From assembly GCA_015654475.1 (NCBI GenBank), contig JAATGV010000005.1:1-64000 (forward strand): 64,000 nt of DNA, written 5' to 3'. This DNA comes from Actinomycetales bacterium (GTDB taxonomy: Bacteria > Actinomycetota > Actinomycetes > Actinomycetales > Microbacteriaceae). The position numbers and the translations under genes are program-made. Below, in pieces: positions 1 through 64,000 of the stretch (positions within the stretch are counted from its first letter, which is position 1; each line of letters begins with the position of its first letter). The notes below the pieces were generated by a model, which worked only from the letters and a program-made list of their open reading frames with translations, ran no database searches and was not told where the DNA came from.

Positions 1-1
1 G

Positions 2-72
2 AGCGGATGACGGGAATCGAACCCGCGCTATCAGCTTGGGAAGCTGAAGTTCTGCCATTGAACTACATCCGC
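2..72 (-). tRNA. tRNA-Gly (anticodon CCC)
   Basis: Read on the minus strand, a 71-nt cloverleaf folds with a 7-bp acceptor stem (GCGGATG with CATCCGC), a T arm containing GGTTCGATTCC, and an anticodon stem TCAGC/GCTGA closing the loop TTCCCAA. The anticodon is therefore CCC, which reads GGG glycine codons. The discriminator base is U, as usual for glycine tRNAs, and CCA is not encoded. The gene lies at the very edge of the window. Confidence 0.95.
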
Positions 73-85
73 ACAACGCGGAACC

Positions 86-92
86 TATACTA
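86..92. promoter_or_regulatory. Overlapping divergent -10 boxes for tRNA-Gly and the DinB-like gene
   Basis: The plus strand carries TATACT (86-91) and the minus strand carries TAGTAT (92-87), each suitably placed for the tRNA on one side and the gene starting at 131 on the other. Polymerase could probably serve only one direction at a time. This is inferred from sequence only. Confidence 0.45.
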
Positions 93-130
93 GCAAGCAC
101 TTACCTACCTCGTCTCTCGAAGGATCCACT

Positions 131-670
131 GTGGCCCCAATCGTTCCCGACTCAAAGAACTGGACATGGGTTCTTGATCGTGCCTGCCCCGAATGCGGCT
201 ACTTTGTCGGCGAACTTGACCCCATTTTTGTGCCAGACGTGGTGCGCCAGAACGCCGCGGTGTGGCAACAGGTGCTCGCTGGCGAAAACGTCGCAGTGCG
301 CACCCGTGACGACCGCTGGTCCACCCTTGAATACGGTGCACATGTGCGCGATGTGTTCCGCGTTTTTCACGCGCGCATCAGCCTCATGCTGAACGAGGAC
401 AACCCCACTTTCGAGAATTGGGATCAAGACGCAACCGCAATCGCCGAATCATATGGCACCCAAGATCCTGCAAAGGTAGCGGCCGAACTCGCCGCAGCTG
501 CCGAAGAAATCGCCACGCTCATCGAAAGCATCACTCCAGACGATTGGCAGCGTGGGGGTCGTCGCAGTGACGGATCGGCCTTCACTCTGTACCGCTGGGT
601 GCAATATTTTGCCCACGATCCTTTGCACCATCTATGGGATGTGACCGGACAAGGCGGGGGCAGGAGCTAG
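131..670 (+). CDS. DinB-like / mycothiol-dependent-isomerase-fold protein
   Basis: This 179-residue protein resembles the DinB/maleylpyruvate-isomerase superfamily of four-helix-bundle proteins. It has a helical N-terminal half with a conserved-looking His (GAHVRDVFRVFHAR, about residue 70) and a C-terminal helix with YFAHDPLHHLWDV, where the histidines could be the metal ligands typical of the fold. Two Cys residues near the start (ACPECGY) form a CxxC. The GTG start is supported by a GAAGGA ribosome-binding site 7 nt upstream. Members of this superfamily often use mycothiol or bacillithiol in actinobacteria. No substrate can be named here. Confidence 0.7.
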   Translation: MAPIVPDSKNWTWVLDRACPECGYFVGELDPIFVPDVVRQNAAVWQQVLAGENVAVRTRDDRWSTLEYGAHVRDVFRVFHARISLMLNEDNPTFENWDQDATAIAESYGTQDPAKVAAELAAAAEEIATLIESITPDDWQRGGRRSDGSAFTLYRWVQYFAHDPLHHLWDVTGQGGGRS

Positions 671-744
671 CGTCGGCATCCGTCCAAAGCACTACGAAGA
701 GCGATAGATGTCGGCGTGAGTCGTTCGTGCAAAGGTGAAGTCGC

Positions 745-756
745 TAGGCTCGTGTC
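745..756 (+). promoter_or_regulatory. Leaderless promoter -10 of dcd
   Basis: TAGGCT at 745-750 is followed by six bases and then the ATG at 757, so the transcription start should coincide with the start codon. There is no Shine-Dalgarno sequence in the correct position. The arrangement recurs at many genes in this window. Confidence 0.55.
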
Positions 757-1362
757 ATGCTTCTGTCTGATCGAGATATTCGTCTGGCCTTGGATCGAGG
801 CCGTGTCGCCCTTGAGCCGCTCAATGTTGAGCTCATCCAACCATCAAGCATCGACGTGCGGCTCGACCGCTACTTTCGACTATTCGACAACCACAAGTAC
901 GCCGTCATCGACCCAGCCGAAGACCAGCCTGACCTCACTCGCCTCGTCGAAGTCAAGTCGGGCGAACCTTTTGTGCTGCATCCTGGCGAATTCGTGTTGG
1001 GTTCCACCTATGAGCGTGTCACGCTCGGCAACGATGTCGCGGCGCGCCTCGAAGGCAAAAGCTCACTCGGCCGCCTCGGCTTGCTCACCCATTCGACAGC
1101 AGGGTTCGTAGATCCAGGATTCTCAGGCCACGTGACGTTGGAACTCTCGAACATGGCAACCCTGCCGATCAAACTATGGCCGGGCATGAAAATCGGCCAG
1201 CTGTGTTTCTTCCAGCTTTCTAGCGCGGTCGAAAACCCGTACGGATCGGCCAAGTATGGGTCGCACTATCAGGGGCAACGAGGCCCGACCGCTTCGCGTT
1301 CGTGGAAGAACTTCACCACGACCGATGTTTCGCAGACCGACGCAGGCGCCGCGGGAAGCTAG
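757..1362 (+). CDS. dcd: dCTP deaminase, probably the bifunctional dUMP-forming type
   Basis: This 201-residue protein converts dCTP toward dUMP to feed dTMP synthesis. Dcd-family features are clear: the N-terminal [12 protein letters not shown], the substrate segment [12 protein letters not shown] with its Ser and Arg, and [19 protein letters not shown] containing the catalytic Glu. The HSTAGF-DPGFSG form matches actinobacterial and archaeal enzymes that both deaminate dCTP and hydrolyse dUTP, releasing dUMP directly, so bifunctionality is inferred from family knowledge. The C-terminal tail ([14 protein letters not shown]) is the nucleotide-closing lid. The start follows a TAGGCT -10 box by 6 nt, implying a leaderless mRNA. 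Confidence 0.95.
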
Positions 1363-1396
1363 CGTTCACCCACGCCCCACGCCCCACGCCTCAACC

Positions 1397-1528
1397 TAGC
1401 AAAACCCGACACCCAGCACGACGTTGCCACGTTGAACCGAGCAAAACCCGACAATATCAGGGCGGATTTGTCGGGTTTTGCTCGGTTCAGAACGAGGGCT
1501 GGATGCTGGATGTCGGGTTTTGCTCGGT
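1397..1528. repeat. Cluster of four copies of a 15-17 bp palindromic element
   Basis: The core CGAGCAAAACCCGACA, or its reverse complement TGTCGGGTTTTGCTCG, occurs four times: about 1397-1412 (one mismatch, CTAG for CGAG), 1437-1453, 1469-1485 and 1511-1527. Copies two and three form a perfect inverted repeat with 21-bp arms (1433-1453 and 1469-1489) around a 15-nt loop. The cluster lies between the convergent dcd and MFS genes. It could act as a bidirectional transcription terminator, or be a REP-like repetitive extragenic palindrome. No coding region lies here. Confidence 0.85.
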
Positions 1529-1532
1529 CGAT

Positions 1533-3032
1533 TTATGAGGTGGATGCGGCGGGGTGCGGGCGCACGGGCAACAGCAGCAGAAGTCCGGCGAGCAGCACGA
1601 GAGCGATGCCGATTATGCCGAAGATTTGGGAACCGCCAATAATGATGAACACCGAGAACGCCAACGGCGCAAGAAAACTCACTGCGCGGCCGGTTGTCGC
1701 ATAGAGCCCAAAAAACTCGCCCTCACGCCCGTGCGGCGTCAAGCGCGCCAGGAACGTTCGACTTGCCGACTGGGCTGGGCCGACGAAAATGCACAACAAC
1801 AGTCCGAAAACCCAGAATAGCCACGGCCCAGCACCGGTGACGCCCCCGATAAACACGATCGCCGCAAACACGACCATGCCGACCAACGACCACACGATGA
1901 TCGGCTTTGCGCCCTTGCGGTCCTCGAGGAACCCAAAACCCAGAGTCGCAATGCCTGCAACGACGTTGGCGACGATCGCAAAGACGATCACCGTCGTACT
2001 GCTGAACCCGAACGTCACAGCGGCTATGACGCCACCAAACGTGAAGACGCCGGCCAACCCATCCCGAAAAATGGCGCTCGCGATGAGAAACTGAAGAATG
2101 TTGCGATCGGTTCGCCACAGTTCAACGATGTCGTGCCATAGGCGAACGTACGACTGCACAAATCCGACAGGCTCCACCTGGGAGTTGGCGGGAGGCTCGG
2201 GAACGAACATAAGCGTCGGAATCGCGAACACCAGCATCCACAGGGCACACAGCACAGCAACCGCGCGGTATCGCATGCCGTCGGCATCGCCTACGCCGAA
2301 CCAACCGACGTCAGGAAAGATGAAGCCGACAAGCACAATCACGAGCAGCACTATGCCGCCAAGGTAGCCGCTGGCCCAGCCGATCCCAGAGACACGGCCA
2401 ACCGTGCTACTCGTCGACACTGAACTCAGCAGGGAATTGTAGTTCACAGAACCCAGTTCGAAAAACACGTTTCCGAGTGCCACGAGCGAAATGCCGAGCC
2501 ACAACGACGGCTCATTGGGCTGCACAAACCACATCAATGCCATCGAGGCGATCACGAGCGTAGTCCACACTGCAAGCATGCGACGGTGCCTTCCACCGGC
2601 GTCGGACTGCCGTCCCATCACCGGGGCGAGCAAGGCGACGAGGATCCCGGCGATCGACAATCCCCACCCAAGCCATGCGCTGTGGTCGGCAAGAATCGAC
2701 GTCACTTGGTCGATGGCGGGACTTGACGTCAAACCTGCGTCGAGGTCGGCATCCCGCTGCGCGACCAAGGAGGAGTTGCCGATAAACGCGGCACTTGTCA
2801 GCCAAACGGTGAAGACGAAGGTGGTTATCACGGCATTGAACGCAGACCCACTCCAATCCCACGACGCCCAGGCGGCGACAGTGCGAAATCGGACCGGCGG
2901 CTTGTCGTCGGGCAGTTTCGCCGCAGAGGCAAGCGCTTCGGTGTGCGCAAAAATGGGCGGCTCGAAGCCAGACCCCCCCGGGGGTGCCGTCGGAATGCGG
3001 ACCTGGCGCTGCGGCAGGCCCGCCCGTTGCAT
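1533..3032 (-). CDS. MFS transporter, Atg22/UMF1-like
   Basis: This integral membrane protein of 499 residues has about twelve hydrophobic segments. The N-terminal Trp-rich start of the first helix (WASWDWSGSAFNAVITTF), the GRQSDAGGRHRRML loop after helix 3 and the ARLTPHGREGEFFGLYATTGR motif late in the protein are typical of the UMF1 family related to yeast vacuolar Atg22. Actinobacterial members are uncharacterised exporters. The contiguous frame starts at an ATG at 3032 with no ribosome-binding site. A better start is the leaderless ATG at 3066, which is in another frame and would need loss of one base in the C7 tract at 2973-2979. The N-terminus is therefore uncertain. Confidence 0.85.
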   Translation of the reverse strand: MQRAGLPQRQVRIPTAPPGGSGFEPPIFAHTEALASAAKLPDDKPPVRFRTVAAWASWDWSGSAFNAVITTFVFTVWLTSAAFIGNSSLVAQRDADLDAGLTSSPAIDQVTSILADHSAWLGWGLSIAGILVALLAPVMGRQSDAGGRHRRMLAVWTTLVIASMALMWFVQPNEPSLWLGISLVALGNVFFELGSVNYNSLLSSVSTSSTVGRVSGIGWASGYLGGIVLLVIVLVGFIFPDVGWFGVGDADGMRYRAVAVLCALWMLVFAIPTLMFVPEPPANSQVEPVGFVQSYVRLWHDIVELWRTDRNILQFLIASAIFRDGLAGVFTFGGVIAAVTFGFSSTTVIVFAIVANVVAGIATLGFGFLEDRKGAKPIIVWSLVGMVVFAAIVFIGGVTGAGPWLFWVFGLLLCIFVGPAQSASRTFLARLTPHGREGEFFGLYATTGRAVSFLAPLAFSVFIIIGGSQIFGIIGIALVLLAGLLLLLPVRPHPAASTS

Positions 3033-3066
3033 CAGATTGTGGACTCGAATTATCGTTCGCTGCCAT

Positions 3067-3078
3067 GAGCACAGACTA
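3067..3078 (-). promoter_or_regulatory. Leaderless -10 pointing to an alternative MFS start at 3066
   Basis: On the minus strand TAGTCT (3078-3073) is followed by six bases and an ATG at 3066. This ATG opens a frame beginning MAANDNSSPQSD that is out of phase with the MFS reading frame. The spacing matches the leaderless grammar of other genes in the window. Confidence 0.5.
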
Positions 3079-3284
3079 TCTATGCGCAGATGTCCAGTGG
3101 GTTAACGCGTCGTCATTTTGGTTGACGAGGATGCTTTGACGACTGAGCTGACCTCGACCGTTTGGGCGCATCGCCTCGGTACGTGCGGTGATGCTGCTCC
3201 GGTCAGCGCGGATGCGTGAGCCAGGCATTTAGTGGCCCCACCCTGCGGCAGGTCGTGGGATACACGGAAACTAGGATGGGATCT

Positions 3285-3977
3285 GTGACCACAGCCAAAT
3301 CCTCCGCCCTTGCCACCCTCACTGATCGGCCTTTCGACGCCGTGCTCTTTGACAACGATGGAACGCTTGTGAGTTCGCTCGACAGCGTTGCCGAGGCGTG
3401 GCTGCTTTGGGCGAAAGAGTATGGAATCGACGAAAGCCAGCTCGTCAACATCCATGGCATTCCCGCAGAAGCCTCGGTGCTGCGCCTCGTCGGCGAGGAG
3501 CGAGCCCCCGAGGCGCTTGCCCGCATTCGCGAGATCGAGCTCAACTCGCCGATTCCCACCAAGGCCTTACCAGGATCCATTGACGCGTTGCTTGGCACCA
3601 TGGGCCACAACGCCATTGTCACTTCGGCAGACGCCGACCTCTTTCAACGTCGTGCGCGAGAGGCCGGCTTGCCGACTCCGGCTGTGACTGTGACCTATGG
3701 GGACGTCACCAACGGCAAGCCCGATCCCGAACCCTATCTCGTTGCCGCCAGGCGTCTCGGCGTCGATCCTGCCCGATGTCTCGTTGTCGAAGATGCCCCT
3801 GCGGGCGTTGCAGCCGGCCGAGCGGCGGGTGCGGCGGTGCTCGGCATCGGCGGGGTAACGGAGAACGCGTTGGACGGGGATGATCCGTTGGATGCAGACG
3901 CAGTCGTGCCGAATCTTGCGGCAGTGACGTTCAGCGTTGTGGATGGCGCGGTTTTTGTGCAGGAGGTCGTGCGGTGA
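3285..3977 (+). CDS. HAD-superfamily phosphatase (beta-phosphoglucomutase/sugar-phosphatase-like)
   Basis: This 230-residue HAD hydrolase has motif I as LFDNDGTLV (nucleophile and acid Asp), a helical cap, motif II with Thr-Ser (IVTSAD), the Lys of motif III in GKPDPEPY, and motif IV with VVEDAPAG. This layout matches subfamily IA phosphatases acting on small sugar phosphates such as phosphoglycolate, glycerol phosphate or 2-deoxyglucose-6-phosphate; the substrate is unknown. The GTG at 3285 is preferred because TAGGAT lies 7 nt upstream (leaderless) and AGGA also lies 8 nt upstream. Upstream in-frame starts at 3216 and 3276 are less convincing. It overlaps the next gene by 4 bp. Confidence 0.85.
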   Translation: MTTAKSSALATLTDRPFDAVLFDNDGTLVSSLDSVAEAWLLWAKEYGIDESQLVNIHGIPAEASVLRLVGEERAPEALARIREIELNSPIPTKALPGSIDALLGTMGHNAIVTSADADLFQRRAREAGLPTPAVTVTYGDVTNGKPDPEPYLVAARRLGVDPARCLVVEDAPAGVAAGRAAGAAVLGIGGVTENALDGDDPLDADAVVPNLAAVTFSVVDGAVFVQEVVR

Positions 3978-4921
3978 TAGTTGTCAGCGTCCCCGACGAG
4001 CAGACCCGGCAGCAGCTGTTGCCCGCGCCTGAAGGAATTCGGATCGTGGTATGGGATCTCTATTCGGCTCCATCCGAAGGCACCATCGACGACATCGCCG
4101 TGGTGCTCATTCCCCATTACCAACTGGATCGTGCCCCGTTTGCGCAGTTCGCCACTATGCAGAACCTGCAAATGATCCAGTTGCCTAGTTCAGGTTATGA
4201 GCACATCGTGTCATGGCTTCCTGATGGTGTGACGTTATGCAACGGCCGCGGAATACACAGCGAGGAGACCGCTGAGCTTGCCGTGGGACTCATGCTTGCA
4301 TCCTTGCGCGGAATCGCCGAACATGCGGTCAACGCCGTCACCGATCGTGGCTGGAACATGCGTATGCGCCGTTCTTTGTTTCGTAGCCGTGTGCTCATTG
4401 TGGGCTATGGATCAGTGGGGCAGGAGATCGCGCACAGGTTACAGGCGTTTGGTGCAGAGGTCGAGGCTGTTGCCCGCTCGCCCCGAGTTGTTGTCGGCGT
4501 ACGCGTACACGCCATGGACGACTTGCCGGACCTGCTGCCCACAGCAGACATCGTGACGCTCATTCTGCCGCTCAGTGCATCCACCCGTTCGCTGGTCGAC
4601 TCCGAATTCCTGGCACGAATGGCCGACGGTGCGCTTCTGGTCAATGTGGCTCGAGGTCCGATCGTCGATACCTCCGCCCTGCTCGCGGAGCTCATGTCTG
4701 GCCGACTACGTGCCGCATTGGATGTGACCGACCCAGAACCGCTGCCGAGCGATCATCCTTTGTGGCGCGCTCCAAATGTCATCATCACGCCGCATGAGGG
4801 TGGCAATACGACGGCAAGTGCGTTCAAGACGATCGAACTGATGGCTGCCCAGATCCAGCGACTCGCCGCAGGAACCGAACTCGAGAACGTCGTCGTCCCG
4901 GGGCGACTGGCTGCGTCCTAA
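3974..4921 (+). CDS. D-isomer-specific 2-hydroxyacid dehydrogenase
   Basis: This 315-residue cytoplasmic NAD(P)-dependent oxidoreductase reduces a 2-keto acid or oxidises a D-2-hydroxy acid. The Rossmann dinucleotide site is VLIVGYGSVGQEI (about residue 137). The catalytic triad of the family is visible: Arg in VNVARGPIVDT, Glu in DPEPLP and His in ITPHEGG. The GTG start overlaps the stop of the HAD phosphatase (GTGA), so the two are translationally coupled. The pair may act on one small phosphorylated or hydroxy-acid metabolite, but the substrate cannot be read from sequence. SerA-type regulatory domains are absent. Confidence 0.88.
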   Translation: MIVVSVPDEQTRQQLLPAPEGIRIVVWDLYSAPSEGTIDDIAVVLIPHYQLDRAPFAQFATMQNLQMIQLPSSGYEHIVSWLPDGVTLCNGRGIHSEETAELAVGLMLASLRGIAEHAVNAVTDRGWNMRMRRSLFRSRVLIVGYGSVGQEIAHRLQAFGAEVEAVARSPRVVVGVRVHAMDDLPDLLPTADIVTLILPLSASTRSLVDSEFLARMADGALLVNVARGPIVDTSALLAELMSGRLRAALDVTDPEPLPSDHPLWRAPNVIITPHEGGNTTASAFKTIELMAAQIQRLAAGTELENVVVPGRLAAS

Positions 4922-5046
4922 TACGCCACTCGGCGAATGGCAGGTTGCCTCGTCGCAGGGGCGCGTCGCAACCTTGTGAGGGGCTGTCCTTCCCCCTTGC
5001 TTCCGCCCTCTGCTGCCTGCCCGAGAATTCGAGGGTCGCATTAGCG

Positions 5047-5058
5047 TAGGATTACACG
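5047..5058 (+). promoter_or_regulatory. Leaderless promoter -10 of the nonulosonate operon
   Basis: TAGGAT at 5047-5052 lies exactly six bases before the GTG at 5059, with an ATG one codon later at 5062. No Shine-Dalgarno is present. This is the expected promoter of the cytidylyltransferase/NeuB genes. Confidence 0.5.
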
Positions 5059-6252
5059 GTGATGGGTGAGTTCCAGCATGTGCGTCGCCGCGTCGTAGCG
5101 GTGATTCCCGCTCGTGGCGGCTCTAAAGGTGTCCCCCACAAGAATCTTCGTCCGGTTGCTGGCGTGCCCCTAGTGGTCCGATCCATCATCGCTGCGCGCG
5201 ATGCCAACCTCGTTGATGCCGTCTACGTTTCTACAGACGATCCGGCAATCACGGCACTCGCCGAGAGTTCGGGTGCCGAGGTGATCGCCCGCCCCGCAGA
5301 CATCGCAGGCGATCTTGCCACATCCGAGTCGGCTCTGTTGCATGCTCTCGACGCGATGGATTCGGCGGGAAATCCTGCCGATATCCTTGTCTTCATTCAG
5401 GCGACGAGTCCGTTTATCCGGTCGGAGCAAATCGACGAGGCTATTTCCCGCGTTGCGGCCGGAACTGAAGACGTTGTGTTCAGCGCGGTGCATAACGACG
5501 CATTCCTATGGCGTATTGACGAAAACGGAGCGTATGGAGTCAATCACGACTCGTCGGTGCGCCTACGCAGGCAGGACCGCGACCCCGAGTACCGCGAGAC
5601 CGGCGCGTTCTATGTGATGACGGTCAGCGGGTTCCGCGCCGCGAAACACCGATTTTTTGGCCGCGTCGGAGTTGAGCTCGTCGACGAACGGGATTCGCTC
5701 GAGATCGATACCCTCGAACAGATGCAGCTGGCTAGCCTGATCGCTGCAGGGCGCGAACGCCAGTCCGCAGTCTCGGGTGGCATCGACGTGGATGCGCTCA
5801 TCACCGACTTTGACGGCGTTCATACCGACGACTTGGTGCATGTTGACCAGCATGGCGTAGAAACCGTTGTAGTGAGCCGCTCGGATGGGATGGGTGTGCG
5901 TCTGTTGCGCGAGGCAGGCATTCCTGTCGCCATTGTTTCGACCGAGACGAACCCAGTTGTCACAGTTCGTGCCCGCAAATTGGGTGTGGATGTGGTGCAG
6001 GCGGTTAACGACAAAGCTGCTGCTGTGCGAGAATGGGCTGCGCGGATCGGCGTCGATGTGTCCCGCGTTGCCTTTATTGGCAACGACGTTAATGATCTTT
6101 CGGCACTCTCCATTGTGGGATGGCCGATTGCCGTGGCCGACGCGCATCCGCGCGTCGTTACCGCGGCTCGCATTCACCTTTCCCGGCGCGGCGGCGACGG
6201 CGCTGTTCGTGAAGCGAGTGAACTCATACTGAATAACCGGAAGGCTTTGTAA
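5059..6252 (+). CDS. neuA: Acylneuraminate cytidylyltransferase fused to a KdsC-like HAD phosphatase
   Basis: This 397-residue two-domain protein has an N-terminal domain (about residues 10-225) of the CMP-sialic acid synthetase family, with VIPARGGSKGVPHKNL for CTP binding, VYVSTDD and FIQATSPF. It would activate a nonulosonic acid (sialic, legionaminic or pseudaminic type) as a CMP-sugar. The C-terminal domain (about 235-390) is a KdsC/YrbI-type HAD phosphatase with DFDGVHTDD and IGNDVNDLSAL, which in related pathways removes the 9-phosphate made by NeuB-type enzymes. The same domain order occurs in animal CMAS. It overlaps neuB by 1 nt (TAATG), so the pathway steps are co-translated. Confidence 0.9.
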   Translation: MMGEFQHVRRRVVAVIPARGGSKGVPHKNLRPVAGVPLVVRSIIAARDANLVDAVYVSTDDPAITALAESSGAEVIARPADIAGDLATSESALLHALDAMDSAGNPADILVFIQATSPFIRSEQIDEAISRVAAGTEDVVFSAVHNDAFLWRIDENGAYGVNHDSSVRLRRQDRDPEYRETGAFYVMTVSGFRAAKHRFFGRVGVELVDERDSLEIDTLEQMQLASLIAAGRERQSAVSGGIDVDALITDFDGVHTDDLVHVDQHGVETVVVSRSDGMGVRLLREAGIPVAIVSTETNPVVTVRARKLGVDVVQAVNDKAAAVREWAARIGVDVSRVAFIGNDVNDLSALSIVGWPIAVADAHPRVVTAARIHLSRRGGDGAVREASELILNNRKAL

Positions 6253-7133
6253 TGACTAACCCAGTGCTCGTTGGCGACGTCCCCATTGGAGACAATCAGC
6301 CCACTTACATGATCGGTGAAATCGGCATCAACCATAATGGCGATGTCGAGATTGCAAAGAAGCTGATTGACGTTGCCGCCCTTGCAGGAGCGCAGTCGAT
6401 CAAGTTTCAGAAGCGCACTCCCGACATCTCCACGCCTGAGGCGCAGAAGAGCCAGATCCGTCAGACCCCATGGGGCGAGATGACATACCTCGAGTACAAG
6501 TACCGTGTCGAGTTCGGTCACGACGAGTACACCGAGATCGCTCGCTACGCAGCCGAAAAGGGTTTGCAGTGGTTTGCTTCACCATGGGATGTTCCCTCCG
6601 TTGCCTTCCTCGAAGAGTTCAATGTTCCTGTGCACAAGGTCGCGTCTGCGTCGATCACCGACTACGAACTGTTGCGTGCCTTGCGCGATACTGGCAAGCC
6701 GCTGATCCTCTCGACCGGCATGTCCACTTTCGAGCTCATCGACAAGGCCGTCGAGGTTGTCGGTACCGACAAGCTTGTGCTCATGCACGCCACGTCGACG
6801 TACCCGTTGCCGGAGGAAGAAGCTAACCTCCTCGCCATCCCCGCGCTCAAAGAGCGTTACGGTGTGCCGGTGGGCTACTCGGGTCACGAGCGTGGTCTGC
6901 AGATCTCCATTGCAGCTGTCGCCCTTGGCGCGGTTGCCGTGGAACGTCATATCACCCTCGATCGCACGATGTGGGGCTCGGACCACGCAGCGAGCCTTGA
7001 GCCGCACGGCCTCATGCAGCTCGTTCGCGACATCCGCATCATCGAGAAGGCCAAGGGCGACGGCGTCAAGCGTGTCATGCCGGGCGAAGTCGAGCCGATG
7101 AAGCGCCTGCGTCGCGTCGCGGACGAAGTGTAG
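6252..7133 (+). CDS. neuB: N-acetylneuraminate synthase family protein (NeuB-type, no SAF domain)
   Basis: This 293-residue TIM-barrel enzyme of the NeuB family condenses phosphoenolpyruvate with an N-acyl-hexosamine, or its 6-phosphate, to a nine-carbon ulosonic acid. Conserved elements are MIGEIGINHNGD near the start, IKFQKRTPD, KVASASITDYELL, LSTGMST, STYPLP, GYSGHERG and VERHITLDR, which includes metal and substrate ligands. Classical NeuB proteins are about 340-350 residues because of a C-terminal antifreeze-like SAF domain; this one ends right after the barrel. GGAAGG lies 7 nt upstream of the ATG. It follows neuA directly and precedes a putative transferase. Confidence 0.9.
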   Translation: MTNPVLVGDVPIGDNQPTYMIGEIGINHNGDVEIAKKLIDVAALAGAQSIKFQKRTPDISTPEAQKSQIRQTPWGEMTYLEYKYRVEFGHDEYTEIARYAAEKGLQWFASPWDVPSVAFLEEFNVPVHKVASASITDYELLRALRDTGKPLILSTGMSTFELIDKAVEVVGTDKLVLMHATSTYPLPEEEANLLAIPALKERYGVPVGYSGHERGLQISIAAVALGAVAVERHITLDRTMWGSDHAASLEPHGLMQLVRDIRIIEKAKGDGVKRVMPGEVEPMKRLRRVADEV

Positions 7134-7147
7134 CCTTCGTTTTCTTT

Positions 7148-7201
7148 CATGCCCCGGTCTGTGTGGCGTCGCCTGTGTGGCGGCGTGCAGGCCGGGGCAT
7201 G
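7148..7201 (+). terminator. GC-rich inverted repeat between neuB and the DUF6716 gene
   Basis: CATGCCCCGG (7148-7157) and CCGGGGCATG (7192-7201) are perfect 10-bp arms around a G/T-rich loop. No T-tract follows, so it could be an attenuating hairpin or an RNA-stability element within the operon rather than a full terminator. Confidence 0.45.
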
Positions 7202-7239
7202 TGTACGTTTCGCCATCCATCCATTTCAAAGGTTCTGTG

Positions 7240-8286
7240 ATGAAGGTTTTCGCTTTCGCCGACGCCGACTCGTTTGTCAAGTGGGGGGCCGCAACAGTCG
7301 ACGAGTTTCCGGCCGACGCGGAACTGTCGTTTTTTGTCGTGCAAAGCACAGCTCAAGCGAGTGAGCGGCAAGTGGATGTCGCAGTAGCCGGTACCCGAGT
7401 TGCCGGTGTGTGGCGAATGGTTAGCATTGAGCAGCTTCGAGACGAGTACCGGCGCATTCGACCCGATGTGGTGGTCGGCGCTGCACGAGGCTTCATCGTG
7501 CGAGTGCTGTTCGAATACCTGGTGGAGAATGTGCCAACTCGACCTGTGTTGGTGAGTGGTCTGCCTGGTATCTCTATTCCGGTTCTGCCAGGAGGGTCTC
7601 AGCACCGCGCAGCCGCGGACGTTTTTATCTTGCATAGCCGTAGGGAGGTCGCCGAGTATTCGGAATACTCCGTAAAGCGTGGACTCCCCGTCAACTACTT
7701 TCTCGGCACTTTGCCCTTTCTGCGGCATACGAATGCGGCCAACGCCAGCCCTCCAGACATCGATCAGGTCGCGCGACCAGACATCGTCTTCGCTGTACAA
7801 GCGTTGGTGCCGCGCCGCCGCGAGCAGCGTGCCGCGATCGCTGATGCACTGATTCGCACAGCGCGTGCGTTTCCGTCACGGCGCGTGGTGGTGAAGGTGC
7901 GGGCGCTCGCGAACGAAAGCCAGACGCATCCTGAAGCCTATCCATTTGACGCACTTATCGATGAGGTTCGCGGAAGGGGCGTGGATGTGCCGACGAACCT
8001 GGTGATCGAGGCCGGACCGATGGCCGAGCAGCTGGCACATGCGCATGCGATGGTGAGCGTCTCGTCGACCGCGTTGCTCGAGGCGATCGCACTGCAGATT
8101 CCGACGGTGGTGATCGACGAATTCGGTGTGAGCTCTGCGATGATCAACACGGTCTTTGAGGGAAGTGGGTTGTTTGGTGGCCTCGACGATCTTGAGCATG
8201 GCCGGTTTCGGCAGCCTGACTCGGACTGGCTGGATGAGAACTATTTTCATCCCCGGTCAGCCAACACGTGGCTGGCCGAGGTCTAA
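7240..8286 (+). CDS. DUF6716 putative glycosyltransferase (polysialyltransferase-like)
   Basis: This 348-residue protein starts at ATG 7240 (MKVFAFADADSF) with AAAGG upstream. An in-frame ATG at 7177 would add an unlikely leader. It belongs to a family seen beside nonulosonate genes in actinobacteria and is paralogous to the protein encoded at 62321-63595. Shared landmarks are the N-terminal FADADSFVKW (FDSQLKW in the paralogue), SVSSTALLEAIAL (TISSTAGLESIGY) and a C-terminal GSGLFGGLDDL...WLDENYFHP block (GSGLM...WLKDNFF). The two-lobed, GT-B-like pattern and location after neuA-neuB suggest transfer of the CMP-activated sugar onto a surface glycan. That role is inferred. Confidence 0.75.
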   Translation: MKVFAFADADSFVKWGAATVDEFPADAELSFFVVQSTAQASERQVDVAVAGTRVAGVWRMVSIEQLRDEYRRIRPDVVVGAARGFIVRVLFEYLVENVPTRPVLVSGLPGISIPVLPGGSQHRAAADVFILHSRREVAEYSEYSVKRGLPVNYFLGTLPFLRHTNAANASPPDIDQVARPDIVFAVQALVPRRREQRAAIADALIRTARAFPSRRVVVKVRALANESQTHPEAYPFDALIDEVRGRGVDVPTNLVIEAGPMAEQLAHAHAMVSVSSTALLEAIALQIPTVVIDEFGVSSAMINTVFEGSGLFGGLDDLEHGRFRQPDSDWLDENYFHPRSANTWLAEV

Positions 8287-8288
8287 CG

Positions 8289-8306
8289 GCTCGTTGCGCA
8301 ACGAGC
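8289..8306 (+). terminator. Perfect palindrome just after the DUF6716 stop codon
   Basis: GCTCGTTGC/GCAACGAGC forms a perfect 18-bp palindrome two bases after the stop codon of the DUF6716 gene. Its position suggests a role in ending the neu operon, but a T-tract is missing and a loop of zero bases would have to open, so function is uncertain. Confidence 0.35.
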
Positions 8307-8580
8307 GGCGGAGGGCCTGCCTCGGTACCCTACTGCGCGACGCACGCCCGCCGTTGCCGTGAAGGAAAGGTTTTACCGTACAAGCACCTTCGTGACGGAG
8401 CCGTCGACGATCATGCAGCGGTGCGAGGTGGCATTGTGGGCGGTCGTGCGCGAGACCAACCGGTTGCGTAAGCGTGCAGTTGCCGCGGTTCGACGATCTC
8501 GCTGATGTCGGCTCATGGTCGGATCGTTGCTCGGAGCCGTTCATGCTCACAGAGAACAGACAGGAAATTCGGCTCAGAAT

Positions 8581-8611
8581 TTGACTGAGTGAGTGCTCAC
8601 TCAGTTATACT
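8581..8611 (+). promoter_or_regulatory. TetR operator inside a leaderless promoter
   Basis: A 22-bp near-perfect palindrome ACTGAGTGAG-TG-CTCACTCAGT (8584-8605) lies between a TTGACT -35 (8581-8586, partly overlapping) and a TATACT -10 (8606-8611). The GTG start of the TetR gene follows the -10 by six bases. The regulator binding here would block its own promoter, and read-through into the ABC genes would be controlled with it. Confidence 0.75.
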
Positions 8612-8617
8612 CTTTCA

Positions 8618-9235
8618 GTGTCCAGATCAACCCGCCGTGCTGCTCCGCTCTCACCGAGCGATCGTCAAGCAGCGATCATCGCAGCAGTGACCCCGTTGCT
8701 CGCGGCGCGTGGTGCAGCCGCGACATCGCGCGACCTTGCCGACGTTGCCGGTGTTGCGGAAGGTACTTTGTTCCGGGCATTCGGAAGCAAGGGGAACCTC
8801 ATCCACGCGGTGCTGGAAAACTACCTTGACGCAGAGGTGCTCCGCACGCGCTTCTCTGGAACCGATGACGATGCGAGTCTTGATGTGGTCGTTTCGAGCA
8901 TCATGAGAATTCTGAGCGACCGAGTCACCGGGCTATTCGTCATTGCCTCGGCAATCGACCCCGGCGGCACGGGAGATCATCGAAAAAGGGGACGCCCTCA
9001 TCCCTCGAATAAGCACGGTGAAGACCTGGCGAGAATGGATCAGCTCATTGCCGATCAACTGGAGCCGTATGCTGCGCAACTCAGCATCAGCCCAGCGAAG
9101 GCAGCCGAGTTCATTCGCGGTGTGGCATTCACCGCCGCTTTCCCCCGCGCGAGGAGCGTCGTCGGCATCACACAACTCAGCGTCGAAGAACTGACAGCAC
9201 TCGCATTACACGGCGTTGCCGCTGATACGCCATAG
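8618..9235 (+). CDS. TetR-family transcriptional regulator of the ABC exporter
   Basis: This 205-residue protein has an N-terminal TetR DNA-binding domain: RQAAIIAAVTPLLAARGAA, then the helix-turn-helix TSRDLADVAGVAEGTLFRAF and GSKGNLIHAVLENYL. The C-terminal ligand domain is divergent, as usual. It starts with GTG six bases after a TATACT box, giving a leaderless transcript, and its probable operator overlaps that promoter. The two ABC exporter genes follow about 50 bp downstream on the same strand, so it probably represses them in the absence of an exported drug or metabolite. The ligand is unknown. Confidence 0.88.
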   Translation: MSRSTRRAAPLSPSDRQAAIIAAVTPLLAARGAAATSRDLADVAGVAEGTLFRAFGSKGNLIHAVLENYLDAEVLRTRFSGTDDDASLDVVVSSIMRILSDRVTGLFVIASAIDPGGTGDHRKRGRPHPSNKHGEDLARMDQLIADQLEPYAAQLSISPAKAAEFIRGVAFTAAFPRARSVVGITQLSVEELTALALHGVAADTP

Positions 9236-9287
9236 ACGCAGACGGATTACACACAAATTCATTCACCCTAAAAATCCAAGGAAATTC

Positions 9288-11021
9288 ATGCTTTTCAAAC
9301 TCCTGACCCGATATCTGAAGCCGTACTGGCCGATGCTTGTCGGGATCATTGTTTTTCAGTTCCTGCAGGCCATGGCCTCGCTCTACCTGCCAAGTCTCAA
9401 TGCCGACATCATCGATAACGGCGTTGTGGTCGGCGATACCGGCTACATCTTGCGTACTGGTGGATGGATGCTTCTCGTCAGTCTCGGCCAGATCGCATGT
9501 TCCATCACCGCCGTCTACTTCGGTGCGAAGACAGGTATGAAAGTCGGACGCGACATGCGTCACGACCTTTTCACTCATGTCGGCGACTTCTCCGAACAAG
9601 AGGTCAGCCACTTCGGGGCTGCCTCCCTGATCACCCGCAATGGCAACGACGTGCAGCAAGTTCAAATGCTCGTTGTGATGGCAAGCACCATGCTTGTGTC
9701 AGCGCCTATCATCGCGATCGGTGGCGTTGTGATGGCTATTCAGCAAGAGGCCAAACTGGCTTGGCTGATCGCCGTCGCCGTGCCGGTACTGCTTATTTCC
9801 GTCGGGGTCTTGATCGTCTTCATGATTCCGCAATTTCGTAAGATGCAAGCTCGCATCGATGTCGTCAACGGGGTCTTGCGCGAACAGCTCACAGGTATTC
9901 GTGTGATCCGTGCCTTCGTGCGGGAACCGGCCGAACGCAAGAGGTTCGCTGATGCCAACGATGCTTTGACAGATACCGCCTTGAAGGCCGGTCGTCTGTT
10001 CGCATTGGCCTTCCCCATAGTCATGCTCGTCATGAACGCGTCATCAGTCGCCGTGGTTTGGTTCGGCTCATTCTTGATCAACGATGGCGTCATGCAGATC
10101 GGATCGCTGTCTGCCTTCATCTCGTACCTTATTCAGATCCTTATGTCGATCATGATGGCCACGTTCATGACAATGATGATCCCGCGTGCCGCTGTGTCGG
10201 CAGATCGCATCGCCGAAGTGCTTGACACTGAGTCGAGTGTGCGACTTTCCGCTCACCCTCGCACCGACACGACAGGTTCTGGCAGCATCGAACTCGACGA
10301 TGTCGAGTTCAGTTACCCCGGGGCCGAAAAGCCAGTTCTCGAGAACATCACGTTCTCTGTGCAGCCGGGTCAGACCACAGCCATCATCGGCAGCACCGGG
10401 TCGGGGAAAACCACGCTTGTCAACCTGCTTCCGCGGCTGTTCGACGCGACTGGAGGTAGCGTCAAGCTCGACGGCGTCGATGTGCGTGACCTCGACCCAA
10501 ACGTTCTGTGGCGCAACATCGGGCTTGTGCCGCAAAAGCCATATCTCTTTACCGGAACGATCGCCGATAATCTGCGCTTCGGTCGCCCGGAAGCCACTGA
10601 GGATGAACTTTGGCGGGCTCTCGAGATCGCTCAGGCCACAGACTTCGTCAAAGAAATGCCCGATCAGCTCGAAGCCGAGATCGCGCAGGGTGGCACCAAT
10701 GTTTCTGGCGGCCAACGTCAGCGACTTGCGATTGCCAGGGCGCTCGTCAAAAAGCCAGAGATCCTCATCTTCGATGACTCGTTTTCAGCTTTGGATGTTG
10801 CGACCGACGCGCGATTGCGCGCTGCGCTCGCCGAGAACGTGAAAGACGCCACAATGGTCATTGTCGCGCAACGCGTCTCGACCATCATCGAGGCCGACCA
10901 CATCCTTGTGATCGACAACGGGCGAATCGTCGCCAACGGAACTCACGAGCAACTGCTCGCTACATCAGAAACCTATCGCGAAATCGTCGAGTCACAGCTG
11001 TCGGCAGGAGTATCAGAATGA
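9288..11021 (+). CDS. ABC exporter half-transporter, degenerate-site subunit
   Basis: This 577-residue membrane protein has six predicted transmembrane helices (about residues 10-310) followed by an ATPase domain. Walker A is GSTGSGKT, the signature is VSGGQRQR and Walker B is ILIFDDSFSALD. The residue after Walker B Asp is Asp instead of the catalytic Glu, the mark of the degenerate site in heterodimeric exporters such as BmrCD, LmrCD or TM287/288. The start at 9288 is chosen because AAGGA lies 7 nt upstream; an in-frame ATG at 9216 would add a basic leader overlapping tetR. It overlaps its partner gene by 4 bp (ATGA). Confidence 0.93.
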   Translation: MLFKLLTRYLKPYWPMLVGIIVFQFLQAMASLYLPSLNADIIDNGVVVGDTGYILRTGGWMLLVSLGQIACSITAVYFGAKTGMKVGRDMRHDLFTHVGDFSEQEVSHFGAASLITRNGNDVQQVQMLVVMASTMLVSAPIIAIGGVVMAIQQEAKLAWLIAVAVPVLLISVGVLIVFMIPQFRKMQARIDVVNGVLREQLTGIRVIRAFVREPAERKRFADANDALTDTALKAGRLFALAFPIVMLVMNASSVAVVWFGSFLINDGVMQIGSLSAFISYLIQILMSIMMATFMTMMIPRAAVSADRIAEVLDTESSVRLSAHPRTDTTGSGSIELDDVEFSYPGAEKPVLENITFSVQPGQTTAIIGSTGSGKTTLVNLLPRLFDATGGSVKLDGVDVRDLDPNVLWRNIGLVPQKPYLFTGTIADNLRFGRPEATEDELWRALEIAQATDFVKEMPDQLEAEIAQGGTNVSGGQRQRLAIARALVKKPEILIFDDSFSALDVATDARLRAALAENVKDATMVIVAQRVSTIIEADHILVIDNGRIVANGTHEQLLATSETYREIVESQLSAGVSE

Positions 11022-12976
11022 GCAACGCACGCACAGCACAGCCACGCCGCGGTGGTGGCCACGGCCCGATGGCAGGAGGGGCCCCAGCAGAGAAGGCCAT
11101 GAACTTCTGGCCGTCTATCAAACGCTTCGGCTCCCGTCTGCAAGGAGAGGCCCTGTACCTCATAATCATTGTGGTCTCAGGGATCGCGTCGGTCGCCCTC
11201 ACGGTCATGGGGCCCAAACTTCTCGGCAATGCCACGGACCTCGTTATGGAGGGCTTCGTGTCGATGGAACTCAGCAAGACGCTTCCTGTCGGCACCAGCC
11301 ACGAACAAGCGGTCGAGGCACTTCGCGCGGCAGGGCAGGGCCAGATGGCCGACCTGGTCAGCGGCATGAACATCCACATCGGATCGGGAATCGATTTTGG
11401 TGCGCTTGGCACCGTTCTGCTCGGCGTGCTTTGCCTCTATCTGGCTGCAGCGCTGTTGGGATGGCTTCAGGCTTACTTGCTGAACGGCCTCGTCCAGCGC
11501 ACGATGTTGAAACTGCGTAGCGATATTGAAGACAAGATTCATCGTTTGCCGCTCAAGTATTTCGACACAATGCCACGAGGTGAACTGCTCAGCCGTGTCA
11601 CCAACGACATCGACAACATCAGCCAAACGCTTCAGCAGACCATGAGCCAGGTGCTCTCCTCGGTATTCACGGTAATTGGCGTGCTCGCTATGATGGTGTG
11701 GATTTCACCTCCCCTCGCGCTGTTGGCCTTGGTCGCGATTCCCATTTCCCTTGTGGTGACCATGCTGATCGCGAGACGGTCGCAAAAGCTCTTCGCTGCC
11801 CAATGGAAAGAGACGGGCGAGCTCAACGCCCAAGTTGAGGAAGCCTTCACCGGACACGCCCTCGTCAAGGTCTTCGGGCGGCAGAAAGAGGTCACAGAGC
11901 GCTTTACCGAAGTCAACGAGAAACTGTACAAGTCGAGCTTCGGCGCCCAGTTCGTTTCGGGCATCATCATGCCCGCGCTCATGTTTGTCGGGAACCTCGT
12001 ATACGTCGGTGTCGCCGTGATCGGCGGTCTGTTCGTTGCCAACGGCGCGATGACGATCGGCGGGGTGCAGGCGTTCATCCAGTATTCGCGCCAGTTCACC
12101 CAGCCGCTCTCGCAGCTGGGCTCCATGGCCAACCTGCTGCAGTCGGGTGTCGCCTCGGCGGAGCGTGTGTTCGAGTTGCTCGACGGCGAAGAGGAAAGCC
12201 TTGACCCGGAGAACCCGGCTACGCCTACATCCAATCGCGGCGAACTCGTGTTCTCGGATGTCGCATTCAGCTATTCGAAGGAAGAGCCGCTGATTCGTGA
12301 CCTTTCGTTGCACGCGAAGCCAGGCGAAACAGTGGCGATCGTCGGTCCCACAGGCGCAGGAAAAACCACGCTCGTGAACCTCATCATGCGTTTCTACGAC
12401 ATTGATTCCGGCCAGATTCTGCTTGACGGTGTCGATATTCGCACGATGTCACGAGACGAATTGCGCAGTCGCACAGGCATGGTGTTGCAAGACACGTGGC
12501 TGTTCGGCGGCACCATTCGCGACAACATCGCGTATGGCCGCGAGGGTGCCACTCAGGATGAGATCGTCGAGGCTGCAAAGGCCACGTATGTCGACCGCTT
12601 TGTGCGCACTCTGCCTGATGGGTACGACACTGTGCTTGACGATGAGGCGTCGAACGTGAGTGCCGGCGAAAAGCAGTTGCTCACGATTGCGCGAGCATTC
12701 CTGTCGCAGCCGAGTGTTCTCATTCTTGATGAGGCCACGAGTTCGGTCGACACTCGCACTGAGCTGTTGCTGCAGAAAGCCATGGCAGCGCTTCGGCAAG
12801 ACCGCACCAGCTTTGTGATCGCTCACCGGCTCTCGACGATCCGCGACGCTGACCTGATTCTGGTCATGGAACACGGCGACATCGTTGAGCAGGGCACCCA
12901 CGACGAGCTGCTTGCCGCTCGTGGTGCGTATTTCGCCCTGTACAACTCGCAGTTCGCGGCGGCACGGGAAGACTAG
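11018..12976 (+). CDS. ABC exporter half-transporter, canonical ATPase subunit
   Basis: This 652-residue partner of the preceding protein begins with a Gly/Arg-rich cytoplasmic tail (QPRRGGGHG), followed by six transmembrane helices and an ATPase domain. It has Walker A GPTGAGKT, signature VSAGEKQLL and Walker B VLILDEATSSVD with the catalytic Glu. A substantial extracytoplasmic insertion between helices 1 and 2 (around residues 75-125) is typical of this member of the pair. The two products should form an asymmetric heterodimer exporting lipids, peptides or drugs. The gene is translationally coupled to the upstream one and ends 7 bp before a strong terminator. Confidence 0.93.
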   Translation: MSNARTAQPRRGGGHGPMAGGAPAEKAMNFWPSIKRFGSRLQGEALYLIIIVVSGIASVALTVMGPKLLGNATDLVMEGFVSMELSKTLPVGTSHEQAVEALRAAGQGQMADLVSGMNIHIGSGIDFGALGTVLLGVLCLYLAAALLGWLQAYLLNGLVQRTMLKLRSDIEDKIHRLPLKYFDTMPRGELLSRVTNDIDNISQTLQQTMSQVLSSVFTVIGVLAMMVWISPPLALLALVAIPISLVVTMLIARRSQKLFAAQWKETGELNAQVEEAFTGHALVKVFGRQKEVTERFTEVNEKLYKSSFGAQFVSGIIMPALMFVGNLVYVGVAVIGGLFVANGAMTIGGVQAFIQYSRQFTQPLSQLGSMANLLQSGVASAERVFELLDGEEESLDPENPATPTSNRGELVFSDVAFSYSKEEPLIRDLSLHAKPGETVAIVGPTGAGKTTLVNLIMRFYDIDSGQILLDGVDIRTMSRDELRSRTGMVLQDTWLFGGTIRDNIAYGREGATQDEIVEAAKATYVDRFVRTLPDGYDTVLDDEASNVSAGEKQLLTIARAFLSQPSVLILDEATSSVDTRTELLLQKAMAALRQDRTSFVIAHRLSTIRDADLILVMEHGDIVEQGTHDELLAARGAYFALYNSQFAAARED

Positions 12977-12983
12977 TCAGAGA

Positions 12984-13032
12984 AAAAGGGGAGGGGCTGC
13001 GGATCCACTGGATCCACAGCCCCTCCCCTTTT
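12984..13032. terminator. Strong bidirectional terminator hairpin
   Basis: AAAAGGGGAGGGGCTG (12984-12999) pairs perfectly with CAGCCCCTCCCCTTTT (13017-13032); GGATCC repeats in the loop can extend the stem. A-tract and T-tract flank the hairpin, so it should terminate the ABC operon on the plus strand and the YhgE-like gene on the minus strand. Confidence 0.9.
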
Positions 13033-13126
13033 CATGGAATTTGAATTCCTTGGGTTTTACAGGCCATGCCTTTTGCTTGTGTTTGCCATCGCTCCTTGGC
13101 GCTCCGTGCCTGTGGTTCAGAGCCGG

Positions 13127-14182
13127 TCAGGCGGCAATGGGGAGTGCGTCCTCAGCTGCAGCGAGCCTGTCCGGTTCGGAGCCGCCCGAGGTGCGGAAGT
13201 GCCCGACCGCCGTGAGGAGGAATCCGCCGACCACCCAGCCTGCGAGCACGAGCCAGGAGAAGGTCGCGTTCGCGTCAGGGAAGTACGAGAGCCCCCGGAT
13301 CAGCGTGGCCGAGGCTCCCGGCGGGAACCATTGCCCGATGGCACCCCAGGCGCCCGGCAGGTATTGGGCGGGAAGTGTTGCGCCGGAGATCGGATTGGCG
13401 AAGAGCATCATGACGACCGGGCCGACGGCGAGACCGATGCGACCGATGAGAGCGACGAACCCGATGATTGGTGCGGCAATCGCGGCGAGCGCGAGCGCGA
13501 TCGCCGCAGCATTGATCCAGAAGTTGCCCTGGATGGAGCCGAACCACCCCTGCAGGATGCCGCCGAGCACGAGGCCGCCGATGATGCTGTAGACGCTCAC
13601 CGCGACCACCCGACGCACCGACCCGATGATCACGATCGAGATGAGAATCCCGCCGAGCATGCCGCCGATCAGGAGTGGGAAGAATGCCGACGACATCAGG
13701 GTTCCGTTCGGGTCGTTGTCCGAGTACGGCACGACGCTGGTGACCGGTATTTCAACGGCGGGGGCTGCCTGGCCCGCTGCCTCGGCCTGAGCAGTGAGGG
13801 CGACTTGCAGCGGCACCTGGAGCCCGGATATTACCTGGCTGGCTGTACCAGCGGCCGGAGCGGTCAGTAGCTCTGGCTGCTGACCGAGAACCACAGCGCC
13901 GACAACGTTACGTTCCTTGATGGCGCGCACTGCCTCGGCGCGGTCTTCCACGACGGAGACGTCGAAGAGGTCTCCTGAGGACTCCGTCAGTTGTGCCTGC
14001 ACAGCGGTGACCGCAGCAGTAGGACCGGTGATTGCGATGGGCACGTCGCGCGCCTTGGCGGAAACGGAGGGCCAGGAGAACGCCAGGACAATCAGGACGA
14101 CCACTGCTGTCAGAGCAACGGCGGTCCCGATCACGCGGGCGATCGGTGTATGCGGCTTCGGAACCATGGGCGTAGCGGTCAT
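13127..14182 (-). CDS. YhgE/Pip-like membrane protein (ABC-2-type fold)
   Basis: This 351-residue membrane protein has one N-terminal transmembrane helix (about residues 15-38), an extracytoplasmic domain to about residue 165 containing DVPIAITGPTAAV and AIKERNVVGAVVLG, then about five to six C-terminal helices. This is the plan of YhgE/Pip and DUF3533-type proteins, which resemble ABC-2 permeases and are associated with export or phage/bacteriocin receptors. The ATG at 14182 with AAAGAGAG upstream is favoured over the ATG at 14221. It is divergent from a TetR gene across a shared palindromic operator, suggesting TetR control. Substrate unknown. Confidence 0.8.
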   Translation of the reverse strand: MTATPMVPKPHTPIARVIGTAVALTAVVVLIVLAFSWPSVSAKARDVPIAITGPTAAVTAVQAQLTESSGDLFDVSVVEDRAEAVRAIKERNVVGAVVLGQQPELLTAPAAGTASQVISGLQVPLQVALTAQAEAAGQAAPAVEIPVTSVVPYSDNDPNGTLMSSAFFPLLIGGMLGGILISIVIIGSVRRVVAVSVYSIIGGLVLGGILQGWFGSIQGNFWINAAAIALALAAIAAPIIGFVALIGRIGLAVGPVVMMLFANPISGATLPAQYLPGAWGAIGQWFPPGASATLIRGLSYFPDANATFSWLVLAGWVVGGFLLTAVGHFRTSGGSEPDRLAAAEDALPIAA

Positions 14183-14250
14183 TGTGACTCTCTTTCTCGT
14201 GCTCGGACCGCCAAGGCTCATCGTGAGTCATGCAGCGGCTACACCATCAT

Positions 14251-14288
14251 GTACTCATCACATGTTGAAGTCAACACGTGATGAGTAC
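14251..14288. promoter_or_regulatory. 38-bp palindromic operator shared by TetR and YhgE-like genes
   Basis: GTACTCATCACATGTTGA (14251-14268) and TCAACACGTGATGAGTAC (14271-14288) are 18-bp arms with one mismatch around a 2-bp centre. The element directly precedes the TATTAT -10 (14293-14298) of the TetR gene and lies about 70 bp upstream of the divergent YhgE-like start. Confidence 0.8.
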
Positions 14289-14304
14289 TTGCTATTATGG
14301 GCAT

Positions 14305-14910
14305 ATGATTACCTCGTCGGGTCGCTCCGGGCGTCCAACCGGAAGCGATGGATCAAATCGGCAGCGGATCCTTGACGCCGCTCGCGAGCAGTTCGCATCG
14401 AGCGGCTTCCGGGATACCACGTTGCGCTCGATCGCCCAGGCGGCAGGAGTGGACGTAGCCCTCCTCGCGCATTACTTCGGCAATAAGGAAGAACTCTTCG
14501 TGGAGACGATGGCGCTCCCCGACCACGCGGCTGAACTCCTGGGGTCGGCACTGCTCGGCCCGAACCGCGACTGGGGGGAGCGCCTTACCCGCGGATACCT
14601 CCGGTTGTGGGAAGAGCCGGGGAGCAGTGCGCAGATGAAGCTTCTTGCGCGTTCGGCTAACAGCAACGATGCGGCACTAGCACGGATGCAGGCCCTCCTC
14701 ACCGGAGCGTTCGCGAGCACACCAGCTGATGTGCCATCCGGCCAGGAAGGATTGTTCCTTGCCATGGCGCATCTTGTCGGGGTCGCGATCCTGCGGTACG
14801 TCTCCGAGATTCCCGCGCTCGCCACGATGGATTTCGAACTCCTGGTTGCCCGCGTCGCCCCCGCCGTTCAACTCCACCTCGTCGCGAAGGCCGATGAAGA
14901 TTTGGGCTGA
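14305..14910 (+). CDS. TetR-family transcriptional regulator
   Basis: This 201-residue protein has the N-terminal TetR domain NRQRILDAAREQFASSGF, then helix-turn-helix TLRSIAQAAGVDVALLAHYF and GNKEELFVETM. The C-terminal half matches the TetR_C type seen in actinobacterial repressors of membrane exporters. The ATG at 14305 lies six bases after TATTAT, giving a leaderless mRNA, so the longer frame from 14278 is rejected. The long palindrome immediately upstream is the expected binding site, and the divergent YhgE-like gene the expected target. The inducer is unknown. Confidence 0.88.
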   Translation: MITSSGRSGRPTGSDGSNRQRILDAAREQFASSGFRDTTLRSIAQAAGVDVALLAHYFGNKEELFVETMALPDHAAELLGSALLGPNRDWGERLTRGYLRLWEEPGSSAQMKLLARSANSNDAALARMQALLTGAFASTPADVPSGQEGLFLAMAHLVGVAILRYVSEIPALATMDFELLVARVAPAVQLHLVAKADEDLG

Positions 14911-14987
14911 GCCGGCGAATCCAGATCGTCGAATAGGGAGTGATCGTTGACTGACCACGCAAAGGCAGTCGTACTGCTGCGAACGAA

Positions 14988-15407
14988 TCAATCCTTCAGC
15001 GGAATGCCCCGCGCATCGGTGTTGTAGCTGCCTGACTTGGCAAGGATAAGAATGCCCTCGATGAGGCCCCAAATACCGCTGACGAATGAGAGGAAGCCGA
15101 GGGAGAGTACCGAGATCAGCAGCATGGTGATTCCGATTCCGGTGTAGCCGAGATAAAAACGGTGGATGCCGAGGCTGCCAAGGAAGATGCCGAAGAGGCC
15201 TGCTGCGAGGCGGCTTTTCTGTGGGGCGTAAACCGGCTGACCGAACTGTGGCGGTGCGGGTTGGCCGTATTGCGGGCCGTATTGTGGCGGCGCAGCATAT
15301 TGCGGGGGAGCCGGCGGAGGTTGTGGCACGCTGTTTTGTTGCGGGGATGAGGGAGGCACTGGAGGCTGAGGAGGTGTCGTCGGTGATGGATTTGCAGGAT
15401 CTGTCAT
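14988..15407 (-). CDS. TM2-domain membrane protein with Pro/Gln/Tyr-rich N-terminus
   Basis: This 139-residue protein has a low-complexity N-terminal region (about residues 5-65) full of PPQP, PPQYG and PPQFG motifs. A TM2 domain follows: KSRLAAGLFGIFLGSLGIHRFYLGY, read as a first helix containing the LGxxGxHRFYLG signature, then a short linker and a second helix ending in ILILAKSG. TM2 proteins are small two-helix membrane proteins of unknown biochemical role. The ATG at 15407 follows TACACT by 6 nt (leaderless), which fixes the start against an in-frame ATG 39 bp upstream. It lies divergent to a glycosyltransferase pair. Confidence 0.85.
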   Translation of the reverse strand: MTDPANPSPTTPPQPPVPPSSPQQNSVPQPPPAPPQYAAPPQYGPQYGQPAPPQFGQPVYAPQKSRLAAGLFGIFLGSLGIHRFYLGYTGIGITMLLISVLSLGFLSFVSGIWGLIEGILILAKSGSYNTDARGIPLKD

Positions 15408-15460
15408 GACGAGAGTGTATCGAGTTGCAGTAGCTTTTTCAGTCAATGCGTGCCTCTCGC

Positions 15461-15466
15461 TATACT
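15461..15466 (+). promoter_or_regulatory. -10 box upstream of the GT4 pair
   Basis: TATACT at 15461-15466 predicts a transcript with about 30 nt of leader and an AGAAAGG ribosome-binding site before the GTG at 15502. Confidence 0.5.
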
Positions 15467-15501
15467 AAACGCGGCATATCAGCCGTCTCAGAAAGGCACT
15501 T

Positions 15502-16662
15502 GTGCGAATCATCATTGGTTGCGACACATTCTCGCCCGATGTGAATGGGGCCGCGCGCTTCGCGGAGCGACTTGCGGCCGGGCTTGTTTCTCGAGGACAC
15601 GATGTGCACATCGTTGCCCCGGCGAGTTCGCGGCGCACGTCTGGAATCCGCCAGGAGATCATCGAGGGCGAGACGATGACGGTTCATCGATTGCCGAGCT
15701 GGCGGTGGTATCCACACGATTGGCTGCGTTTTGTGGTGCCGTGGACGATTCGCGCTCGGTCGCGCCGCATTCTTGACTCGGTCAAACCAGATGTCATCCA
15801 CATCCAGTCCTATATTGTGGTCGGTCGTGGTTTGGCGATTGAAGGCGCAGTGCGTGGGATTCGGGTCGTTGCGACGAATCACCTTATGCCAGAAAACGCC
15901 CTCGACTTCACGATGCTACCGAAGTCATGGATGGACTGGTTCGTGCGCGGTCAGTGGCGGGTAGCACGCAAGATTTTCGATCTGTGCTCGGCTGTGACGA
16001 CACCGACGCGTCGCGCCGCCGATTTTCTCGAACAGTATTCGGGTCTGACTGGGGTCATTCCTATTAGTTGCGGCATCGATGCGACAAGGTATGTCCCTGA
16101 TCTGACTCCACGCGCCGAGAAGCGAATTCTGTTCGTTGGTCGGATAACCACAGAAAAGCATCTGGATGTGCTTCTGCGTGCATTCGCTGGGCTTGATCCA
16201 TCGATTGCTGCCACCCTCGACATCGTGGGTGGTGGCGACCAAAGGGCGCACAATGAGCAGCTTGCGCGAAACTTGGGTATCACAGACCGAGTCACGTTTC
16301 GCGGCGTTGTCTCTGACGACGACCTGCGACATTTCTATACGGCCGCATCGGTGTTTGCGATTCCCTCTATCGCAGAATTGCAGAGTATCGCGACGATGGA
16401 AGCGATGGCCTCCGGCCTGCCTATCGTCGCCGCAAACGCGATGGCCTTGCCGCATCTTGTCAATGATGGGGTAAATGGCTATCTCTTCGAGCCGGGCAAC
16501 GTCGACGACTTGCGTGCCAAACTGACCACAGTTCTGACGGCCGATCCCGCTGAGCGAAAGCGTATGCAACAGGCATCGCTCGATGGCATCGTTGTGCACG
16601 ACATCAACCGCACACTTGACACTTTCGAACGCCTGTACCGCGGCGAAGCCGTCGCTCCGTAA
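15502..16662 (+). CDS. GT4-family glycosyltransferase (glycolipid mannosyl/glucosyltransferase-like)
   Basis: This 386-residue GT-B enzyme has an N-terminal Rossmann lobe with GCDTFSPDVNGAARFAERLA, in which the Gly-rich acceptor loop is typical of family 4. The C-terminal nucleotide-sugar lobe contains ILFVGRITTEKHLDVLL, the conserved Glu-x7-Glu motif in IAELQSIATMEAMASGLP, and IVAANAMALPHLV. The pattern resembles retaining transferases that add glucose or mannose to diacylglycerol or phosphatidylinositol in actinobacteria. Donor and acceptor are not determinable. The start is GTG with AGAAAGG upstream. The next gene, another GT4, begins 36 bp downstream, suggesting an operon for a shared glycan or glycolipid. 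Confidence 0.88.
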   Translation: MRIIIGCDTFSPDVNGAARFAERLAAGLVSRGHDVHIVAPASSRRTSGIRQEIIEGETMTVHRLPSWRWYPHDWLRFVVPWTIRARSRRILDSVKPDVIHIQSYIVVGRGLAIEGAVRGIRVVATNHLMPENALDFTMLPKSWMDWFVRGQWRVARKIFDLCSAVTTPTRRAADFLEQYSGLTGVIPISCGIDATRYVPDLTPRAEKRILFVGRITTEKHLDVLLRAFAGLDPSIAATLDIVGGGDQRAHNEQLARNLGITDRVTFRGVVSDDDLRHFYTAASVFAIPSIAELQSIATMEAMASGLPIVAANAMALPHLVNDGVNGYLFEPGNVDDLRAKLTTVLTADPAERKRMQQASLDGIVVHDINRTLDTFERLYRGEAVAP

Positions 16663-16698
16663 TTGGCCCGAGGCAGTGCAGCCGACCAGAGGTGAGGG

Positions 16699-17784
16699 AT
16701 GAAACTCGTTTTTGATGCACGGTACATTCGCCCCGAAGCGCCGGACGGTATCGGGCGTTACACGAAACAGCTTGCGTGGGCGGTGGCCGAGACTGTTCCT
16801 GATGCGTGGTCGCTGAGTTTTCTCATCCATGACGAGGCCCAGCGTGCCGAATTGCCCCCAGGGGCGAATACGGTGCTGTTCTCGGCACCTGCCTCGTGGC
16901 ACGAGCCCTTTGCCGCCCGAGCGCTCAATCGCCTGCATCCACAGGTCGTCTTTTCTCCTATGCAGACCTTGGGTACGGTTGGCCGGCGGTTTCACGCGAT
17001 ACTTACCTTGCACGACCTGATCTACTATCGACATCGCACTCCCCCGCGAGACCTGCCGCAGCTGATCCGCTTGGGGTGGCGTCTTTTTTATGCGACATAC
17101 GTGCCACAACGCCTTACGCTCAACAACGCCGACGTCGTATGCACGGTATCTCAGACCAGCAAGCGTGAGATTCTGGCCGTCCGGTTGACGAAGCGGCCGA
17201 TGGTGGTCGTGCCGAACGCGCCTGCCGCCTTGCCGGTGGATGCTGTGCGTCCCGGCCACGGGGACGTGGTCAACCTGGTCTATATGGGCTCGTTTATGGG
17301 ATACAAGGATGTGGAGACATTGGTTCGGGCCGCCGGGGAGCTTGGTTCTGGGTACCGACTGCACTTGTTGTCGCGTATCAGCAAGCAGCGCAAGCGGGAG
17401 CTGTCGGCGTTGGGCGCGGCGGCTGAGCTGGTCTTTCACGATGGGGTTTCGGATGCCGAATATGCGCGCCTGCTTTCGGACCGCGCGATCCTTGTGACGG
17501 CGAGCCTGGACGAAGGATATGGTTTGCCGATTGCTGAGGCGCTCGCGGCTGGGGTTCCAGCTGTCGTCACCGACCTGGAGATTTTCCATGAGGTCGCAGG
17601 CGATGGCGCCCGGTATTTTTCTGCCGGCGACGCTCGCGGCGCTGCCGAGCAGGTGCGTGCGCTGAGAGATGCCGACGCATGGGAAGCGTGTGTTGCGGCC
17701 GGGCGCGCTCATATTGCGCGGTTCTCGTGGGCCGCGTCTGCCGCTGAGCTGTGGCGTGCGGTCGAGGCGCTCGTCACCGACTGA
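16699..17784 (+). CDS. GT4-family glycosyltransferase
   Basis: This 361-residue GT-B transferase has the N-terminal segment MKLVFDARYIRPEAPDGIGRY, whose DARYI...GIGRY acceptor loop is common in GT4 mannosyltransferases. It continues with HDLIYYRH, TVSQTSKREI, then the donor lobe with LVYMGSFMGYKDVETLV, the Glu-x7-Glu motif within LDEGYGLPIAEALAAG, and VVTDLEIFHEVAGDGA. The ribosome-binding site is GAGG/GAGGG just before the ATG. It follows another GT4 gene on the same strand, and both probably act on the same product. Acceptor and donor are unknown. Confidence 0.88.
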   Translation: MKLVFDARYIRPEAPDGIGRYTKQLAWAVAETVPDAWSLSFLIHDEAQRAELPPGANTVLFSAPASWHEPFAARALNRLHPQVVFSPMQTLGTVGRRFHAILTLHDLIYYRHRTPPRDLPQLIRLGWRLFYATYVPQRLTLNNADVVCTVSQTSKREILAVRLTKRPMVVVPNAPAALPVDAVRPGHGDVVNLVYMGSFMGYKDVETLVRAAGELGSGYRLHLLSRISKQRKRELSALGAAAELVFHDGVSDAEYARLLSDRAILVTASLDEGYGLPIAEALAAGVPAVVTDLEIFHEVAGDGARYFSAGDARGAAEQVRALRDADAWEACVAAGRAHIARFSWAASAAELWRAVEALVTD

Positions 17785-17905
17785 TCCAAGCGGTCGTACA
17801 TTGGCGAAAGGGTGCCGAATGTCAGCCACCGCTTGGTTATGGTCTGGCGCGGGAATGCGTCTGCGCGAGGTCGTCAGTCCTCGGACGGTCCGCCAACCTT
17901 CAGCT

Positions 17906-18691
17906 TCAGGGAGTTGTCGGCGGCTGAGTGGGTGGAGTGGCCGGCGGTTCGGGATCCGTTGGTGGAGTGGTCGGCGGCGCGGGTGGTGCTGGGGGCGAGG
18001 GTGGTGCTGGCGGGGTTGGTGAACCTGGTGGAATGGGTGACGTAGGCGGGGCTGCGTATGTCGGCCTTGGCGGGTAAGGCGACTGCGGAGCAGGCGGATA
18101 GGTGGGCTGCTGCGGTGGAACATATTGTTGCGGGTCTGCTGGGTACCCGTATGGCTGCTGGGGATAGCCCTGGAGATACCCTGGCGGCGGATAGGCGGCA
18201 ACCCTCGGCATCGGTGAACCGGGGAAGAATGGGCCCGAGCGTGCCTGCGGGATAAATGGATGCGTATTGGCGCCGAATCCGATGACCCAGATCCATATGG
18301 TGTTGAGCAACGCGCCGAAGACATGCCATCCTGTGGAGTTGCGCCCAGTGGCCTTATTGAGGTTTATCACGACAAAGACCAGTACGACGACATATGCCAC
18401 GCTTCCAACAAACGAAAGAAAATCGCCGATGTAGGGAATGAGCGAAAGCGAGCCGGAGAGCGTGAGCAGCGACCATGCTCCGTGTTGCCCGCCCAATTCA
18501 AAAAGCAACCAAAGATTCCAGAATGGTACCCATGCGGCACCCGGGGTCGGCAGTCCAGCGCGCCGAAACAGGCGCTGCAGGGCGAGCGCAGAGACGACGT
18601 AGGCGGCGACAATGAACAGGGCAAGGAAAATCACTACCATGATGGCAAAGATCGCAATCAAGCTATGCCATGTCGAGAGATTCGAGTACAT
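17906..18691 (-). CDS. DUF5684-like membrane protein with long proline-rich tail
   Basis: This 261-residue protein has four predicted transmembrane segments in residues 10-130 (for example LIAIFAIMVVIFLALFIVAA and AYVVVLVFVVINL). The pattern, AGLPTPGAAWVPFWNLWLL followed by LIPYIGDF, is characteristic of small DUF5684-type membrane proteins. Residues 145-261 are a soluble tail very rich in Pro, Gln and Tyr (YLQGYPQQPYGYP, then repeated PPAPP and TPP units). The tail suggests protein-protein contact or passage through peptidoglycan, not catalysis. The compositional match with the tail of the TM2 protein 3 kb away is striking. No ribosome-binding site is obvious at the ATG. Confidence 0.75.
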   Translation of the reverse strand: MYSNLSTWHSLIAIFAIMVVIFLALFIVAAYVVSALALQRLFRRAGLPTPGAAWVPFWNLWLLFELGGQHGAWSLLTLSGSLSLIPYIGDFLSFVGSVAYVVVLVFVVINLNKATGRNSTGWHVFGALLNTIWIWVIGFGANTHPFIPQARSGPFFPGSPMPRVAAYPPPGYLQGYPQQPYGYPADPQQYVPPQQPTYPPAPQSPYPPRPTYAAPPTSPIPPGSPTPPAPPSPPAPPAPPTTPPTDPEPPATPPTQPPTTP

Positions 18692-18784
18692 CGTGGATGG
18701 GATCCGTTCTATCTGCTTCGAGGCGCCCAGTGAAGGTCGAGCGGTGATTTGTCGGGCGACCGCCTATGTGCTGCTGAAATCAGT

Positions 18785-19645
18785 CTAATTGTCGTCGGCT
18801 TCGGCGGTCACAAAATCGATGAGGTGCTCGACCTTTCCAAGAAGCGCCGGTTCGAGGTCGGTGTATCCGCGCACTGTGCCAAGGATGCGCTTCCATGCCC
18901 GCGCAATGTCTGCCTGGTCGGCATGGGGCAGGCCGAGCGCTTCGCAGATGCCGTGCTTCCATTCGACGTCTCGTGGGATATCCGGCCACGAGTCGAGTCC
19001 GACTCGCGCAGGCTTGATGGCTTGCCAGATATCGACATATGGATGCCCGACGATCAGCAGGTGGGCGGCATGCGGCCCAGAGGAAATCCCGTTGACGATT
19101 GCGGTCTCTTTCGACCCGGCAACCAGATGGTCGACGAGCACGCCGATGCGGCGACCGGGGCCGGGTGGGTGGGCATCCAACTCGTCTTTCAGGTGATCGA
19201 CACCTTCGAGGTATTCGACGACGACGCCTTCGGCGCGCAGGTCGTCGCCCCACACTCGTTCGATCAGCTCGGCGTCGTGCCTGCCCTCGACGAAGATCCG
19301 GCTTTGCCGGGCGATGCGCGCCTTAGCATCGGCGATGGCAAACGACCCCGATGCGGTCACTTTGCGCGATGGGGATGATGAGGTGGATGGCCGGATCAGG
19401 TTGGTTGGATCGCCGTCGATCAGAAACCCGGGCCCGAGAGGGAAACGCCGCACTCGCCCCTTGCCGTCTTCGAGGGCGACGGATTGCCTGTCGATCTCGA
19501 CGATCGATCCGCACCATGCGCTTGCCCCGTCTTCGACAACGAGCCCGAGTCGCGCTTCGACGATTTGTGCACGCGGGCGGCCTGCAGAGCGCCAGTCGCC
19601 GGCAAGCACATCTTCGGAGTAATCCCCTCGGCTGAATTCGGTCAT
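18785..19645 (-). CDS. DUF3097 family protein
   Basis: This 286-residue protein matches the actinobacterial DUF3097 family. A short N-terminal beta-rich domain with LVVEDGASAWCGSIVEIDR and FPLGPGFLIDG is followed by a TOPRIM-like core: IFVEGRHDAELIERVWGDDL, which could supply the acidic metal-binding Glu, and IGVLVDHLVAGSKE with its Asp. LIVGHPYVDIWQAI follows. A nucleic-acid role is suggested by the TOPRIM-like pattern but is not established. The start at 19645 is chosen because TATGCT lies six bases upstream (leaderless); the longer frame from 19825 would run through the dnaK operator. It is divergent from dnaK. Confidence 0.85.
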   Translation of the reverse strand: MTEFSRGDYSEDVLAGDWRSAGRPRAQIVEARLGLVVEDGASAWCGSIVEIDRQSVALEDGKGRVRRFPLGPGFLIDGDPTNLIRPSTSSSPSRKVTASGSFAIADAKARIARQSRIFVEGRHDAELIERVWGDDLRAEGVVVEYLEGVDHLKDELDAHPPGPGRRIGVLVDHLVAGSKETAIVNGISSGPHAAHLLIVGHPYVDIWQAIKPARVGLDSWPDIPRDVEWKHGICEALGLPHADQADIARAWKRILGTVRGYTDLEPALLGKVEHLIDFVTAEADDN

Positions 19646-19700
19646 TAGGTGAGCATAATCAGGGTCCGCCGTACTCGGGAATACGACACGAACCCTGAGA

Positions 19701-19721
19701 GTTGAGTGTGTATGACTCAAC
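19701..19721. promoter_or_regulatory. HAIR operator 1 (HspR site) upstream of dnaK
   Basis: GTTGAGT-N7-ACTCAAC matches the HspR-associated inverted repeat (CTTGAGT-N7-ACTCAAG) with perfect 7-bp arms. It lies about 60 bp upstream of a second copy and also close to the divergent DUF3097 promoter. Confidence 0.9.
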
Positions 19722-19763
19722 TTTGAGCTCAGAGAATTGACACTTCCCTGGCGGCGTGTCAAA

Positions 19764-19784
19764 GTTGAGCGTATGAGACTCAAC
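19764..19784. promoter_or_regulatory. HAIR operator 2 (HspR site) upstream of dnaK
   Basis: GTTGAGC-N7-ACTCAAC is the second HspR-associated inverted repeat, with six of seven arm positions paired. A TTGACA hexamer at 19738-19743 lies between the two sites; a matching -10 is not obvious. Confidence 0.88.
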
Positions 19785-19848
19785 AGTGGATTTCGCTGGT
19801 GAGCACACGAACTTGAGATGAACACATCGAGAAAGGATGCACCTCACC

Positions 19849-21696
19849 ATGGCACGTGCAGTAGGAATTGACCTCGGAACAACGAACTCGGTGGTTGCCG
19901 TACTAGAAGGTGGCGAGCCAACGGTTATCGCCAACGCAGAAGGCTTCCGCACGACCCCGTCGGTCGTTGCGTTTACAAAAGACGGTGAGGTGCTTGTCGG
20001 CGAAACAGCGAAGCGCCAGGCCGTCACCAACGTCGACCGGACCATCGCTTCGGTCAAGCGTCACATGGGAACCACCTGGACGACGACGGTTGATGGCAAG
20101 AAGTACACGCCGCAGGAGATCTCGGCACGCACGCTGATGAAGCTCAAGGCCGATGCAGAGACCTACCTCGGCGACAAAGTCACCGACGCCGTCATCACCG
20201 TGCCCGCCTACTTCAACGATGCTGAGCGGCAGGCAACCAAGGAGGCTGGCGAAATCGCAGGCTTCAACGTCTTGCGCATCATCAATGAGCCGACCGCCGC
20301 CGCGCTCGCCTACGGTCTCGATCGTGGAAAAGAAGACGAACTCATTCTCGTCTTCGACCTTGGTGGTGGAACGTTCGACGTGTCGCTGCTTGAGGTAGGC
20401 AAAGACGAAGACTTCTCAACAATTCAGGTGCGTGCTACGGCTGGCGACAACCGCCTCGGCGGCGACGACTGGGATCAGCGCATCGTCGACTACCTTGTCA
20501 CCAAATTCAAGGAGTCGACTGGTGTTGACGTCTCGGGCGACAAGATCGCGTTGCAGCGACTCAAAGAAGCTGCGGAGCAGGCAAAGAAGGAACTGTCGAG
20601 CAAGACGCAGGCATCTATCCAGTTGCCTTACCTCTCTCTTACCGAGAATGGCCCGGCCAACCTCGACGAGACTCTGACACGCGCGCAGTTTGAGAAGCTC
20701 ACCGCTGACCTGCTTGCTCGCACGGAGAAGCCGTTCAACGATGTGATCCGCGAGGCGGGCATCAAGGTTTCCGATATCGCGCACGTTGTGCTGGTCGGTG
20801 GCTCGACTCGTATGCCGGCTGTCACGGATGTCGTCAAGAAACTGACCGGCGGCCGCGAGCCGAACAAGGGCGTCAACCCGGATGAGGTTGTTGCCGTCGG
20901 CGCTGCGATCCAGGCCGGTGTGCTGATGGGCGAGCGCAAAGACGTTCTGTTGATCGATGTCACCCCGCTTTCCCTTGGAATCGAAACCAAGGGCGGAATC
21001 ATGACGAAGCTCATCGAGAGCAACACAGCCATCCCGACCAAGCGGAGCGAAACCTTCACCACGGCCGACGACAACCAGCCGTCTGTGTCGATTCAGGTAT
21101 TCCAAGGTGAGCGCGAGTTCACGCGTGACAACAAGCCGCTCGGTACGTTTGAGTTGACCGGAATTGCCCCGGCGCCTCGTGGTCTGCCGCAGGTCGAGGT
21201 GACTTTCGACATCGACGCCAACGGGATCGTGCACGTGTCTGCTAAAGACAAGGGCACTGGTAAAGAACAGTCGATGACCATCTCCGGCGGTTCGTCGCTT
21301 GCGAAGGAAGACATCGAGCGCATGGTGCGTGAGGCAGAGGAGCACGCAGCCGAAGACAAGGCCCGCCGCGAGGCAGCTGATGTTCGCAACAGCGCCGAAC
21401 AGCTTGCCTACAGCGTAGAAAAGCTGATCAGCGACAATGCCGAGAAGTTGCCAGAAGATGTCAAGACCGAGGTCACGGCCGACGTCGAGGCAGTCAAGAC
21501 GGCGCTTGCCGGCTCCGATGACGGCGCCATCAAGGCTTCCTTTGACAAGCTGGTGCAAAGTCAGACGAAACTCGGCGAGGCGATCTACGCGCAAGCACAG
21601 ACCGAGACGCCCGCCGACGGTGCGTCTGATCAGGCCAATGCCTCTGCGGACGACGTTGTCGACGCCGAGGTTGTCGATGAGGGCGATGGCAAGTAA
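19849..21696 (+). CDS. dnaK: Molecular chaperone DnaK (Hsp70)
   Basis: This 615-residue Hsp70 has an N-terminal ATPase domain that begins [16 protein letters not shown] and contains the phosphate loop [15 protein letters not shown] and the adenosine motif [13 protein letters not shown]. The linker [19 protein letters not shown] leads to the beta-sandwich substrate domain and a helical lid ending in an acidic Asp/Glu-rich tail. The ATG at 19849 is preferred over the in-frame ATG at 19837 because GAAAGGA abuts the latter. It heads a dnaK-grpE-dnaJ-hspR operon and is preceded by two HAIR operators, so HspR repression relieved by heat is expected. Confidence 0.98.
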
Positions 21697-22328
21697 TGAC
21701 TGACGACACGTTTCCCAACCCAGATGTTCCCGAGGGCGCCGACGACAACGCGGCGTCCCCGGCCGGGGCCGACGATGCTCTCGAAGAGAGCCTCGAAGCG
21801 GAGGCAACGGAAGAAGGAATGCCAGCGGCCGAAGGTGCGGATACCGATACCGGTCTGAGCGATATCGATGTTGAGGCAGCTGAACTTTTTGAAGCCTCGG
21901 CGGCCGAGCAGGCGGCAAGTTACCTTGTCGACCTGCAGCGCCTGAGCGCTGAGTTCAAGAACTATCGTCGCGCAAGCGAGGAGCGCATCGAACTCGAGCG
22001 CGTTCGGGCAAAGGCGGATGCGGCAAGGCAGTTCCTCGGCGTTCTCGACGACCTCAACCTCGCCGAAAAGCACGGGGACCTTGTCGAAGGTTCGGCGTTC
22101 TCCACGATCGCCCAAAAGATGCGCAGCCTCGGTGAGAGCCTTGGTGTTGCGGTCTTTGGCGAGCAGGGCGACGCATTCGACCCCAACATCCACGACGCAG
22201 TGTTTCAGCAGCCGAATCCTGACGTCACCGTTGCAACCGTCGGCGATGTCGTCAGTGTCGGCTACACACTTGAGGGCGCGCTCGTGCGGCCGGCGAAGGT
22301 GGTCGTTTGGACGCCGCCAGAAGCGTGA
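21696..22328 (+). CDS. grpE: Nucleotide exchange factor GrpE
   Basis: This 210-residue GrpE is the ADP-release factor for DnaK. Residues 1-60 are acidic and disordered. A long helix follows with YLVDLQRLSAEFKNYRRASEERIELERVRA, then the C-terminal beta-wing, including NPNIHDAVFQQPNPDVTVATV and VLRPAKVVVW-like GALVRPAKVVVW. Its ATG overlaps the dnaK stop by one base (TAATG), giving translational coupling. It functions as a dimer bound to the DnaK ATPase domain. Confidence 0.96.
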   Translation: MTDDTFPNPDVPEGADDNAASPAGADDALEESLEAEATEEGMPAAEGADTDTGLSDIDVEAAELFEASAAEQAASYLVDLQRLSAEFKNYRRASEERIELERVRAKADAARQFLGVLDDLNLAEKHGDLVEGSAFSTIAQKMRSLGESLGVAVFGEQGDAFDPNIHDAVFQQPNPDVTVATVGDVVSVGYTLEGALVRPAKVVVWTPPEA

Positions 22329-22389
22329 GCGCGTCAGTTGGCGATAGTGCACAAGCAAGACAAGCAAATGAGAGAAAGGAGGCCCGTGG

Positions 22390-23328
22390 ATGGCAAGTCA
22401 AGATTGGCTAGACAAAGACTTTTACGCCGTGCTCGGTGTCTCTAAAGATGTCTCTGCCGACGAACTGAAAAAGAAGTACCGCAAACTCGCCCGCACAAAC
22501 CACCCGGATTCGAATCCCAACGACCCGAAGGCCGAAGAGAAATTCAAAGAGATCTCGGAGGCGTACACGGTTTTGTCGGACCCGACTCAGCGTGCTGAGT
22601 ACGACTCGGTGCGAGCCATGGGCTCCGGTGCGCGGTTCAGCCCGGGCGCTGGCGGCGGCCAAGGGTTCGAGGACCTGTTCGGTGGCATGTTCGGCGGCGC
22701 TGGCGGTCGGCAGTCGAATGTGAACGATATCTTCTCGATGTTCGGTGGTCAGCAGCAGGCGGCCCCTCGTGGTGGTCGTGACATCAAGGCGCGCACCCGA
22801 CTCACTTTCTCGCAGGCGATCAACGGCGCGACTGTTTCGTTGCGCACTGCGGAAGGTTCGACAGTTCGTACGAAGATTCCCGCAGGAGTGCATGACGGTG
22901 CCACGATACGCATTCGGGGCAAAGGCGAGCGGAGCAGAAACGGCGGACAGCCGGGAGACCTGCTCGTTACGGTCTCGGTCGAGAAGCACCCTGTTTTCGG
23001 CCGAGATGGCAACAACCTGACGGTCACTTTGCCCGTCACTTTTGCCGAGGCGGCGCTTGGTGCATCCATCGATGTGCCGACGCTCAGCGGCGACACTGTG
23101 AGGGTCAAAGTCGCTCCGGGAACCCGCTCCGGCCAGACGCTGCGTGTCAAAGGTCGTGGTGTCGTGCCGGCAAAGGGACCAGCAGGAGACCTGCTCGTCA
23201 AGGTCGAGGTCGCCGTTCCCGAACGTCTCACGGTTGAAGCGCGAGAAGCGGTTGAGAGGCTTGCCGAAGTGCTCGGTGATGATGATCCACGTGCTGACAT
23301 CCTGGCAAAGGCGAGGGTGGCGAGTTGA
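22390..23328 (+). CDS. dnaJ: DnaJ/CbpA-type Hsp40 co-chaperone without zinc finger
   Basis: This 312-residue J-protein has an N-terminal J domain (residues 8-75) with DFYAVLGVSKDVSADEL and the essential His-Pro-Asp in TNHPDSNP. A Gly/Phe-rich stretch follows (GGGQGFEDLFGGMFGG), then two beta-barrel C-terminal domains. The four CxxCxGxG zinc motifs of classical DnaJ are absent, so this is a class II (CbpA-like) protein even though it occupies the dnaJ slot in the operon. It stimulates DnaK ATPase and delivers clients. AAAGGAGG lies just upstream of the ATG. Confidence 0.95.
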   Translation: MASQDWLDKDFYAVLGVSKDVSADELKKKYRKLARTNHPDSNPNDPKAEEKFKEISEAYTVLSDPTQRAEYDSVRAMGSGARFSPGAGGGQGFEDLFGGMFGGAGGRQSNVNDIFSMFGGQQQAAPRGGRDIKARTRLTFSQAINGATVSLRTAEGSTVRTKIPAGVHDGATIRIRGKGERSRNGGQPGDLLVTVSVEKHPVFGRDGNNLTVTLPVTFAEAALGASIDVPTLSGDTVRVKVAPGTRSGQTLRVKGRGVVPAKGPAGDLLVKVEVAVPERLTVEAREAVERLAEVLGDDDPRADILAKARVAS

Positions 23329-23394
23329 CTCACTCCGTGAGACAACCGCAATAATGCTCATACCGTGAGCTGACGGCGATAAGAGAGGAAGCAG

Positions 23395-23895
23395 ATGCCA
23401 TCGATAGACGAAAATGAGCCGCTGTTCGTAATCTCTGTCGCGGCCGAACTCGCCACAATGCACCCGCAGACCTTGCGGCAATACGACCGGCTTGGCCTCG
23501 TTGTGCCTCAGCGCACACGAGGCAAGTCACGCCGCTATTCGCTACGAGACGTGGCGATGCTCCGTGAGATTCAGCGGCTTTCTGGTGAGGGCATCACGCT
23601 TGAGGGAATTCGCCGTATCGTCGCTCTCGACAACGAGGTGACAGCGTTGCGAGAGCGTGTGCGCGAACTTGAGTCTGCTCTCGCTGAAGAGATGTTGCAG
23701 CGTCCAGGGCGCCGCGTTTTCGCGGCAGGCGGTGGCGGCGAGGTTGTGTCATTCTCCGGGTTTCCACGTATGCGCCACCGCGCTGAGGTTGTTGTCTGGA
23801 GTCCATATTCTCACCGTGCCGTCATCCCGGTCAATGAGGTTGCGCGCGACGACGAAAGTGCCCTGCTTATCGACGATCCCGGCGCCGAGTCGTGA
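23395..23895 (+). CDS. hspR: HspR, MerR-family heat-shock repressor
   Basis: This 166-residue MerR-type regulator has a helix-turn-helix FVISVAAELATMHPQTLRQYDRLGLV with the HPQTLRQYDR signature of HspR, the wing QRTRGKSRRYSLRDV, and a coiled-coil helix LDNEVTALRERVREL. It closes the dnaK operon and should bind the HAIR sites upstream of dnaK and clpB, with DnaK as co-repressor in the model known from Streptomyces. The C-terminal extension of about 75 residues after the coiled coil is longer than in minimal HspR proteins. Its 3' end overlaps the convergent mannosyltransferase gene by 29 bp. Confidence 0.93.
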   Translation: MPSIDENEPLFVISVAAELATMHPQTLRQYDRLGLVVPQRTRGKSRRYSLRDVAMLREIQRLSGEGITLEGIRRIVALDNEVTALRERVRELESALAEEMLQRPGRRVFAAGGGGEVVSFSGFPRMRHRAEVVVWSPYSHRAVIPVNEVARDDESALLIDDPGAES

Positions 23896-25447
23896 ACTTC
23901 ACTTCACCGAAGACAAACTGTTGCAGTGCGGCAGGAAGCCTCTGGGTGTCGTCTGCGTGCGCCGAGAATTCGAGCCACAACAGGACTAGCGCGGCCACAA
24001 GGGCGATGCCTGCAAGCACTCCCTGCACTACAGCAAACAGGGCGTCAGCAGAATAGTTGAATGGCGCGATTAGGGCCTTGCCGACGAAGAATATTGTGGT
24101 GACCGCTACGACCAGCCGTGCTCGTTTGGTGATAGTGAGGTTGGCCGCAGTGGCGACAAACAGGGGCCAAGCGACATACCACGGGTAGATGACCGGTGAA
24201 AAGAAGATCACGGCAGAAAACGCGAGGACAAGGCGATGCAACGGATGCAGAGGCCGCCTGGTGAGCAAGAAATAGCTGCCGGCGCCAATCGCGCCCGCGA
24301 TGGCGATCGCCTTACCGACGACGAATGTCGTTTGAAAGCTGAGCCCGACAAGATTGCCCACTCCCGCCAGCGCCGCGGCGATGATGGCGCTCGGTGCAAA
24401 CCAGCTGCTGGTCAGGGCCGGGGTTGACGCCAATAGCAGCCATTTCAAGCTCAGACCCTGAACCAGGCCGATCAGCCATAACAGTCCTAAGGACGCCATG
24501 CCGCTGATAAACCAGAAGCGCAGTTTACGAACAAAGCTGGCATCGTCACCGAGGTGGATGATGCCAAGGATCGGTAACGCAATGATCGCCACCGATTTGG
24601 TTCCGATGGCGAGCGTGAGCAGGACAAGTGCCAGCACGGGGTGCCGCTCGAGCGCCGCGGCGAGTGCGGCGACGACGAGGGCGATCATGAGTGCGTCGTT
24701 ATGGCCGCTGACGACGAAGGCGAATATCACGAGCGGGTTGGTAATCGTTACCCAGAGCAGGCCAGAGTGTGGACGACGGTAGCGCGAGACGATGCGGTAG
24801 ATCAGCAATGTGGCGATAGCGATACTTGCGGTGGCGAGCAGGCGGTAGGCAAAGATCACCGAGTGATACCCAAGTGGACCAACCACAACGGCGATCGCGC
24901 GCTGAATGGCCAGGATGACAGGACCATACGGGGTAAGCGTCGAGGTCCACAGGGAATCCACACCCACTTCCTGCCAGTTGGGAATGGAGTCGATCCCCCA
25001 GCGGTATGGGTCGAATCCGGAGGCAAGCAGTCGGCCTTGTGCAATGTATGAGAATATGTCGCGGTCGAAAAGAGGTAGCGCGAACAGCAGGGGCACCGAC
25101 CACCATGCTGCTGCAATGACCATGGTGCGTGTGGGCAGGCTCTTATTTGTGCGGAATACGCGCCGGCCAAGCAATAACCAACAGACCACGAGCCCAAGGC
25201 ATCCAACGGTCAACCCGATGGCAGTGGCGATGACGATCGGCGCGTTGCCTCGCGTCGCTCGAAACCATTCGAGATTCCATAGCGGCGAGGCGGTGCCGAG
25301 AAAGCCGACCCAGATCGACGAGACAAGGATGAGGACGGAGAAGCCTGTGCCTGCGGAGATGATGACGCGGGTAGGTGCAGTGATGCGCGACCATCGGGAT
25401 ACCCATCGCCTGAACCGTGGTGCAAGTCGGTTCGGTTCGGCGCGCAT
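23867..25447 (-). CDS. MptA/MptB-like polyprenol-phosphomannose-dependent mannosyltransferase
   Basis: This 526-residue integral membrane protein has about twelve or more helices and the GT-C fold. Early loop residues LFDRDIFSYIAQGRLLASG and FDPYRWG match the catalytic first loop of actinobacterial alpha-1,6-mannosyltransferases MptA/MptB, which extend lipomannan using polyprenyl-phosphate mannose. Further family-like segments are SGHNDALMIALVV and SPVIYPWYVAWPLF. It starts at an ATG six bases after TACGCT (leaderless). It is convergent with hspR and overlaps it by 29 bp. Specific linkage is not inferable. A role in lipoglycan synthesis fits the GT4 genes at 15-18 kb. Confidence 0.82.
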   Translation of the reverse strand: MRAEPNRLAPRFRRWVSRWSRITAPTRVIISAGTGFSVLILVSSIWVGFLGTASPLWNLEWFRATRGNAPIVIATAIGLTVGCLGLVVCWLLLGRRVFRTNKSLPTRTMVIAAAWWSVPLLFALPLFDRDIFSYIAQGRLLASGFDPYRWGIDSIPNWQEVGVDSLWTSTLTPYGPVILAIQRAIAVVVGPLGYHSVIFAYRLLATASIAIATLLIYRIVSRYRRPHSGLLWVTITNPLVIFAFVVSGHNDALMIALVVAALAAALERHPVLALVLLTLAIGTKSVAIIALPILGIIHLGDDASFVRKLRFWFISGMASLGLLWLIGLVQGLSLKWLLLASTPALTSSWFAPSAIIAAALAGVGNLVGLSFQTTFVVGKAIAIAGAIGAGSYFLLTRRPLHPLHRLVLAFSAVIFFSPVIYPWYVAWPLFVATAANLTITKRARLVVAVTTIFFVGKALIAPFNYSADALFAVVQGVLAGIALVAALVLLWLEFSAHADDTQRLPAALQQFVFGEVKFTTRRRDRR

Positions 25448-25515
25448 TGCACCAGCGTACTCGGAATGCGGGCGCGAGGCTCGTGAGACAGATGTGAATG
25501 AAGCGGCGCTTGCAA

Positions 25516-25545
25516 GTTGAGCGGAATAGACTCAACTTTTATTGT
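25516..25545 (+). promoter_or_regulatory. clpB promoter with HAIR operator
   Basis: GTTGAGC-N7-ACTCAAC (25516-25536) is a HAIR element. It overlaps a TTGAGC -35 (25517-25522) spaced 17 bp from a TATTGT -10 (25540-25545). HspR bound here should occlude the promoter, placing clpB in the same heat-shock regulon as dnaK. Confidence 0.85.
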
Positions 25546-25587
25546 GTTGTGTGTAAGAGACCTTAAACCCCCGGAGAGGAGAAAGAC

Positions 25588-27747
25588 ATGCCACAAGAAA
25601 ACATGAACGACACTGAGGAGCAGAAGTCTGCCCTCGAAAAGTTCGGCATCGATCTGACCGAAGTGGCTCGCTCCGGCAAACTCGACCCGGTCATCGGCCG
25701 TGACGCAGAGATTCGCCGGGTATCACAAGTGCTTACACGCCGCACCAAAAACAATCCAGTGCTCATCGGTGAGCCAGGCGTAGGCAAGACCGCCGTCGTT
25801 GAGGGCCTCGCGCAACGCATCGTTGCGGGCGACGTCCCCGAATCGCTTAAAGAGAAAAGACTCATATCGCTCGACCTCGGTGCCCTTGTCGCGGGCGCGA
25901 AATACCGTGGCGAATTCGAGGAACGGCTCAAGGCCGTGCTCGCCGAGATCAAGGCGGCCGAGGGCAACATCATCACATTCATCGATGAAGTCCATACTCT
26001 GGTCGGTGCAGGTCAGGGCGACGGCCAAGACGCATCCAACATGCTCAAACCTATGCTCGCCCGAGGCGAGTTGCGTCTCATCGGAGCGACGACGCTTGAT
26101 GAGTATCGGCAATATATTGAGAAGGATGCTGCCCTCGAGCGGCGCTTCCAGCAGGTCTTCGTCGGTGAGCCGAGCGTTGAAGACACCGTCGCCATTTTGC
26201 GTGGCTTGAAGGGAAGCTACGAGGCACACCACAAGGTGACCATTGCCGATTCTGCACTAGTCGCGGCCGCGGCGCTGTCTAACCGATACATTTCGGCGCG
26301 GCAACTGCCGGATAAAGCCATCGACTTGGTGGATGAGGCAGCTAGCCGACTGCGCATGGAGATCGACTCGTCTCCGGTTGAGATCGATACCCTTCGTCGC
26401 GAGGTCCAACGGCTCGAACTCGAAGAAATGGCACTTAAGAAGGAAAAAGATCCTGCCTCGAGAGCGCGTCTTGCGACGCTGCGGGATTCGCTGCGCGAAA
26501 AGAAGGAGGTCCTCGAGGGCCTCAACGCGAAATGGCAGCAAGAGCGAGCGGAGCTGAACCGCGTCGGCGACCTCAAAAATAAGTTGGATGCACTGCGCAG
26601 CGATGCTGAGCGTGCCCAAATCGTTGGCGACCTTGGCCGCGCAAGTCGAATCCTCTACGGCGAGATCCCGGATATCGAAAGGCAACTGGCTGAGGCCGAG
26701 AACGCGGATCAGTCTGAAGATCGGATGGTTGGTGACCAGGTCACCGAAGACGACATTGCCGCAGTGGTTGCCGCATGGACTGGCATTCCCGTTGGGCGCC
26801 TGCTCACTGGTGAGACAGAAAAGTTGTTGCACCTGGAGACCGAACTCGGCAAACGGCTCATTGGCCAGAAGGCGGCAGTGCGCGCAGTGGCCGACGCCGT
26901 CCGGCGCAGCCGTGCTGGAATCGCCGACCAGAATCGTCCGACCGGATCGTTCCTGTTCCTTGGCCCGACGGGTGTCGGTAAGACCGAACTCGCCAAGGCG
27001 CTTGCAGAGTTCCTGTTCGACGACGAGCACGCGATGGTGCGTATTGACATGAGTGAGTACGGCGAGAAATACTCCGTCTCAAGGCTTGTCGGGGCACCTC
27101 CTGGATATGTCGGGTACGAGCAGGGTGGGCAGTTGACGGAGGCGGTTCGTCGTCGGCCATATTCGGTCGTGCTTCTCGACGAGGTTGAGAAGGCGCATCC
27201 TGAGGTCTTCGACATCCTGCTGCAGGTTCTCGACGATGGCAGGTTGACCGATGGTCAGGGGCGCACGGTCGATTTCCGCAACGTCATCCTGATCCTCACT
27301 TCCAACCTTGGGAGTCAGTTCCTTGTCGACCAGCAGCTCACAGATGATGCGCGCCGCGAGGGTGTGTTGGCTCTGGTTCACCAAGCCTTCAAGCCCGAGT
27401 TCCTCAACAGGCTCGACGATATTGTTATCTTCTCGTCGTTGAGCCGCGAAGAGCTTGGCCAGATCGTTGAACTCTATATCGACCGGCTCAGCGAACGGCT
27501 TGCGTCGCGTCGGCTGGAGCTTGCCGTGACCCCCGAGGCGCGCACCTGGCTTGCCGAGCACGGCTTCGATCCGGTCTACGGCGCCCGGCCTCTGCGGCGA
27601 CTGATGCAGCACGAGATCGACGACAAACTCGCCACCGCATTGCTCTCGGGCACTGTTCGAGACGGGGATCGGGTGCGTGTCGGGTTGGATCGGGACAGCG
27701 ATTCGCTGTTTCTCGACAGCCTTGGCGCGGCGGTGGCTCTCGTCTAA
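25588..27747 (+). CDS. clpB: ClpB disaggregase lacking the N-terminal domain
   Basis: This 719-residue Hsp100 unfoldase works with DnaK to resolubilise aggregates. It starts almost directly at nucleotide-binding domain 1: [22 protein letters not shown], Walker A GEPGVGKT and Walker [14 protein letters not shown] middle coiled-coil domain (about residues 270-380) is retained, which distinguishes it from ClpA/ClpC. NBD2 has [14 protein letters not shown] and [13 protein letters not shown]. Typical ClpB is about 860 residues, so the N-terminal substrate-binding domain of about 140 residues is missing. GGAGAGGAG precedes the ATG, so this is the natural start, not a truncation by frameshift. Confidence 0.96.
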
Positions 27748-27800
27748 AGCAATAGATTTCTCCTATACGTAAAGAGGCGCTGGCACCCTTCTGTTTTAGG

Positions 27801-27837
27801 GAGTGCGGTGGACACAGATATTGTGTCCACCGCACTC
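27801..27837 (+). terminator. Perfect 16-bp hairpin after clpB
   Basis: GAGTGCGGTGGACACA (27801-27816) and TGTGTCCACCGCACTC (27822-27837) pair perfectly around a 5-nt loop. A clear T-tract is lacking, but the stem is very stable and lies 54 bp after the clpB stop. Confidence 0.75.
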
Positions 27838-27889
27838 GTCTGTTGCCCTATTTCGCGTGTGACTTCCACTAGTGCAACTACTGCTACTC

Positions 27890-27956
27890 TTTTCGTATAT
27901 CATTTTTCGTATATTAAGTGCATCACATAGCTGTGAAGTGCATTACACAGCTGCAA
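27890..27956 (+). repeat. Tandem repeats in the promoter region of the giant surface-protein gene
   Basis: Two adjacent repeat pairs sit in AT-rich DNA. TTTTCGTATAT occurs at 27890-27900 and 27904-27914 (14-bp period, each able to supply a -10). A 20-bp unit occurs at 27917-27936 and 27937-27956 with 16 of 20 bases identical; the first contains TCACATAGCTGTGA with inverted arms TCACA/TGTGA. These could be regulator sites or duplicated promoters. Confidence 0.65.
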
Positions 27957-28008
27957 TTTGGCGCGCTTGCGAATAAGCGGACTCGGGTTGGTTTTTCGGA
28001 AGGACTTC

Positions 28009-31000
28009 ATGGCTGGTCAAGCGTTCACTCGTAATCGCAAGCGTGGGCAGGGTCGGCACGGTCGCCGTAACGGCGAAATTAGGACCCTCATTGTCGCTCT
28101 GATTGGTATCGTGAGTATTTTGTTGGGGGGAGGGGGAGGCGTCTCTGCGGCGCTTGCCCTAGCTGATTCGTCAGCAAGCGCGCCTCAATACCTTTCGATT
28201 ACGAAGACCGTCGATGGTGCGGCTTCGGTTTCGCTCACCGCTGGCGAGTCTTTCACGTATCAGATCACAGTGAAGTGTTCTGAAGAGGACTGCGTCAACG
28301 CCACACTCAGCGATGCTTTGCCTGCCGATTTGGCAGGCTTCGCGATAACCGCCGTGAGTTCGGGTTCGTCGTCCGGCACCGCCGTACCCGTATCGTGGTC
28401 GGGGGGAAGCCAGCCAGCAGTAGTTGGTGCTGATACCGTTGTGACCGCAACTCCGGCCCAGTCTCTTGGCGGTGGTGAAACTGGTCTTACGCAAGGTTCC
28501 ACGTTCTATGTGAACCTCACCTTGCAGGTTCCTAATGACTTCTCTCCGCTCGATTCTCGAAACGGGAAAGCCATTGTCAACACGGCTGCTGCTGCGGCGG
28601 ATAATGCTGCCGATGTTGAGGATCAGGCAACCGTTACGGTATCTGTCGATCAGAAGCTCGCTGTCACACTGGACAAAGACTGGAGCCCATCGACGGCGAG
28701 TTACAGCCCAGCCTCGATCTCCACTATCACGCTGACCGCCACCAACGAATCGAACGTTTCGCTCGATTCGTTGGTCGTGCAAGACCCGAGAGCGGCGTTG
28801 TCGGCAGAGGGCGCAAGCACCCTTGACGTAAACAATCCCTTCCGCATCACTAACTTCGCAGGTTTCGACTCTTCGTCGACCTTGCCGGAAGGGGCTACCG
28901 CTGTGCGGGTTGACGCCTACGTTCAGCAGGGTGGTACATGGACTTGGGTGACCGGGGATGCGGGGGCGAGCTACGCATTGCCATCCGGAGTGAGTAACGG
29001 CGAAGTGGGAGGCCTACGTTTCACCTACATGGGCGCGGCGATCGAAATAGGTTCTCCGGCATCTGCAGTTATCAACCTGGCACAGCGCTCCACCGATCGC
29101 AATGACGATGCAGAGCTCTCGACTGTGAAAAGTTCTGTTGCGAATGTGGCGTCTGCAAAGGGCTCGCGCGGTGCTGCGTCGAGTCCTACCGTGCAGGATG
29201 ACGCGACGTTCACCGTTACCCCACTTGCTCTCGGCACGACCGTAGCAAAGAGCTTCGCCAGCCCGCGTATCCCCGCCGGTAACTCAACTGTGGCGACGGT
29301 CACGGCGAGGAATACCGATTCGGCGGTAAAGACCTTTGTCGTGAGCGACTATAACGCGACGACCCCGTTCTTCACAGATTTCGTCACCTTCGATGGCTTC
29401 ACTGCCGGAGTGAACTGGCCTCAGGGCGCAACCAGCGGGACGGTGAAGTATTACCTGCTTGGCGGAGGAACTGAGCAAAACTCCTTCGGTAACGGCGACG
29501 TGCCACCTAAACCCAGTGTAGATATCGCGGGGTTTGACCTGATCTTCACCTCGGCAAGCGACACCATTGAGACCAATGCGCGCGTGGACGCGAAGTTCGC
29601 CGTCGCAACGTCAAGCGGCGAGAACTTTGGCCTAGCGACAGCACTCTCGTCGACAAACACTGTCACGTCGACGGTCACTGCATCCAACGGCAGCTCTGAC
29701 ACCGATGACGATAGTGCAACCCTGACTCGCGTGAAGCCGGCAATCAGCGTGAACTTGACCAAGACCGTGCGTCCGACGGTGGCAGTACAGCCTGGCGAGC
29801 AAAGCGTCGTATCCCTCCTGTCCACAACGAGTTCAAGCTCTGACTACCTCAAGCCGACGACCATTGTCGTGGAAGATGCGTGGGGTGACGCGGAGAATGC
29901 AAACGGCTACTGGAACGCATTCAATCTCACCTCTATTCAGCCAACTCAAATTCCCTCGGGTGTGTCGCTGACCGTCGATGTGCAGAAAAGGGATGGCACC
30001 TGGGTGACCATCGCAACGGTTAGCTCGTCTGCTGATGTGCAGCTCTTCAATCTCGATAGCTCTGAGTTCGCCACCGCGCTGACAGCCGCGGAGGCTGGTC
30101 TCGTTCCAAGTGATCTTGTCGGGAGCCGCTTTACATTTGTCGGGTCCACCGAATTCGCCGCGTCGGCCACGGTCCGGCCCTACCTCGGCTTCACTGCCCG
30201 CTCTGTGCTTCGTAGTGATGGCACAACCCCGACGAATACTGATTCGAATACGCCAACGGAGTACACCAATACCGCCACCACTACAGGCAGCGGCAGAACA
30301 GAGGATGGCACACTTTTTTCAGATGACGACGATGACACCGCGGTTGCACCCGTCATCATCTACCCGTCCGGTGTTGGCGTCGCGGCAGTCAGCAAGGCGT
30401 GGGATAAGGATGTGAGTGGGAGTTCCGTCGGCTCCCAAAGTGGGGCTGGGACGTCGGTAGACGCTCAGTCTCAGGAGACGAGGGTCACTCATCTCAATTG
30501 GCGTGTCAGCAGTGGGTTCCAGGAGGTTGTCCTGAGCGACCCGAACAGTGCTGAAGCAACGCCGTTGCAGACAGTCTTCAATGCGTTCAATTTGAAGAGT
30601 ATCAACGCGATCGCTGCTTCCTCAACGTCATACGCGAATGGATGGTATCTCAAGTACGACACCATCTCGTCAATCGAGCTGTATAACGGGTCCGATTGGG
30701 TTCCGGTGGATGTGCCAACTGGAGGTTGGCAGAGTAGCGACGGAAGTTTCAAGGGCTACTCGCTCAGCGCGACTGAGCAGAGCACAACTCTCGGTGTCAG
30801 GATTACGTTGGTGCCCAACGACACCGCTCGATCGGCGGCACTCACTAGCGGATCAGGAGACCCATACGCTCCAGAGCCGGGCAGTGGTGTGGCCGCGAGT
30901 GCCTCGGACAGGATCTTTGATCTTACTTGGCAGCTTCGCAATACACTTCGCGTTCAGGGGACGAACGCATCCACATGGGTGACCGAAGACACCACCCTCA

Positions 31001-34000
31001 ATGGCGGAACGGGAGATGTCACGAACTCCGTCGGCCTTGCGGCAACGCCCTATAGCGGTGCTGTAGTCAGGGATAATGACAGCGATACGATATCGATCAT
31101 CGATCAGCCCCCGGGAGTCCGGGTAACCAAGAATGTCGCAGACAACGTACTCATCGTTCCTGCGCCGGGGACCGGAGGTACATACCCAACGACTTCCTAC
31201 ACGCTCAAAGCAACGAACGATTCGTCGACACGAGCACAGTTCGTCCGAGTTCTCGAACCTGCAATATGCTCCGATACCGATGCCTCGGCATGCCAGTCGG
31301 CGAACACGGCTGCGGGAGCAACCGGGAACCCATTCGGGAGTTTCACGGGAAGCGTGATCGATACCGCGGATGTGCCTAACCCGTTCAACAGGCAAGACAT
31401 CACCAAAGTGACGATCGCTGCAAGTGTGACAAGCGAGGTCGACCTGAGTAAATCCGTTGTGTGGTTGCTGAAGTACGATCGCACCGCCACTGGTGCGAAC
31501 AAATACACTGTCGTTCAGACGACCGCTGCAGCCGTCAATGCTCTCTCCGCCTCCGCCCTCGTCGACGTGGTAGGCATATCCGTCACATTCCAGGGATCTG
31601 ATCCGCTTGTCACGGGTGGCACGATCAGTTCTTCTAACAATTTGACGATCAAGCTCAATACTGTCGTTCGGTCGACTCTCCGCGACACGGGCGAAGACCA
31701 TGCGCTCACCGATGAAGTCACGTCGAACAACCGTGTGTTCGCCCAGTCGTATGACTTGGTCACGGGAGCCGATGTGCTGACGGGAGACGTCAGCTCCGCG
31801 CTGATCACGCTTTCGGGTGGCCTCATCGACATCGTTCCGACGAAGACCATCACTGACGGCAACGTCGTCGAGCCGAATCGTGCCGAGCCTCAGACCGTGA
31901 AGCTTTCAGCCAACCAGGGAACTTCGAGCGCACCCGCAAACAGGGTCGTTCTCGAGGACCGAGCAGACTCTGAGGAATTCTGGAATAGCGTGAATTTCGC
32001 CGGCCTGAGTTCTATCACGGCTCCCGCTGGAGCAGATCGAGTGCAGATCGATGTCTACGGGCCATTTGGCACGGACGGAGCATTGGAATGGACCGAGGGC
32101 ACGGAACAGCCCCTCGATTCCTATTCTTTGCCCGTGAGCACAGGTCAGTTTGAGGATGTACAGGGAATTCGGTTCACCTTCACTCGAGCCGACGGCTCGG
32201 TGTTCTCTGCGAGTAACCCGAACTGGAGCGCTAAGGCAGATTTCACAGTGCAGTTGCGCGAGACCGTGCGGGGCACGACTACTGCCGTGCAGTTCCCCGG
32301 ATCGGTGACCGATACCCTCTCAGCGCAGTCATTCGGCAAGCTTGATGCGTCGAACGTGGAAAAGGCGACCGATGATCTCACGTGGACAACGGGAACTCAC
32401 GTACTCAAACTCAACAAGCTGGCCAACGGTGGAGTTCGTACCGCGCAGGTTGGATCCATGATCCCCTGGGATATCACTGTGGCCAACGGCGGAACTGGGT
32501 ACCTTGATCTCGACGATATCGTCGATGCTCTGCCGCCCGCTCTCCTCTTCACCGGGGTCGGGCCGAATGATTCAACGCCAGCGGTGCAATTCACGCCAGA
32601 TTCTGCTTCCGGCAGCACACTGACGTCCGCTCCAAGTGTCGACTCTGCAGTGTCGGGACAGGTCTCCTTCAGTTGGCCAGCCGATGAGAACCGGATGCAA
32701 CCAGGCGAATCGGTGACGATTCGGATTTGGCTGGAATTGCAGCCAGGGCTCTCAAGCGGTCAAAGAGCCACCAATATGGTGACGGCCAATACGGTCCAGA
32801 ATCTTGACTCGTGCAGCGACATCGGTACGTCGGATGGCTCTGCTGGCGTCACTTTCGATTCCGCCCATCCGACAGCCTGCTCCACGAGCGACTACGTCGC
32901 GCCGACAACCGGCCCCAACCTGTTCGTCGTCAAGGGCGTTCTCGGCTCACTAGACGGGGCCATAAACCCCAAGAATCCGGATCAGGCCTGCACCCCGACG
33001 CTTACTGTCGCAGGCACGTCTTACTATCGCAACCCGTGCGTGGCGAACAGCACCATCGGCGGTACAGACTCTTGGGCCCTCCATCTCGTGAATGCTGGTA
33101 CGACCCGCGTGACGAGTGCGACGATTTTCGACCAACTGCCGACTGCTGACGATCGGTACCTTGTTTCGGGCAGTTCGCGCGGGTCTGACTATGCCGTCGC
33201 GCTACTCGATAGCATCATTGTCAGCGGCCCCGCCGACACCACGAAGGTGCTTCAGGTAACCACAAGTCCTGGTGTGTGTGTCGGCACGTGGGCGAACCTC
33301 GCCAACCAGGATCCTTGTGAGCAAAATGGTGAAATCTGGGACGATGCGGATGCCTCGACGGATTGGAGCGCTGTTACTGGCATTCGTGTGATTCTCAATT
33401 TCGCAGACACGGCGGATGGCGCGCTCATCCCCGGGCAGCAAGTTGATGTGACCTACTCGACCCGGAATGCGCCTGCGACTACGGCGAACCCTGATGGAGC
33501 GAGCATCGATGTGCCTGCCACCGATGAATATGCCTGGAACCAGTTCGGAGTCAAGTACAAAGACGCGAGCCAGGTTGCGTATAGCAAGATCGCACCAAAC
33601 GCTGTCGGAGTTCATCTGCGTACCGGGTCGATCTCGGTAACGAAGGCGCTGTCAGGTGGAGCGACCGAGTTTGCCCCTTCGACGATTACCGCAACTTCCA
33701 CATGTAGCGTTGACGGGGTCGACCTCACTTTTGATGGGGAGGCCTCGAAGGCTCTCACTTTGACCAAAGCGTCGGGTGGCAGCTATGCACCTGTGAGAGT
33801 GACCGGAATCCCCGTCGGATCGGATTGCTATGTTGCCGAAGACGGCTCGGTGGGTGCTTTTGGGGAGACCTCGCGTAGTGTCTCTGCCACAAAGGTGACT
33901 GTCCAGAGTCCGGACGGCTATGCGGCAAGTGACACCTTAGAGGCCGGCACTCCAAGTAATGACGTTCCTGTAGCACAAGCATTCGGCCTCCTAAACGAAT

Positions 34001-35112
34001 ATGACTGGTCTGGTCTGTCGATTACGAAGACCGTGGATACTACTGCGACGTCTGGCGACTTCGGACCGTTCACCTTCACCCTGTCGTGCGTAACATCGAG
34101 CGGCACTAACGTTCCGCTCGATGCGGGGGACTCATCTTTCGTCATTGGAGCTGGTGAAACGCATGTCGTCACTGGGAATACGATTCCTGTCGGTGCAACG
34201 TGTACCGTGGCAGAGGTCAACAGCAGCGCCAATGCAATCGCATACACCGGCGACAATGTCTCGGACAACGGGGATGGCACCGCTACGGTTGTTCCTGGCA
34301 GTTCCGCTGCCGCAGTGAACATCGTCAACAAGTACGATGCAGGCACATTCACGGTGGCCAAGGTGGTCGACGGGGCCGGAGCGAATGCCTATGGCAACGG
34401 CCCGTTCACCTTCTCCGCCACCTGTGTTTACATGTCGCAAACATTGCTCGACGTGACGTTCACGCTGGATGCAGGGCAGAGCAAGACATTTGGTGTCTAC
34501 CCCGCTGGAACTCGTTGTACAACTGCGGAGACAGATTCGGCAGGCGCGACATCGACAAGCGTCTCCCCGCAAGGCGGCGTGGTCGACATCGTGGCCGCGC
34601 AGACAAAATCGGCAGTCGTGACCTACACCAACACGTTCGACCTCGGTTCCATCAGTGCAACGAAGACCATCGCCGGCAAGTACGGGTCATATATGTCCGA
34701 CTTCGATTTCGCGTTCACGGTTGTCTGCACGTTCCAAGGCACGGAGGTGCTCGACGAGACTTTCAGCCTCTCAGGAGGGGAGAGCCGAAAGTTCTCGGCT
34801 ATTCCCGTAGGGAGTGAGTGCTCGATCACAGAGACAGACTCCTTGCATGCCGATTCTGTCGAATACTCTGTTGCCGATGGGAAGATCACACTCACCGAGG
34901 CAAAGCCTCAGGTGACCGTAGGCGTGACGAACAACTACGATACGCCGGAGAGCGTCACCGCAAATGGTATCTATCCTCCGGGATACGGCCCGCTTGTCAA
35001 CTCATCGGCAGGGGGATACCTCACGGCCGGTGTCGCTCTTGGCGTGAGCGGCATTGTCGCGGGATTGCTTGCGCTCTACTTCGGCTTGCGCCGACCCCGA
35101 CGCCAGCACTGA
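28009..35112 (+). CDS. Giant secreted multi-domain surface protein (DUF11-like and DUF5979-like repeats)
   Basis: This 2367-residue protein starts at an ATG with AAGGA 6-7 nt upstream. A basic N-terminus (FTRNRKRGQGRHGRR) and hydrophobic segment (LIVALIGIVSILLGGGGG) form a signal peptide. Eight or nine Ig-like, Ser/Thr-rich domains follow, beginning near residues 60, 214, 407, 577, 788, 1036, 1274, 1463 and 1636. Many open with a Lys-containing strand such as LDKDW, VAKSF, LTKTV, VSKAW, VTKNV and PTKTI. Four DUF5979-like domains start near 1872, 2003, 2114 and 2214. A final helix (about 2333-2360) and the tail RRPRRQH anchor the C-terminus. No LPXTG is seen. It is probably an adhesin or stalk. 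Confidence 0.85.
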   Translation: MAGQAFTRNRKRGQGRHGRRNGEIRTLIVALIGIVSILLGGGGGVSAALALADSSASAPQYLSITKTVDGAASVSLTAGESFTYQITVKCSEEDCVNATLSDALPADLAGFAITAVSSGSSSGTAVPVSWSGGSQPAVVGADTVVTATPAQSLGGGETGLTQGSTFYVNLTLQVPNDFSPLDSRNGKAIVNTAAAAADNAADVEDQATVTVSVDQKLAVTLDKDWSPSTASYSPASISTITLTATNESNVSLDSLVVQDPRAALSAEGASTLDVNNPFRITNFAGFDSSSTLPEGATAVRVDAYVQQGGTWTWVTGDAGASYALPSGVSNGEVGGLRFTYMGAAIEIGSPASAVINLAQRSTDRNDDAELSTVKSSVANVASAKGSRGAASSPTVQDDATFTVTPLALGTTVAKSFASPRIPAGNSTVATVTARNTDSAVKTFVVSDYNATTPFFTDFVTFDGFTAGVNWPQGATSGTVKYYLLGGGTEQNSFGNGDVPPKPSVDIAGFDLIFTSASDTIETNARVDAKFAVATSSGENFGLATALSSTNTVTSTVTASNGSSDTDDDSATLTRVKPAISVNLTKTVRPTVAVQPGEQSVVSLLSTTSSSSDYLKPTTIVVEDAWGDAENANGYWNAFNLTSIQPTQIPSGVSLTVDVQKRDGTWVTIATVSSSADVQLFNLDSSEFATALTAAEAGLVPSDLVGSRFTFVGSTEFAASATVRPYLGFTARSVLRSDGTTPTNTDSNTPTEYTNTATTTGSGRTEDGTLFSDDDDDTAVAPVIIYPSGVGVAAVSKAWDKDVSGSSVGSQSGAGTSVDAQSQETRVTHLNWRVSSGFQEVVLSDPNSAEATPLQTVFNAFNLKSINAIAASSTSYANGWYLKYDTISSIELYNGSDWVPVDVPTGGWQSSDGSFKGYSLSATEQSTTLGVRITLVPNDTARSAALTSGSGDPYAPEPGSGVAASASDRIFDLTWQLRNTLRVQGTNASTWVTEDTTLNGGTGDVTNSVGLAATPYSGAVVRDNDSDTISIIDQPPGVRVTKNVADNVLIVPAPGTGGTYPTTSYTLKATNDSSTRAQFVRVLEPAICSDTDASACQSANTAAGATGNPFGSFTGSVIDTADVPNPFNRQDITKVTIAASVTSEVDLSKSVVWLLKYDRTATGANKYTVVQTTAAAVNALSASALVDVVGISVTFQGSDPLVTGGTISSSNNLTIKLNTVVRSTLRDTGEDHALTDEVTSNNRVFAQSYDLVTGADVLTGDVSSALITLSGGLIDIVPTKTITDGNVVEPNRAEPQTVKLSANQGTSSAPANRVVLEDRADSEEFWNSVNFAGLSSITAPAGADRVQIDVYGPFGTDGALEWTEGTEQPLDSYSLPVSTGQFEDVQGIRFTFTRADGSVFSASNPNWSAKADFTVQLRETVRGTTTAVQFPGSVTDTLSAQSFGKLDASNVEKATDDLTWTTGTHVLKLNKLANGGVRTAQVGSMIPWDITVANGGTGYLDLDDIVDALPPALLFTGVGPNDSTPAVQFTPDSASGSTLTSAPSVDSAVSGQVSFSWPADENRMQPGESVTIRIWLELQPGLSSGQRATNMVTANTVQNLDSCSDIGTSDGSAGVTFDSAHPTACSTSDYVAPTTGPNLFVVKGVLGSLDGAINPKNPDQACTPTLTVAGTSYYRNPCVANSTIGGTDSWALHLVNAGTTRVTSATIFDQLPTADDRYLVSGSSRGSDYAVALLDSIIVSGPADTTKVLQVTTSPGVCVGTWANLANQDPCEQNGEIWDDADASTDWSAVTGIRVILNFADTADGALIPGQQVDVTYSTRNAPATTANPDGASIDVPATDEYAWNQFGVKYKDASQVAYSKIAPNAVGVHLRTGSISVTKALSGGATEFAPSTITATSTCSVDGVDLTFDGEASKALTLTKASGGSYAPVRVTGIPVGSDCYVAEDGSVGAFGETSRSVSATKVTVQSPDGYAASDTLEAGTPSNDVPVAQAFGLLNEYDWSGLSITKTVDTTATSGDFGPFTFTLSCVTSSGTNVPLDAGDSSFVIGAGETHVVTGNTIPVGATCTVAEVNSSANAIAYTGDNVSDNGDGTATVVPGSSAAAVNIVNKYDAGTFTVAKVVDGAGANAYGNGPFTFSATCVYMSQTLLDVTFTLDAGQSKTFGVYPAGTRCTTAETDSAGATSTSVSPQGGVVDIVAAQTKSAVVTYTNTFDLGSISATKTIAGKYGSYMSDFDFAFTVVCTFQGTEVLDETFSLSGGESRKFSAIPVGSECSITETDSLHADSVEYSVADGKITLTEAKPQVTVGVTNNYDTPESVTANGIYPPGYGPLVNSSAGGYLTAGVALGVSGIVAGLLALYFGLRRPRRQH

Positions 35113-35434
35113 TGCGGTCTTCCTCAAGAGCGTCGGCATAGTCGGTATCGGTTGCTGTTCGTGGGTCCTCGTTAGGACGGGCCCACGAACGGCAGCACCG
35201 CGCTTGGTTGCAACTCTCGACAATCTGGTGACGGGTGACGAGTCTTTGCCCGACGGGTTCTGACTCATTTCCTCACCTCGTCAAAGCTGAATTGGGCCTG
35301 CTGCCCTGGTCGAGTCGAGCATCGCCGAACGCGCAACCCTATTATTGAAGGAGGCACCGGCGCCAGCGTCGGCACCACTGTCGGCGGAGTATGCGGGGAT
35401 CGGGCCTCTGACAGCATGAAGGGCAGTTCGGCGA
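35113..35434. other. Intergenic region after the giant gene; hairpin, no gene seen
   Basis: Apart from the hairpin at 35157-35190 the 322 bases contain no convincing coding sequence on either strand. The AEC transporter start lies at the right edge; a short AGGG-containing stretch could serve as its ribosome-binding site. Confidence 0.5.
35157..35190 (+). terminator. Hairpin terminator of the giant surface-protein gene
   Basis: GTTCGTGGG (35157-35165) pairs with CCCACGAAC (35182-35190), and the inner TCC/GGA can extend the stem around TCGTTA. It lies about 45 bp after the stop codon. No T-tract follows. Confidence 0.6.
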
Positions 35435-36361
35435 GTGATCGGCGTTTTCGAGGGATTTTTCGTCATTGCCGTCATCATCGTCACCGGGTTTCTTCTCGGT
35501 AGGGTGAATGCCCTTGGCCCGAACGCCCAGCAGGTGATCTCGCGACTGGTCTTTTTCGTCGCAACGCCGGCGTTGATGTTCGAGACCTTGCAGCGCTCCC
35601 GCCTCGACCAAGTGTTCAACGCGAACCTGCTCGTGCAGGTGATCACCGCCATCCTGACGCTACTCATCTACTTGGCGATCTCGAAGCGATGGTGGAACCC
35701 GGCAAAGCCTGAGTGGCTGATCGGCGGCATGTCGACCTCGTATGCGAACGGAGGCAACCTCGGCATCCCGCTCACCGTCTACATTTTCGGTAGTGCGAAT
35801 TATGTCGCACCGATCATGCTGTTCCAGATCGCCTTCTACGCGCCGATCATGATGGGGCTGATGGATGTCGTCACCGGCACGCAGCGCACCGGCTGGCAGA
35901 AGGTGGTGCGCCCCGTCACCAACCCGATGCTTCTTGCCAGCGTGGTCGGAATCGTATTCTCGCTGTCTCACGTGGTTGTGCCTGAGTTGATCATGCAGCC
36001 CATCGAATTGCTCGCCGACGTGTCGGTGCCAGGCGCTCTGCTTGCGTTCGGGATATCTCTTGCAGGCATGTCGGGGCTGCGAGGCACCGAAGGCCGTCAC
36101 GATGTCTCTGTCATCATCGTGATGAAGTTGCTTGTGCAACCTCTGCTGGCCTACCTCTTGGCAGCATGGGTATTCGGGCTGGAAGGGAACGAACTGTTCG
36201 CATGCGTGCTGATCGCCGCGCTGCCGACGGCGCAGAACTTGCTCACCTATGCCACGCGATACGAGCGCGGACGGTTTATTGCCCGCAACTCGATCCTCTT
36301 GACGACGATCCTGTCGATCCCGGTGCTTCTGCTGATCTCACTGCTGCTTTCGCCTGCCTGA
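35435..36361 (+). CDS. AEC-family (auxin efflux carrier-like) transporter
   Basis: This 308-residue membrane protein has about ten hydrophobic helices. It shows the AEC/PIN-like fold: an N-terminal bundle (GVFEGFFVIAVIIVTGFLLG), the conserved MSTSYANGGNLGIPL loop with an unwound, Asn/Gly-rich helix crossing, and the C-terminal bundle with a similar crossover LIAALPTAQNLLTYATRY. Bacterial members transport organic acids such as malate or malonate, or are sodium-coupled efflux systems; the substrate here is unknown. The start is GTG. It converges on xthA, whose stop is 26 bp away. Confidence 0.88.
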   Translation: MIGVFEGFFVIAVIIVTGFLLGRVNALGPNAQQVISRLVFFVATPALMFETLQRSRLDQVFNANLLVQVITAILTLLIYLAISKRWWNPAKPEWLIGGMSTSYANGGNLGIPLTVYIFGSANYVAPIMLFQIAFYAPIMMGLMDVVTGTQRTGWQKVVRPVTNPMLLASVVGIVFSLSHVVVPELIMQPIELLADVSVPGALLAFGISLAGMSGLRGTEGRHDVSVIIVMKLLVQPLLAYLLAAWVFGLEGNELFACVLIAALPTAQNLLTYATRYERGRFIARNSILLTTILSIPVLLLISLLLSPA

Positions 36362-36387
36362 TGGCCGCAGCTCGTAAGTGGAGTGTG

Positions 36388-37194
36388 CTAAAAAACCATT
36401 GGGCGATCGGATTCCCCCAATTCGACAACGACGGGTACGTGGTCGCTAGGTTGCGCGCCTTTGCGCTCATCCCGGTCGATGGATGCATCTGAAACCTGGC
36501 TGGCGAACGCAGGAGAGCCGAGTACAAAGTCGATGCGCATCCCCTCGTTGCGCGGAAAACGCAACTGCTGGTAGTCCCAGTAGGTGTACCCGGTTGGAAC
36601 GAGAGGCCGCACCACATCGGCGTATCCGATCTGCGCGAACCGTGCGAACGCCTCGCGCTCTGGCGGAGTCACGTGTGTTTTCCCCTCGAACTCTGCGATA
36701 TCCCATACGTCCGAATCGAATGGCACAATGTTCCAATCGCCCATCAAGGCGATGGATGCGTCGGGATCGTCGCGCAGCCAGCCTGCTGCGTTCTCGGCCA
36801 AGGCGTCCAGCCACTCCAATTTGTAGGTGTAATGCGGGTTGTCGATCTCGCGGCCATTCGGCACGTAGAGGCTCCAGAGCCGAATCCCATCGAAGGTGGC
36901 ACCCAACGCGCGCGCCTCGCGAGCACCATCGGCGCCGAAGCCTGGCATACCGGCGAACTCGGTCTCGACGTCGTCAGCGGGAATGCGGCTCGCGAAGGCG
37001 ACGCCGTTCCACTGGTTCAGTCCGTGCATGGTCACCTCGTAGCCGGCATCTTCGAACGCAGCGAACGGGAACTGGTTCTGGCGGCACTTGATCTCTTGCA
37101 TGGCGAGCACATCGACATCTGCGCGTTGCAGCCAGTCTGTGACGCGGGCGACGCGGGTGCGAATGGAGTTGACATTCCAGGTGGCAATACGCAT
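36388..37194 (-). CDS. xthA: Exodeoxyribonuclease III (AP endonuclease)
   Basis: This 268-residue enzyme belongs to the ExoIII/APE1 family and cleaves DNA 5' to abasic sites and trims blocked 3' ends. Catalytic motifs are MRIATWNVNSIR, MQEIK (metal-binding Glu), LYVPNG (Tyr), GDWNIVPFDSDV (Asp and Asn) and QPSDHVPVVVE (Asp-His). The length is normal for the family. The ATG lies six bases after TAGGTT, giving a leaderless mRNA, and its promoter faces that of pyrE with only 76 bp between the two start codons. Confidence 0.95.
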   Translation of the reverse strand: MRIATWNVNSIRTRVARVTDWLQRADVDVLAMQEIKCRQNQFPFAAFEDAGYEVTMHGLNQWNGVAFASRIPADDVETEFAGMPGFGADGAREARALGATFDGIRLWSLYVPNGREIDNPHYTYKLEWLDALAENAAGWLRDDPDASIALMGDWNIVPFDSDVWDIAEFEGKTHVTPPEREAFARFAQIGYADVVRPLVPTGYTYWDYQQLRFPRNEGMRIDFVLGSPAFASQVSDASIDRDERKGAQPSDHVPVVVELGESDRPMVF

Positions 37195-37200
37195 TCTTCC

Positions 37201-37263
37201 AACCTATCCGGTCTGGGATGCTTGGCCGGCTACTCGGCCAGGCGATGCGGTCATTGTTAGACT
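37201..37263. promoter_or_regulatory. Divergent leaderless promoters of xthA and pyrE
   Basis: On the minus strand TAGGTT (37206-37201) is six bases from the xthA ATG. On the plus strand TAGACT (37258-37263) is seven bases from the pyrE GTG. Each -35 region must lie inside the 76-bp spacer, so the two promoters overlap extensively. Confidence 0.55.
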
Positions 37264-37270
37264 GGCACCT

Positions 37271-37813
37271 GTGACCGCACGTGATGAACTGATCTCCTAT
37301 ATCAACGAACTTGCCGTGTTCCGCGGCGACTTCACCTTGACGAGCGGGGCGAAGGCGACGTACTACGTCGATCTGCGCCGAGTCAGCCTCGACCATCGAA
37401 CTGCGCCGCTCATCGGACTGGTCATGACAGATCTGATCTCCGACATCCCCGATGTCGCCGCCGTCGGCGGACTGACGATGGGCGCAGACCCGATTGCAGC
37501 CGCGATCTTGCATCAGGCCGTGGCGCGCGGGCTCGAGTACGACGCCTTCGTGGTGCGTAAGGAGCCCAAAGATCATGGGCGCGGTCGGCAGGTAGAAGGG
37601 CCAGACCTCGCCGGTAAGCGCGTCATCGTCGTTGAGGACACCTCAACGACGGGAGGTTCACCTCTCAAAGCAATTGAAGCCCTGAAGAAGGTCGGGGCTG
37701 AGATCGCAGGTGTCGCTGTTGTCGTCGACCGCAAAACTGGGGCGAAACGCGCCATCGAAGATGCCGGCTACCCATACTTCGCAGCGATATCGGTCGACGA
37801 ACTCAACGTCTAG
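37271..37813 (+). CDS. pyrE: Orotate phosphoribosyltransferase
   Basis: This 180-residue enzyme converts orotate and PRPP to orotidine 5'-phosphate in pyrimidine synthesis. The PRPP-binding motif is VIVVEDTSTTGGSPLKAI. The flexible catalytic loop is RKEPKDHGRGRQVEG, and FTLTSGAKATYYVDLRR is the N-terminal orotate-side segment. The GTG at 37271 is chosen because the family N-terminus begins about ten residues before YINELAVFRGDF and because TAGACT lies seven bases upstream. The 61-residue longer frame would run into xthA. The other pyr genes are not in this window. Confidence 0.95.
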   Translation: MTARDELISYINELAVFRGDFTLTSGAKATYYVDLRRVSLDHRTAPLIGLVMTDLISDIPDVAAVGGLTMGADPIAAAILHQAVARGLEYDAFVVRKEPKDHGRGRQVEGPDLAGKRVIVVEDTSTTGGSPLKAIEALKKVGAEIAGVAVVVDRKTGAKRAIEDAGYPYFAAISVDELNV

Positions 37814-37848
37814 GTGACGGCCGATCGCCCCGACCACCCATTATCCGG

Positions 37849-38640
37849 TTACTGTTCTATCGCGGGCTGTTCGAGTAGATCTTGAACGGAATCCAGAATC
37901 TCATTCGGCCGATATGGATACTTCGCGATCTCGGCGTCATCTGAGATACCGGTGCGCACGAGAACCGTGTGCAGGCCGGCCTCGATGCCAGCTACCACAT
38001 CGGTATCCATCCGGTCGCCGATCATGCCCGTCGAATGTGAGTGGGCCCCGATTTTGCTCATCGCAAGGCGAAACATCATCGGGTTGGGTTTGCCGACCCA
38101 ATATGGCTCGAACCCTGTCGCCTTCGTGATCAGCGCACAGATCGCGCCTGTGGCAGGCAGGGGACCCTCCGCGCTTGGGCCAGTCGCATCGGGGTTGGTT
38201 CCGATGAACCGGGCGCCGGCAAGCACAAGACGAATGGCCTTCGTGATCGCTTCGAATGAATAGCTGCGAGTCTCGCCGATCACCACATAGTCGGGGTCGA
38301 CGTCGGTGAGGATGTATCCGGCCTCGTGAAGCGCGGTCGTCAAACCGGCCTCGCCGACGACATACGCCTTGCCACCCGGACGTTGACTCTGCAAGAATCG
38401 CGCCGTGGCGAGGGCCGAAGTCCAGATCGACTCTTCGGGAACATCCACACCTGTCTGGTGTAGTCGCGCAGACAGGTCACGGGGCGTGTACATCGAATTG
38501 TTCGTCAAGACAAGGAAACGCTGCCCCTTCTCCTTCCATTGAGCGATCAACTCGCCCGCACCGGGAAGGGCGGAACCCTCATAGACGAGAACACCGTCCA
38601 TGTCGGTAAGCCAACACTCAATATTGGAACGATCAGTCAT
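37849..38640 (-). CDS. HAD-IIA family phosphatase (NagD-like)
   Basis: This 263-residue cytoplasmic phosphatase of the NagD/PGP type has motif I WLTDMDGVLVYEG, motif II VLTNNSMYTPRDL, a large type-IIA cap with YVVIGETRSYSFEAI, Lys in GKPNPMMFRLA and motif IV MIGDRMDTDVVAG. The motif II loop TNNS is diagnostic for the class, which dephosphorylates small metabolites such as glycerol phosphate, phosphoglycolate, nucleotides or pyridoxal phosphate. AGGAGG precedes the ATG by 6 nt, so it has a normal leader. It is divergent from the SpoU methyltransferase gene. Confidence 0.9.
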   Translation of the reverse strand: MTDRSNIECWLTDMDGVLVYEGSALPGAGELIAQWKEKGQRFLVLTNNSMYTPRDLSARLHQTGVDVPEESIWTSALATARFLQSQRPGGKAYVVGEAGLTTALHEAGYILTDVDPDYVVIGETRSYSFEAITKAIRLVLAGARFIGTNPDATGPSAEGPLPATGAICALITKATGFEPYWVGKPNPMMFRLAMSKIGAHSHSTGMIGDRMDTDVVAGIEAGLHTVLVRTGISDDAEIAKYPYRPNEILDSVQDLLEQPAIEQ

Positions 38641-38737
38641 GGGGTTCCTCCTACATCGATTATCCCAGCATTAGATGAATGGGGGATATCCGATTCTCGC
38701 AGCAGCCTCTCACGGCGTTCGGCTCTAAGGTTAGGAG

Positions 38738-39460
38738 GTGACCGAAGCCAGCGACGCAAACGAATCAACGGATGCCACCAAAGCAACGCCCTCCGAGGCG
38801 TACACCGCATCGAACGCCTCGGTTGAGCAATCCACGCACGGCGTCGGCCCGTGGCAAGGAGCGTGGCCGCGCGGACAACATTACGACCCCGATCTGTTGC
38901 GCGACGGCGATCCGCGCAATGTCGTAGACAAGTACCGCTACTGGCGCATGGATGCGATTGTCGCCGATCTCGATGTACGTAGGCATTCGTTTCATGTAGC
39001 CATTGAAAACTGGCAGCATGACCTCAACATCGGCTCGATCGTGCGCAGCGCCAATGCGTTCCTCGCTGAAGCGGTGCACATCGTCGGCAACAAGCGCTGG
39101 AATCGGCGTGGTGCAATGGTCACTGACCGGTATCAGCACGTGGTCCACCACCCGACCATCGACGAGTTCGTGCAGTGGGCGCGCGGGGCCAACCTGCCGA
39201 TTATCGCGATCGACAACGTTCCCGGGTGCGTCCCCATCGAGACGTTTGACTTTCCTGAGCGATGCGTGCTGCTGTTCGGTCAGGAGGGCCCAGGGCTGAC
39301 CGATGCAGCCATTGCAGCGTCCGACGCCGTTGTCGAGATCCCCCAGTACGGCTCGACCCGGTCGATCAATGCGTCGGCGGCAGCGGCAATCGCCATGCAC
39401 GAGTGGATCAGGCAGCACGCTGTCGCGCAAAGGCATCCGGCGAATCATCACAGCGGCTGA
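38738..39460 (+). CDS. TrmH/SpoU-family RNA 2'-O-methyltransferase
   Basis: This 240-residue protein has a C-terminal SPOUT domain with all three motifs: HDLNIGSIVRSANAF (motif 1), CVLLFGQEGPGLTDA (motif 2) and EIPQYGSTRSINASAAAAI (motif 3, forming the trefoil-knot SAM site). The first 60 residues are hydrophilic and include the unusual WPRGQHYDPDLLRDGD. It should methylate a ribose 2'-OH in tRNA or rRNA using SAM; the site is unknown. The GTG at 38738 lies six bases after TAAGGT and right after AGGAG, so both leaderless and leadered initiation are possible. Confidence 0.88.
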   Translation: MTEASDANESTDATKATPSEAYTASNASVEQSTHGVGPWQGAWPRGQHYDPDLLRDGDPRNVVDKYRYWRMDAIVADLDVRRHSFHVAIENWQHDLNIGSIVRSANAFLAEAVHIVGNKRWNRRGAMVTDRYQHVVHHPTIDEFVQWARGANLPIIAIDNVPGCVPIETFDFPERCVLLFGQEGPGLTDAAIAASDAVVEIPQYGSTRSINASAAAAIAMHEWIRQHAVAQRHPANHHSG

Positions 39461-39495
39461 TGCCGCGAGTGGTCGCCGATCGTTAAGCTGGCACC

Positions 39496-40740
39496 GTGAC
39501 CCGACCCATCGAAACGCCGAGCATGAAGGAACCGGCCGCAAACCGACCCGTGTATGCGTGGTTCGCCAGCCACGTCATGCTTGTCGATTGCCTGATCGCT
39601 GGGACGTTGTGGTTGGTGCTCGTTGCGCCACTGATCAGCTACCTTCTGGATTTCGGCTGGCCGCTGGGGCTGGCATACGTGTTGTTGTACTCGCTACTGG
39701 TGATACCGCTGGCCTGGCGCCGCCACGCCCCGACCGTCTCCGGCGTGATCATCATCGTCGGATACCTGATCCAACTCGCAGTCGACGCTCCCCTATTGCC
39801 GGCGAACATGACGGTGTTCGGTGTGGTGTACGCACTGGCTGCGTTCGGGCCGAGGTGGCTGGGAAGGCTGGCTTTCGTCATCGCGCTTGCTGGCGGGGCA
39901 GTTGCCCTCCCGAGGTACGGCCTCATCAGCATCCGCTTCGATGATCGGGGAGGATGGACCGATTTTGTCGTCTCCTGGGCTCTGGTCAGCGCGTTCCTCG
40001 GCATCTCGTGGCTTCTCGGCGATTTGACCCGATCCCGGCGGCTGTTGGTGGCGGAACTTCGTGACCGAGCTCATCGGCTGGAAATGGAGCGCCTCCAGGA
40101 ACGCGAAGTCGCGGCCGCCGACGAGAGGGCGCGCATCGCACGCGAAATGCACGACATCGTGGCCCATTCTCTTTCCGTCATCATCACTCAGGCCGACGGC
40201 GGCCGCTTTATTGCTCGCACCAACCCGGTTCTTGCCGAAGAAACCCTCAAGACGGTCGCAGACACCGGCCGGGCTTCACTCGCCGAGATGCGTCGGCTGC
40301 TCGGTGTCTTGCGTGCTGACGAGGGCGCGCTTACCCGCCCGGTGCCCACCTTGAGCGACGTGGATATTCTGATCAACGGACTGCGCGATTCCGGGGTGCC
40401 GGTTGAGGCCATTCGGGTAGGCGAGCAACGCCGAGAGCTGCCCGCCGGTGCCGAGTTGGCCGGCTATCGCGTCATCCAGGAGTCATTCACCAACGTGCTC
40501 AAGCATGCGGGACCGGGTGCTTCGGTTCGGTTGCTGCGCTCGTGGGATGCGCGCGGTCTTTGCATCGAGGTCGATGATGACGGTCGAGGGCTGGCTGCCG
40601 ACGAAACAGGTCCCGTTGGCGGGCAGGGGATCCGGGGCATGGGTGAACGCCTGGCCCTGTATGGTGGCACGCTTGAGGCGGGCCCTCGGCGAGGGGGCGG
40701 GTTTCGAGTCACTGCGTGCATCCCGTACGGTGGAAATTAG
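39496..40740 (+). CDS. NarL/DesK-type sensor histidine kinase
   Basis: This 414-residue membrane kinase has about five hydrophobic segments in residues 25-180, forming a membrane sensor domain with short loops. A coiled coil follows, then a HisKA_3 dimerisation domain with the phospho-accepting His in EMHDIVAHSLSVIITQ. The ATPase domain includes VIQESFTNVLKHAGPGA (N box) and VDDDGRGLAADE and GGQGIRGMGERLALYGG (G boxes). The GTG start is six bases after TAAGCT (leaderless). Its partner regulator follows with no gap. The signal is probably a membrane or cell-envelope cue, given the MacB-like exporter genes downstream. Confidence 0.93.
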   Translation: MTRPIETPSMKEPAANRPVYAWFASHVMLVDCLIAGTLWLVLVAPLISYLLDFGWPLGLAYVLLYSLLVIPLAWRRHAPTVSGVIIIVGYLIQLAVDAPLLPANMTVFGVVYALAAFGPRWLGRLAFVIALAGGAVALPRYGLISIRFDDRGGWTDFVVSWALVSAFLGISWLLGDLTRSRRLLVAELRDRAHRLEMERLQEREVAAADERARIAREMHDIVAHSLSVIITQADGGRFIARTNPVLAEETLKTVADTGRASLAEMRRLLGVLRADEGALTRPVPTLSDVDILINGLRDSGVPVEAIRVGEQRRELPAGAELAGYRVIQESFTNVLKHAGPGASVRLLRSWDARGLCIEVDDDGRGLAADETGPVGGQGIRGMGERLALYGGTLEAGPRRGGGFRVTACIPYGGN

Positions 40741-41487
40741 ATGACTACTGTGCCAGAGGACACGATTCGGGTTGCCATTATCGACGATCAGCAGCTTGTG
40801 CGCAGCGGATTTCGGATGCTGCTCTCATCGCAAGACGATCTGACGGTTGTAGGCGAGGCGGGTACAGGGCGGGAGGCAGTTTCTCTTGCCGCATCCACCG
40901 ACATCGACGTCATTTTGATGGATGTGCGGATGCCAGAGATGGATGGCCTGCAGGCGACGACGGCAATTCTGTCGGCAGCCCATAGCCGCGAGACCGAACG
41001 AGCAGGCGACTTGGGCGTGGAAGGCGGATGTGTCGACCGCCCACGAATCATCATCCTCACGACCTTCGCCCTGGATGAATACGTTTTTTCTGCGATCAAG
41101 GCTGGGGCGTCGGGATTCTTGTTGAAGGATGCCGAGCCGGAGGCGCTACTCGCCGCGGTGCGCACCGTGCACCGCGGCGACGCCGTGATCGCTCCGCAGA
41201 TGACCCGGCGGCTCATCGACCAGGTGGTTCCGCTGCTCAACCCCACCCCCGCATCGAGTGCTCCGCTTGCTGCGCTCGCGGCGTCGCTCACGGCGCGCGA
41301 ACTCGAGGTGCTCTCCCTGATTGCACAAGGTTGCTCTAACGCTGAGATAGCCGCCGAGCTGTACCTTTCAGAGGCGACGGTGAAGACGCACGTGGCTCAC
41401 ATCCTGCAGAAGACGACCTCTCGCGATCGGGTGCAGGCTGTCGTGTTCGCCTATGAGGCGGGCATCGTGCAGGCAAACCGCGAATAA
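40741..41487 (+). CDS. NarL-family response regulator
   Basis: This 248-residue regulator has a receiver domain with the acidic pair VAIIDDQQLVRSG, phospho-acceptor Asp in VILMDVRMPEMDG, Thr in ILTTFALDEYV and Lys in FLLKDAEPEAL. It has a LuxR-type C-terminal helix-turn-helix (LTARELEVLSLIAQGCSNAEIA, then EATVKTHVAHIL). An insertion of about 16-18 residues (AAHSRETERAGDLGVEG) lies between beta-3/alpha-3 and beta-4, making the protein longer than the usual 210-225. The start codon directly abuts the kinase stop. Likely targets are the ABC/FtsX genes immediately downstream. Confidence 0.92.
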   Translation: MTTVPEDTIRVAIIDDQQLVRSGFRMLLSSQDDLTVVGEAGTGREAVSLAASTDIDVILMDVRMPEMDGLQATTAILSAAHSRETERAGDLGVEGGCVDRPRIIILTTFALDEYVFSAIKAGASGFLLKDAEPEALLAAVRTVHRGDAVIAPQMTRRLIDQVVPLLNPTPASSAPLAALAASLTARELEVLSLIAQGCSNAEIAAELYLSEATVKTHVAHILQKTTSRDRVQAVVFAYEAGIVQANRE

Positions 41488-41680
41488 CGGTCGTGCATTG
41501 GTAGCCGTGCATTGATGACGGCAGAGGGCACGATCCCAGGCCGGGGGCAGGCGATGTGTGCGGCTCATCCTCAGGGATGACAGAGGATACCCACCACGAC
41601 TGCAATGTCATTCCACAGGCCGATGTCGTGTTATGTGGGCGCCCTGCACACTGGTATGACATAGCAAAGTGGAGGTAAAA

Positions 41681-42445
41681 GTGAGTTCAGTTTCCACGCC
41701 CGTCGCCACGAACGACCGGGTCGAGTCAGCGGCGCGCGCCAATGACGTCGTCAAGGTATACGGCAAGGGTGATACCCAGGTCGTGGCCCTAGACCATGTC
41801 ACAATCGATTTCCCGCGCGGAAAGTTCACCGCGATTATGGGACCATCCGGTTCAGGCAAGTCAACTCTCATGCACTGCCTCGCGGGCCTCGATACGGTCG
41901 ACAGCGGCACCATCTCCATCGGCGACACCATCGTCACGGGAATGAACGACACCCAGCTGACCCTTCTACGACGCAAACGCGTCGGCTTTGTCTTTCAAGC
42001 ATTCAATCTGGTCCCAACTCTCGATGCGGAACAAAACATCCTGCTGCCATCCGATTTGGCGAAGTCTCCGGTGGACCGTATCTGGTTCGAGCAGGTCGTC
42101 GACACTCTTGGGCTGCGCGGACGACTCAAGCATCGGCCATCCGAGCTCTCGGGCGGTCAGCAGCAGAGGGTGGCCGTCGCACGTGCCCTACTCGGTCGCC
42201 CCGATGTGATCTTCGCGGACGAGCCAACCGGAAACCTCGACTCCAAGGCTGGCGCAGAAGTGCTCTCCCTGCTTCGCCGGGCTAGCCGCGAAATGGGCCA
42301 GACCATCATCATGGTCACGCACGATCCTGCCGCCGCCGCGTATGCCGATCGCGTCGTCCTGCTCGCAGATGGAGAAATTGCGGGCGACCTTGATGGAGCC
42401 GGCCCTGACGAGATCCTTGCGGCACTCGGACGGTTGGGGGCCTGA
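41681..42445 (+). CDS. MacB/LolD-like ABC transporter ATPase
   Basis: This 254-residue ATPase has Walker A GPSGSGKST, the Q-loop within RVGFVFQAFNLVPTL, signature LSGGQQQRVAVARAL, Walker B VIFADEPTGNLD and H-loop MVTHDPAAAA. The VFQAFNL and DEPTGNLDS forms mark the MacB/LolD/FtsE type that couples to FtsX-like permeases. The GTG at 41681 is chosen because GGAGG lies 5-6 nt upstream; the GTG at 41669 overlaps that site. It is followed two bases later by the permease gene and preceded by a two-component system that probably controls it. It would energise mechanotransmission or export of a peptide or lipid. Confidence 0.92.
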   Translation: MSSVSTPVATNDRVESAARANDVVKVYGKGDTQVVALDHVTIDFPRGKFTAIMGPSGSGKSTLMHCLAGLDTVDSGTISIGDTIVTGMNDTQLTLLRRKRVGFVFQAFNLVPTLDAEQNILLPSDLAKSPVDRIWFEQVVDTLGLRGRLKHRPSELSGGQQQRVAVARALLGRPDVIFADEPTGNLDSKAGAEVLSLLRRASREMGQTIIMVTHDPAAAAYADRVVLLADGEIAGDLDGAGPDEILAALGRLGA

Positions 42446-42447
42446 TT

Positions 42448-45102
42448 ATGCGCCGCGCAACCATTGCATCTATTCGCGCCCACATTCCGCGCCTCGTCGC
42501 AGTCTCGCTTGCGATCATCCTTGCCGTCGCGTTCATGAGCGCGACACTCATCCTGAACTCGTCCATGAAGGCCACCTTGCGGGAGTCGATCGGCCAACAG
42601 TACGCCAGGGCCGACCTCGTGCTCTCCGACGGCAGCTCGTATGGTGCTGGGGCAGTCGTCACTCAAGACACCGAGGCGAAGATCGCGGCGGTGGACGGCG
42701 TAGAAGGCATCTATATCCCGCTGGTCTCAGGCATCAGCCTCCTGCAAGACGACGGCGAAGTGGGGTTGCAGGTCGAAGCCCTTGCCCCAGAGGAGTTTCG
42801 CACAACGACGTTGAAATCTGGCAGCTTTCCGGCGACGGACACCGAGGCTGCGGTCGACGAGTCGACTGCGAAGCAGCACAACCTTGCCATCGGAGACGTG
42901 ATCTCGACCCGGTTCGATCGCTACTCGGAGAACACCGAAGAGTTCACGCCGATCACGTCCACACTGACCATTGTCGGCATCACCAACGCGTCCAAGAATC
43001 CCGCGGCCTTCTCGTCTGGCGGCCTCACAGTCACAAGCGCGTTCATTTCTGCGCTCGACCCCAACATGTATGGCACGTCGTACGGGGTCACACAGGTCGC
43101 GCTCGCGGCGGGGGCGGATGCGTCGGCGGTTGCTGCATCAATTGATGCCGTGCTGCCCGATGGCGGTGAGGCGATCACCCCTGATGCGTTCGTATCGTTG
43201 ACGCTGGCTTCCCTCACTGGCGGTGCCGATCTGCTGACGGTCGTGCTCATGGTGTTCGTCGGCATCGCGCTGCTCGTCTGTGCCCTCGTCATTGCCAACA
43301 CGTTTGCCGTACTTGTTTCACAGCGAACCCGGGAACTCGCTTTACTGCGTTGCCTCGGCGCCGATGCTCGCCAGGTGTATCGCTCCGTCCTCTTCGAGGC
43401 CGTGGTCGTGGCGGTCGTCGCGTCGGTGCTCGGCGTGCTTGTGGCGATCGGGCTGATGTCGGGGCTGCTTGCCGTATTCGGGCCGTTGTTGGGGTCGGCG
43501 GCGGGGCTTGCTGTGTTGTCTGTGGATGCGAGCGCTCTGATCTGGCCGATTGTCGCAGGCATCGTGGTGACGCTGGTCGCCGCAATGGGCCCGGCACGTC
43601 AGGCGACTCGCGTCGCCCCGTTGCAGGCGATGCGTCCGGTGGATGCGCTGGAGGCGGGCGTGCGAGCCGGCAAGGGTCGGTTCGCGGTAGGGCTGGTGCT
43701 GGTAGTCGTGGGTGGCGCCCTGCTCGTGTTCTCGTCCGTCATGCCGACACTGATCGGGCCGTCTGGTAATGGTTCGGAGGCGATTCTCGGTTTCTTTGGC
43801 GCGTTCGTCGGATCGGCGGTCAGCGTTGTCGGTGTAATCATGCTCGCCGTGTTTTACGTGCCTGCGGTGATTCGGGGCATCGGTCGGTTGACCGGGCGGT
43901 TCTTCGGAGTGTCCGGCCGACTCGCGACTTTGAACTCGGTGCGCAACCCGCGTCGCACGGCCGCCACGGCGAGTGCACTGATCATCGGTGTGGGGCTTGT
44001 GGCCACGATCCTGACGGCGGGACAGGTCGCGAGGGCAACGCTGGTCAACGAACTCGGTGAGAGAGAGCCGATCGATCTTTCCGTTTCGACTGGCTATGTG
44101 GGCGTTGATTCGAGTGTCGATGCGAGTGTTAATGCGAGCGCGGGCTCATCCGTAGACACCGGTTATGCCCCGCTGACGAGCGCCGATGTTACAGCACTTG
44201 GCGGCATCGACGGTGTCGACCTGGTGGTTCCGGCCCTGTCAGCGGATCTTGGGTCCGCCAGTCTCAGTGGCTCTTCGGAGGAAAGCACAAGCGGTTCAGC
44301 CGACGACTGGGGCTATTCGCCGCCGTGGCAGGCGATCTCGGTCTCGCCAGAAGCCTATGCGAGCGTCGCACGCGCCTCGGAATCGGCTCAACTTCGGGAC
44401 GGTGTGGCCCTCGTCTCCTCGGAGATCGCGGGCAAGAAGCTCACCCTTACCGGAGTCGATGGAACGCAGACGCAGTTCGACACATCCCGCGGTTCCTCAG
44501 ACGGAGTGGCCATTTTCACGCCATCGGACTTTGCGAAGATTTCGTCGACAACCACACCGACGATCGCGCTTCTCAAACTTGATGATGGGCTGACTGCCGC
44601 GCAGATATTGCAGGTTCGTGACGCCATCAGCGCCATCTTCCCCTCTGCATCCATCGGTGGGGCGAGCGTCGAACGCGCCGTTTACGAACAGATCATCGAC
44701 ACCCTGCTGCTCATCGTCACCGGACTGCTGGCAGTGGCCATCGTGATCGCACTGATCGGTGTGAGCAACACGCTCTCGCTTTCGGTGATCGAACGCACGA
44801 GGGAGAACGCGTTGCTCCGTGCGCTCGGCCTGACCCGCGCTCAGTTGCGTGGCATGCTCGCGACCGAAGCTATCCTCATGTCGGGAATCGCCGCACTGAT
44901 CGGCACAGGCCTCGGCATCCTTTACGGTGTGCTCGGCGCGATGTCGCTGTTCGGCGCAATAGGGGGAATAGTGGTCTCGGTGCCGTGGCTGTCGCTTCTT
45001 GCGGTCGTCGTCGTCGCGGCCCTCGCGGGCCTGCTTGCTTCGGTCGGGCCATCTCGGCGGGCCGCTCGGCTCACCCCCATCGAGGGGCTGGCGACGAACT
45101 AG
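42448..45102 (+). CDS. FtsX-like ABC permease
   Basis: This 884-residue membrane protein has an N-terminal helix (ISLAIIL-like, residues 15-35), a large extracytoplasmic MacB-type periplasmic-core domain, a three-helix FtsX block (about residues 255-395), a further two-helix stretch (about 410-480) and a helix near 490-530. It then has a second extracytoplasmic domain with a low-complexity Ser/Ala/Asp section (SSVDASVNASAGSS) and a final three-helix FtsX block ending in PSRRAARLTPIEGL. The duplicated FtsX architecture is typical of actinobacterial exporters such as antimicrobial-peptide resistance systems. It partners the ATPase directly upstream. Confidence 0.9.
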   Translation: MRRATIASIRAHIPRLVAVSLAIILAVAFMSATLILNSSMKATLRESIGQQYARADLVLSDGSSYGAGAVVTQDTEAKIAAVDGVEGIYIPLVSGISLLQDDGEVGLQVEALAPEEFRTTTLKSGSFPATDTEAAVDESTAKQHNLAIGDVISTRFDRYSENTEEFTPITSTLTIVGITNASKNPAAFSSGGLTVTSAFISALDPNMYGTSYGVTQVALAAGADASAVAASIDAVLPDGGEAITPDAFVSLTLASLTGGADLLTVVLMVFVGIALLVCALVIANTFAVLVSQRTRELALLRCLGADARQVYRSVLFEAVVVAVVASVLGVLVAIGLMSGLLAVFGPLLGSAAGLAVLSVDASALIWPIVAGIVVTLVAAMGPARQATRVAPLQAMRPVDALEAGVRAGKGRFAVGLVLVVVGGALLVFSSVMPTLIGPSGNGSEAILGFFGAFVGSAVSVVGVIMLAVFYVPAVIRGIGRLTGRFFGVSGRLATLNSVRNPRRTAATASALIIGVGLVATILTAGQVARATLVNELGEREPIDLSVSTGYVGVDSSVDASVNASAGSSVDTGYAPLTSADVTALGGIDGVDLVVPALSADLGSASLSGSSEESTSGSADDWGYSPPWQAISVSPEAYASVARASESAQLRDGVALVSSEIAGKKLTLTGVDGTQTQFDTSRGSSDGVAIFTPSDFAKISSTTTPTIALLKLDDGLTAAQILQVRDAISAIFPSASIGGASVERAVYEQIIDTLLLIVTGLLAVAIVIALIGVSNTLSLSVIERTRENALLRALGLTRAQLRGMLATEAILMSGIAALIGTGLGILYGVLGAMSLFGAIGGIVVSVPWLSLLAVVVVAALAGLLASVGPSRRAARLTPIEGLATN

Positions 45103-45502
45103 CCTCCTCGACGCCAAGACTCGGGCGTGGGGCCTCTTCGGATCGGGGCCTCACGTCCGTTCCATTTTCTGCATGCGGTGTTCTGTTGGCCTCTTCTCGA
45201 TCGTTTGCTGCGTCATCTCCGCCGCCCGGACATGAACCTGGCTCGAGCCCCGTCCACGTGCGCATTGCGTTGGCTGTCGCTTTTACGTCGCCATTGCGTC
45301 TGGGCTCCTCGCATAAGCCGAAATCGGTGCATATGCGGGTGTCCAGCCGCTGACAGTGATGCAAAACGAGACTACTTCGTCGGTGTCTCAGCGCTTGTGC
45401 TGCCGACGACCTGCGCCTTGGCAGGCCCACGCAGGCCCCGCCCCTCATCCATCATCGGTAGAATGGTCGGGTTGCGCCCGACAGTGAATCGAGGAAGCGC
45501 TC
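45103..45502. other. Intergenic region upstream of purA; promoter only
   Basis: The 400 bases hold no convincing gene. Near the right end lie TAGAAT (45459-45464, probable -10 of purA), a small hairpin GTCGGG/CCCGAC (45466-45482) in the leader, and GAGGAAG (45491-45497) as ribosome-binding site. A short ACGCC/GGCGT hairpin near the left end might contribute to ending the FtsX transcript. Confidence 0.55.
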
Positions 45503-46795
45503 ATGCCAGCGATCGTATTAGTGGGAGCCCAATGGGGCGATGAGGGCAAAGGCAAGGCCACAGACCTGCTTGGTGGCCGCGTCGACTACGTGGTTAAGTT
45601 CAACGGCGGCAACAACGCCGGACACACCGTTGTCATTGGCGACGAAAAATACGCTCTTCACCTGTTGCCGTCTGGCATTCTGAGCCCGGGTGTCACCCCT
45701 GTGATCGGCAACGGCGTCGTCATCGACCTTGAAGTGCTCTTCCAAGAGTTGGATGCGCTGGGTGCTCGAGACGTAGACACATCGCAGCTGCTTGTCAGCG
45801 CCAACGCCCATGTGATCACCACCTACCACCGCACCATCGACAAGGTGACGGAGCGGTTTCTCGGCAAGCGGCGCATCGGCACCACTGGGCGCGGGATCGG
45901 GCCGGCATATGCCGACAAGATCAACCGGGTCGGGATCCGCATCCAGGACCTCTTTGATGAAAACATTCTGCGTCAGAAGGTCGAGGCGTCTCTCGACCAG
46001 AAGAACCCGTTGCTCGTGAAAGTGTTCAACCGGCGTTCGATCGATGCTGAGGCAGTGGCCGATGAACTGCTGAGCTATGCAGAGCGGTTGCGTCCGATGG
46101 TTGCCGACACGTCACTAGTGCTCAACCGCGCGCTCGACGCTGACAAGACCCTCTTGTTCGAGGGTGGCCAGGCCACCATGCTCGACATCGATCATGGCAC
46201 GTATCCGTATGTGACGTCGTCGAACGCCACTTCGGGTGGCGCAGCGACCGGATCAGGGGTCGCCCCGAATCGGTTCGATCGCGTGATCGCCGTTGTGAAG
46301 GCCTACACCACACGGGTTGGGGAGGGTCCTTTCCCCACGGAACTCTTCGACGACTCAGGCAAGTGGTTGCGTGACAAAGGCTTCGAATACGGCACGACCA
46401 CGGGGCGGCCTCGCCGTTGTGGCTGGTTCGATGCGCCGGTGGCCCGATACTCGCAGCGCATCAATGGCGTGACCGATTTCGTGCTGACCAAGCTCGATGT
46501 GCTTACCGGGCTGGATAGCATCCCTGTCTGTGTCGGCTATGACGTCGACGGCACGCACTTTGACGAAGTACCCGTCAACCAGACGGACTTCCACCATGCG
46601 AAGCCCATTTACGAGTATTTTCCGGGGTGGTCGGAAGACATCTCCGGCGTGAGCACCTTCGACGATCTGCCTGCGAACGCGCAAGCATATGTGAGCGCGC
46701 TTGAGGCCAGGATCGGAGCGCGAATTTCGGTGATCGGTACCGGGCCGTCCCGCGACTCGATCATCGAGAAACACGACCTGCTCGGCGGAGACTGA
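45503..46795 (+). CDS. purA: Adenylosuccinate synthetase
   Basis: This 430-residue enzyme catalyses GTP-dependent formation of adenylosuccinate from IMP and aspartate, the first step from IMP to AMP. The P-loop-like start [15 protein letters not shown], the catalytic His in [45 protein letters not shown] and the GTP-binding [13 protein letters not shown] are all conserved. Length is standard. The ATG has GAGGAAG 5 nt upstream. It appears to head a transcript with nth and the aroE-like gene (gaps of 17 and 22 bp). purS, purQ and purL lie 7-10 kb away. Confidence 0.97.
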
Positions 46796-46812
46796 GCCTC
46801 GTTGGTGTACCT

Positions 46813-47487
46813 GTGACTACTTGGGCCGATGTCGCAGCGGAGTCATCGCTTGCTTTGACGCGGCGAGCGCGACGAATGAATCGCATGCTCGCGCAGGAGT
46901 ATCCCGATGCCCGATGCGAACTCGACTTTGAGAACCCGCTGCAACTGCTTGTGGCAACAGTGCTTTCTGCTCAATGCACGGATAAGAGGGTCAACCTCGT
47001 CACACCGACTCTCTTCGCCCGCTACCCCGACGCCGAAGCATACGCGGACGCGCGCCCGGAAGATGTGGAACGGCTCATTCATTCGACCGGATTCTTTCGG
47101 GCCAAGGCACGATCGATCATCGGCATTGGTAGCGAGTTGGAGCGACGATTCGACGGGCAGGTGCCCGCCGACCTGGATGCGCTGGTGTCGCTTCCTGGCG
47201 TTGGCAGAAAGACCGCGAACGTGGTGTTGGGCAACGCGTTCGATGTGCCTGGTCTGACCGTCGACACCCATTTTGGTCGGCTGGTGAGGCGATTTGGATG
47301 GACGACGGAGCAGGATCCGGTCAAGGTTGAGTCGGCGGTGGGGAAGTTGATTCCCCGATCCGAGTGGACCCTGTTGTCTCACCGGCTCATCTGGCACGGT
47401 CGAAGGGTGTGTTCTGCGCGGAAACCTGCATGTGACAATTGCGTGCTCGCCGGGCTGTGCCCGAGCGTGGAAATAGTAACGCCGTGA
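46813..47487 (+). CDS. nth: Endonuclease III
   Basis: This 224-residue DNA glycosylase/AP lyase removes oxidised pyrimidines. The helix-hairpin-helix is [20 protein letters not shown], with catalytic Lys following LLSAQCTDK-type [14 protein letters not shown], and the catalytic Asp in [13 protein letters not shown]. The C-terminal [4Fe-4S] ligands are spaced C-x6-C-x2-C-x5-C ([17 protein letters not shown]). The GTG start lies 17 bp after the purA stop and no strong ribosome-binding site is seen, so it may depend on coupling with purA. Confidence 0.94.
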
Positions 47488-47509
47488 TGTGTTTAGGAGA
47501 AGGATTCCA

Positions 47510-48331
47510 GTGAATATTGTTGATCGCGATACGGTGATGTGTATCTCCCTCGCTGCCCGGCCAGGCAATCATGGCAATAAGTTCCACAACTTCCTGTATG
47601 CGGATCTGGGCCTCAACTATTTGTACAAGTCGTTCAGTTCGAGCGACATCGGCGCGACGATCGGCGGCATTCGTTCTCTCGGCATCCGTGGTGCGAGTGT
47701 ATCGATGCCATACAAAGAGTCGTGCATGCCGTATCTCGATCACATCGATCCGTCTGCAGCAGCGATCGATTCGGTGAACACGATCGTCAATGACGATGGT
47801 GTCTTGACGGGATTCAACACGGACTTCATTGCTGTGCGCACAATGCTTGACGTGTATGAGATCCCGCGGGACACGGAGTTCGCGTTGCTCGGAGCGGGTG
47901 GTATGGCCAAAGCGGTGCTGGCCGCGCTACACGATGCGGGCTTCCGATCCGGAACAGTCATCTCCCCACGCGGTGGAGAGCGGGGCAAAGCCCTCGCCGA
48001 ACGATACGACGTGCGCAGCGACACATCCATCGGCGCCACCGCTCCCGGGCTACTTTTGAACGCTACCCCGATCGGCATGGAGGGCGGCCCGGAAGTTGAC
48101 CAGCTCGCATTCCCAGGTTCAGCGATTGAGGCCGCTCACACAATCTTCGATGTCGTCTATCTGCCGCCACAGACCCCGATGGTCAAGTACGCTCTCGGCC
48201 TTGGCAAGAAAGTCCTGACCGGCGACGAGGTGATGCGTCGGCAAGCAGAAGAACAGTTCGTGTTGTACACCGGAGTTCGGCCAACCGTCGACCAGATCGC
48301 TCGTGCGGAGGCGTACGCCTCCGCGTCGTGA
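47510..48331 (+). CDS. Shikimate 5-dehydrogenase-like protein
   Basis: This 273-residue oxidoreductase belongs to the shikimate/quinate dehydrogenase family. The N-terminal substrate domain contains SLAARPGNHGNKFHNFLY, RGASVSMPYKESC with the catalytic Lys, and SVNTIVNDDGVLTGFNTDF with the catalytic Asp. The Rossmann site is FALLGAGGMAKAVLAAL. The substrate-binding start differs from classical AroE (the SxS motif region reads CISLAARPG), so it may be an RifI/YdiB-type homologue with another substrate. The GTG at 47510 is preferred, with AGGAGAAGGA upstream, over the GTG at 47489. It sits 22 bp after nth. Confidence 0.85.
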   Translation: MNIVDRDTVMCISLAARPGNHGNKFHNFLYADLGLNYLYKSFSSSDIGATIGGIRSLGIRGASVSMPYKESCMPYLDHIDPSAAAIDSVNTIVNDDGVLTGFNTDFIAVRTMLDVYEIPRDTEFALLGAGGMAKAVLAALHDAGFRSGTVISPRGGERGKALAERYDVRSDTSIGATAPGLLLNATPIGMEGGPEVDQLAFPGSAIEAAHTIFDVVYLPPQTPMVKYALGLGKKVLTGDEVMRRQAEEQFVLYTGVRPTVDQIARAEAYASAS

Positions 48332-48378
48332 GAACTATTGGTTGTCTGCCCAAAAGTCCTTCTCTGCTAAAAGGCTCC

Positions 48379-48663
48379 CTAACGCCGCGTGAGTTCCCGG
48401 TACTCGGGGTTCTTGAGCAACCACTTCGCAACGAACGAGCACGTGGGTATGACGCGCAAGTCGGTGGTGTCACGGATGTCGTCGAGCGATTCCTGCACCA
48501 GCTTTGCGCCGAGGCCTGTGCCGCGCAACGAAGGGTCGACAACCGTGTGCGGGAGTTCGATCGTCGTGTCGGTGGCCAAATAGCTCAGAGTGCCCTTTTC
48601 TTCGCCGTCAACGTAAAGCGTGTATTGCTGCTTTTCTGGCTCTTTTGTCACTGTTGCTGTCAT
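48379..48663 (-). CDS. Small GNAT-fold acetyltransferase (YidJ/Gtn1 type)
   Basis: This 94-residue protein matches the short GCN5-related N-acetyltransferase type (Acetyltransf_CG). It carries YTLYVDGEEKGTLSYLATD, IELPHTVVDPSLRGTGLGAKLVQE with the acetyl-CoA pyrophosphate loop RGTGLGAKLV, and VIPTCSFVAKWLLKNPEY with the conserved Cys and Tyr. The ATG at 48663 is preferred because TAGCAT lies seven bases upstream (leaderless); the frame extends to 48879 but that part has no family similarity. Members of this type are found in most bacteria and human NATD1; substrates are not established. Confidence 0.87.
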   Translation of the reverse strand: MTATVTKEPEKQQYTLYVDGEEKGTLSYLATDTTIELPHTVVDPSLRGTGLGAKLVQESLDDIRDTTDLRVIPTCSFVAKWLLKNPEYRELTRR

Positions 48664-48974
48664 GGTGTCAATGCTACGTTCTTGCAGCCGAAATGGGGAG
48701 TCTGAAATCTGCTGCAGCAACAGTCCAGTCACCGCGCGCGTAGTAACTGCTACCTCGACGGCTGAGCCTGCGCGCAGAGGCACTTTTCGCAGATATGAGC
48801 CAGGCTCAGCCACTCCAAGAGAGATAAAAGTCGATGAACTGCGTCCCAACGGCAGCAAATGGATGCGCATGCGGCACAAGCGAGGACTGAACCTCTCAAG
48901 TTCGCGAAGCGCGGCCCGCGAAAAATATACTGAATATGAGGAATACTTGAGAGTTCAAGCAAGTTGATCTAGAT
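48664..48974. other. Intergenic region between divergent GNAT and VOC genes
   Basis: No gene is supported in these 311 bases. The left end holds the leaderless promoter of the acetyltransferase. The right end holds a TATACT -10 (48926-48931) and two inverted-repeat candidate operator sites for the VOC dioxygenase. Confidence 0.5.
48887..48959 (+). promoter_or_regulatory. Promoter and paired operator-like sites of the VOC dioxygenase gene
   Basis: CTTGAGAGTTCAAG (48946-48959, arms CTTGA/TCAAG) has an inverted relative, CTGAACCTCTCAAG (48887-48900), matching its reverse complement at 11 of 14 bases. The two sites bracket the -10 TATACT at 48926-48931. This resembles sites for MarR-type repressors of ring-cleavage dioxygenases, but no regulator gene is adjacent. 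Confidence 0.45.
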
Positions 48975-49976
48975 ATGAACACGTCAGTGAATCCGAACCC
49001 GGATCTCGATCCTCAGAACTCCGCACGCCTCGCAGACGCGGCACGCGCCACCGACATTGCTCAGGCAACAGTCGCGAGCGAGACCGCAACTGCTCCAGGG
49101 CTCATCGCCAATCCCGACATCCTCGCCGCCGACACCGCCATGGGCCCGGTCACCCTGCTCGTTGGCGACCTCGATGCCGTCACAAAGTACTACCACGATG
49201 GTGTCGGCCTGTCATTGCTGAGCGAAGGCCCTGACAGCAAAACTCTCGGGCGCGGCAACGTGCCGACCATGATCCTGAAGCATGCCCCCGAACTCATGCT
49301 GCCACGCCCAGGCGGAGCTGGCCTCTTCCATACGGCAATCCTGTTCGACAGTGAAGCTGCGCTCGCCGCGGCCGTCTACTCGGTAGCCAGTCGGTTCCCA
49401 ACGCTCTTCTCTGGTTCGGCCGATCACCTCGTGTCCAAGGCGTTCTACTTCGCCGACCCTGAGGGAAATGGTGTCGAGCTCTATTGGGATCGCCCCCGCG
49501 ATCAATGGACGTGGGTGCACAACCAGGTCAGTATGGACACGCTTCCGCTCGATCCGAATGTCTTCATCAACGAACACCTCACCCAGGCCGGTATCGAGGC
49601 ACCCGGTGATGCCGGTGCGACGAAGGTGGGACACGTGCACCTTGCCGTGGGCGACGTCAAGACTGCAAAGGCGTTTTACGTGGATGCCCTCGGCTTTGAG
49701 CAAACGGCCACCTTCGGCCCGCAGGCATTGTTCGTGTCTGCGGGTGGGTATCACCACCATATGGCCATGAATACCTGGAACTCGCGCGGGGCAGCCCGCC
49801 GACCCGCCACCCTCGGTCTCGGCAACGTCGTCATCGATGTCACCGATCAAGACGAGGTGGATGCGGTACGCGATCGCCTCGGTTTCGCTGGAATTGCCAC
49901 TCGCAATGACGGCGAGGTCGTCACGTTCGAAGACCCGTGGGCGAACAACATCACGGTTCGGGCGACCGGCAAATAA
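48975..49976 (+). CDS. VOC-family extradiol dioxygenase-like protein (CatE/MhqO type)
   Basis: This 333-residue protein has two vicinal-oxygen-chelate modules (about residues 55-170 and 210-330). Metal-ligand candidates are His in GLFHTAILFD, Glu in GNGVELYWDRP, and His in VGHVHLAVGDVKTAKAFY. The HHHMAMNTW motif (GGYHHHMAMN) and GAARRP are typical of CatE/MhqO proteins, Fe-dependent catechol- or hydroquinone-cleaving enzymes linked to quinone and aldehyde stress. An N-terminal extension of about 50 hydrophilic residues precedes the first module. The ribosome-binding site is weak. It is divergent from the acetyltransferase gene. Confidence 0.85.
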   Translation: MNTSVNPNPDLDPQNSARLADAARATDIAQATVASETATAPGLIANPDILAADTAMGPVTLLVGDLDAVTKYYHDGVGLSLLSEGPDSKTLGRGNVPTMILKHAPELMLPRPGGAGLFHTAILFDSEAALAAAVYSVASRFPTLFSGSADHLVSKAFYFADPEGNGVELYWDRPRDQWTWVHNQVSMDTLPLDPNVFINEHLTQAGIEAPGDAGATKVGHVHLAVGDVKTAKAFYVDALGFEQTATFGPQALFVSAGGYHHHMAMNTWNSRGAARRPATLGLGNVVIDVTDQDEVDAVRDRLGFAGIATRNDGEVVTFEDPWANNITVRATGK

Positions 49977-49996
49977 GGCGCACCGCTCCAGCGTTG

Positions 49997-50662
49997 CTAC
50001 CCAGCAAGCCCGGCGATGACGTTGATCACGGTTGCCAGAACAACGGCCCCGATCATGAACGACACCAGCGCATGCTGCAGCGTCGTCGCGCGTAGGCGCG
50101 ATCCCGCGATCGACGTATCGGAGACTTGGTAGGTCATGCCGATGGTGAAGGCCAGGTAGGCGAAGTCGCTGTATCGTGGCTCGTCCCCGTTGAAGTCGAC
50201 GGCCCCGCCGCCGTCTCCATAGTGGATGGCCGCATACCGCAGCGCAAAGACCGTGTGCACCATCATCCACGAGACGACGACAGAGCCGACAGCGGACGCG
50301 GCAAGCAGCACGCGTTGGCTTCCCTGGGAAGTCGACGAGGCGACCAGCAAGCCGACTACTCCAGCAACGGAGGCGATGGCCGCGACGACGACGAGCAGGT
50401 CACTGATCGTGCGTGAGGGGTCTTCTCGTACAGCGTGCGTTTTGGTCTGCGCCGCATCCATTCGCCCAACTATCGCCCACACCCACACGATGTAGGTGAG
50501 TGCGGCACTAATCCAGGCGAGTGCGGCAGCCAGCTCGATGCCGACCAACGGTGCCAAGATGATGCAGGCGGCCACGCCGACCGTCAACGCCACAGCAACA
50601 CGAATCAGGGCCCACCAGGTCGGAGATTCGTCGGTGGATGTGGCCGCCTGCTTCGTAGTCAT
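49997..50662 (-). CDS. DUF1345 membrane protein
   Basis: This 221-residue protein of the DUF1345 family has five transmembrane helices: two near residues 18-65, two near 88-135 and one at the C-terminus (MIGAVVLATVINVIAGLAG). Between helices 4 and 5 lies the family's conserved soluble loop ALRYAAIHYG, then EPRYSDFAYLAFTIGMTYQVSDT. Function is not known. The ATG lies six bases after GATAAT, suggesting a leaderless mRNA. It faces the VOC gene, with 20 bp between stops. Confidence 0.9.
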   Translation of the reverse strand: MTTKQAATSTDESPTWWALIRVAVALTVGVAACIILAPLVGIELAAALAWISAALTYIVWVWAIVGRMDAAQTKTHAVREDPSRTISDLLVVVAAIASVAGVVGLLVASSTSQGSQRVLLAASAVGSVVVSWMMVHTVFALRYAAIHYGDGGGAVDFNGDEPRYSDFAYLAFTIGMTYQVSDTSIAGSRLRATTLQHALVSFMIGAVVLATVINVIAGLAG

Positions 50663-50730
50663 GGCTTGATTATCGTCCTCTCACCCCATGACCGCGAGAG
50701 GATCGGCCCATACCCGCGGCTAGGCGTGCG

Positions 50731-51480
50731 TTATTTGTCGAGCTTGGCGCGCTTCTCGACCGCCCGCCACAACTGCGCGTATGCGACCGCCGCCTCCGAG
50801 CGCGGAGCGTATTCGGCGACTGCCGAGCGGAGCTCCCCCATCTTTTCGACAACGACCGTGGCGGGAACTACGACGGATGTCACATCGGCTCGGCCCTCGG
50901 GTAATTGTTGGATTGCCGCGCGATGGCCACCTCTGCGGCGATCGGCCATCGAAATGTAGCTCACGACTGCGGGAGCTTTGGGAGTGCCAGCAACGATGGC
51001 AGCAACCTGGTCGAGTGCACGAAGACTTAACGGAGATGGCTGCAACGGCACGACGACGACGTCTGCTGCCCGAAGCACGTTTTCGGCGAGTAGCGACGCA
51101 CCAGGAGGACAGTCGAGAATGACGACATCGAATTGGTCGGTAATGTCGCCGAGCGCCTTCTCGATGCGTTGGGTCGACTTCTTTGACGAATTCAGAATCA
51201 GTTCGAGGTCGCGAGAGCTCTGATCGGCGGGCAGCACCCAAATGCGAGGATTCTCGGTTTCGCGCACTGCCTTTCTGATTTTCGACTCGCCGTGGATGAG
51301 GTCGGCCGTTCCGCCGCGTAACTTCGGCTTCACGCGCAACAGATAGGTGGCTGAGCCTTGTGCATCCACGTCCCACACCAGAACACGGAATCCTCGCGAC
51401 GCTGCCTCCCAGGCGAGGTTGACGGCGGCCGTTGTCTTGCCGACGCCACCCTTGACGCTGTATGCCGCGATCACTTTCAT
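50731..51480 (-). CDS. ParA/MinD-family ATPase, orphan
   Basis: This 249-residue P-loop ATPase has the deviant Walker A YSVKGGVGKTTAAVNLA with its signature Lys, the switch I Asp in VWDVDAQGSATYLL, and Walker B VVILDCPPGASLL. It is like chromosome or plasmid partition ParA proteins, which form nucleotide-dependent dimers on DNA. No parB-like gene or parS-like palindrome lies next to it, so its cargo is unknown and it may position another complex. The ATG lies six bases after TAGACT, giving a leaderless mRNA. Confidence 0.9.
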   Translation of the reverse strand: MKVIAAYSVKGGVGKTTAAVNLAWEAASRGFRVLVWDVDAQGSATYLLRVKPKLRGGTADLIHGESKIRKAVRETENPRIWVLPADQSSRDLELILNSSKKSTQRIEKALGDITDQFDVVILDCPPGASLLAENVLRAADVVVVPLQPSPLSLRALDQVAAIVAGTPKAPAVVSYISMADRRRGGHRAAIQQLPEGRADVTSVVVPATVVVEKMGELRSAVAEYAPRSEAAVAYAQLWRAVEKRAKLDK

Positions 51481-51772
51481 AGTCCCAGTCTATGAAGGCA
51501 AGGGGGATGTGGGGCGGCGCAGGCATTTTGGCTGGCGACGGACACGGGAGTGGATATCGTGGCGATCAACTCATTAGCAGCGATCACGAGAAAAGTGAGA
51601 ATTCGCTCTGAATATGACTTTTGTCGGTCAGTGCACAGAAGTTGCCCGAGTTGCGTACACCCTTTGTCTAGGAGTCACACACGGAGCAACGGATTGCCGA
51701 AACATACCGCATTCTTATACGCGGCAACCCACCGGTGCCAACACGGATATTCATTAATAGAGAGATTCACCC

Positions 51773-52273
51773 ATGACGACAACGTCCGCAACATCCCCCC
51801 GCGGGCTTCAGATAGCCACAGCAGTGACCCGAATCCTGATCGGATTCGAGTTCCTCTGGGCCTTCCTCGACAAAACTTTCGGCTTCGGGTTTGCGACAGC
51901 TCCCGAGAAAGCGTGGGTCAACGGCGGCTCCCCCACCACCGGTTACCTGAGTAGCCCAGACCGCACATTCTCTGGCTTCTACACCTCGCTCGCGAACAAC
52001 ACCCTTGTTGATGTCATCTTTATGATCGGCCTCCTTGGCGTCGGCGTCGCGCTGATCCTCGGCATTGGCGTGCGGATTGGCACGCTTGCCGGTTCGGTGA
52101 TGTTGATCTTCATGTACTTCGCTTCGTTCCCGCTGGCCTCAAACCCTGTCGTGGACGAGCACATCCTCGAGCTCGGCATCATGGCGATTGTGTTCTTCTC
52201 AGTAACCAGCCAGGTGTGGAGCCTCGCTCCTTGGTGGCGCAAGCTGACAGCATCGCAGACCTGGCTCTGGTAG
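51773..52273 (+). CDS. DoxX-like membrane protein
   Basis: This 166-residue protein has four transmembrane helices (near residues 14-32, 78-97, 100-120 and 130-148). The first helix TRILIGFEFLWAFLDKTFG has the pattern of the DoxX/thiosulfate-quinone oxidoreductase family. The long loop between helices 1 and 2 (APEKAWVNGGSPTTGYLSS) is typical of the TQO small-subunit subgroup. Members are associated with redox or thiol homeostasis; the precise reaction here is unknown. AGAGAG lies near the expected ribosome-binding position. It converges on purL with a strong hairpin between them. Confidence 0.87.
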   Translation: MTTTSATSPRGLQIATAVTRILIGFEFLWAFLDKTFGFGFATAPEKAWVNGGSPTTGYLSSPDRTFSGFYTSLANNTLVDVIFMIGLLGVGVALILGIGVRIGTLAGSVMLIFMYFASFPLASNPVVDEHILELGIMAIVFFSVTSQVWSLAPWWRKLTASQTWLW

Positions 52274-52297
52274 GGGCTTGTCTGGCTGAGGTACCTG

Positions 52298-52339
52298 GTG
52301 TGGGTGGTGGAGATGTTTCGACATCGACACCACCCACAC
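52298..52339. terminator. Bidirectional terminator with UUCG loop between doxX and purL
   Basis: GTGTGGGTGGTG (52298-52309) pairs perfectly with CACCACCCACAC (52328-52339). Inside, a tandem GA/GA mismatch (52310-52311 with 52326-52327) leads to GATGT/ACATC closed by the loop TTCG. It lies between convergent genes and is symmetrical, so it can act on both strands. No long T-tract is present. Confidence 0.8.
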
Positions 52340-52383
52340 TCATGAAAGCACACGAAAACGAGCCCAAAGCTCGATTCGGTATC

Positions 52384-54696
52384 TCAGGCGAAATGCGCGG
52401 GCAGCGTGCCCGTGTGCGCGACCCGCAGTTCGTCAATCGAAACGTCGAACAGGTCCTGTACCTCGAGCGTGCCTGAGTCGACAGTGACACCGATCCGCGT
52501 CACCGGCACATTGCGGCCCTCGGCCAGACCGCGGAACTTCACGTCATCCTCGCGCAAGACCGCAACAACAGCGCGAGCCGTCGACTCGCTGAACAAAGCG
52601 GTTGTGACATCCACCCCGTCGCGGTCGACGATATCGCCGAGCCATACGCGGGCGCCAACACCAAAACGAATCACCGACTCCGCCAGGCTGACGGCAAGAC
52701 CTCCCTCAGACAGGTCGTGGGCGGCGGCGAACAGGCCCTCCCGTGCGCCGGCGACAAGTAACCCAGCCAGCGCCTTCTCGGCGTCCAGCTTCTCGCGTGG
52801 CGGCCGACCACCAAGGTGGCCGTGCAGAACGTCGGCCCAGGCCGACCCATCCAGTTCAAGGGCCGTCTCGCCAAGCAGGTAGAGGTTAAGGCCTTCGTCC
52901 TGCCAGGCAGACGGAACGCGGTCGGCAACGTCGTCGATCAGACCAAGTACGCCAACGACGGGGGTGGGGTGGATGGGGGTGTCGCCCGTCTGGTTGTAGA
53001 ACGAGACGTTACCGCCAGTCACCGGCACCGCAAGTTCCATGCATCCATCTGCGAGACCAGCGGTCGCCTCCGAGAACTGCCACATCACCTCAGGGTTCTC
53101 TGGGCTACCGAAGTTGAGGCAGTCGGTGATAGCAGTCGGGGTGGCACCTGTGCACGCCACATTGCGGTAAGCCTCGCCGAGCGCGAGCCGTGCGCCGGCA
53201 CGCGGGTCGAGCTGAGCAAACCGACCGTTAGCGTCAGTCGCAATCGCGAAGCCGCGGCCTGACTCCTCGTCCACGCGAATCATGCCGGCGTCGTCGGGGA
53301 AGGCCAGGGCGGTATTGCCCATCACGTAATAGTCGTACTGGTCGGTGATGTAACTTGTGTCGGCAATGTTGGGGCTTGCGACAAGACGAAGTGTGGCTGC
53401 ACGCAACGCCGCGCCGTCATTGTCGCGTGGCAGGCGTGCGGCCGAGTCCGCGTTGAGCGCGTCGAGCCAGTCTGGACGACGAACCGGCCGGTCATACACC
53501 GGTCCATCCACTGCCACGGTGCGCGGCGGAACGTCGACGATCTTCTCGCCCTGCCAATGGACCACGAGGCGGCCGCTGTCAGTCACCTCGCCGATCACGC
53601 TCGTCTCGACATCCCACTTGCGCACCACGGCGAGGAAGGCATCGAGCTTGTCCGGCCGGACCACAGCCATCATGCGTTCCTGCGATTCGCTCATCAGGAT
53701 CTCTTCAGCCGTCAATGTTGGGTCGCGCAGCAGCACATCGTCGAGGCTGACCTCCATGCCTCCGTCGCCATTGGCCGCAAGCTCACTCGTCGCGCACGAA
53801 ATGCCTGCTGCCCCCAGGTCCTGAATGCCTTCGACCAGGTCATTGGCAAACAGTTCGAGGCAGCACTCGATCAGCACCTTTTCTGCGAATGGGTCGCCCA
53901 CTTGCACACTTGGGCGCTTGGTCACGCCGCCCTCGTCGAAGGTGTCAGAGGCAAGGATGGATGCTCCGCCAATGCCGTCGCCGCCGGTGCGCGCACCAAA
54001 CAACACGACCTTGTTGCCTGCGCCCTTCGCATTGGCGAGGTGTAGGTCTTCGTGCTTCAGCACGCCAACACACAGCGCATTGACAAGCGGGTTGCCTTGG
54101 TAGACCGCGTCGAACACGGTCTCGCCGCCGATGTTCGGCAGGCCGAGGCAATTGCCGTAGAACGAGATTCCGCCGACGACGCCGCCGACGACGCGCTGGG
54201 TGTCGGCGTGATCGATTGCGCCGAAGCGCAACTGGTCCATGACCGCGACGGGTCGTGCGCCCATCGAGATGATGTCGCGCACAATGCCGCCGACGCCTGT
54301 GGCGGCACCCTGGAATGGTTCGACATACGAAGGATGATTGTGGCTCTCGACCTTGAAGGTCACGGCCCAGCCGCCGCCGATATCCACCACGCCCGCGTTT
54401 TCACCCATGCCGACCATGAGGCGTTCCCGCATCTCCGGCGTGACTTTCTCGCCGAATTGGCGCAAGTACTTCTTGCTCGACTTATATGAGCAGTGTTCGC
54501 TCCACATGACCGAATACATGGCAAGCTCGCCGCTGGTTGGGCGGCGGCCGAGAATCTCGCGAATCTGCAGATATTCGCTTTCGGTGAGGCCGAGGCTGGC
54601 ATACGGCTGCTCGACGTCTGGTGTCGCGGCCGCGTTTTCGACTGTGTCTGGCTGATGGATGCGCATGGATGCTTGGGTTGGGGTGGCGTCGGTCAC
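52384..54696 (-). CDS. purL: Phosphoribosylformylglycinamidine synthase, large subunit
   Basis: This 770-residue small-type PurL is the ATP-dependent synthase component that turns FGAR into FGAM with ammonia from PurQ. Family motifs are [50 protein letters not shown] and [13 protein letters not shown], and the duplicated AIR-synthetase-like halves are visible. The first 25-30 residues are hydrophilic and variable. The GTG at 54696 is used; an in-frame ATG at 54666 is a credible alternative because neither has an ideal ribosome-binding site. It is the last gene of purS-purQ-purL and starts 7 bp after purQ. Confidence 0.96.
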
Positions 54697-54703
54697 TTGG
54701 GGG

Positions 54704-55405
54704 TCAGGCTCCTACGAGAGTGTTCAATACAGAAGCGAACAGGCGCAAACCGTCTGTTCCGCTGCGCATGGCCAAAGCCGTGTTCGGCCCGAAGCCGGGC
54801 AGAATCGCATGCTCGGGGTGAGGCATGAGGCCGACAACATTGCCGCGCTCATTAGTGATGCCGGCGATGTTATTGGCAGAGCCGTTGGGATTGTCTCCCT
54901 CGGGATAACGGAACGTGACAAGGCCTTCTCCCTCGATGGCCTTCAGTTGTTCGGCGGTGGCAGTGAATCGACCGTCCGAGTTCTTGATCGGGATCACGAT
55001 GTCTTCGCCGGCAACGAGCTGATTGGTCCACGCTGTTGCGGTGTTCTCGACGATCACCGTCTGGTCTTTGCGAATGAAGTGTTGGTGTTCGTTGCGCACC
55101 AGAGCGCCGCGCAGCAGATGGCTTTCGGTGAGCATCTGGAAACCATTGCAGATGCCGAGCACTGGCAACCCTTTGCCTGCAGCATCCACCACCGCTTTCA
55201 TGATTGGCGAAAACGTGGCAATCGCACCCGCACGTAGGTAGTCGCCATAACTGAAGCCGCCGGGCAGCACCACTGCATCCACCGACTGCAAATCGGTGTC
55301 TTGATGCCAGAGAGCAACGGGTGTCGCTCCAGCGACGCGAACCGCGCGCTGAGCGTCGCGGTCATCAAGTGAACCCGGGAAAGTGACGACGCCGATGCGG
55401 GCCAT
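54704..55405 (-). CDS. purQ: Phosphoribosylformylglycinamidine synthase, glutaminase subunit
   Basis: This 233-residue class I glutamine amidotransferase supplies ammonia to PurL. The nucleophile Cys is in [12 protein letters not shown], the oxyanion strand in [14 protein letters not shown], and the His/Glu pair in [13 protein letters not shown]. The N-terminal [16 protein letters not shown] is typical of PurQ. GAGGAG inside the end of purS precedes the ATG, and only 3 bp separate the purS stop from it. PurS, PurQ and PurL assemble into one complex in Gram-positive bacteria. Confidence 0.97.
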
Positions 55406-55408
55406 TGC

Positions 55409-55660
55409 TTAGTTCTCCTCGACGACGACGCTAACGACGTCTTCGATGATGGGATTCGAGAACATCTCGACCGCGATCTCGCGCACCTCGGCCAGCAGCG
55501 TGTCAGTGACCGGCTGTTCGACGACGACCTCAAAGCGTTTACCGATGCGCACGGATGCCAGCTCGGGCCTGCCGATGCGGGTCAGCGCGCCGCCTACTGC
55601 CTTTCCTTGCGGGTCAAGCAACTCGGGCTTGGGCATGACTTCGACGACGATTTTCGGCAC
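55409..55660 (-). CDS. purS: PurS subunit of FGAM synthase
   Basis: This 83-residue subunit bridges PurQ and PurL. It begins PKIVVEVMPKPELLDPQG after the initiating GTG and contains AVGGALTRIGRPELASVRIGK and the C-terminal NPIIEDVVSVVVEEN, all family features. The GTG at 55660, with CGGAG 8 nt upstream, is chosen over the upstream frame from 55816, which runs through the intergenic hairpin. A minus-strand TAGACT near 55695 would give a leader of about 35-45 nt. Confidence 0.93.
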   Translation of the reverse strand: MPKIVVEVMPKPELLDPQGKAVGGALTRIGRPELASVRIGKRFEVVVEQPVTDTLLAEVREIAVEMFSNPIIEDVVSVVVEEN

Positions 55661-55781
55661 TGGTGCGCTCCGGAGGTGTGGTGGGTGGATGTCGACGCCA
55701 CCCAGTCTACCCGGCCTGGTTGTGTTAGCGCTCAGAAGCTCTATGTGGCCGTTTACCCGCCACGCAACGTCCCGATATCCG

Positions 55782-55819
55782 CGGATGGGCCCAAGAGCTG
55801 TTGCTCTGGGACCCATCCG
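55782..55819 (-). terminator. Hairpin downstream of glycerol dehydrogenase
   Basis: CGGATGGGCCCAAGAGC (55782-55798) pairs with GCTCTGGGACCCATCCG (55803-55819) with two mismatches around a short loop. It lies just after the gldA stop on the minus strand and upstream of purS, so it should separate the two transcripts. Confidence 0.65.
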
Positions 55820-55840
55820 TAGCGTCAGCGAAACTGCACG

Positions 55841-56989
55841 TCAATGTGCGGCGTGATAGAGCACGGGCTCTGGCAAACCGTGCTCGGCTCGCACCCGACG
55901 CGAATACCCCTCAATCGAGCGCAACGCCTGATAGACGTCCTCGGCTGTGACGAGAGCCGGTTGCGCGTGGATGGTCTCCCCCGCAACGGTTGCGGCCTCG
56001 GCCACGGCACGCAACTCGGTTTCGTCATCCACCGTCAAGCCAATCTCGGTCAGTGTGTTCGGCAGCCCGACGCGCGTGGTGAACACGATGAAGTCATCGA
56101 GCTCTTTGCGAGGAGCGCCCTCGAGCACGAGCATCGTCGTCGAACCGATGTTGACCTTCTGGCCGTGGGTGAGGCCATGCGTTTGCGGTGCCTGAGTGAG
56201 GCCATTGTGGATGGCGTGGGCTGCCGCGAGACCGCCAGACTCAAAGCCGAGACCCGACAACAAGGTGTTCGCCTCGACAAGGTTCTCGAGTGCAGGGGTG
56301 ACAGTACTGACGCGTACCGCCTCGATGGCGGGGATCGCGTTTTCCCAGATCAGATCCCACGAAAGCTTGGCGAGCGCCGCTGCGCTCGCAGTCTGTATGC
56401 CGCCTGCCATGGTGGCCGAATGGGAACGACCGGTTGCGCGAGCCTCGAGCCAGGTAGCTAGGGCGTCGCCAATGCCGGCGACGAGAAACCCGACGGGAGC
56501 GTTGGCGACAATCTGCGTATCGATGAGCACGAGGTCTGGGTTGTGTGGGAAGAAGCGATACTCGACGAATTCACCCGTCTCGGTGTAGATCACCGAGAGC
56601 GCCGACGTTGGTGCATCGGTTGAGGCCGCGGTGGGGACGCTAGCCCAGCGGATGCCCGCGAGATGCCCAGCAGCCTTGACGGCGTCGATGGCACTGCCGC
56701 CACCGACACCCAGGATGACGTCGGCGCTCGACGCTTTGATCGCATCCACTAGGTCATCAACGGCCTGCGCCGTCGCAAACTTGCCAAACCCAATCCGCTC
56801 GACCGGCAAGCTGGTTTTCTCGAAGCTCGCGGTGACGTCGGCTTCGACAATGCCCCAGACGAAATCGTCGGAAACGATCAGCGGTTTGCTGCCGATTTGG
56901 GCAATGTATGTGCCGAGCTCTGCGATCGCTCCCTTACCTTGGACGTAACGTCCTGGGGCGATGATGGTGCGCAATGAACTAGCTGACAT
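55841..56989 (-). CDS. gldA: Glycerol dehydrogenase (Fe/Zn-containing alcohol dehydrogenase family)
   Basis: This 382-residue NAD-dependent enzyme oxidises glycerol to dihydroxyacetone. The nucleotide-binding loop is GVGGGSAIDAVKA, with VPTAASTDAPTSALSV. The metal ligands of the family are present: Asp in VAGIGDALATWLEA, His in AAAHAIHNGL and His in THGLTHGQKV. The ATG at 56989 is chosen because AGGAGGG lies 7-8 nt upstream, removing 14 residues from the longest frame. It stands alone; no glycerol kinase or dihydroxyacetone kinase is near. Other small polyols are possible substrates. Confidence 0.92.
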   Translation of the reverse strand: MSASSLRTIIAPGRYVQGKGAIAELGTYIAQIGSKPLIVSDDFVWGIVEADVTASFEKTSLPVERIGFGKFATAQAVDDLVDAIKASSADVILGVGGGSAIDAVKAAGHLAGIRWASVPTAASTDAPTSALSVIYTETGEFVEYRFFPHNPDLVLIDTQIVANAPVGFLVAGIGDALATWLEARATGRSHSATMAGGIQTASAAALAKLSWDLIWENAIPAIEAVRVSTVTPALENLVEANTLLSGLGFESGGLAAAHAIHNGLTQAPQTHGLTHGQKVNIGSTTMLVLEGAPRKELDDFIVFTTRVGLPNTLTEIGLTVDDETELRAVAEAATVAGETIHAQPALVTAEDVYQALRSIEGYSRRVRAEHGLPEPVLYHAAH

Positions 56990-57456
56990 AACGGGTTCCC
57001 TCCTGAAATGATTGGCGTCTTGCTGGCCCACTTAGGCCAGGTTTGGCACTATTCGCTCGACACTCTATCCCGGGCAGTTGGCGCGGCAGATTCGTTTGTG
57101 ACATCCCGCGTCATAGCAGCGAAATTGGCGCGGATTCTCGTGTTTTGTGTTCAGTTTTCGGTGCAGTCGAGGCTTGGAGCGTCGACCCCGCTGCCGTACT
57201 GCATGTCTTCGTACTGTTCGTCTTTGACCTGTCCCTCTTAGACCTGTCCCTCTTAGACCTGTCCCTCTTAGACCTGTCCCGTTCGTGTCGTCTCCGTGTC
57301 ACCTGCTCGTGTGCGCTATCTCTACCGTGGATCGACTCACAACATGCACACGCTCCCACACGAATGCCGCCATCGGGCATGCATACCCCGAAGTTCACGG
57401 CGAACCAGCCACGTCTTCGGTCCCGAATTGAGTCTTTCGTGGGGCGGTGTGTATTT
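56990..57456. other. Intergenic region with a minisatellite; no gene supported
   Basis: This gap of 467 bases is notable for the 15-bp tandem repeat at 57226-57280. Open frames crossing the repeat (DLSLL units on the plus strand, RSKRD units on the minus strand) lack ribosome-binding sites and family similarity and are considered spurious. Confidence 0.5.
57226..57280. repeat. 15-bp minisatellite, 3.7 copies
   Basis: The unit GACCTGTCCCTCTTA occurs exactly at 57226-57240, 57241-57255 and 57256-57270, then GACCTGTCCC at 57271-57280. Copies are identical. The repeat lies between gldA and the CDP-alcohol phosphatidyltransferase gene and could vary in copy number among strains. Confidence 0.95.
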
Positions 57457-58035
57457 TCACACCTGCCAGAGACCGCGTCGGTTGACGTCGTACGCACGTG
57501 CGGTCGCGATGATCAGTGATTCTTCGAGCGACGCCAGCGCCGTGGCCGCAATGGTGATGCCGGCGATCCAGGCGCGTGCATCCACCGTAGATGCCGCCCA
57601 CAGCCACAGCGGAATCGCGACGAACACCACCACTCCAGCGGCCTTGTTGGCGAAAGTATGCATGACGTTCCACTCGCCAAAACGCAGCTTCGTGGCGACA
57701 AAATTCATCATGCGGAGCAGGGCGACAGCGCCGACTCCGATCGCAAGGGGCAGATCTGTAGGCAGGTGGATGTGGGTCAGCATTTGCCCGATGACCACGA
57801 GGGTGAACGTTGCGTCGCCAAGCGTGTCGAGCCGTGCCCCGAGCGCGCTGGTAGCGGCGAGCCGCCGCGCCGACCAGCCATCGACGATGTCGGTCACGCC
57901 GCAAAACAGGTAGATGATCGCAAAAGCCGTGGTGCCTGGATCGGCCCAGATCAGTGCGAGGGAGAGTGCGACGCGGGTGAGGCTGAGCGCGTTGGGCAAC
58001 TGGTTCACACCGAGGTTGGGGTCTTTGCGCGTCAC
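57457..58035 (-). CDS. CDP-alcohol phosphatidyltransferase family protein
   Basis: This 192-residue membrane enzyme with about six helices transfers a phosphatidyl or related group from a CDP-alcohol to an acceptor alcohol. The full family motif is present: DIVDGWSARRLAATSALG followed by ARLDTLGD, giving DxxDGxxAR-x8-G-x3-D-x3-D. The N-terminal NQLPNALSLTRVALSLAL matches the amphipathic start of the family. The GTG at 58035 is chosen; the frame can extend to a TTG at 58092. The acceptor could be glycerol phosphate, inositol phosphate or another lipid headgroup, and is not determined. Confidence 0.85.
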   Translation of the reverse strand: MTRKDPNLGVNQLPNALSLTRVALSLALIWADPGTTAFAIIYLFCGVTDIVDGWSARRLAATSALGARLDTLGDATFTLVVIGQMLTHIHLPTDLPLAIGVGAVALLRMMNFVATKLRFGEWNVMHTFANKAAGVVVFVAIPLWLWAASTVDARAWIAGITIAATALASLEESLIIATARAYDVNRRGLWQV

Positions 58036-58632
58036 GGTTTGAGGTTCCGATGCTTGGGCGGTTGCGTTGGGGGTGCGCGGGTTGGGTTGCAAGATGAGGG
58101 CGTGGTGCCCGGGCGCGGCGTCTTCCTGTCTGGGTGGGCCGATCCTTGGTCAAGAGAATATCGTTCTTGCGGTTCTTGCGGTTCTTGCGAGACTGCCTAA
58201 ACACCACGCGCACGTACGTGCTGGCGCCACATACTGGCCCGCTATATGCAGACGCCCCCACTCGATTGCATCTCACGAGAGCGGGAGACCCGAGTTTTCG
58301 GCGATCAGGCAGCGTCCGGGGCGGCACTGTGGGATTCGTGTGGGAGCGTCTGCCTTTTACGTGAGAACGCATTGGGTCCGCGAGAACGCAATTGGTGGCT
58401 TCAAGGAAGAACACCTTGGTTATGCAAGAACACATCGGTGGCGAGCCGGGGCACTGCCTGATACAGTGACGACGTGCGTTACTCGTTGTGTTGTTGTCGC
58501 TGACAATCTGTCGTCAGCACTTTCGCCCTGCCTTCTCGGGGCCAACAACCACTCATACAACGATCACCTTCTCGTCGGACTCTCGCCATAGTTGCGAGTT
58601 CTCTGGCGTAACTTCTGCAAGGGGCCACAACT
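58036..58632. other. Intergenic region upstream of the CBS-MetB fusion; no gene supported
   Basis: These roughly 600 bases contain a 9-bp triplet repeat (58163-58189), a self-complementary GCACGTACGTGC (58207-58218), and paired GAGAACGCA motifs near 58360-58395 (GAGAACGCATTGG and GAGAACGCAATTGG). Coding potential is poor. AAGGGG before 58633 is the ribosome-binding site of the fusion gene. No recognised SAM or cobalamin riboswitch pattern is evident by eye. Confidence 0.45.
58163..58189. repeat. Three tandem copies of GTTCTTGCG
   Basis: The 9-bp unit GTTCTTGCG occurs three times without interruption at 58163-58171, 58172-58180 and 58181-58189, in the long non-coding stretch between divergent genes. 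Confidence 0.9.
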
Positions 58633-60960
58633 GTGACATACGCAAACTCTGACCACGCATCCGAATCTTCAGCAGCATCGGCATCCATCCCGTCAATGCA
58701 TTACGCGGCGAGTGTGACCGAACTCATCGGCCACACCCCCTTGGTGCGTCTCAATCACGTGACCGCAGGCGTCGCCGCAACGGTGCTCGCCAAGGTGGAG
58801 TACTTCAATCCTGGCGGTTCGGCCAAAGACCGCATTGCGGCGCGCATCATTGACGCGGCCGAGCGTGACGGCCGCCTCAAGCCGGGTGGCACTATCGTCG
58901 AACCGACGAGCGGCAACACGGGCGTCGGGCTTGCCATTGTCGGGCACCAACGCGGGTACCGCACCATCTTTGTGGTGCCAGACAAAGTGAGCGAAGAGAA
59001 GCGCGACGTTATGCGAGCGTATGGTGCCGAGGTGGTGGTTGCGCCAACGAATGTGCCGCCGGAGCACCCCGATTCGTATTATTCGATCTCCGATCGGCTT
59101 GTTGCCGAGACCCCTGGAGCATTCAAGCCTGACCAGTATTCGAACCCGAACGGCCCCCGCAGTCATTTCGAGACCACCGGGCCCGAGGTGTGGGCGGACA
59201 CTGCGGGCAGAATCACGCACTTCGTTGCTGGCGTCGGCACGGGCGGCACTATTACGGGAACGGGCGGGTACCTGAAACAGGTGTCGAACGGCGCAGTGAC
59301 GGTGGTTGGTGCGGAGCCGGTCGGGTCGATCTATGCCGGCGGTCCTGCGCATTCCTATTTCGTTGAAGGAGTCGGCGAAGACTTTTGGCCCGCCGCGTAT
59401 GACCCGAGTGTGCCTGATTCGATCATGACGGTGAGCGACGCCGAGGCATTTGCGATGACACGTCGACTGGCCCGCGAAGAGGGGCTGCTGGTGGGCGGAT
59501 CGTCAGGAATGGCCGTTGTCGCGGCTTTGCGCGTGGCGCGGCAACTGCCCGCCGATGCTGTTGTCGTAGTGTTGTTGCCCGATTCGGGTCGCGGATACAT
59601 GGCGAAAATCTTCAATGACGAATGGATGCTGGAGCACGGCTTTGCGGTCGATATCCCGGTCGATGCGCGGGCCGTCGATGGTGGCGACGGCACCGACAGG
59701 CCGGGAGCAACGTCGCCTGTATCGACCACTGACACGAGCCCGCACGCGCGCCGCACCGAATCGTCCGTATCTGTCGGCGTGCCGTGGCAGTTCGCAACCC
59801 GCGCCATCCACGATGGCCAGGAACCTGATCCACTAACCGGCGCGGTTATCACCCCGCTGTATCTGACATCCACTTTTGCTCAAGACGGGGTCGGTGGGCT
59901 GCGTGGCGGTTACGAGTATTCTCGCTCGGGCAACCCGACGCGAGACGCGTTGCAGCAGGCTCTCGCGTCGCTGGAGGGCGGTGCGCATGCGTTCGCGTTT
60001 GCGAGTGGGCTCGCGGCCGAGGATACGCTGCTGCGCAGTATTACTGCGCCGGGTGGCCGCATTCTGGTTGGCAATGACGCCTACGGTGGCACGTTCCGGT
60101 TGATCGATCGCGTGCTTGGGCCATGGGGCGTTGTGAACCGCGTGGTCGACTTGAGCGATGCGGATATGGTGGCATCGGCGCTCGCGGCAGAGCAGTTTGA
60201 CGCGGTGTGGCTTGAGTCTCCGAGCAACCCGTTGCTCACCGTGCCGGATATCGCGGCGATTGCGGTGCTCGCTCACGCGGCTGGGGCGCGGCTGGTGGTG
60301 GATAACACGTTCGCTACTCCGTTCAACCAACAGCCACTGGCTCTCGGCGCGGACGTTGTCGTGCATTCGACGACGAAATATATTGGTGGGCATTCTGATG
60401 TTGTCGGCGGGGCTGTCGTGGTGAACGACGAGGACTTGGCCGAGCGCATCGGATTTCTGCAGAACGCTGCGGGTGCGGTGGCGTCGCCATTCGATTCGTG
60501 GCTGACGTTGCGTGGGCTGAAGACGTTGGCGGTGCGCATGCAGCGGCACGAGCTCAACGCTATGCGCGTTGCCCGACTGCTCGAAGAGAGCCCGCTGGTT
60601 GAGCGGGTCATCTATCCTGGGCTGCCAAGCCACCCGAATTATTCTGTCGCCTCACGGCAGATGTCGGGTTTTGGCGGCATGGTTTCGGTGGTGTTCCATA
60701 GCGCGGAGCAGGCGCGCCGGTTTGTCGAGTCGACTCGGATATTCACGTTGGCGGAGTCTCTCGGCGGTGTCGAGTCCCTTATCGAGTTGCCGTCGGCGAT
60801 GACTCATTCGTCGGTGGCCGGCACCATGCTGCAGGTCCCTGACGAACTGGTGCGTCTGTCGGTCGGCATCGAGGACATAAGTGATATTGAGAGGGATGTG
60901 CGTGCGGCTCTTGCTTCGGCGGCCGATGTCGCCACGGGTGTTGGTGTGCAGCTTCAGTAG
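58633..60960 (+). CDS. Fused cystathionine beta-synthase and cystathionine gamma-synthase/lyase
   Basis: This 775-residue polypeptide contains two PLP enzymes. Residues about 20-345 are a cystathionine beta-synthase catalytic domain: PLP-Lys in FNPGGSAKDRIA, PTSGNTGVGLA, GVGTGGTITGTGGYL and the CBS-type end LPDSGRGYMAKIFNDEWM. The C-terminal Bateman CBS-pair is absent. A Ser/Thr/Pro/Asp-rich linker (about 350-385) leads to a MetB/MetC-family domain: FATRAIHDGQEPDPLTG, YEYSRSGNPTRDAL, ESPSNPLL, PLP-Lys in HSTTKYIGGHSD and LSVGIEDISD. The GTG start has AAGGGG 8 nt upstream. It links homocysteine and cysteine metabolism in one chain. The direction of flux is inferred only. Confidence 0.92.
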   Translation: MTYANSDHASESSAASASIPSMHYAASVTELIGHTPLVRLNHVTAGVAATVLAKVEYFNPGGSAKDRIAARIIDAAERDGRLKPGGTIVEPTSGNTGVGLAIVGHQRGYRTIFVVPDKVSEEKRDVMRAYGAEVVVAPTNVPPEHPDSYYSISDRLVAETPGAFKPDQYSNPNGPRSHFETTGPEVWADTAGRITHFVAGVGTGGTITGTGGYLKQVSNGAVTVVGAEPVGSIYAGGPAHSYFVEGVGEDFWPAAYDPSVPDSIMTVSDAEAFAMTRRLAREEGLLVGGSSGMAVVAALRVARQLPADAVVVVLLPDSGRGYMAKIFNDEWMLEHGFAVDIPVDARAVDGGDGTDRPGATSPVSTTDTSPHARRTESSVSVGVPWQFATRAIHDGQEPDPLTGAVITPLYLTSTFAQDGVGGLRGGYEYSRSGNPTRDALQQALASLEGGAHAFAFASGLAAEDTLLRSITAPGGRILVGNDAYGGTFRLIDRVLGPWGVVNRVVDLSDADMVASALAAEQFDAVWLESPSNPLLTVPDIAAIAVLAHAAGARLVVDNTFATPFNQQPLALGADVVVHSTTKYIGGHSDVVGGAVVVNDEDLAERIGFLQNAAGAVASPFDSWLTLRGLKTLAVRMQRHELNAMRVARLLEESPLVERVIYPGLPSHPNYSVASRQMSGFGGMVSVVFHSAEQARRFVESTRIFTLAESLGGVESLIELPSAMTHSSVAGTMLQVPDELVRLSVGIEDISDIERDVRAALASAADVATGVGVQLQ

Positions 60961-61070
60961 CCGACTCCGCTGAAAGGGCGGCAGTCGAATATGCGGTACG
61001 CGCTCGCTTTGCCGCCTGTGCCTGCGCGCTTCCCTTGCCCGCAGATCCCGCGGTGGCAGACCCTCGAAGC

Positions 61071-62267
61071 CTATGCTTTGGAAGGCTTGAGGGACCCTGC
61101 AACAGGAGAGGGCGGCCCGGAAGTGACCTCGAGAATCACCACAATGACAATGCATGCGATTGCAGTGATGAGCAGCGATGCAGGCACTAGGGCAGAAGCG
61201 CCGCAGACTATCGCCAGCGTGACAATGCCGATGGTTGCCCACATGGGCAGAATGTGCCGCAAAGTCAACCACCATACGCTGATCAGAAATAGCGCCACTG
61301 GCACCGTAAGCGTGCTACGGATCGCAACCTCGTCGAGGTGAACCTCGTGTTGCGCGGCAGCGACCGCGACTTCGATGCCGGCCGAGAATGCGCCGGCCGA
61401 CGCAAAAATGACGTAGTGAAAGTATCCAAAAACCATCGAGGCTTTGAGAGCGCCGATTTGTGGGTGCACCGGGCGGCTGAAGTACGTCCACCACATTGCA
61501 GCGACAATGACGAGGCCGAGCCCGGCAATGGTGATGAAGCGCATGGGCTCTTCGCTTCCCTCGATCGCCGCCAGGATGGCATTCGAGCTTGCCAGGATCG
61601 ACTCGCCGAGCAGAATGATTGTGAACAGACCGAACCGTTCCGCCATGTGGTGGGGGTGCCAGGGCGTCGCCTGCTGCTGTTCCGCCACCGCAGGAAGGGT
61701 CACCTCGAGAAGAACCAAAAAGAGGAAGCTTGGTACTTGCATCCACTCGGGCAACATGGGTTGGCGGCCGATCCACAGGGCCTGGATGGCGACGATTCCC
61801 ACCGCATACACGGTGGCGGTGCGACGGTATTCGGGATTCGCTACCGCGACCCGAATCCATTGGGGCACAGACACGAGGCGCATCACCACATAGCCGATCA
61901 CTACCCACGTGAAGTCACCCTCGAGGATCCCGGCGCGTGCACCGGCGGCGATTGTGAGGGCCCCGGCCATCTGCACGATCACACCTACTCGGTACAACCA
62001 GTCGTCTGTCGCAAACGATGTCGCGAACCAGCTGACGGTCATCCATGCCCACCAGATGGCGAAAAACAGCATCAGGTATGAGGTGACACCGGCCCCGACA
62101 TGCCCTTCGAGCTCGACCTCGTGAAGCGCGACGGCCGACACCGATACGGCGACCACGAAGACGAGGTCAAACATGAGTTCGAGGGGGCTGGCGGTGCGAT
62201 GTGGCTCGTTCGGGTCACGCGGGAGGAGCGGATGGATGCCCAAGTGCGAGCCGGGAATGGTGGTCAT
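61071..62267 (-). CDS. Low-temperature-requirement A (LtrA)-like membrane protein
   Basis: This 398-residue protein has ten or more transmembrane helices and the LtrA family signatures: ASPLELMFDLVFVVAVS near the N-terminus (E-L-x-F-D-L-x-F-V), FFAIWWAWMTVSWFATSF, and AERFGLFTIILLGESILA in the middle. It ends with VAGSLKPSKA. The family is named for a Listeria gene needed for growth in the cold, but the biochemical function remains unknown. GGAAAG lies before the ATG. It is convergent with the CBS-MetB gene and in line after the DUF6716 gene. Confidence 0.92.
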   Translation of the reverse strand: MTTIPGSHLGIHPLLPRDPNEPHRTASPLELMFDLVFVVAVSVSAVALHEVELEGHVGAGVTSYLMLFFAIWWAWMTVSWFATSFATDDWLYRVGVIVQMAGALTIAAGARAGILEGDFTWVVIGYVVMRLVSVPQWIRVAVANPEYRRTATVYAVGIVAIQALWIGRQPMLPEWMQVPSFLFLVLLEVTLPAVAEQQQATPWHPHHMAERFGLFTIILLGESILASSNAILAAIEGSEEPMRFITIAGLGLVIVAAMWWTYFSRPVHPQIGALKASMVFGYFHYVIFASAGAFSAGIEVAVAAAQHEVHLDEVAIRSTLTVPVALFLISVWWLTLRHILPMWATIGIVTLAIVCGASALVPASLLITAIACIVIVVILEVTSGPPSPVAGSLKPSKA

Positions 62268-62320
62268 GGCGGTCGGCTTTCCGTCTTGATGAGAAAGAAC
62301 TCGTGCTGAGAACTCTTGCT

Positions 62321-63595
62321 CTAGTTTTTCCTTAAGAACCTTTTTGCTCGGTCTTTCAACGACTGGGGGAGGACGTCCTTGATGCTTTTCCGTTTGGTGG
62401 TGCTCTTGGATGCCTGAGCTCGAACTTTCTGCTGCGAGCTCGATGCGGCCTCGCCGTCCCGGCGCTGTGCCACGGCAACCTGCGACACGAAATAGTCAGT
62501 CGCCATCGCTTTGCTGAACGGACGCTGGTCGACCGGTAGCTGCAGTGCTTTGTTGATGGCGACGACAATCCGTTCGGCAGGGTCTGAGCCATCGGCAAAA
62601 AAGTTATCCTTGAGCCACTCAGGAGAGGGGTCGGTGAGGTTGTCGTCGATCACTTGATCGAACGTTCTCATCAGCCCGGAGCCGAGGAAAGCGTGGTTTC
62701 CATGCACTTCGCGCACGCCGAGATCGGTGATGAAGGCGGTTCTCACCCCGTAGCCGATGGATTCGAGGCCCGCCGTCGACGATATGGTCAACAACAGATC
62801 GATCGTCGGCAGAATCTCGACGATCGGCGTGTAGTCGACGACGAGATTGTCTGGATGCGGAATCGTCTTCAGGATCTCTTCGGGATGCACCTTCATCTGA
62901 TGCAGCGTGTCTTCGCCAGGGCGATGGCGGGGTTTGAGGATCACCTTCCTGTCGGGATGTCGGACGGCATAGTCGGCCAAACGCTCATACACATACCTTC
63001 GGTCGGAAGCAGACTTAGGGATGGTCGGCTGATCGGCGAAGAGGACGGTCTTGATCGGCGAGCGACGCAGGGGGCTGGCCGTAGCGGGCAGAATCGGAAG
63101 GCCGCTGAGCACTAAGCCTGTAGTCGGCAGGTCAAGGGAATGGGCGATCTGTTCGAATGTGCGGAGATCTGAACCTGCATTGACGGCGATCACATCACCC
63201 GCTGCACGATCCAAATAGCCCGAGACAATGCTATGGGTGATGATTCCCACCCAGCCGACCACAAAGACGGGGGGGTGTGCAGAGGTGCTGGTGACTCGAG
63301 TTTGCGTCTTAGCAAAGATCTCGGCCATCGCACCACCGGTGACGCCCAATACGACGACATCCGAGGATGTGCCGGCGATGACGATCTGGTCTACAGTAAG
63401 CGTCTCGACCTCGTCGATGCCGTTGTCGCTCAACTGCTGTTTCGACAGAGCACTGCGTTTGTCAGCAACGACGATGTATCGGCATTGAAAACCTTGCTCT
63501 GACAGCTTCTGCCCAATGCTGTGGACCCACTTCAATTGCGAATCGAAGGAACAGACGAGTAGAGCGGTGCGCTGAGGACTGCCTGCGGCAGACAA
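62321..63595 (-). CDS. DUF6716 putative glycosyltransferase, second paralogue
   Basis: This 424-residue paralogue of the protein encoded at 7240-8286 is longer by a basic C-terminal tail (RAQASKSTTKRKS and KDRAKRFLRKN) that could bind membrane. Shared landmarks include VCSFDSQLKWVHS, VILKPRHRPGEDTLHQ (KVRALANESQTHPEA in the paralogue), LLLTISSTAGLESIGYG and GSGLMRTFDQV with WLKDNFF. It resembles polysialyltransferase-like GT-B proteins. The TTG start is uncertain: AAGGAGG lies 13 nt upstream, while in-frame ATC codons sit 1 and 4 nt after it. It is divergent from a GT2 gene, so the pair may build or modify a surface glycan. Confidence 0.78.
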   Translation of the reverse strand: MSAAGSPQRTALLVCSFDSQLKWVHSIGQKLSEQGFQCRYIVVADKRSALSKQQLSDNGIDEVETLTVDQIVIAGTSSDVVVLGVTGGAMAEIFAKTQTRVTSTSAHPPVFVVGWVGIITHSIVSGYLDRAAGDVIAVNAGSDLRTFEQIAHSLDLPTTGLVLSGLPILPATASPLRRSPIKTVLFADQPTIPKSASDRRYVYERLADYAVRHPDRKVILKPRHRPGEDTLHQMKVHPEEILKTIPHPDNLVVDYTPIVEILPTIDLLLTISSTAGLESIGYGVRTAFITDLGVREVHGNHAFLGSGLMRTFDQVIDDNLTDPSPEWLKDNFFADGSDPAERIVVAINKALQLPVDQRPFSKAMATDYFVSQVAVAQRRDGEAASSSQQKVRAQASKSTTKRKSIKDVLPQSLKDRAKRFLRKN

Positions 63596-63751
63596 TACGG
63601 AGATGATTCCTCCTTGAAGAGAAAATGGTCTGCGTAACGAGAATTCCCCTCGATTACGGTACTGGCACGTGCCGGTGCACAGCGATCACATTCTAGGCGA
63701 TCGGTCACGCTTGGGGCCCGGGGAGTGCCGTGGGGAGCAGGATCGCAAGGG

Positions 63752-63757
63752 TATACT
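63752..63757 (+). promoter_or_regulatory. -10 box of the partial GT2 gene
   Basis: TATACT at 63752-63757 predicts transcription from about 63764, leaving a short leader with GGAGG at 63779-63783 before the GT2 coding frame. Confidence 0.45.
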
Positions 63758-63788
63758 TGCACGGGGTTTTGATCTGCTGGAGGCAATT

Positions 63789-64000
63789 ATCGACGAGCTT
63801 GCTGTAATTGTTCCGTTTTATAACGCCGAACGATTTGCATTGGGAGCCTTGGCTACGATTCGGGGCAATGCAGCTCCGGGTCGTCAGTTCATTCTGATTG
63901 ACGACGACTCAGACGATCGCACGGCCGACATCATCAATGACTCACTGCCGGATATGCCCTATGTGACGTTTTTGCGGAATGAGCAGAACAGCGGTGTCGC
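63789..64000 (+). CDS. GT2-family glycosyltransferase, N-terminal fragment (runs off the window)
   Basis: The frame continues uninterrupted to the window end and encodes LAVIVPFYNAERFALGALATI, FILIDDDSDDRTADIIND and VTFLRNEQNSGVA. This is the start of a GT-A, family 2 glycosyltransferase: the nucleotide-binding IVPFYN strand and the DDDSDDRT acidic motif are clear. No ATG, GTG or TTG in this frame lies near GGAGG; the nearest start-like codon at 5 nt is ATC (63789), so a rare start codon or an error is possible. It probably begins a glycan gene cluster that includes the divergent DUF6716 gene. Confidence 0.8.
   Translation, partial: MDELAVIVPFYNAERFALGALATIRGNAAPGRQFILIDDDSDDRTADIINDSLPDMPYVTFLRNEQNSGV

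Follow-up and report, generated by a model that had tools for sequence, protein, structure and literature searches.

Which sugar is made by three adjacent genes of a small-genome actinobacterium, and how much of a pathway do they represent? The window analysed here, a contig stretch of 64,000 nucleotides, carries all three on its plus strand at the coordinates given beforehand: a NeuA-HAD fusion gene, neuB and a gene of the DUF6716 family. A preliminary description had read them as covering nonulosonic acid synthesis, dephosphorylation and CMP activation, and the NeuB, HAD and NeuA domains with their conserved motif residues bear this out. In our judgement the three genes are probably the sugar-making and first-transfer part of the actinomycete teichulosonic-acid (Kdn) pathway. 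The support lies at the level of sequence, namely the domains, their motif residues, the gene neighbourhood, the presence of ManA and the lack of any match to three 2-epimerase families; from these we infer the substrate, the product Kdn, a transferase that would move Kdn and the attachment to the wall.

The NeuA-HAD gene (5059-6252) ends in a TAA stop (6250-6252) that overlaps the ATG start of neuB (6252-7133) by one base. The DUF6716 gene (protein 'a', 7240-8286) more likely starts at the ATG at 7240, where AAAGG lies upstream and homologues begin, than at the GTG at 7177; the family first given for it thus stands (PF20471, E = 8.8e-117) while its start is moved. The 106 bases between neuB and the DUF6716 gene hold a very stable stem-loop on the plus strand (7148-7201; -45.9 kcal/mol where shuffled sequences average -27.8; z -6.1), possibly an attenuator or processing site, and the only matches in the window to its 13-base arm, with up to 2 mismatches allowed, are its own two arms. 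With a hairpin this stable in the gap, a single uninterrupted operon of three genes, as described earlier, is only putative. Two upstream genes, for a HAD_2 protein (3216-3977) and a D-2-hydroxyacid dehydrogenase (3974-4921), were left out of the unit because neither was found in 80 named actinomycete loci, with flanks of up to 8 kb of which some stop at contig ends, or in loci L112-L122.

The product of 5059-6252 matches CTP_transf_3 (E = 1.1e-23) and then HAD families (PF08282, E = 2.4e-10) in Pfam, as expected of the cytidylyltransferase-phosphatase fusion that had been proposed. The NeuA-type domain occupies approximately residues 1-235 and the KdsC/KDN-9-P-phosphatase-type HAD domain residues 240-395; both also have NCBIfam and PDB matches, and their motif residues are mostly conserved across ~100 homologous domains (some genomes counted twice). 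All NCBIfam matches of this protein fall under their curated cut-offs. The top model for the HAD half is the KDN-9-phosphate phosphatase NF058599, at 105.1 bits against an equivalog cut-off of 180, and the KdsC model scores on a par with it (104.0 bits). An eight-carbon Kdo-like acid or other ulosonate would fit this tie, yet such a product is extremely unlikely, given that the synthase belongs to the NeuB family, that the cytidylyltransferase half scores higher against the PseF model than against KdsB-type NCBIfam models, and that a characterised Kdn-9-P synthetase does not accept Ara-5-P (PMC6200933). Man-6-P is reported as the only one of seven sugars used by the Kdn-9-P synthetase of Prymnesium (PMC6200933).

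PseF is in fact the best NCBIfam model for the NeuA domain (138.2 bits, cut-off 205.7), and PseI is among the models that NeuB matches (215.5 bits, cut-off 340.25), so that legionaminic or pseudaminic acid has to be weighed as the product. Both of these are 9-deoxy sugars, for which a 9-phosphate is impossible. The fused phosphatase points to an intermediate phosphorylated at position 9 and would serve no purpose in making either; moreover, the conserved neighbours, among those annotated, are transferases, and we consider this pair of products very improbable.

NeuB matches PF03102 over all 241 model positions (E = 1.7e-80; 270.4 bits against a Pfam cut-off of 22.1). The protein stops 20 residues past this match and has no Pfam match to a SAF domain, in agreement with its earlier description as SAF-less; across 100 loci, among which some genomes are represented twice, the stretch after the NeuB match is never longer than 18 residues. 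The NeuB motif residues are shared by as many as 101 homologous sequences, again with some genomes counted twice. This is the only NeuB in the genome. Its top PDB match is the sialic acid synthetase 6ncs (E = 4.5e-50), with a chain of 290 residues that is short like the window's NeuB. Several stretches of the window's NeuB may also resemble NANS, the 9-phosphate synthase of animals. The N-acetylneuraminate synthase model TIGR03569 gives 265.8 bits over model positions 1-277 of 329, short of its equivalog cut-off of 399.65. Since NeuB falls below its equivalog cut-offs and the HAD half both misses the KDN-9-P-phosphatase cut-off and ties with KdsC, the sequence itself does not give the substrate.

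The precursor was therefore taken from what the genome can supply. ManA is present, as it is in all 17 DUF6716 genomes of a phylum-wide draw, this one included. The 2-epimerase families PF02350, PF04131 and PF07221 have no match anywhere in this assembly (98.3% complete, 42 contigs); the same searches on 14 control genomes found them in 11, 8 and 2 genomes, respectively. An unrecognised epimerase could exist here. With ManA present and these three families unmatched, mannose-6-phosphate is the most likely precursor, and with that precursor Kdn is the most likely product. The hexosamine phosphate offered earlier as precursor thus gives way to mannose-6-phosphate. N-acetylneuraminic acid made by the 9-phosphate route, from ManNAc-6-P to Neu5Ac-9-P, would account for the 9-phosphatase-type domain and for a Neu5Ac synthase as the top model of NeuB, though under cut-off. 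It is nevertheless unlikely: the NanE, UDP-GlcNAc 2-epimerase and GlcNAc 2-epimerase families are without a match in the genome, NanE occurs in just 3 of the 17 DUF6716 genomes (2 over cut-off; PF02350 occurs in 4), and NeuB lacks the SAF domain, which in Neisseria NeuB touches the N-acetyl group of ManNAc.

The third gene belongs to a family that went without mention in the literature searched. The window encodes two members, 'a' (390.3 bits) and 'b' (62321-63595, minus strand; PF20471, E = 5.1e-77, 259.6 bits), both far above the cut-off of 27 and 24% identical in the alignment. The AlphaFold2 model of 'a' (pLDDT 92) has a GT-B fold. Among the folds listed, UDP-GlcNAc 2-epimerases come closest, and the similarity is strong (Z up to 20.1, rmsd 3.9 over 310 residues), with other GT-B transferases close behind; the polysialyltransferase 5wcn appears at Foldseek rank 39 (E = 3.9e-7). 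DUF6716 might accordingly be imagined as an unrecognised epimerase of the NeuC type, a source of ManNAc and no transferase, the more so as the genome has no PF02350 match. This is improbable, because the epimerase catalytic residues, which we take to be D96, E118, E131 and H205 in our epimerase alignment, appear to be missing. Among 35 DUF6716 sequences the matching columns have no acid (83), glycine (107), no acid (120) and glutamine (187) in 35 of 35; the mapping comes from a manual alignment of secondary structure without superposition, and the third position is its most doubtful one, with an acid three residues ahead of it in 19 of 35 sequences. Of 70 full-length DUF6716 regions, 35 were non-redundant; the alignment joins 33 of these with the two window proteins. 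Nor is there a profile relation to the epimerases (hhalign probability 2.3); the other GT-B transferases score nearly as high, and a route through free ManNAc would not require a phosphatase. The apparent absence of the catalytic residues favours a transferase, the role predicted in the preliminary description, over an epimerase. Profile comparisons of DUF6716 with the polysialyltransferase-family (POLYST) and GT52-like alignments described below gave no significant match, and neither did a search of PDB sequences (best CalG4, E = 0.033).

The neighbourhood of these genes in other genomes, which the same description had proposed as a check, is conserved. A draw of 396 genomes from the phylum has 17 with a DUF6716 match over the Pfam cut-off, this genome among them, and in all 17 NeuA or NeuB is found no more than ~1.5 kb from one or more of the DUF6716 copies; a draw of 40 relatives added 6 such genomes, 4 of them with this proximity, giving 21 of 23 in both draws together. 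The association is beyond chance, and it makes DUF6716 a good candidate for an unassigned transferase of actinomycete wall polymers. On the other side, two second copies of DUF6716 (L093, and L108 in our genome) and the copies of two relatives (L131, L133) have no NeuA or NeuB beside them, and the stretches around six sub-cut-off matches (L099-L103, L135) contain neither gene. Around NeuB in the 80 named loci we found NeuA in 78, HAD in 77, DUF6716 in 75, GT2 in 72, POLYST in 71 and a GT52-like gene in 64. NeuA and NeuB share a single open frame in 69 of these 80 loci, 68 of them with HAD; of the 11 'separate' loci two (L017, L078) end at contig ends and cannot be judged. The phosphatase is not universal, since L018 (Sediminivirga) and L121 have NeuA and NeuB in one frame without a detected HAD. 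Fusion in itself is not new, as FN1686 of Fusobacterium nucleatum has been listed before as a NeuB-NeuA fusion (PMC4045943). PpNeuA gave no match in the literature searched.

The second DUF6716 gene of the window marks a second locus. Divergent from 'b' are a GT2 gene (contig 63669-64763), which crosses the window end, and a POLYST gene (contig 64700-66202) beyond it, both neighbours in locus L110; the same arrangement recurs in L119-L122. With these genes at 62.3-66.2 kb, the three genes can no longer be regarded as the complete synthesis-to-transfer system that they had been taken for: the polymer genes occupy two loci ~54 kb apart. The POLYST alignment (70 regions, 25 kept and 22 listed, of which 15 were used with L110 and a stretch of L064) had SiaD as its best PDB match (E = 0.02). 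The GT52-like family, which we so named from its motifs, was aligned from 64 regions (21 kept, 18 used); the members tried had no Pfam or NCBIfam match and no convincing PDB match. A search for a GT52-like gene in our genome found none, a weak test since it had no positive control.

From these parts a pathway to Kdn can be proposed. ManA would supply mannose-6-phosphate, and the SAF-less NeuB would join this to phosphoenolpyruvate, giving Kdn-9-phosphate, from which the HAD domain would release Kdn for the NeuA domain to convert to CMP-Kdn. DUF6716, with the second DUF6716 protein, the GT2 and the polysialyltransferase-family protein of the 62-66 kb locus, may then build a Kdn-containing, phosphate-free polymer, to be attached to the wall by LytR-CpsA-Psr enzymes, for which the genome has two matches. 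Such actinomycete wall polymers are thought to save phosphate by taking the place of teichoic acids.

Sialic-acid-like sugars had been called poorly described in this group, which holds neither for the chemistry nor for the genetics: in Streptomyces the main wall polymer is reported to be teichulosonic acid, which contains Kdn, and SCO4873-SCO4882 of S. coelicolor is cited as its gene region, reported to be under PhoP control during phosphate limitation. SCO4873-81 is stated to contain neuAB, and the region shares with ours neuAB, a GT2 and other conserved proteins. There, however, the genes form one region, whereas here we find two loci, two DUF6716 paralogues and, in the weak test above, no GT52-like gene; the gene set of neuA/neuB, GT2, POLYST and DUF6716 is complete over the two loci. 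A table of Planobispora rosea orthologues gives SCO4877 as hypothetical, SCO4878 as GT2, SCO4879 as hypothetical, SCO4880 as sialic acid synthase and SCO4882 as hypothetical (PMC8269224); two papers that list these S. coelicolor genes, this one among them, name them teichuronic-acid genes. The P. rosea order fits locus L022, as the running Streptomyces gene numbers fit L119, L120 and L122, so that by gene order alone SCO4877-4882 would correspond to POLYST, GT2, DUF6716, NeuA-HAD, NeuB and GT52-like. In the Streptosporangiaceae clusters, which include that of P. rosea, DUF6716, GT2 and POLYST lie near a NeuB that is 76% identical to ours in L022, but NeuA, HAD and NeuB form one open frame of ~690 residues, whereas our NeuB is separate. 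The P. rosea cluster is reported to be expressed like PhoP-activated genes (PMC8269224).

Very probably, then, this is the known pathway of Streptomyces and related bacteria, which here occurs with its polymer genes split between two loci and in an organism of the same phylum that has a small genome. A bolder two-part proposal, to which we give slightly less than even weight, is that the DUF6716 proteins form a so far undescribed family of CMP-Kdn transferases with a GT-B fold, which share the scaffold of UDP-GlcNAc 2-epimerases but not their catalytic acids, and that Kdn derived from Man-6-P has as its sequence signature a SAF-less NeuB, either fused or coupled to NeuA and a phosphatase. If this is true, the signature would separate Kdn makers from Neu5Ac makers in genomes, and Kdn wall polymers would extend to patchily distributed small-genome actinobacteria. 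A survey reports that it was unable to tell Kdn from Neu5Ac synthases owing to gene annotation (PMC10483923); a SAF-less NeuB with a fused phosphatase and ManA, and without a 2-epimerase, offers a testable rule for Kdn.

The same steps, from Man-6-P and PEP through Kdn-9-P and Kdn to CMP-Kdn, are described for Bacteroides thetaiotaomicron and Prymnesium parvum (PMC6200933). They are carried out there by separate enzymes, unlike the NeuA-HAD fusion seen here, and the passages describing them mention no DUF6716 context. The neuAB genes of the KL1/KL2 capsules of Serratia marcescens belong to a Gram-negative capsule system, in which neuB is required for sialic acid and bears a COG1082 domain in its product; the surface polymer is reported to contain Kdn and some Neu5Ac (PMC9000132).

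The three consecutive genes reported in the preliminary description were confirmed at their positions in the window sequence, and they constitute a real, coherent pathway of an already known type. The first (5059-6252, + strand, 397 amino acids) gives profile matches to a NeuA-type cytidylyltransferase and then to a HAD domain. It overlaps by one base the second (6252-7133, + strand, 293 amino acids), which matches profiles and structure chains of NeuB and has no SAF domain. The third gene (7240-8286, + strand, 7240 being the likelier start) has a profile match to DUF6716. The best PDB chain for the NeuA half is 9t4z, labelled PpNeuA (E 9.2e-35), and the HAD half matches 3mmz, a putative HAD hydrolase (E 9.4e-41), KdsC proteins, and 3e81, the B. 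thetaiotaomicron phosphatase, with its relatives. Most motif residues are retained: the NeuA elements PARGGS...KN, RRQ and E.D, the HAD elements DFDG..TD, S/T, K and GND.ND, and the NeuB residues E23, K51, Q53, K129, H212, E231, H233 and D244 are common to nearly all of ~100 homologous domains. The G+C fraction of the stretch (0.597) is close to that of the window (0.601), so composition gives no mark of foreign origin. Between NeuB and DUF6716 lies a stem-loop (7148-7201; 23 pairs, -45.9 kcal/mol, z -6.1) with no clear T run 3' of it and no further copy of its arm elsewhere within the window. Just upstream of the trio, genes for a HAD_2 phosphatase and a D-2-hydroxyacid dehydrogenase occupy 3216-4921 with a four-base overlap; neither was found near NeuB in the loci of relatives.

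The three-gene neighbourhood recurs in other genomes, as the preliminary description had proposed to check. A NeuB scan with one genome per species yielded at least 579 matches, of which the best 80 (named loci, 73-77% identical) were kept. Their hosts include Nonomuraea and further Streptosporangiaceae, as well as Isoptericola, Cellulomonas, Jonesia, Aeromicrobium, Sediminivirga and Thermobifida. Within 8 kb of NeuB in these best 80 of 579, NeuA is found in at least 78 loci, HAD in at least 77, DUF6716 in at least 75, GT2 in at least 72, a PF07388 polysialyltransferase-family gene in at least 71 and a family that we label GT52-like in at least 64; the counts are lower bounds, as contig ends cut some loci, and domains were read from representatives. 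The GT52-like family (for example L064, 11280-12278) carries DDG, PHRR and LPST motifs, and neither Pfam nor NCBIfam gave a match for the members tried. In 69 of the best 80 loci a single open frame spans NeuA and NeuB, in 68 of them together with HAD; this NeuA-HAD-NeuB frame, a putative trifunctional fusion, is ~690 residues long, with a Pfam check on locus L003. No HAD was detected in the shared frame at L018 (6.8-8.9 kb) and L121 (~7.0-9.1 kb), where a phosphatase may be supplied elsewhere, or not needed. At most 18 residues lie C-terminal to the NeuB match in each of the 100 loci scored (some genomes counted twice), and SAF absence is therefore a property of the group rather than a local truncation.

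A DUF6716 search found a second copy at 62321-63595 (- strand). A 20-kb reading across the window end places a GT2 gene (contig 63669-64763) and a PF07388 polysialyltransferase-family gene (contig 64700-66202) divergent from this copy. In four large genomes (loci L119-L122), probably of Streptomyces to judge by size and family, the same three genes, in this order, directly adjoin NeuA and NeuB, whereas here the cluster is split between two places ~54 kb apart. The following genes (contig 66248-74146, positions 6248-14146 of stretch L110) encode an Ig-like repeat protein, a DUF2142 membrane protein, a polysaccharide pyruvyl transferase, an LPG-synthase-TM protein, a nitroreductase and another GT2; a membrane glycosyltransferase-like protein and a flippase-like membrane protein were also noted in this downstream stretch. 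These genes are possibly another surface-polymer cluster. LytR-CpsA-Psr has two matches elsewhere in the genome.

The gene order in L119, L120 and L122 is GT52-like, NeuB, NeuA-HAD, DUF6716, divergent GT2 and polysialyltransferase-family gene; L121 has the same order with no HAD detected. By gene order we infer that this arrangement corresponds to SCO4882 down to SCO4877 of S. coelicolor. A P. rosea table lists orthologues of SCO4878 (GT2), SCO4880 (sialic acid synthase) and the hypothetical genes SCO4877, SCO4879 and SCO4882, in a locus-tag order that agrees with P. rosea JCM 3166 (L022): GT52-like, DUF6716, polysialyltransferase-family gene, GT2 (PMC8269224). One paper (PMC13011467) credits Ostash et al. 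2014 for SCO4873-SCO4882 as the region for teichulosonic acid, and another names SCO4873-81, including neuAB, as putative teichuronic acid genes (PMC2267785). The S. coelicolor polymer is described as galactose with the sialic-acid-type sugar Kdn, free of phosphate (PMC7831098; PMC11481543). The remark in the preliminary description on how little is known of these sugars in the group thus holds for the enzymology at most; going by these papers, the Kdn-containing teichulosonic acid and its gene region are already published.

Profile searches of the 2.41 Mb assembly (42 contigs, 98.3% complete) gave no match to PF02350, PF04131 or PF07221, for which 11, 8 and 2 of 14 control genomes, respectively, were positive. 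The genome has one mannose-6-phosphate isomerase (ManA). Among the 17 DUF6716 genomes, this one included, ManA is present in all, PF02350 in four and NanE in three (two over the cut-off). Legionaminic and pseudaminic acid have no 9-hydroxyl, and so would not require a 9-phosphatase. Kdn, which would be made from mannose-6-phosphate, is the best-supported product and quite probably the correct one; because scores fall short of the NCBIfam equivalog cut-offs, this assignment draws on context rather than on any signature in the sequence. A SAF-less NeuB coupled to a fused phosphatase could be a mark of genomes that make Kdn. For the Prymnesium Kdn-9-P synthetase, mannose-6-phosphate was the sole substrate among seven sugars tried (PMC6200933).

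An AlphaFold2 model built from an alignment of 35 DUF6716 sequences (mean pLDDT 92) has a predicted GT-B fold. Among solved structures it comes nearest to UDP-GlcNAc 2-epimerases, with Z up to 20.1, which raises the possibility that DUF6716 might be a hidden enzyme of this kind; UGT-kind sugar transferases follow at Z 17-18, interspersed with further epimerases, and a bacterial polysialyltransferase stands at Foldseek rank 39. However, when strands and helices were aligned by hand with four epimerases, none of the 35 sequences had an acid or His at the epimerase catalytic positions, the third of which is uncertain. G107 and Q187 are invariant at such positions, and 19 of the 35 have an acid three residues ahead of the uncertain third. 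The invariant residues of DUF6716 itself, among them K219, R221, E226, H230, S275, S276 and E281, lie in the C-terminal half, which in GT-B enzymes binds the donor nucleotide. As the epimerase residues are apparently absent and this invariant set lies in the C-terminal half, we favour DUF6716 as a putative transferase.

With this genome included each time, DUF6716 scored over the cut-off in 17 of 396 genomes drawn across the phylum, in 7 of 40 in a draw of relatives and, within the family, in 5 of 25. The family in the relatives draw includes genomes of 0.9-1.5 Mb, sizes that would suit Microbacteriaceae. A variable surface polymer would be expected to show such a patchy distribution. An E. 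coli control genome also had an unexpected DUF6716 match over the Pfam cut-off; the family is otherwise actinobacterial here. Elsewhere in the window, an open reading frame of 2384 amino acids occupies 27958-35112 on the + strand.
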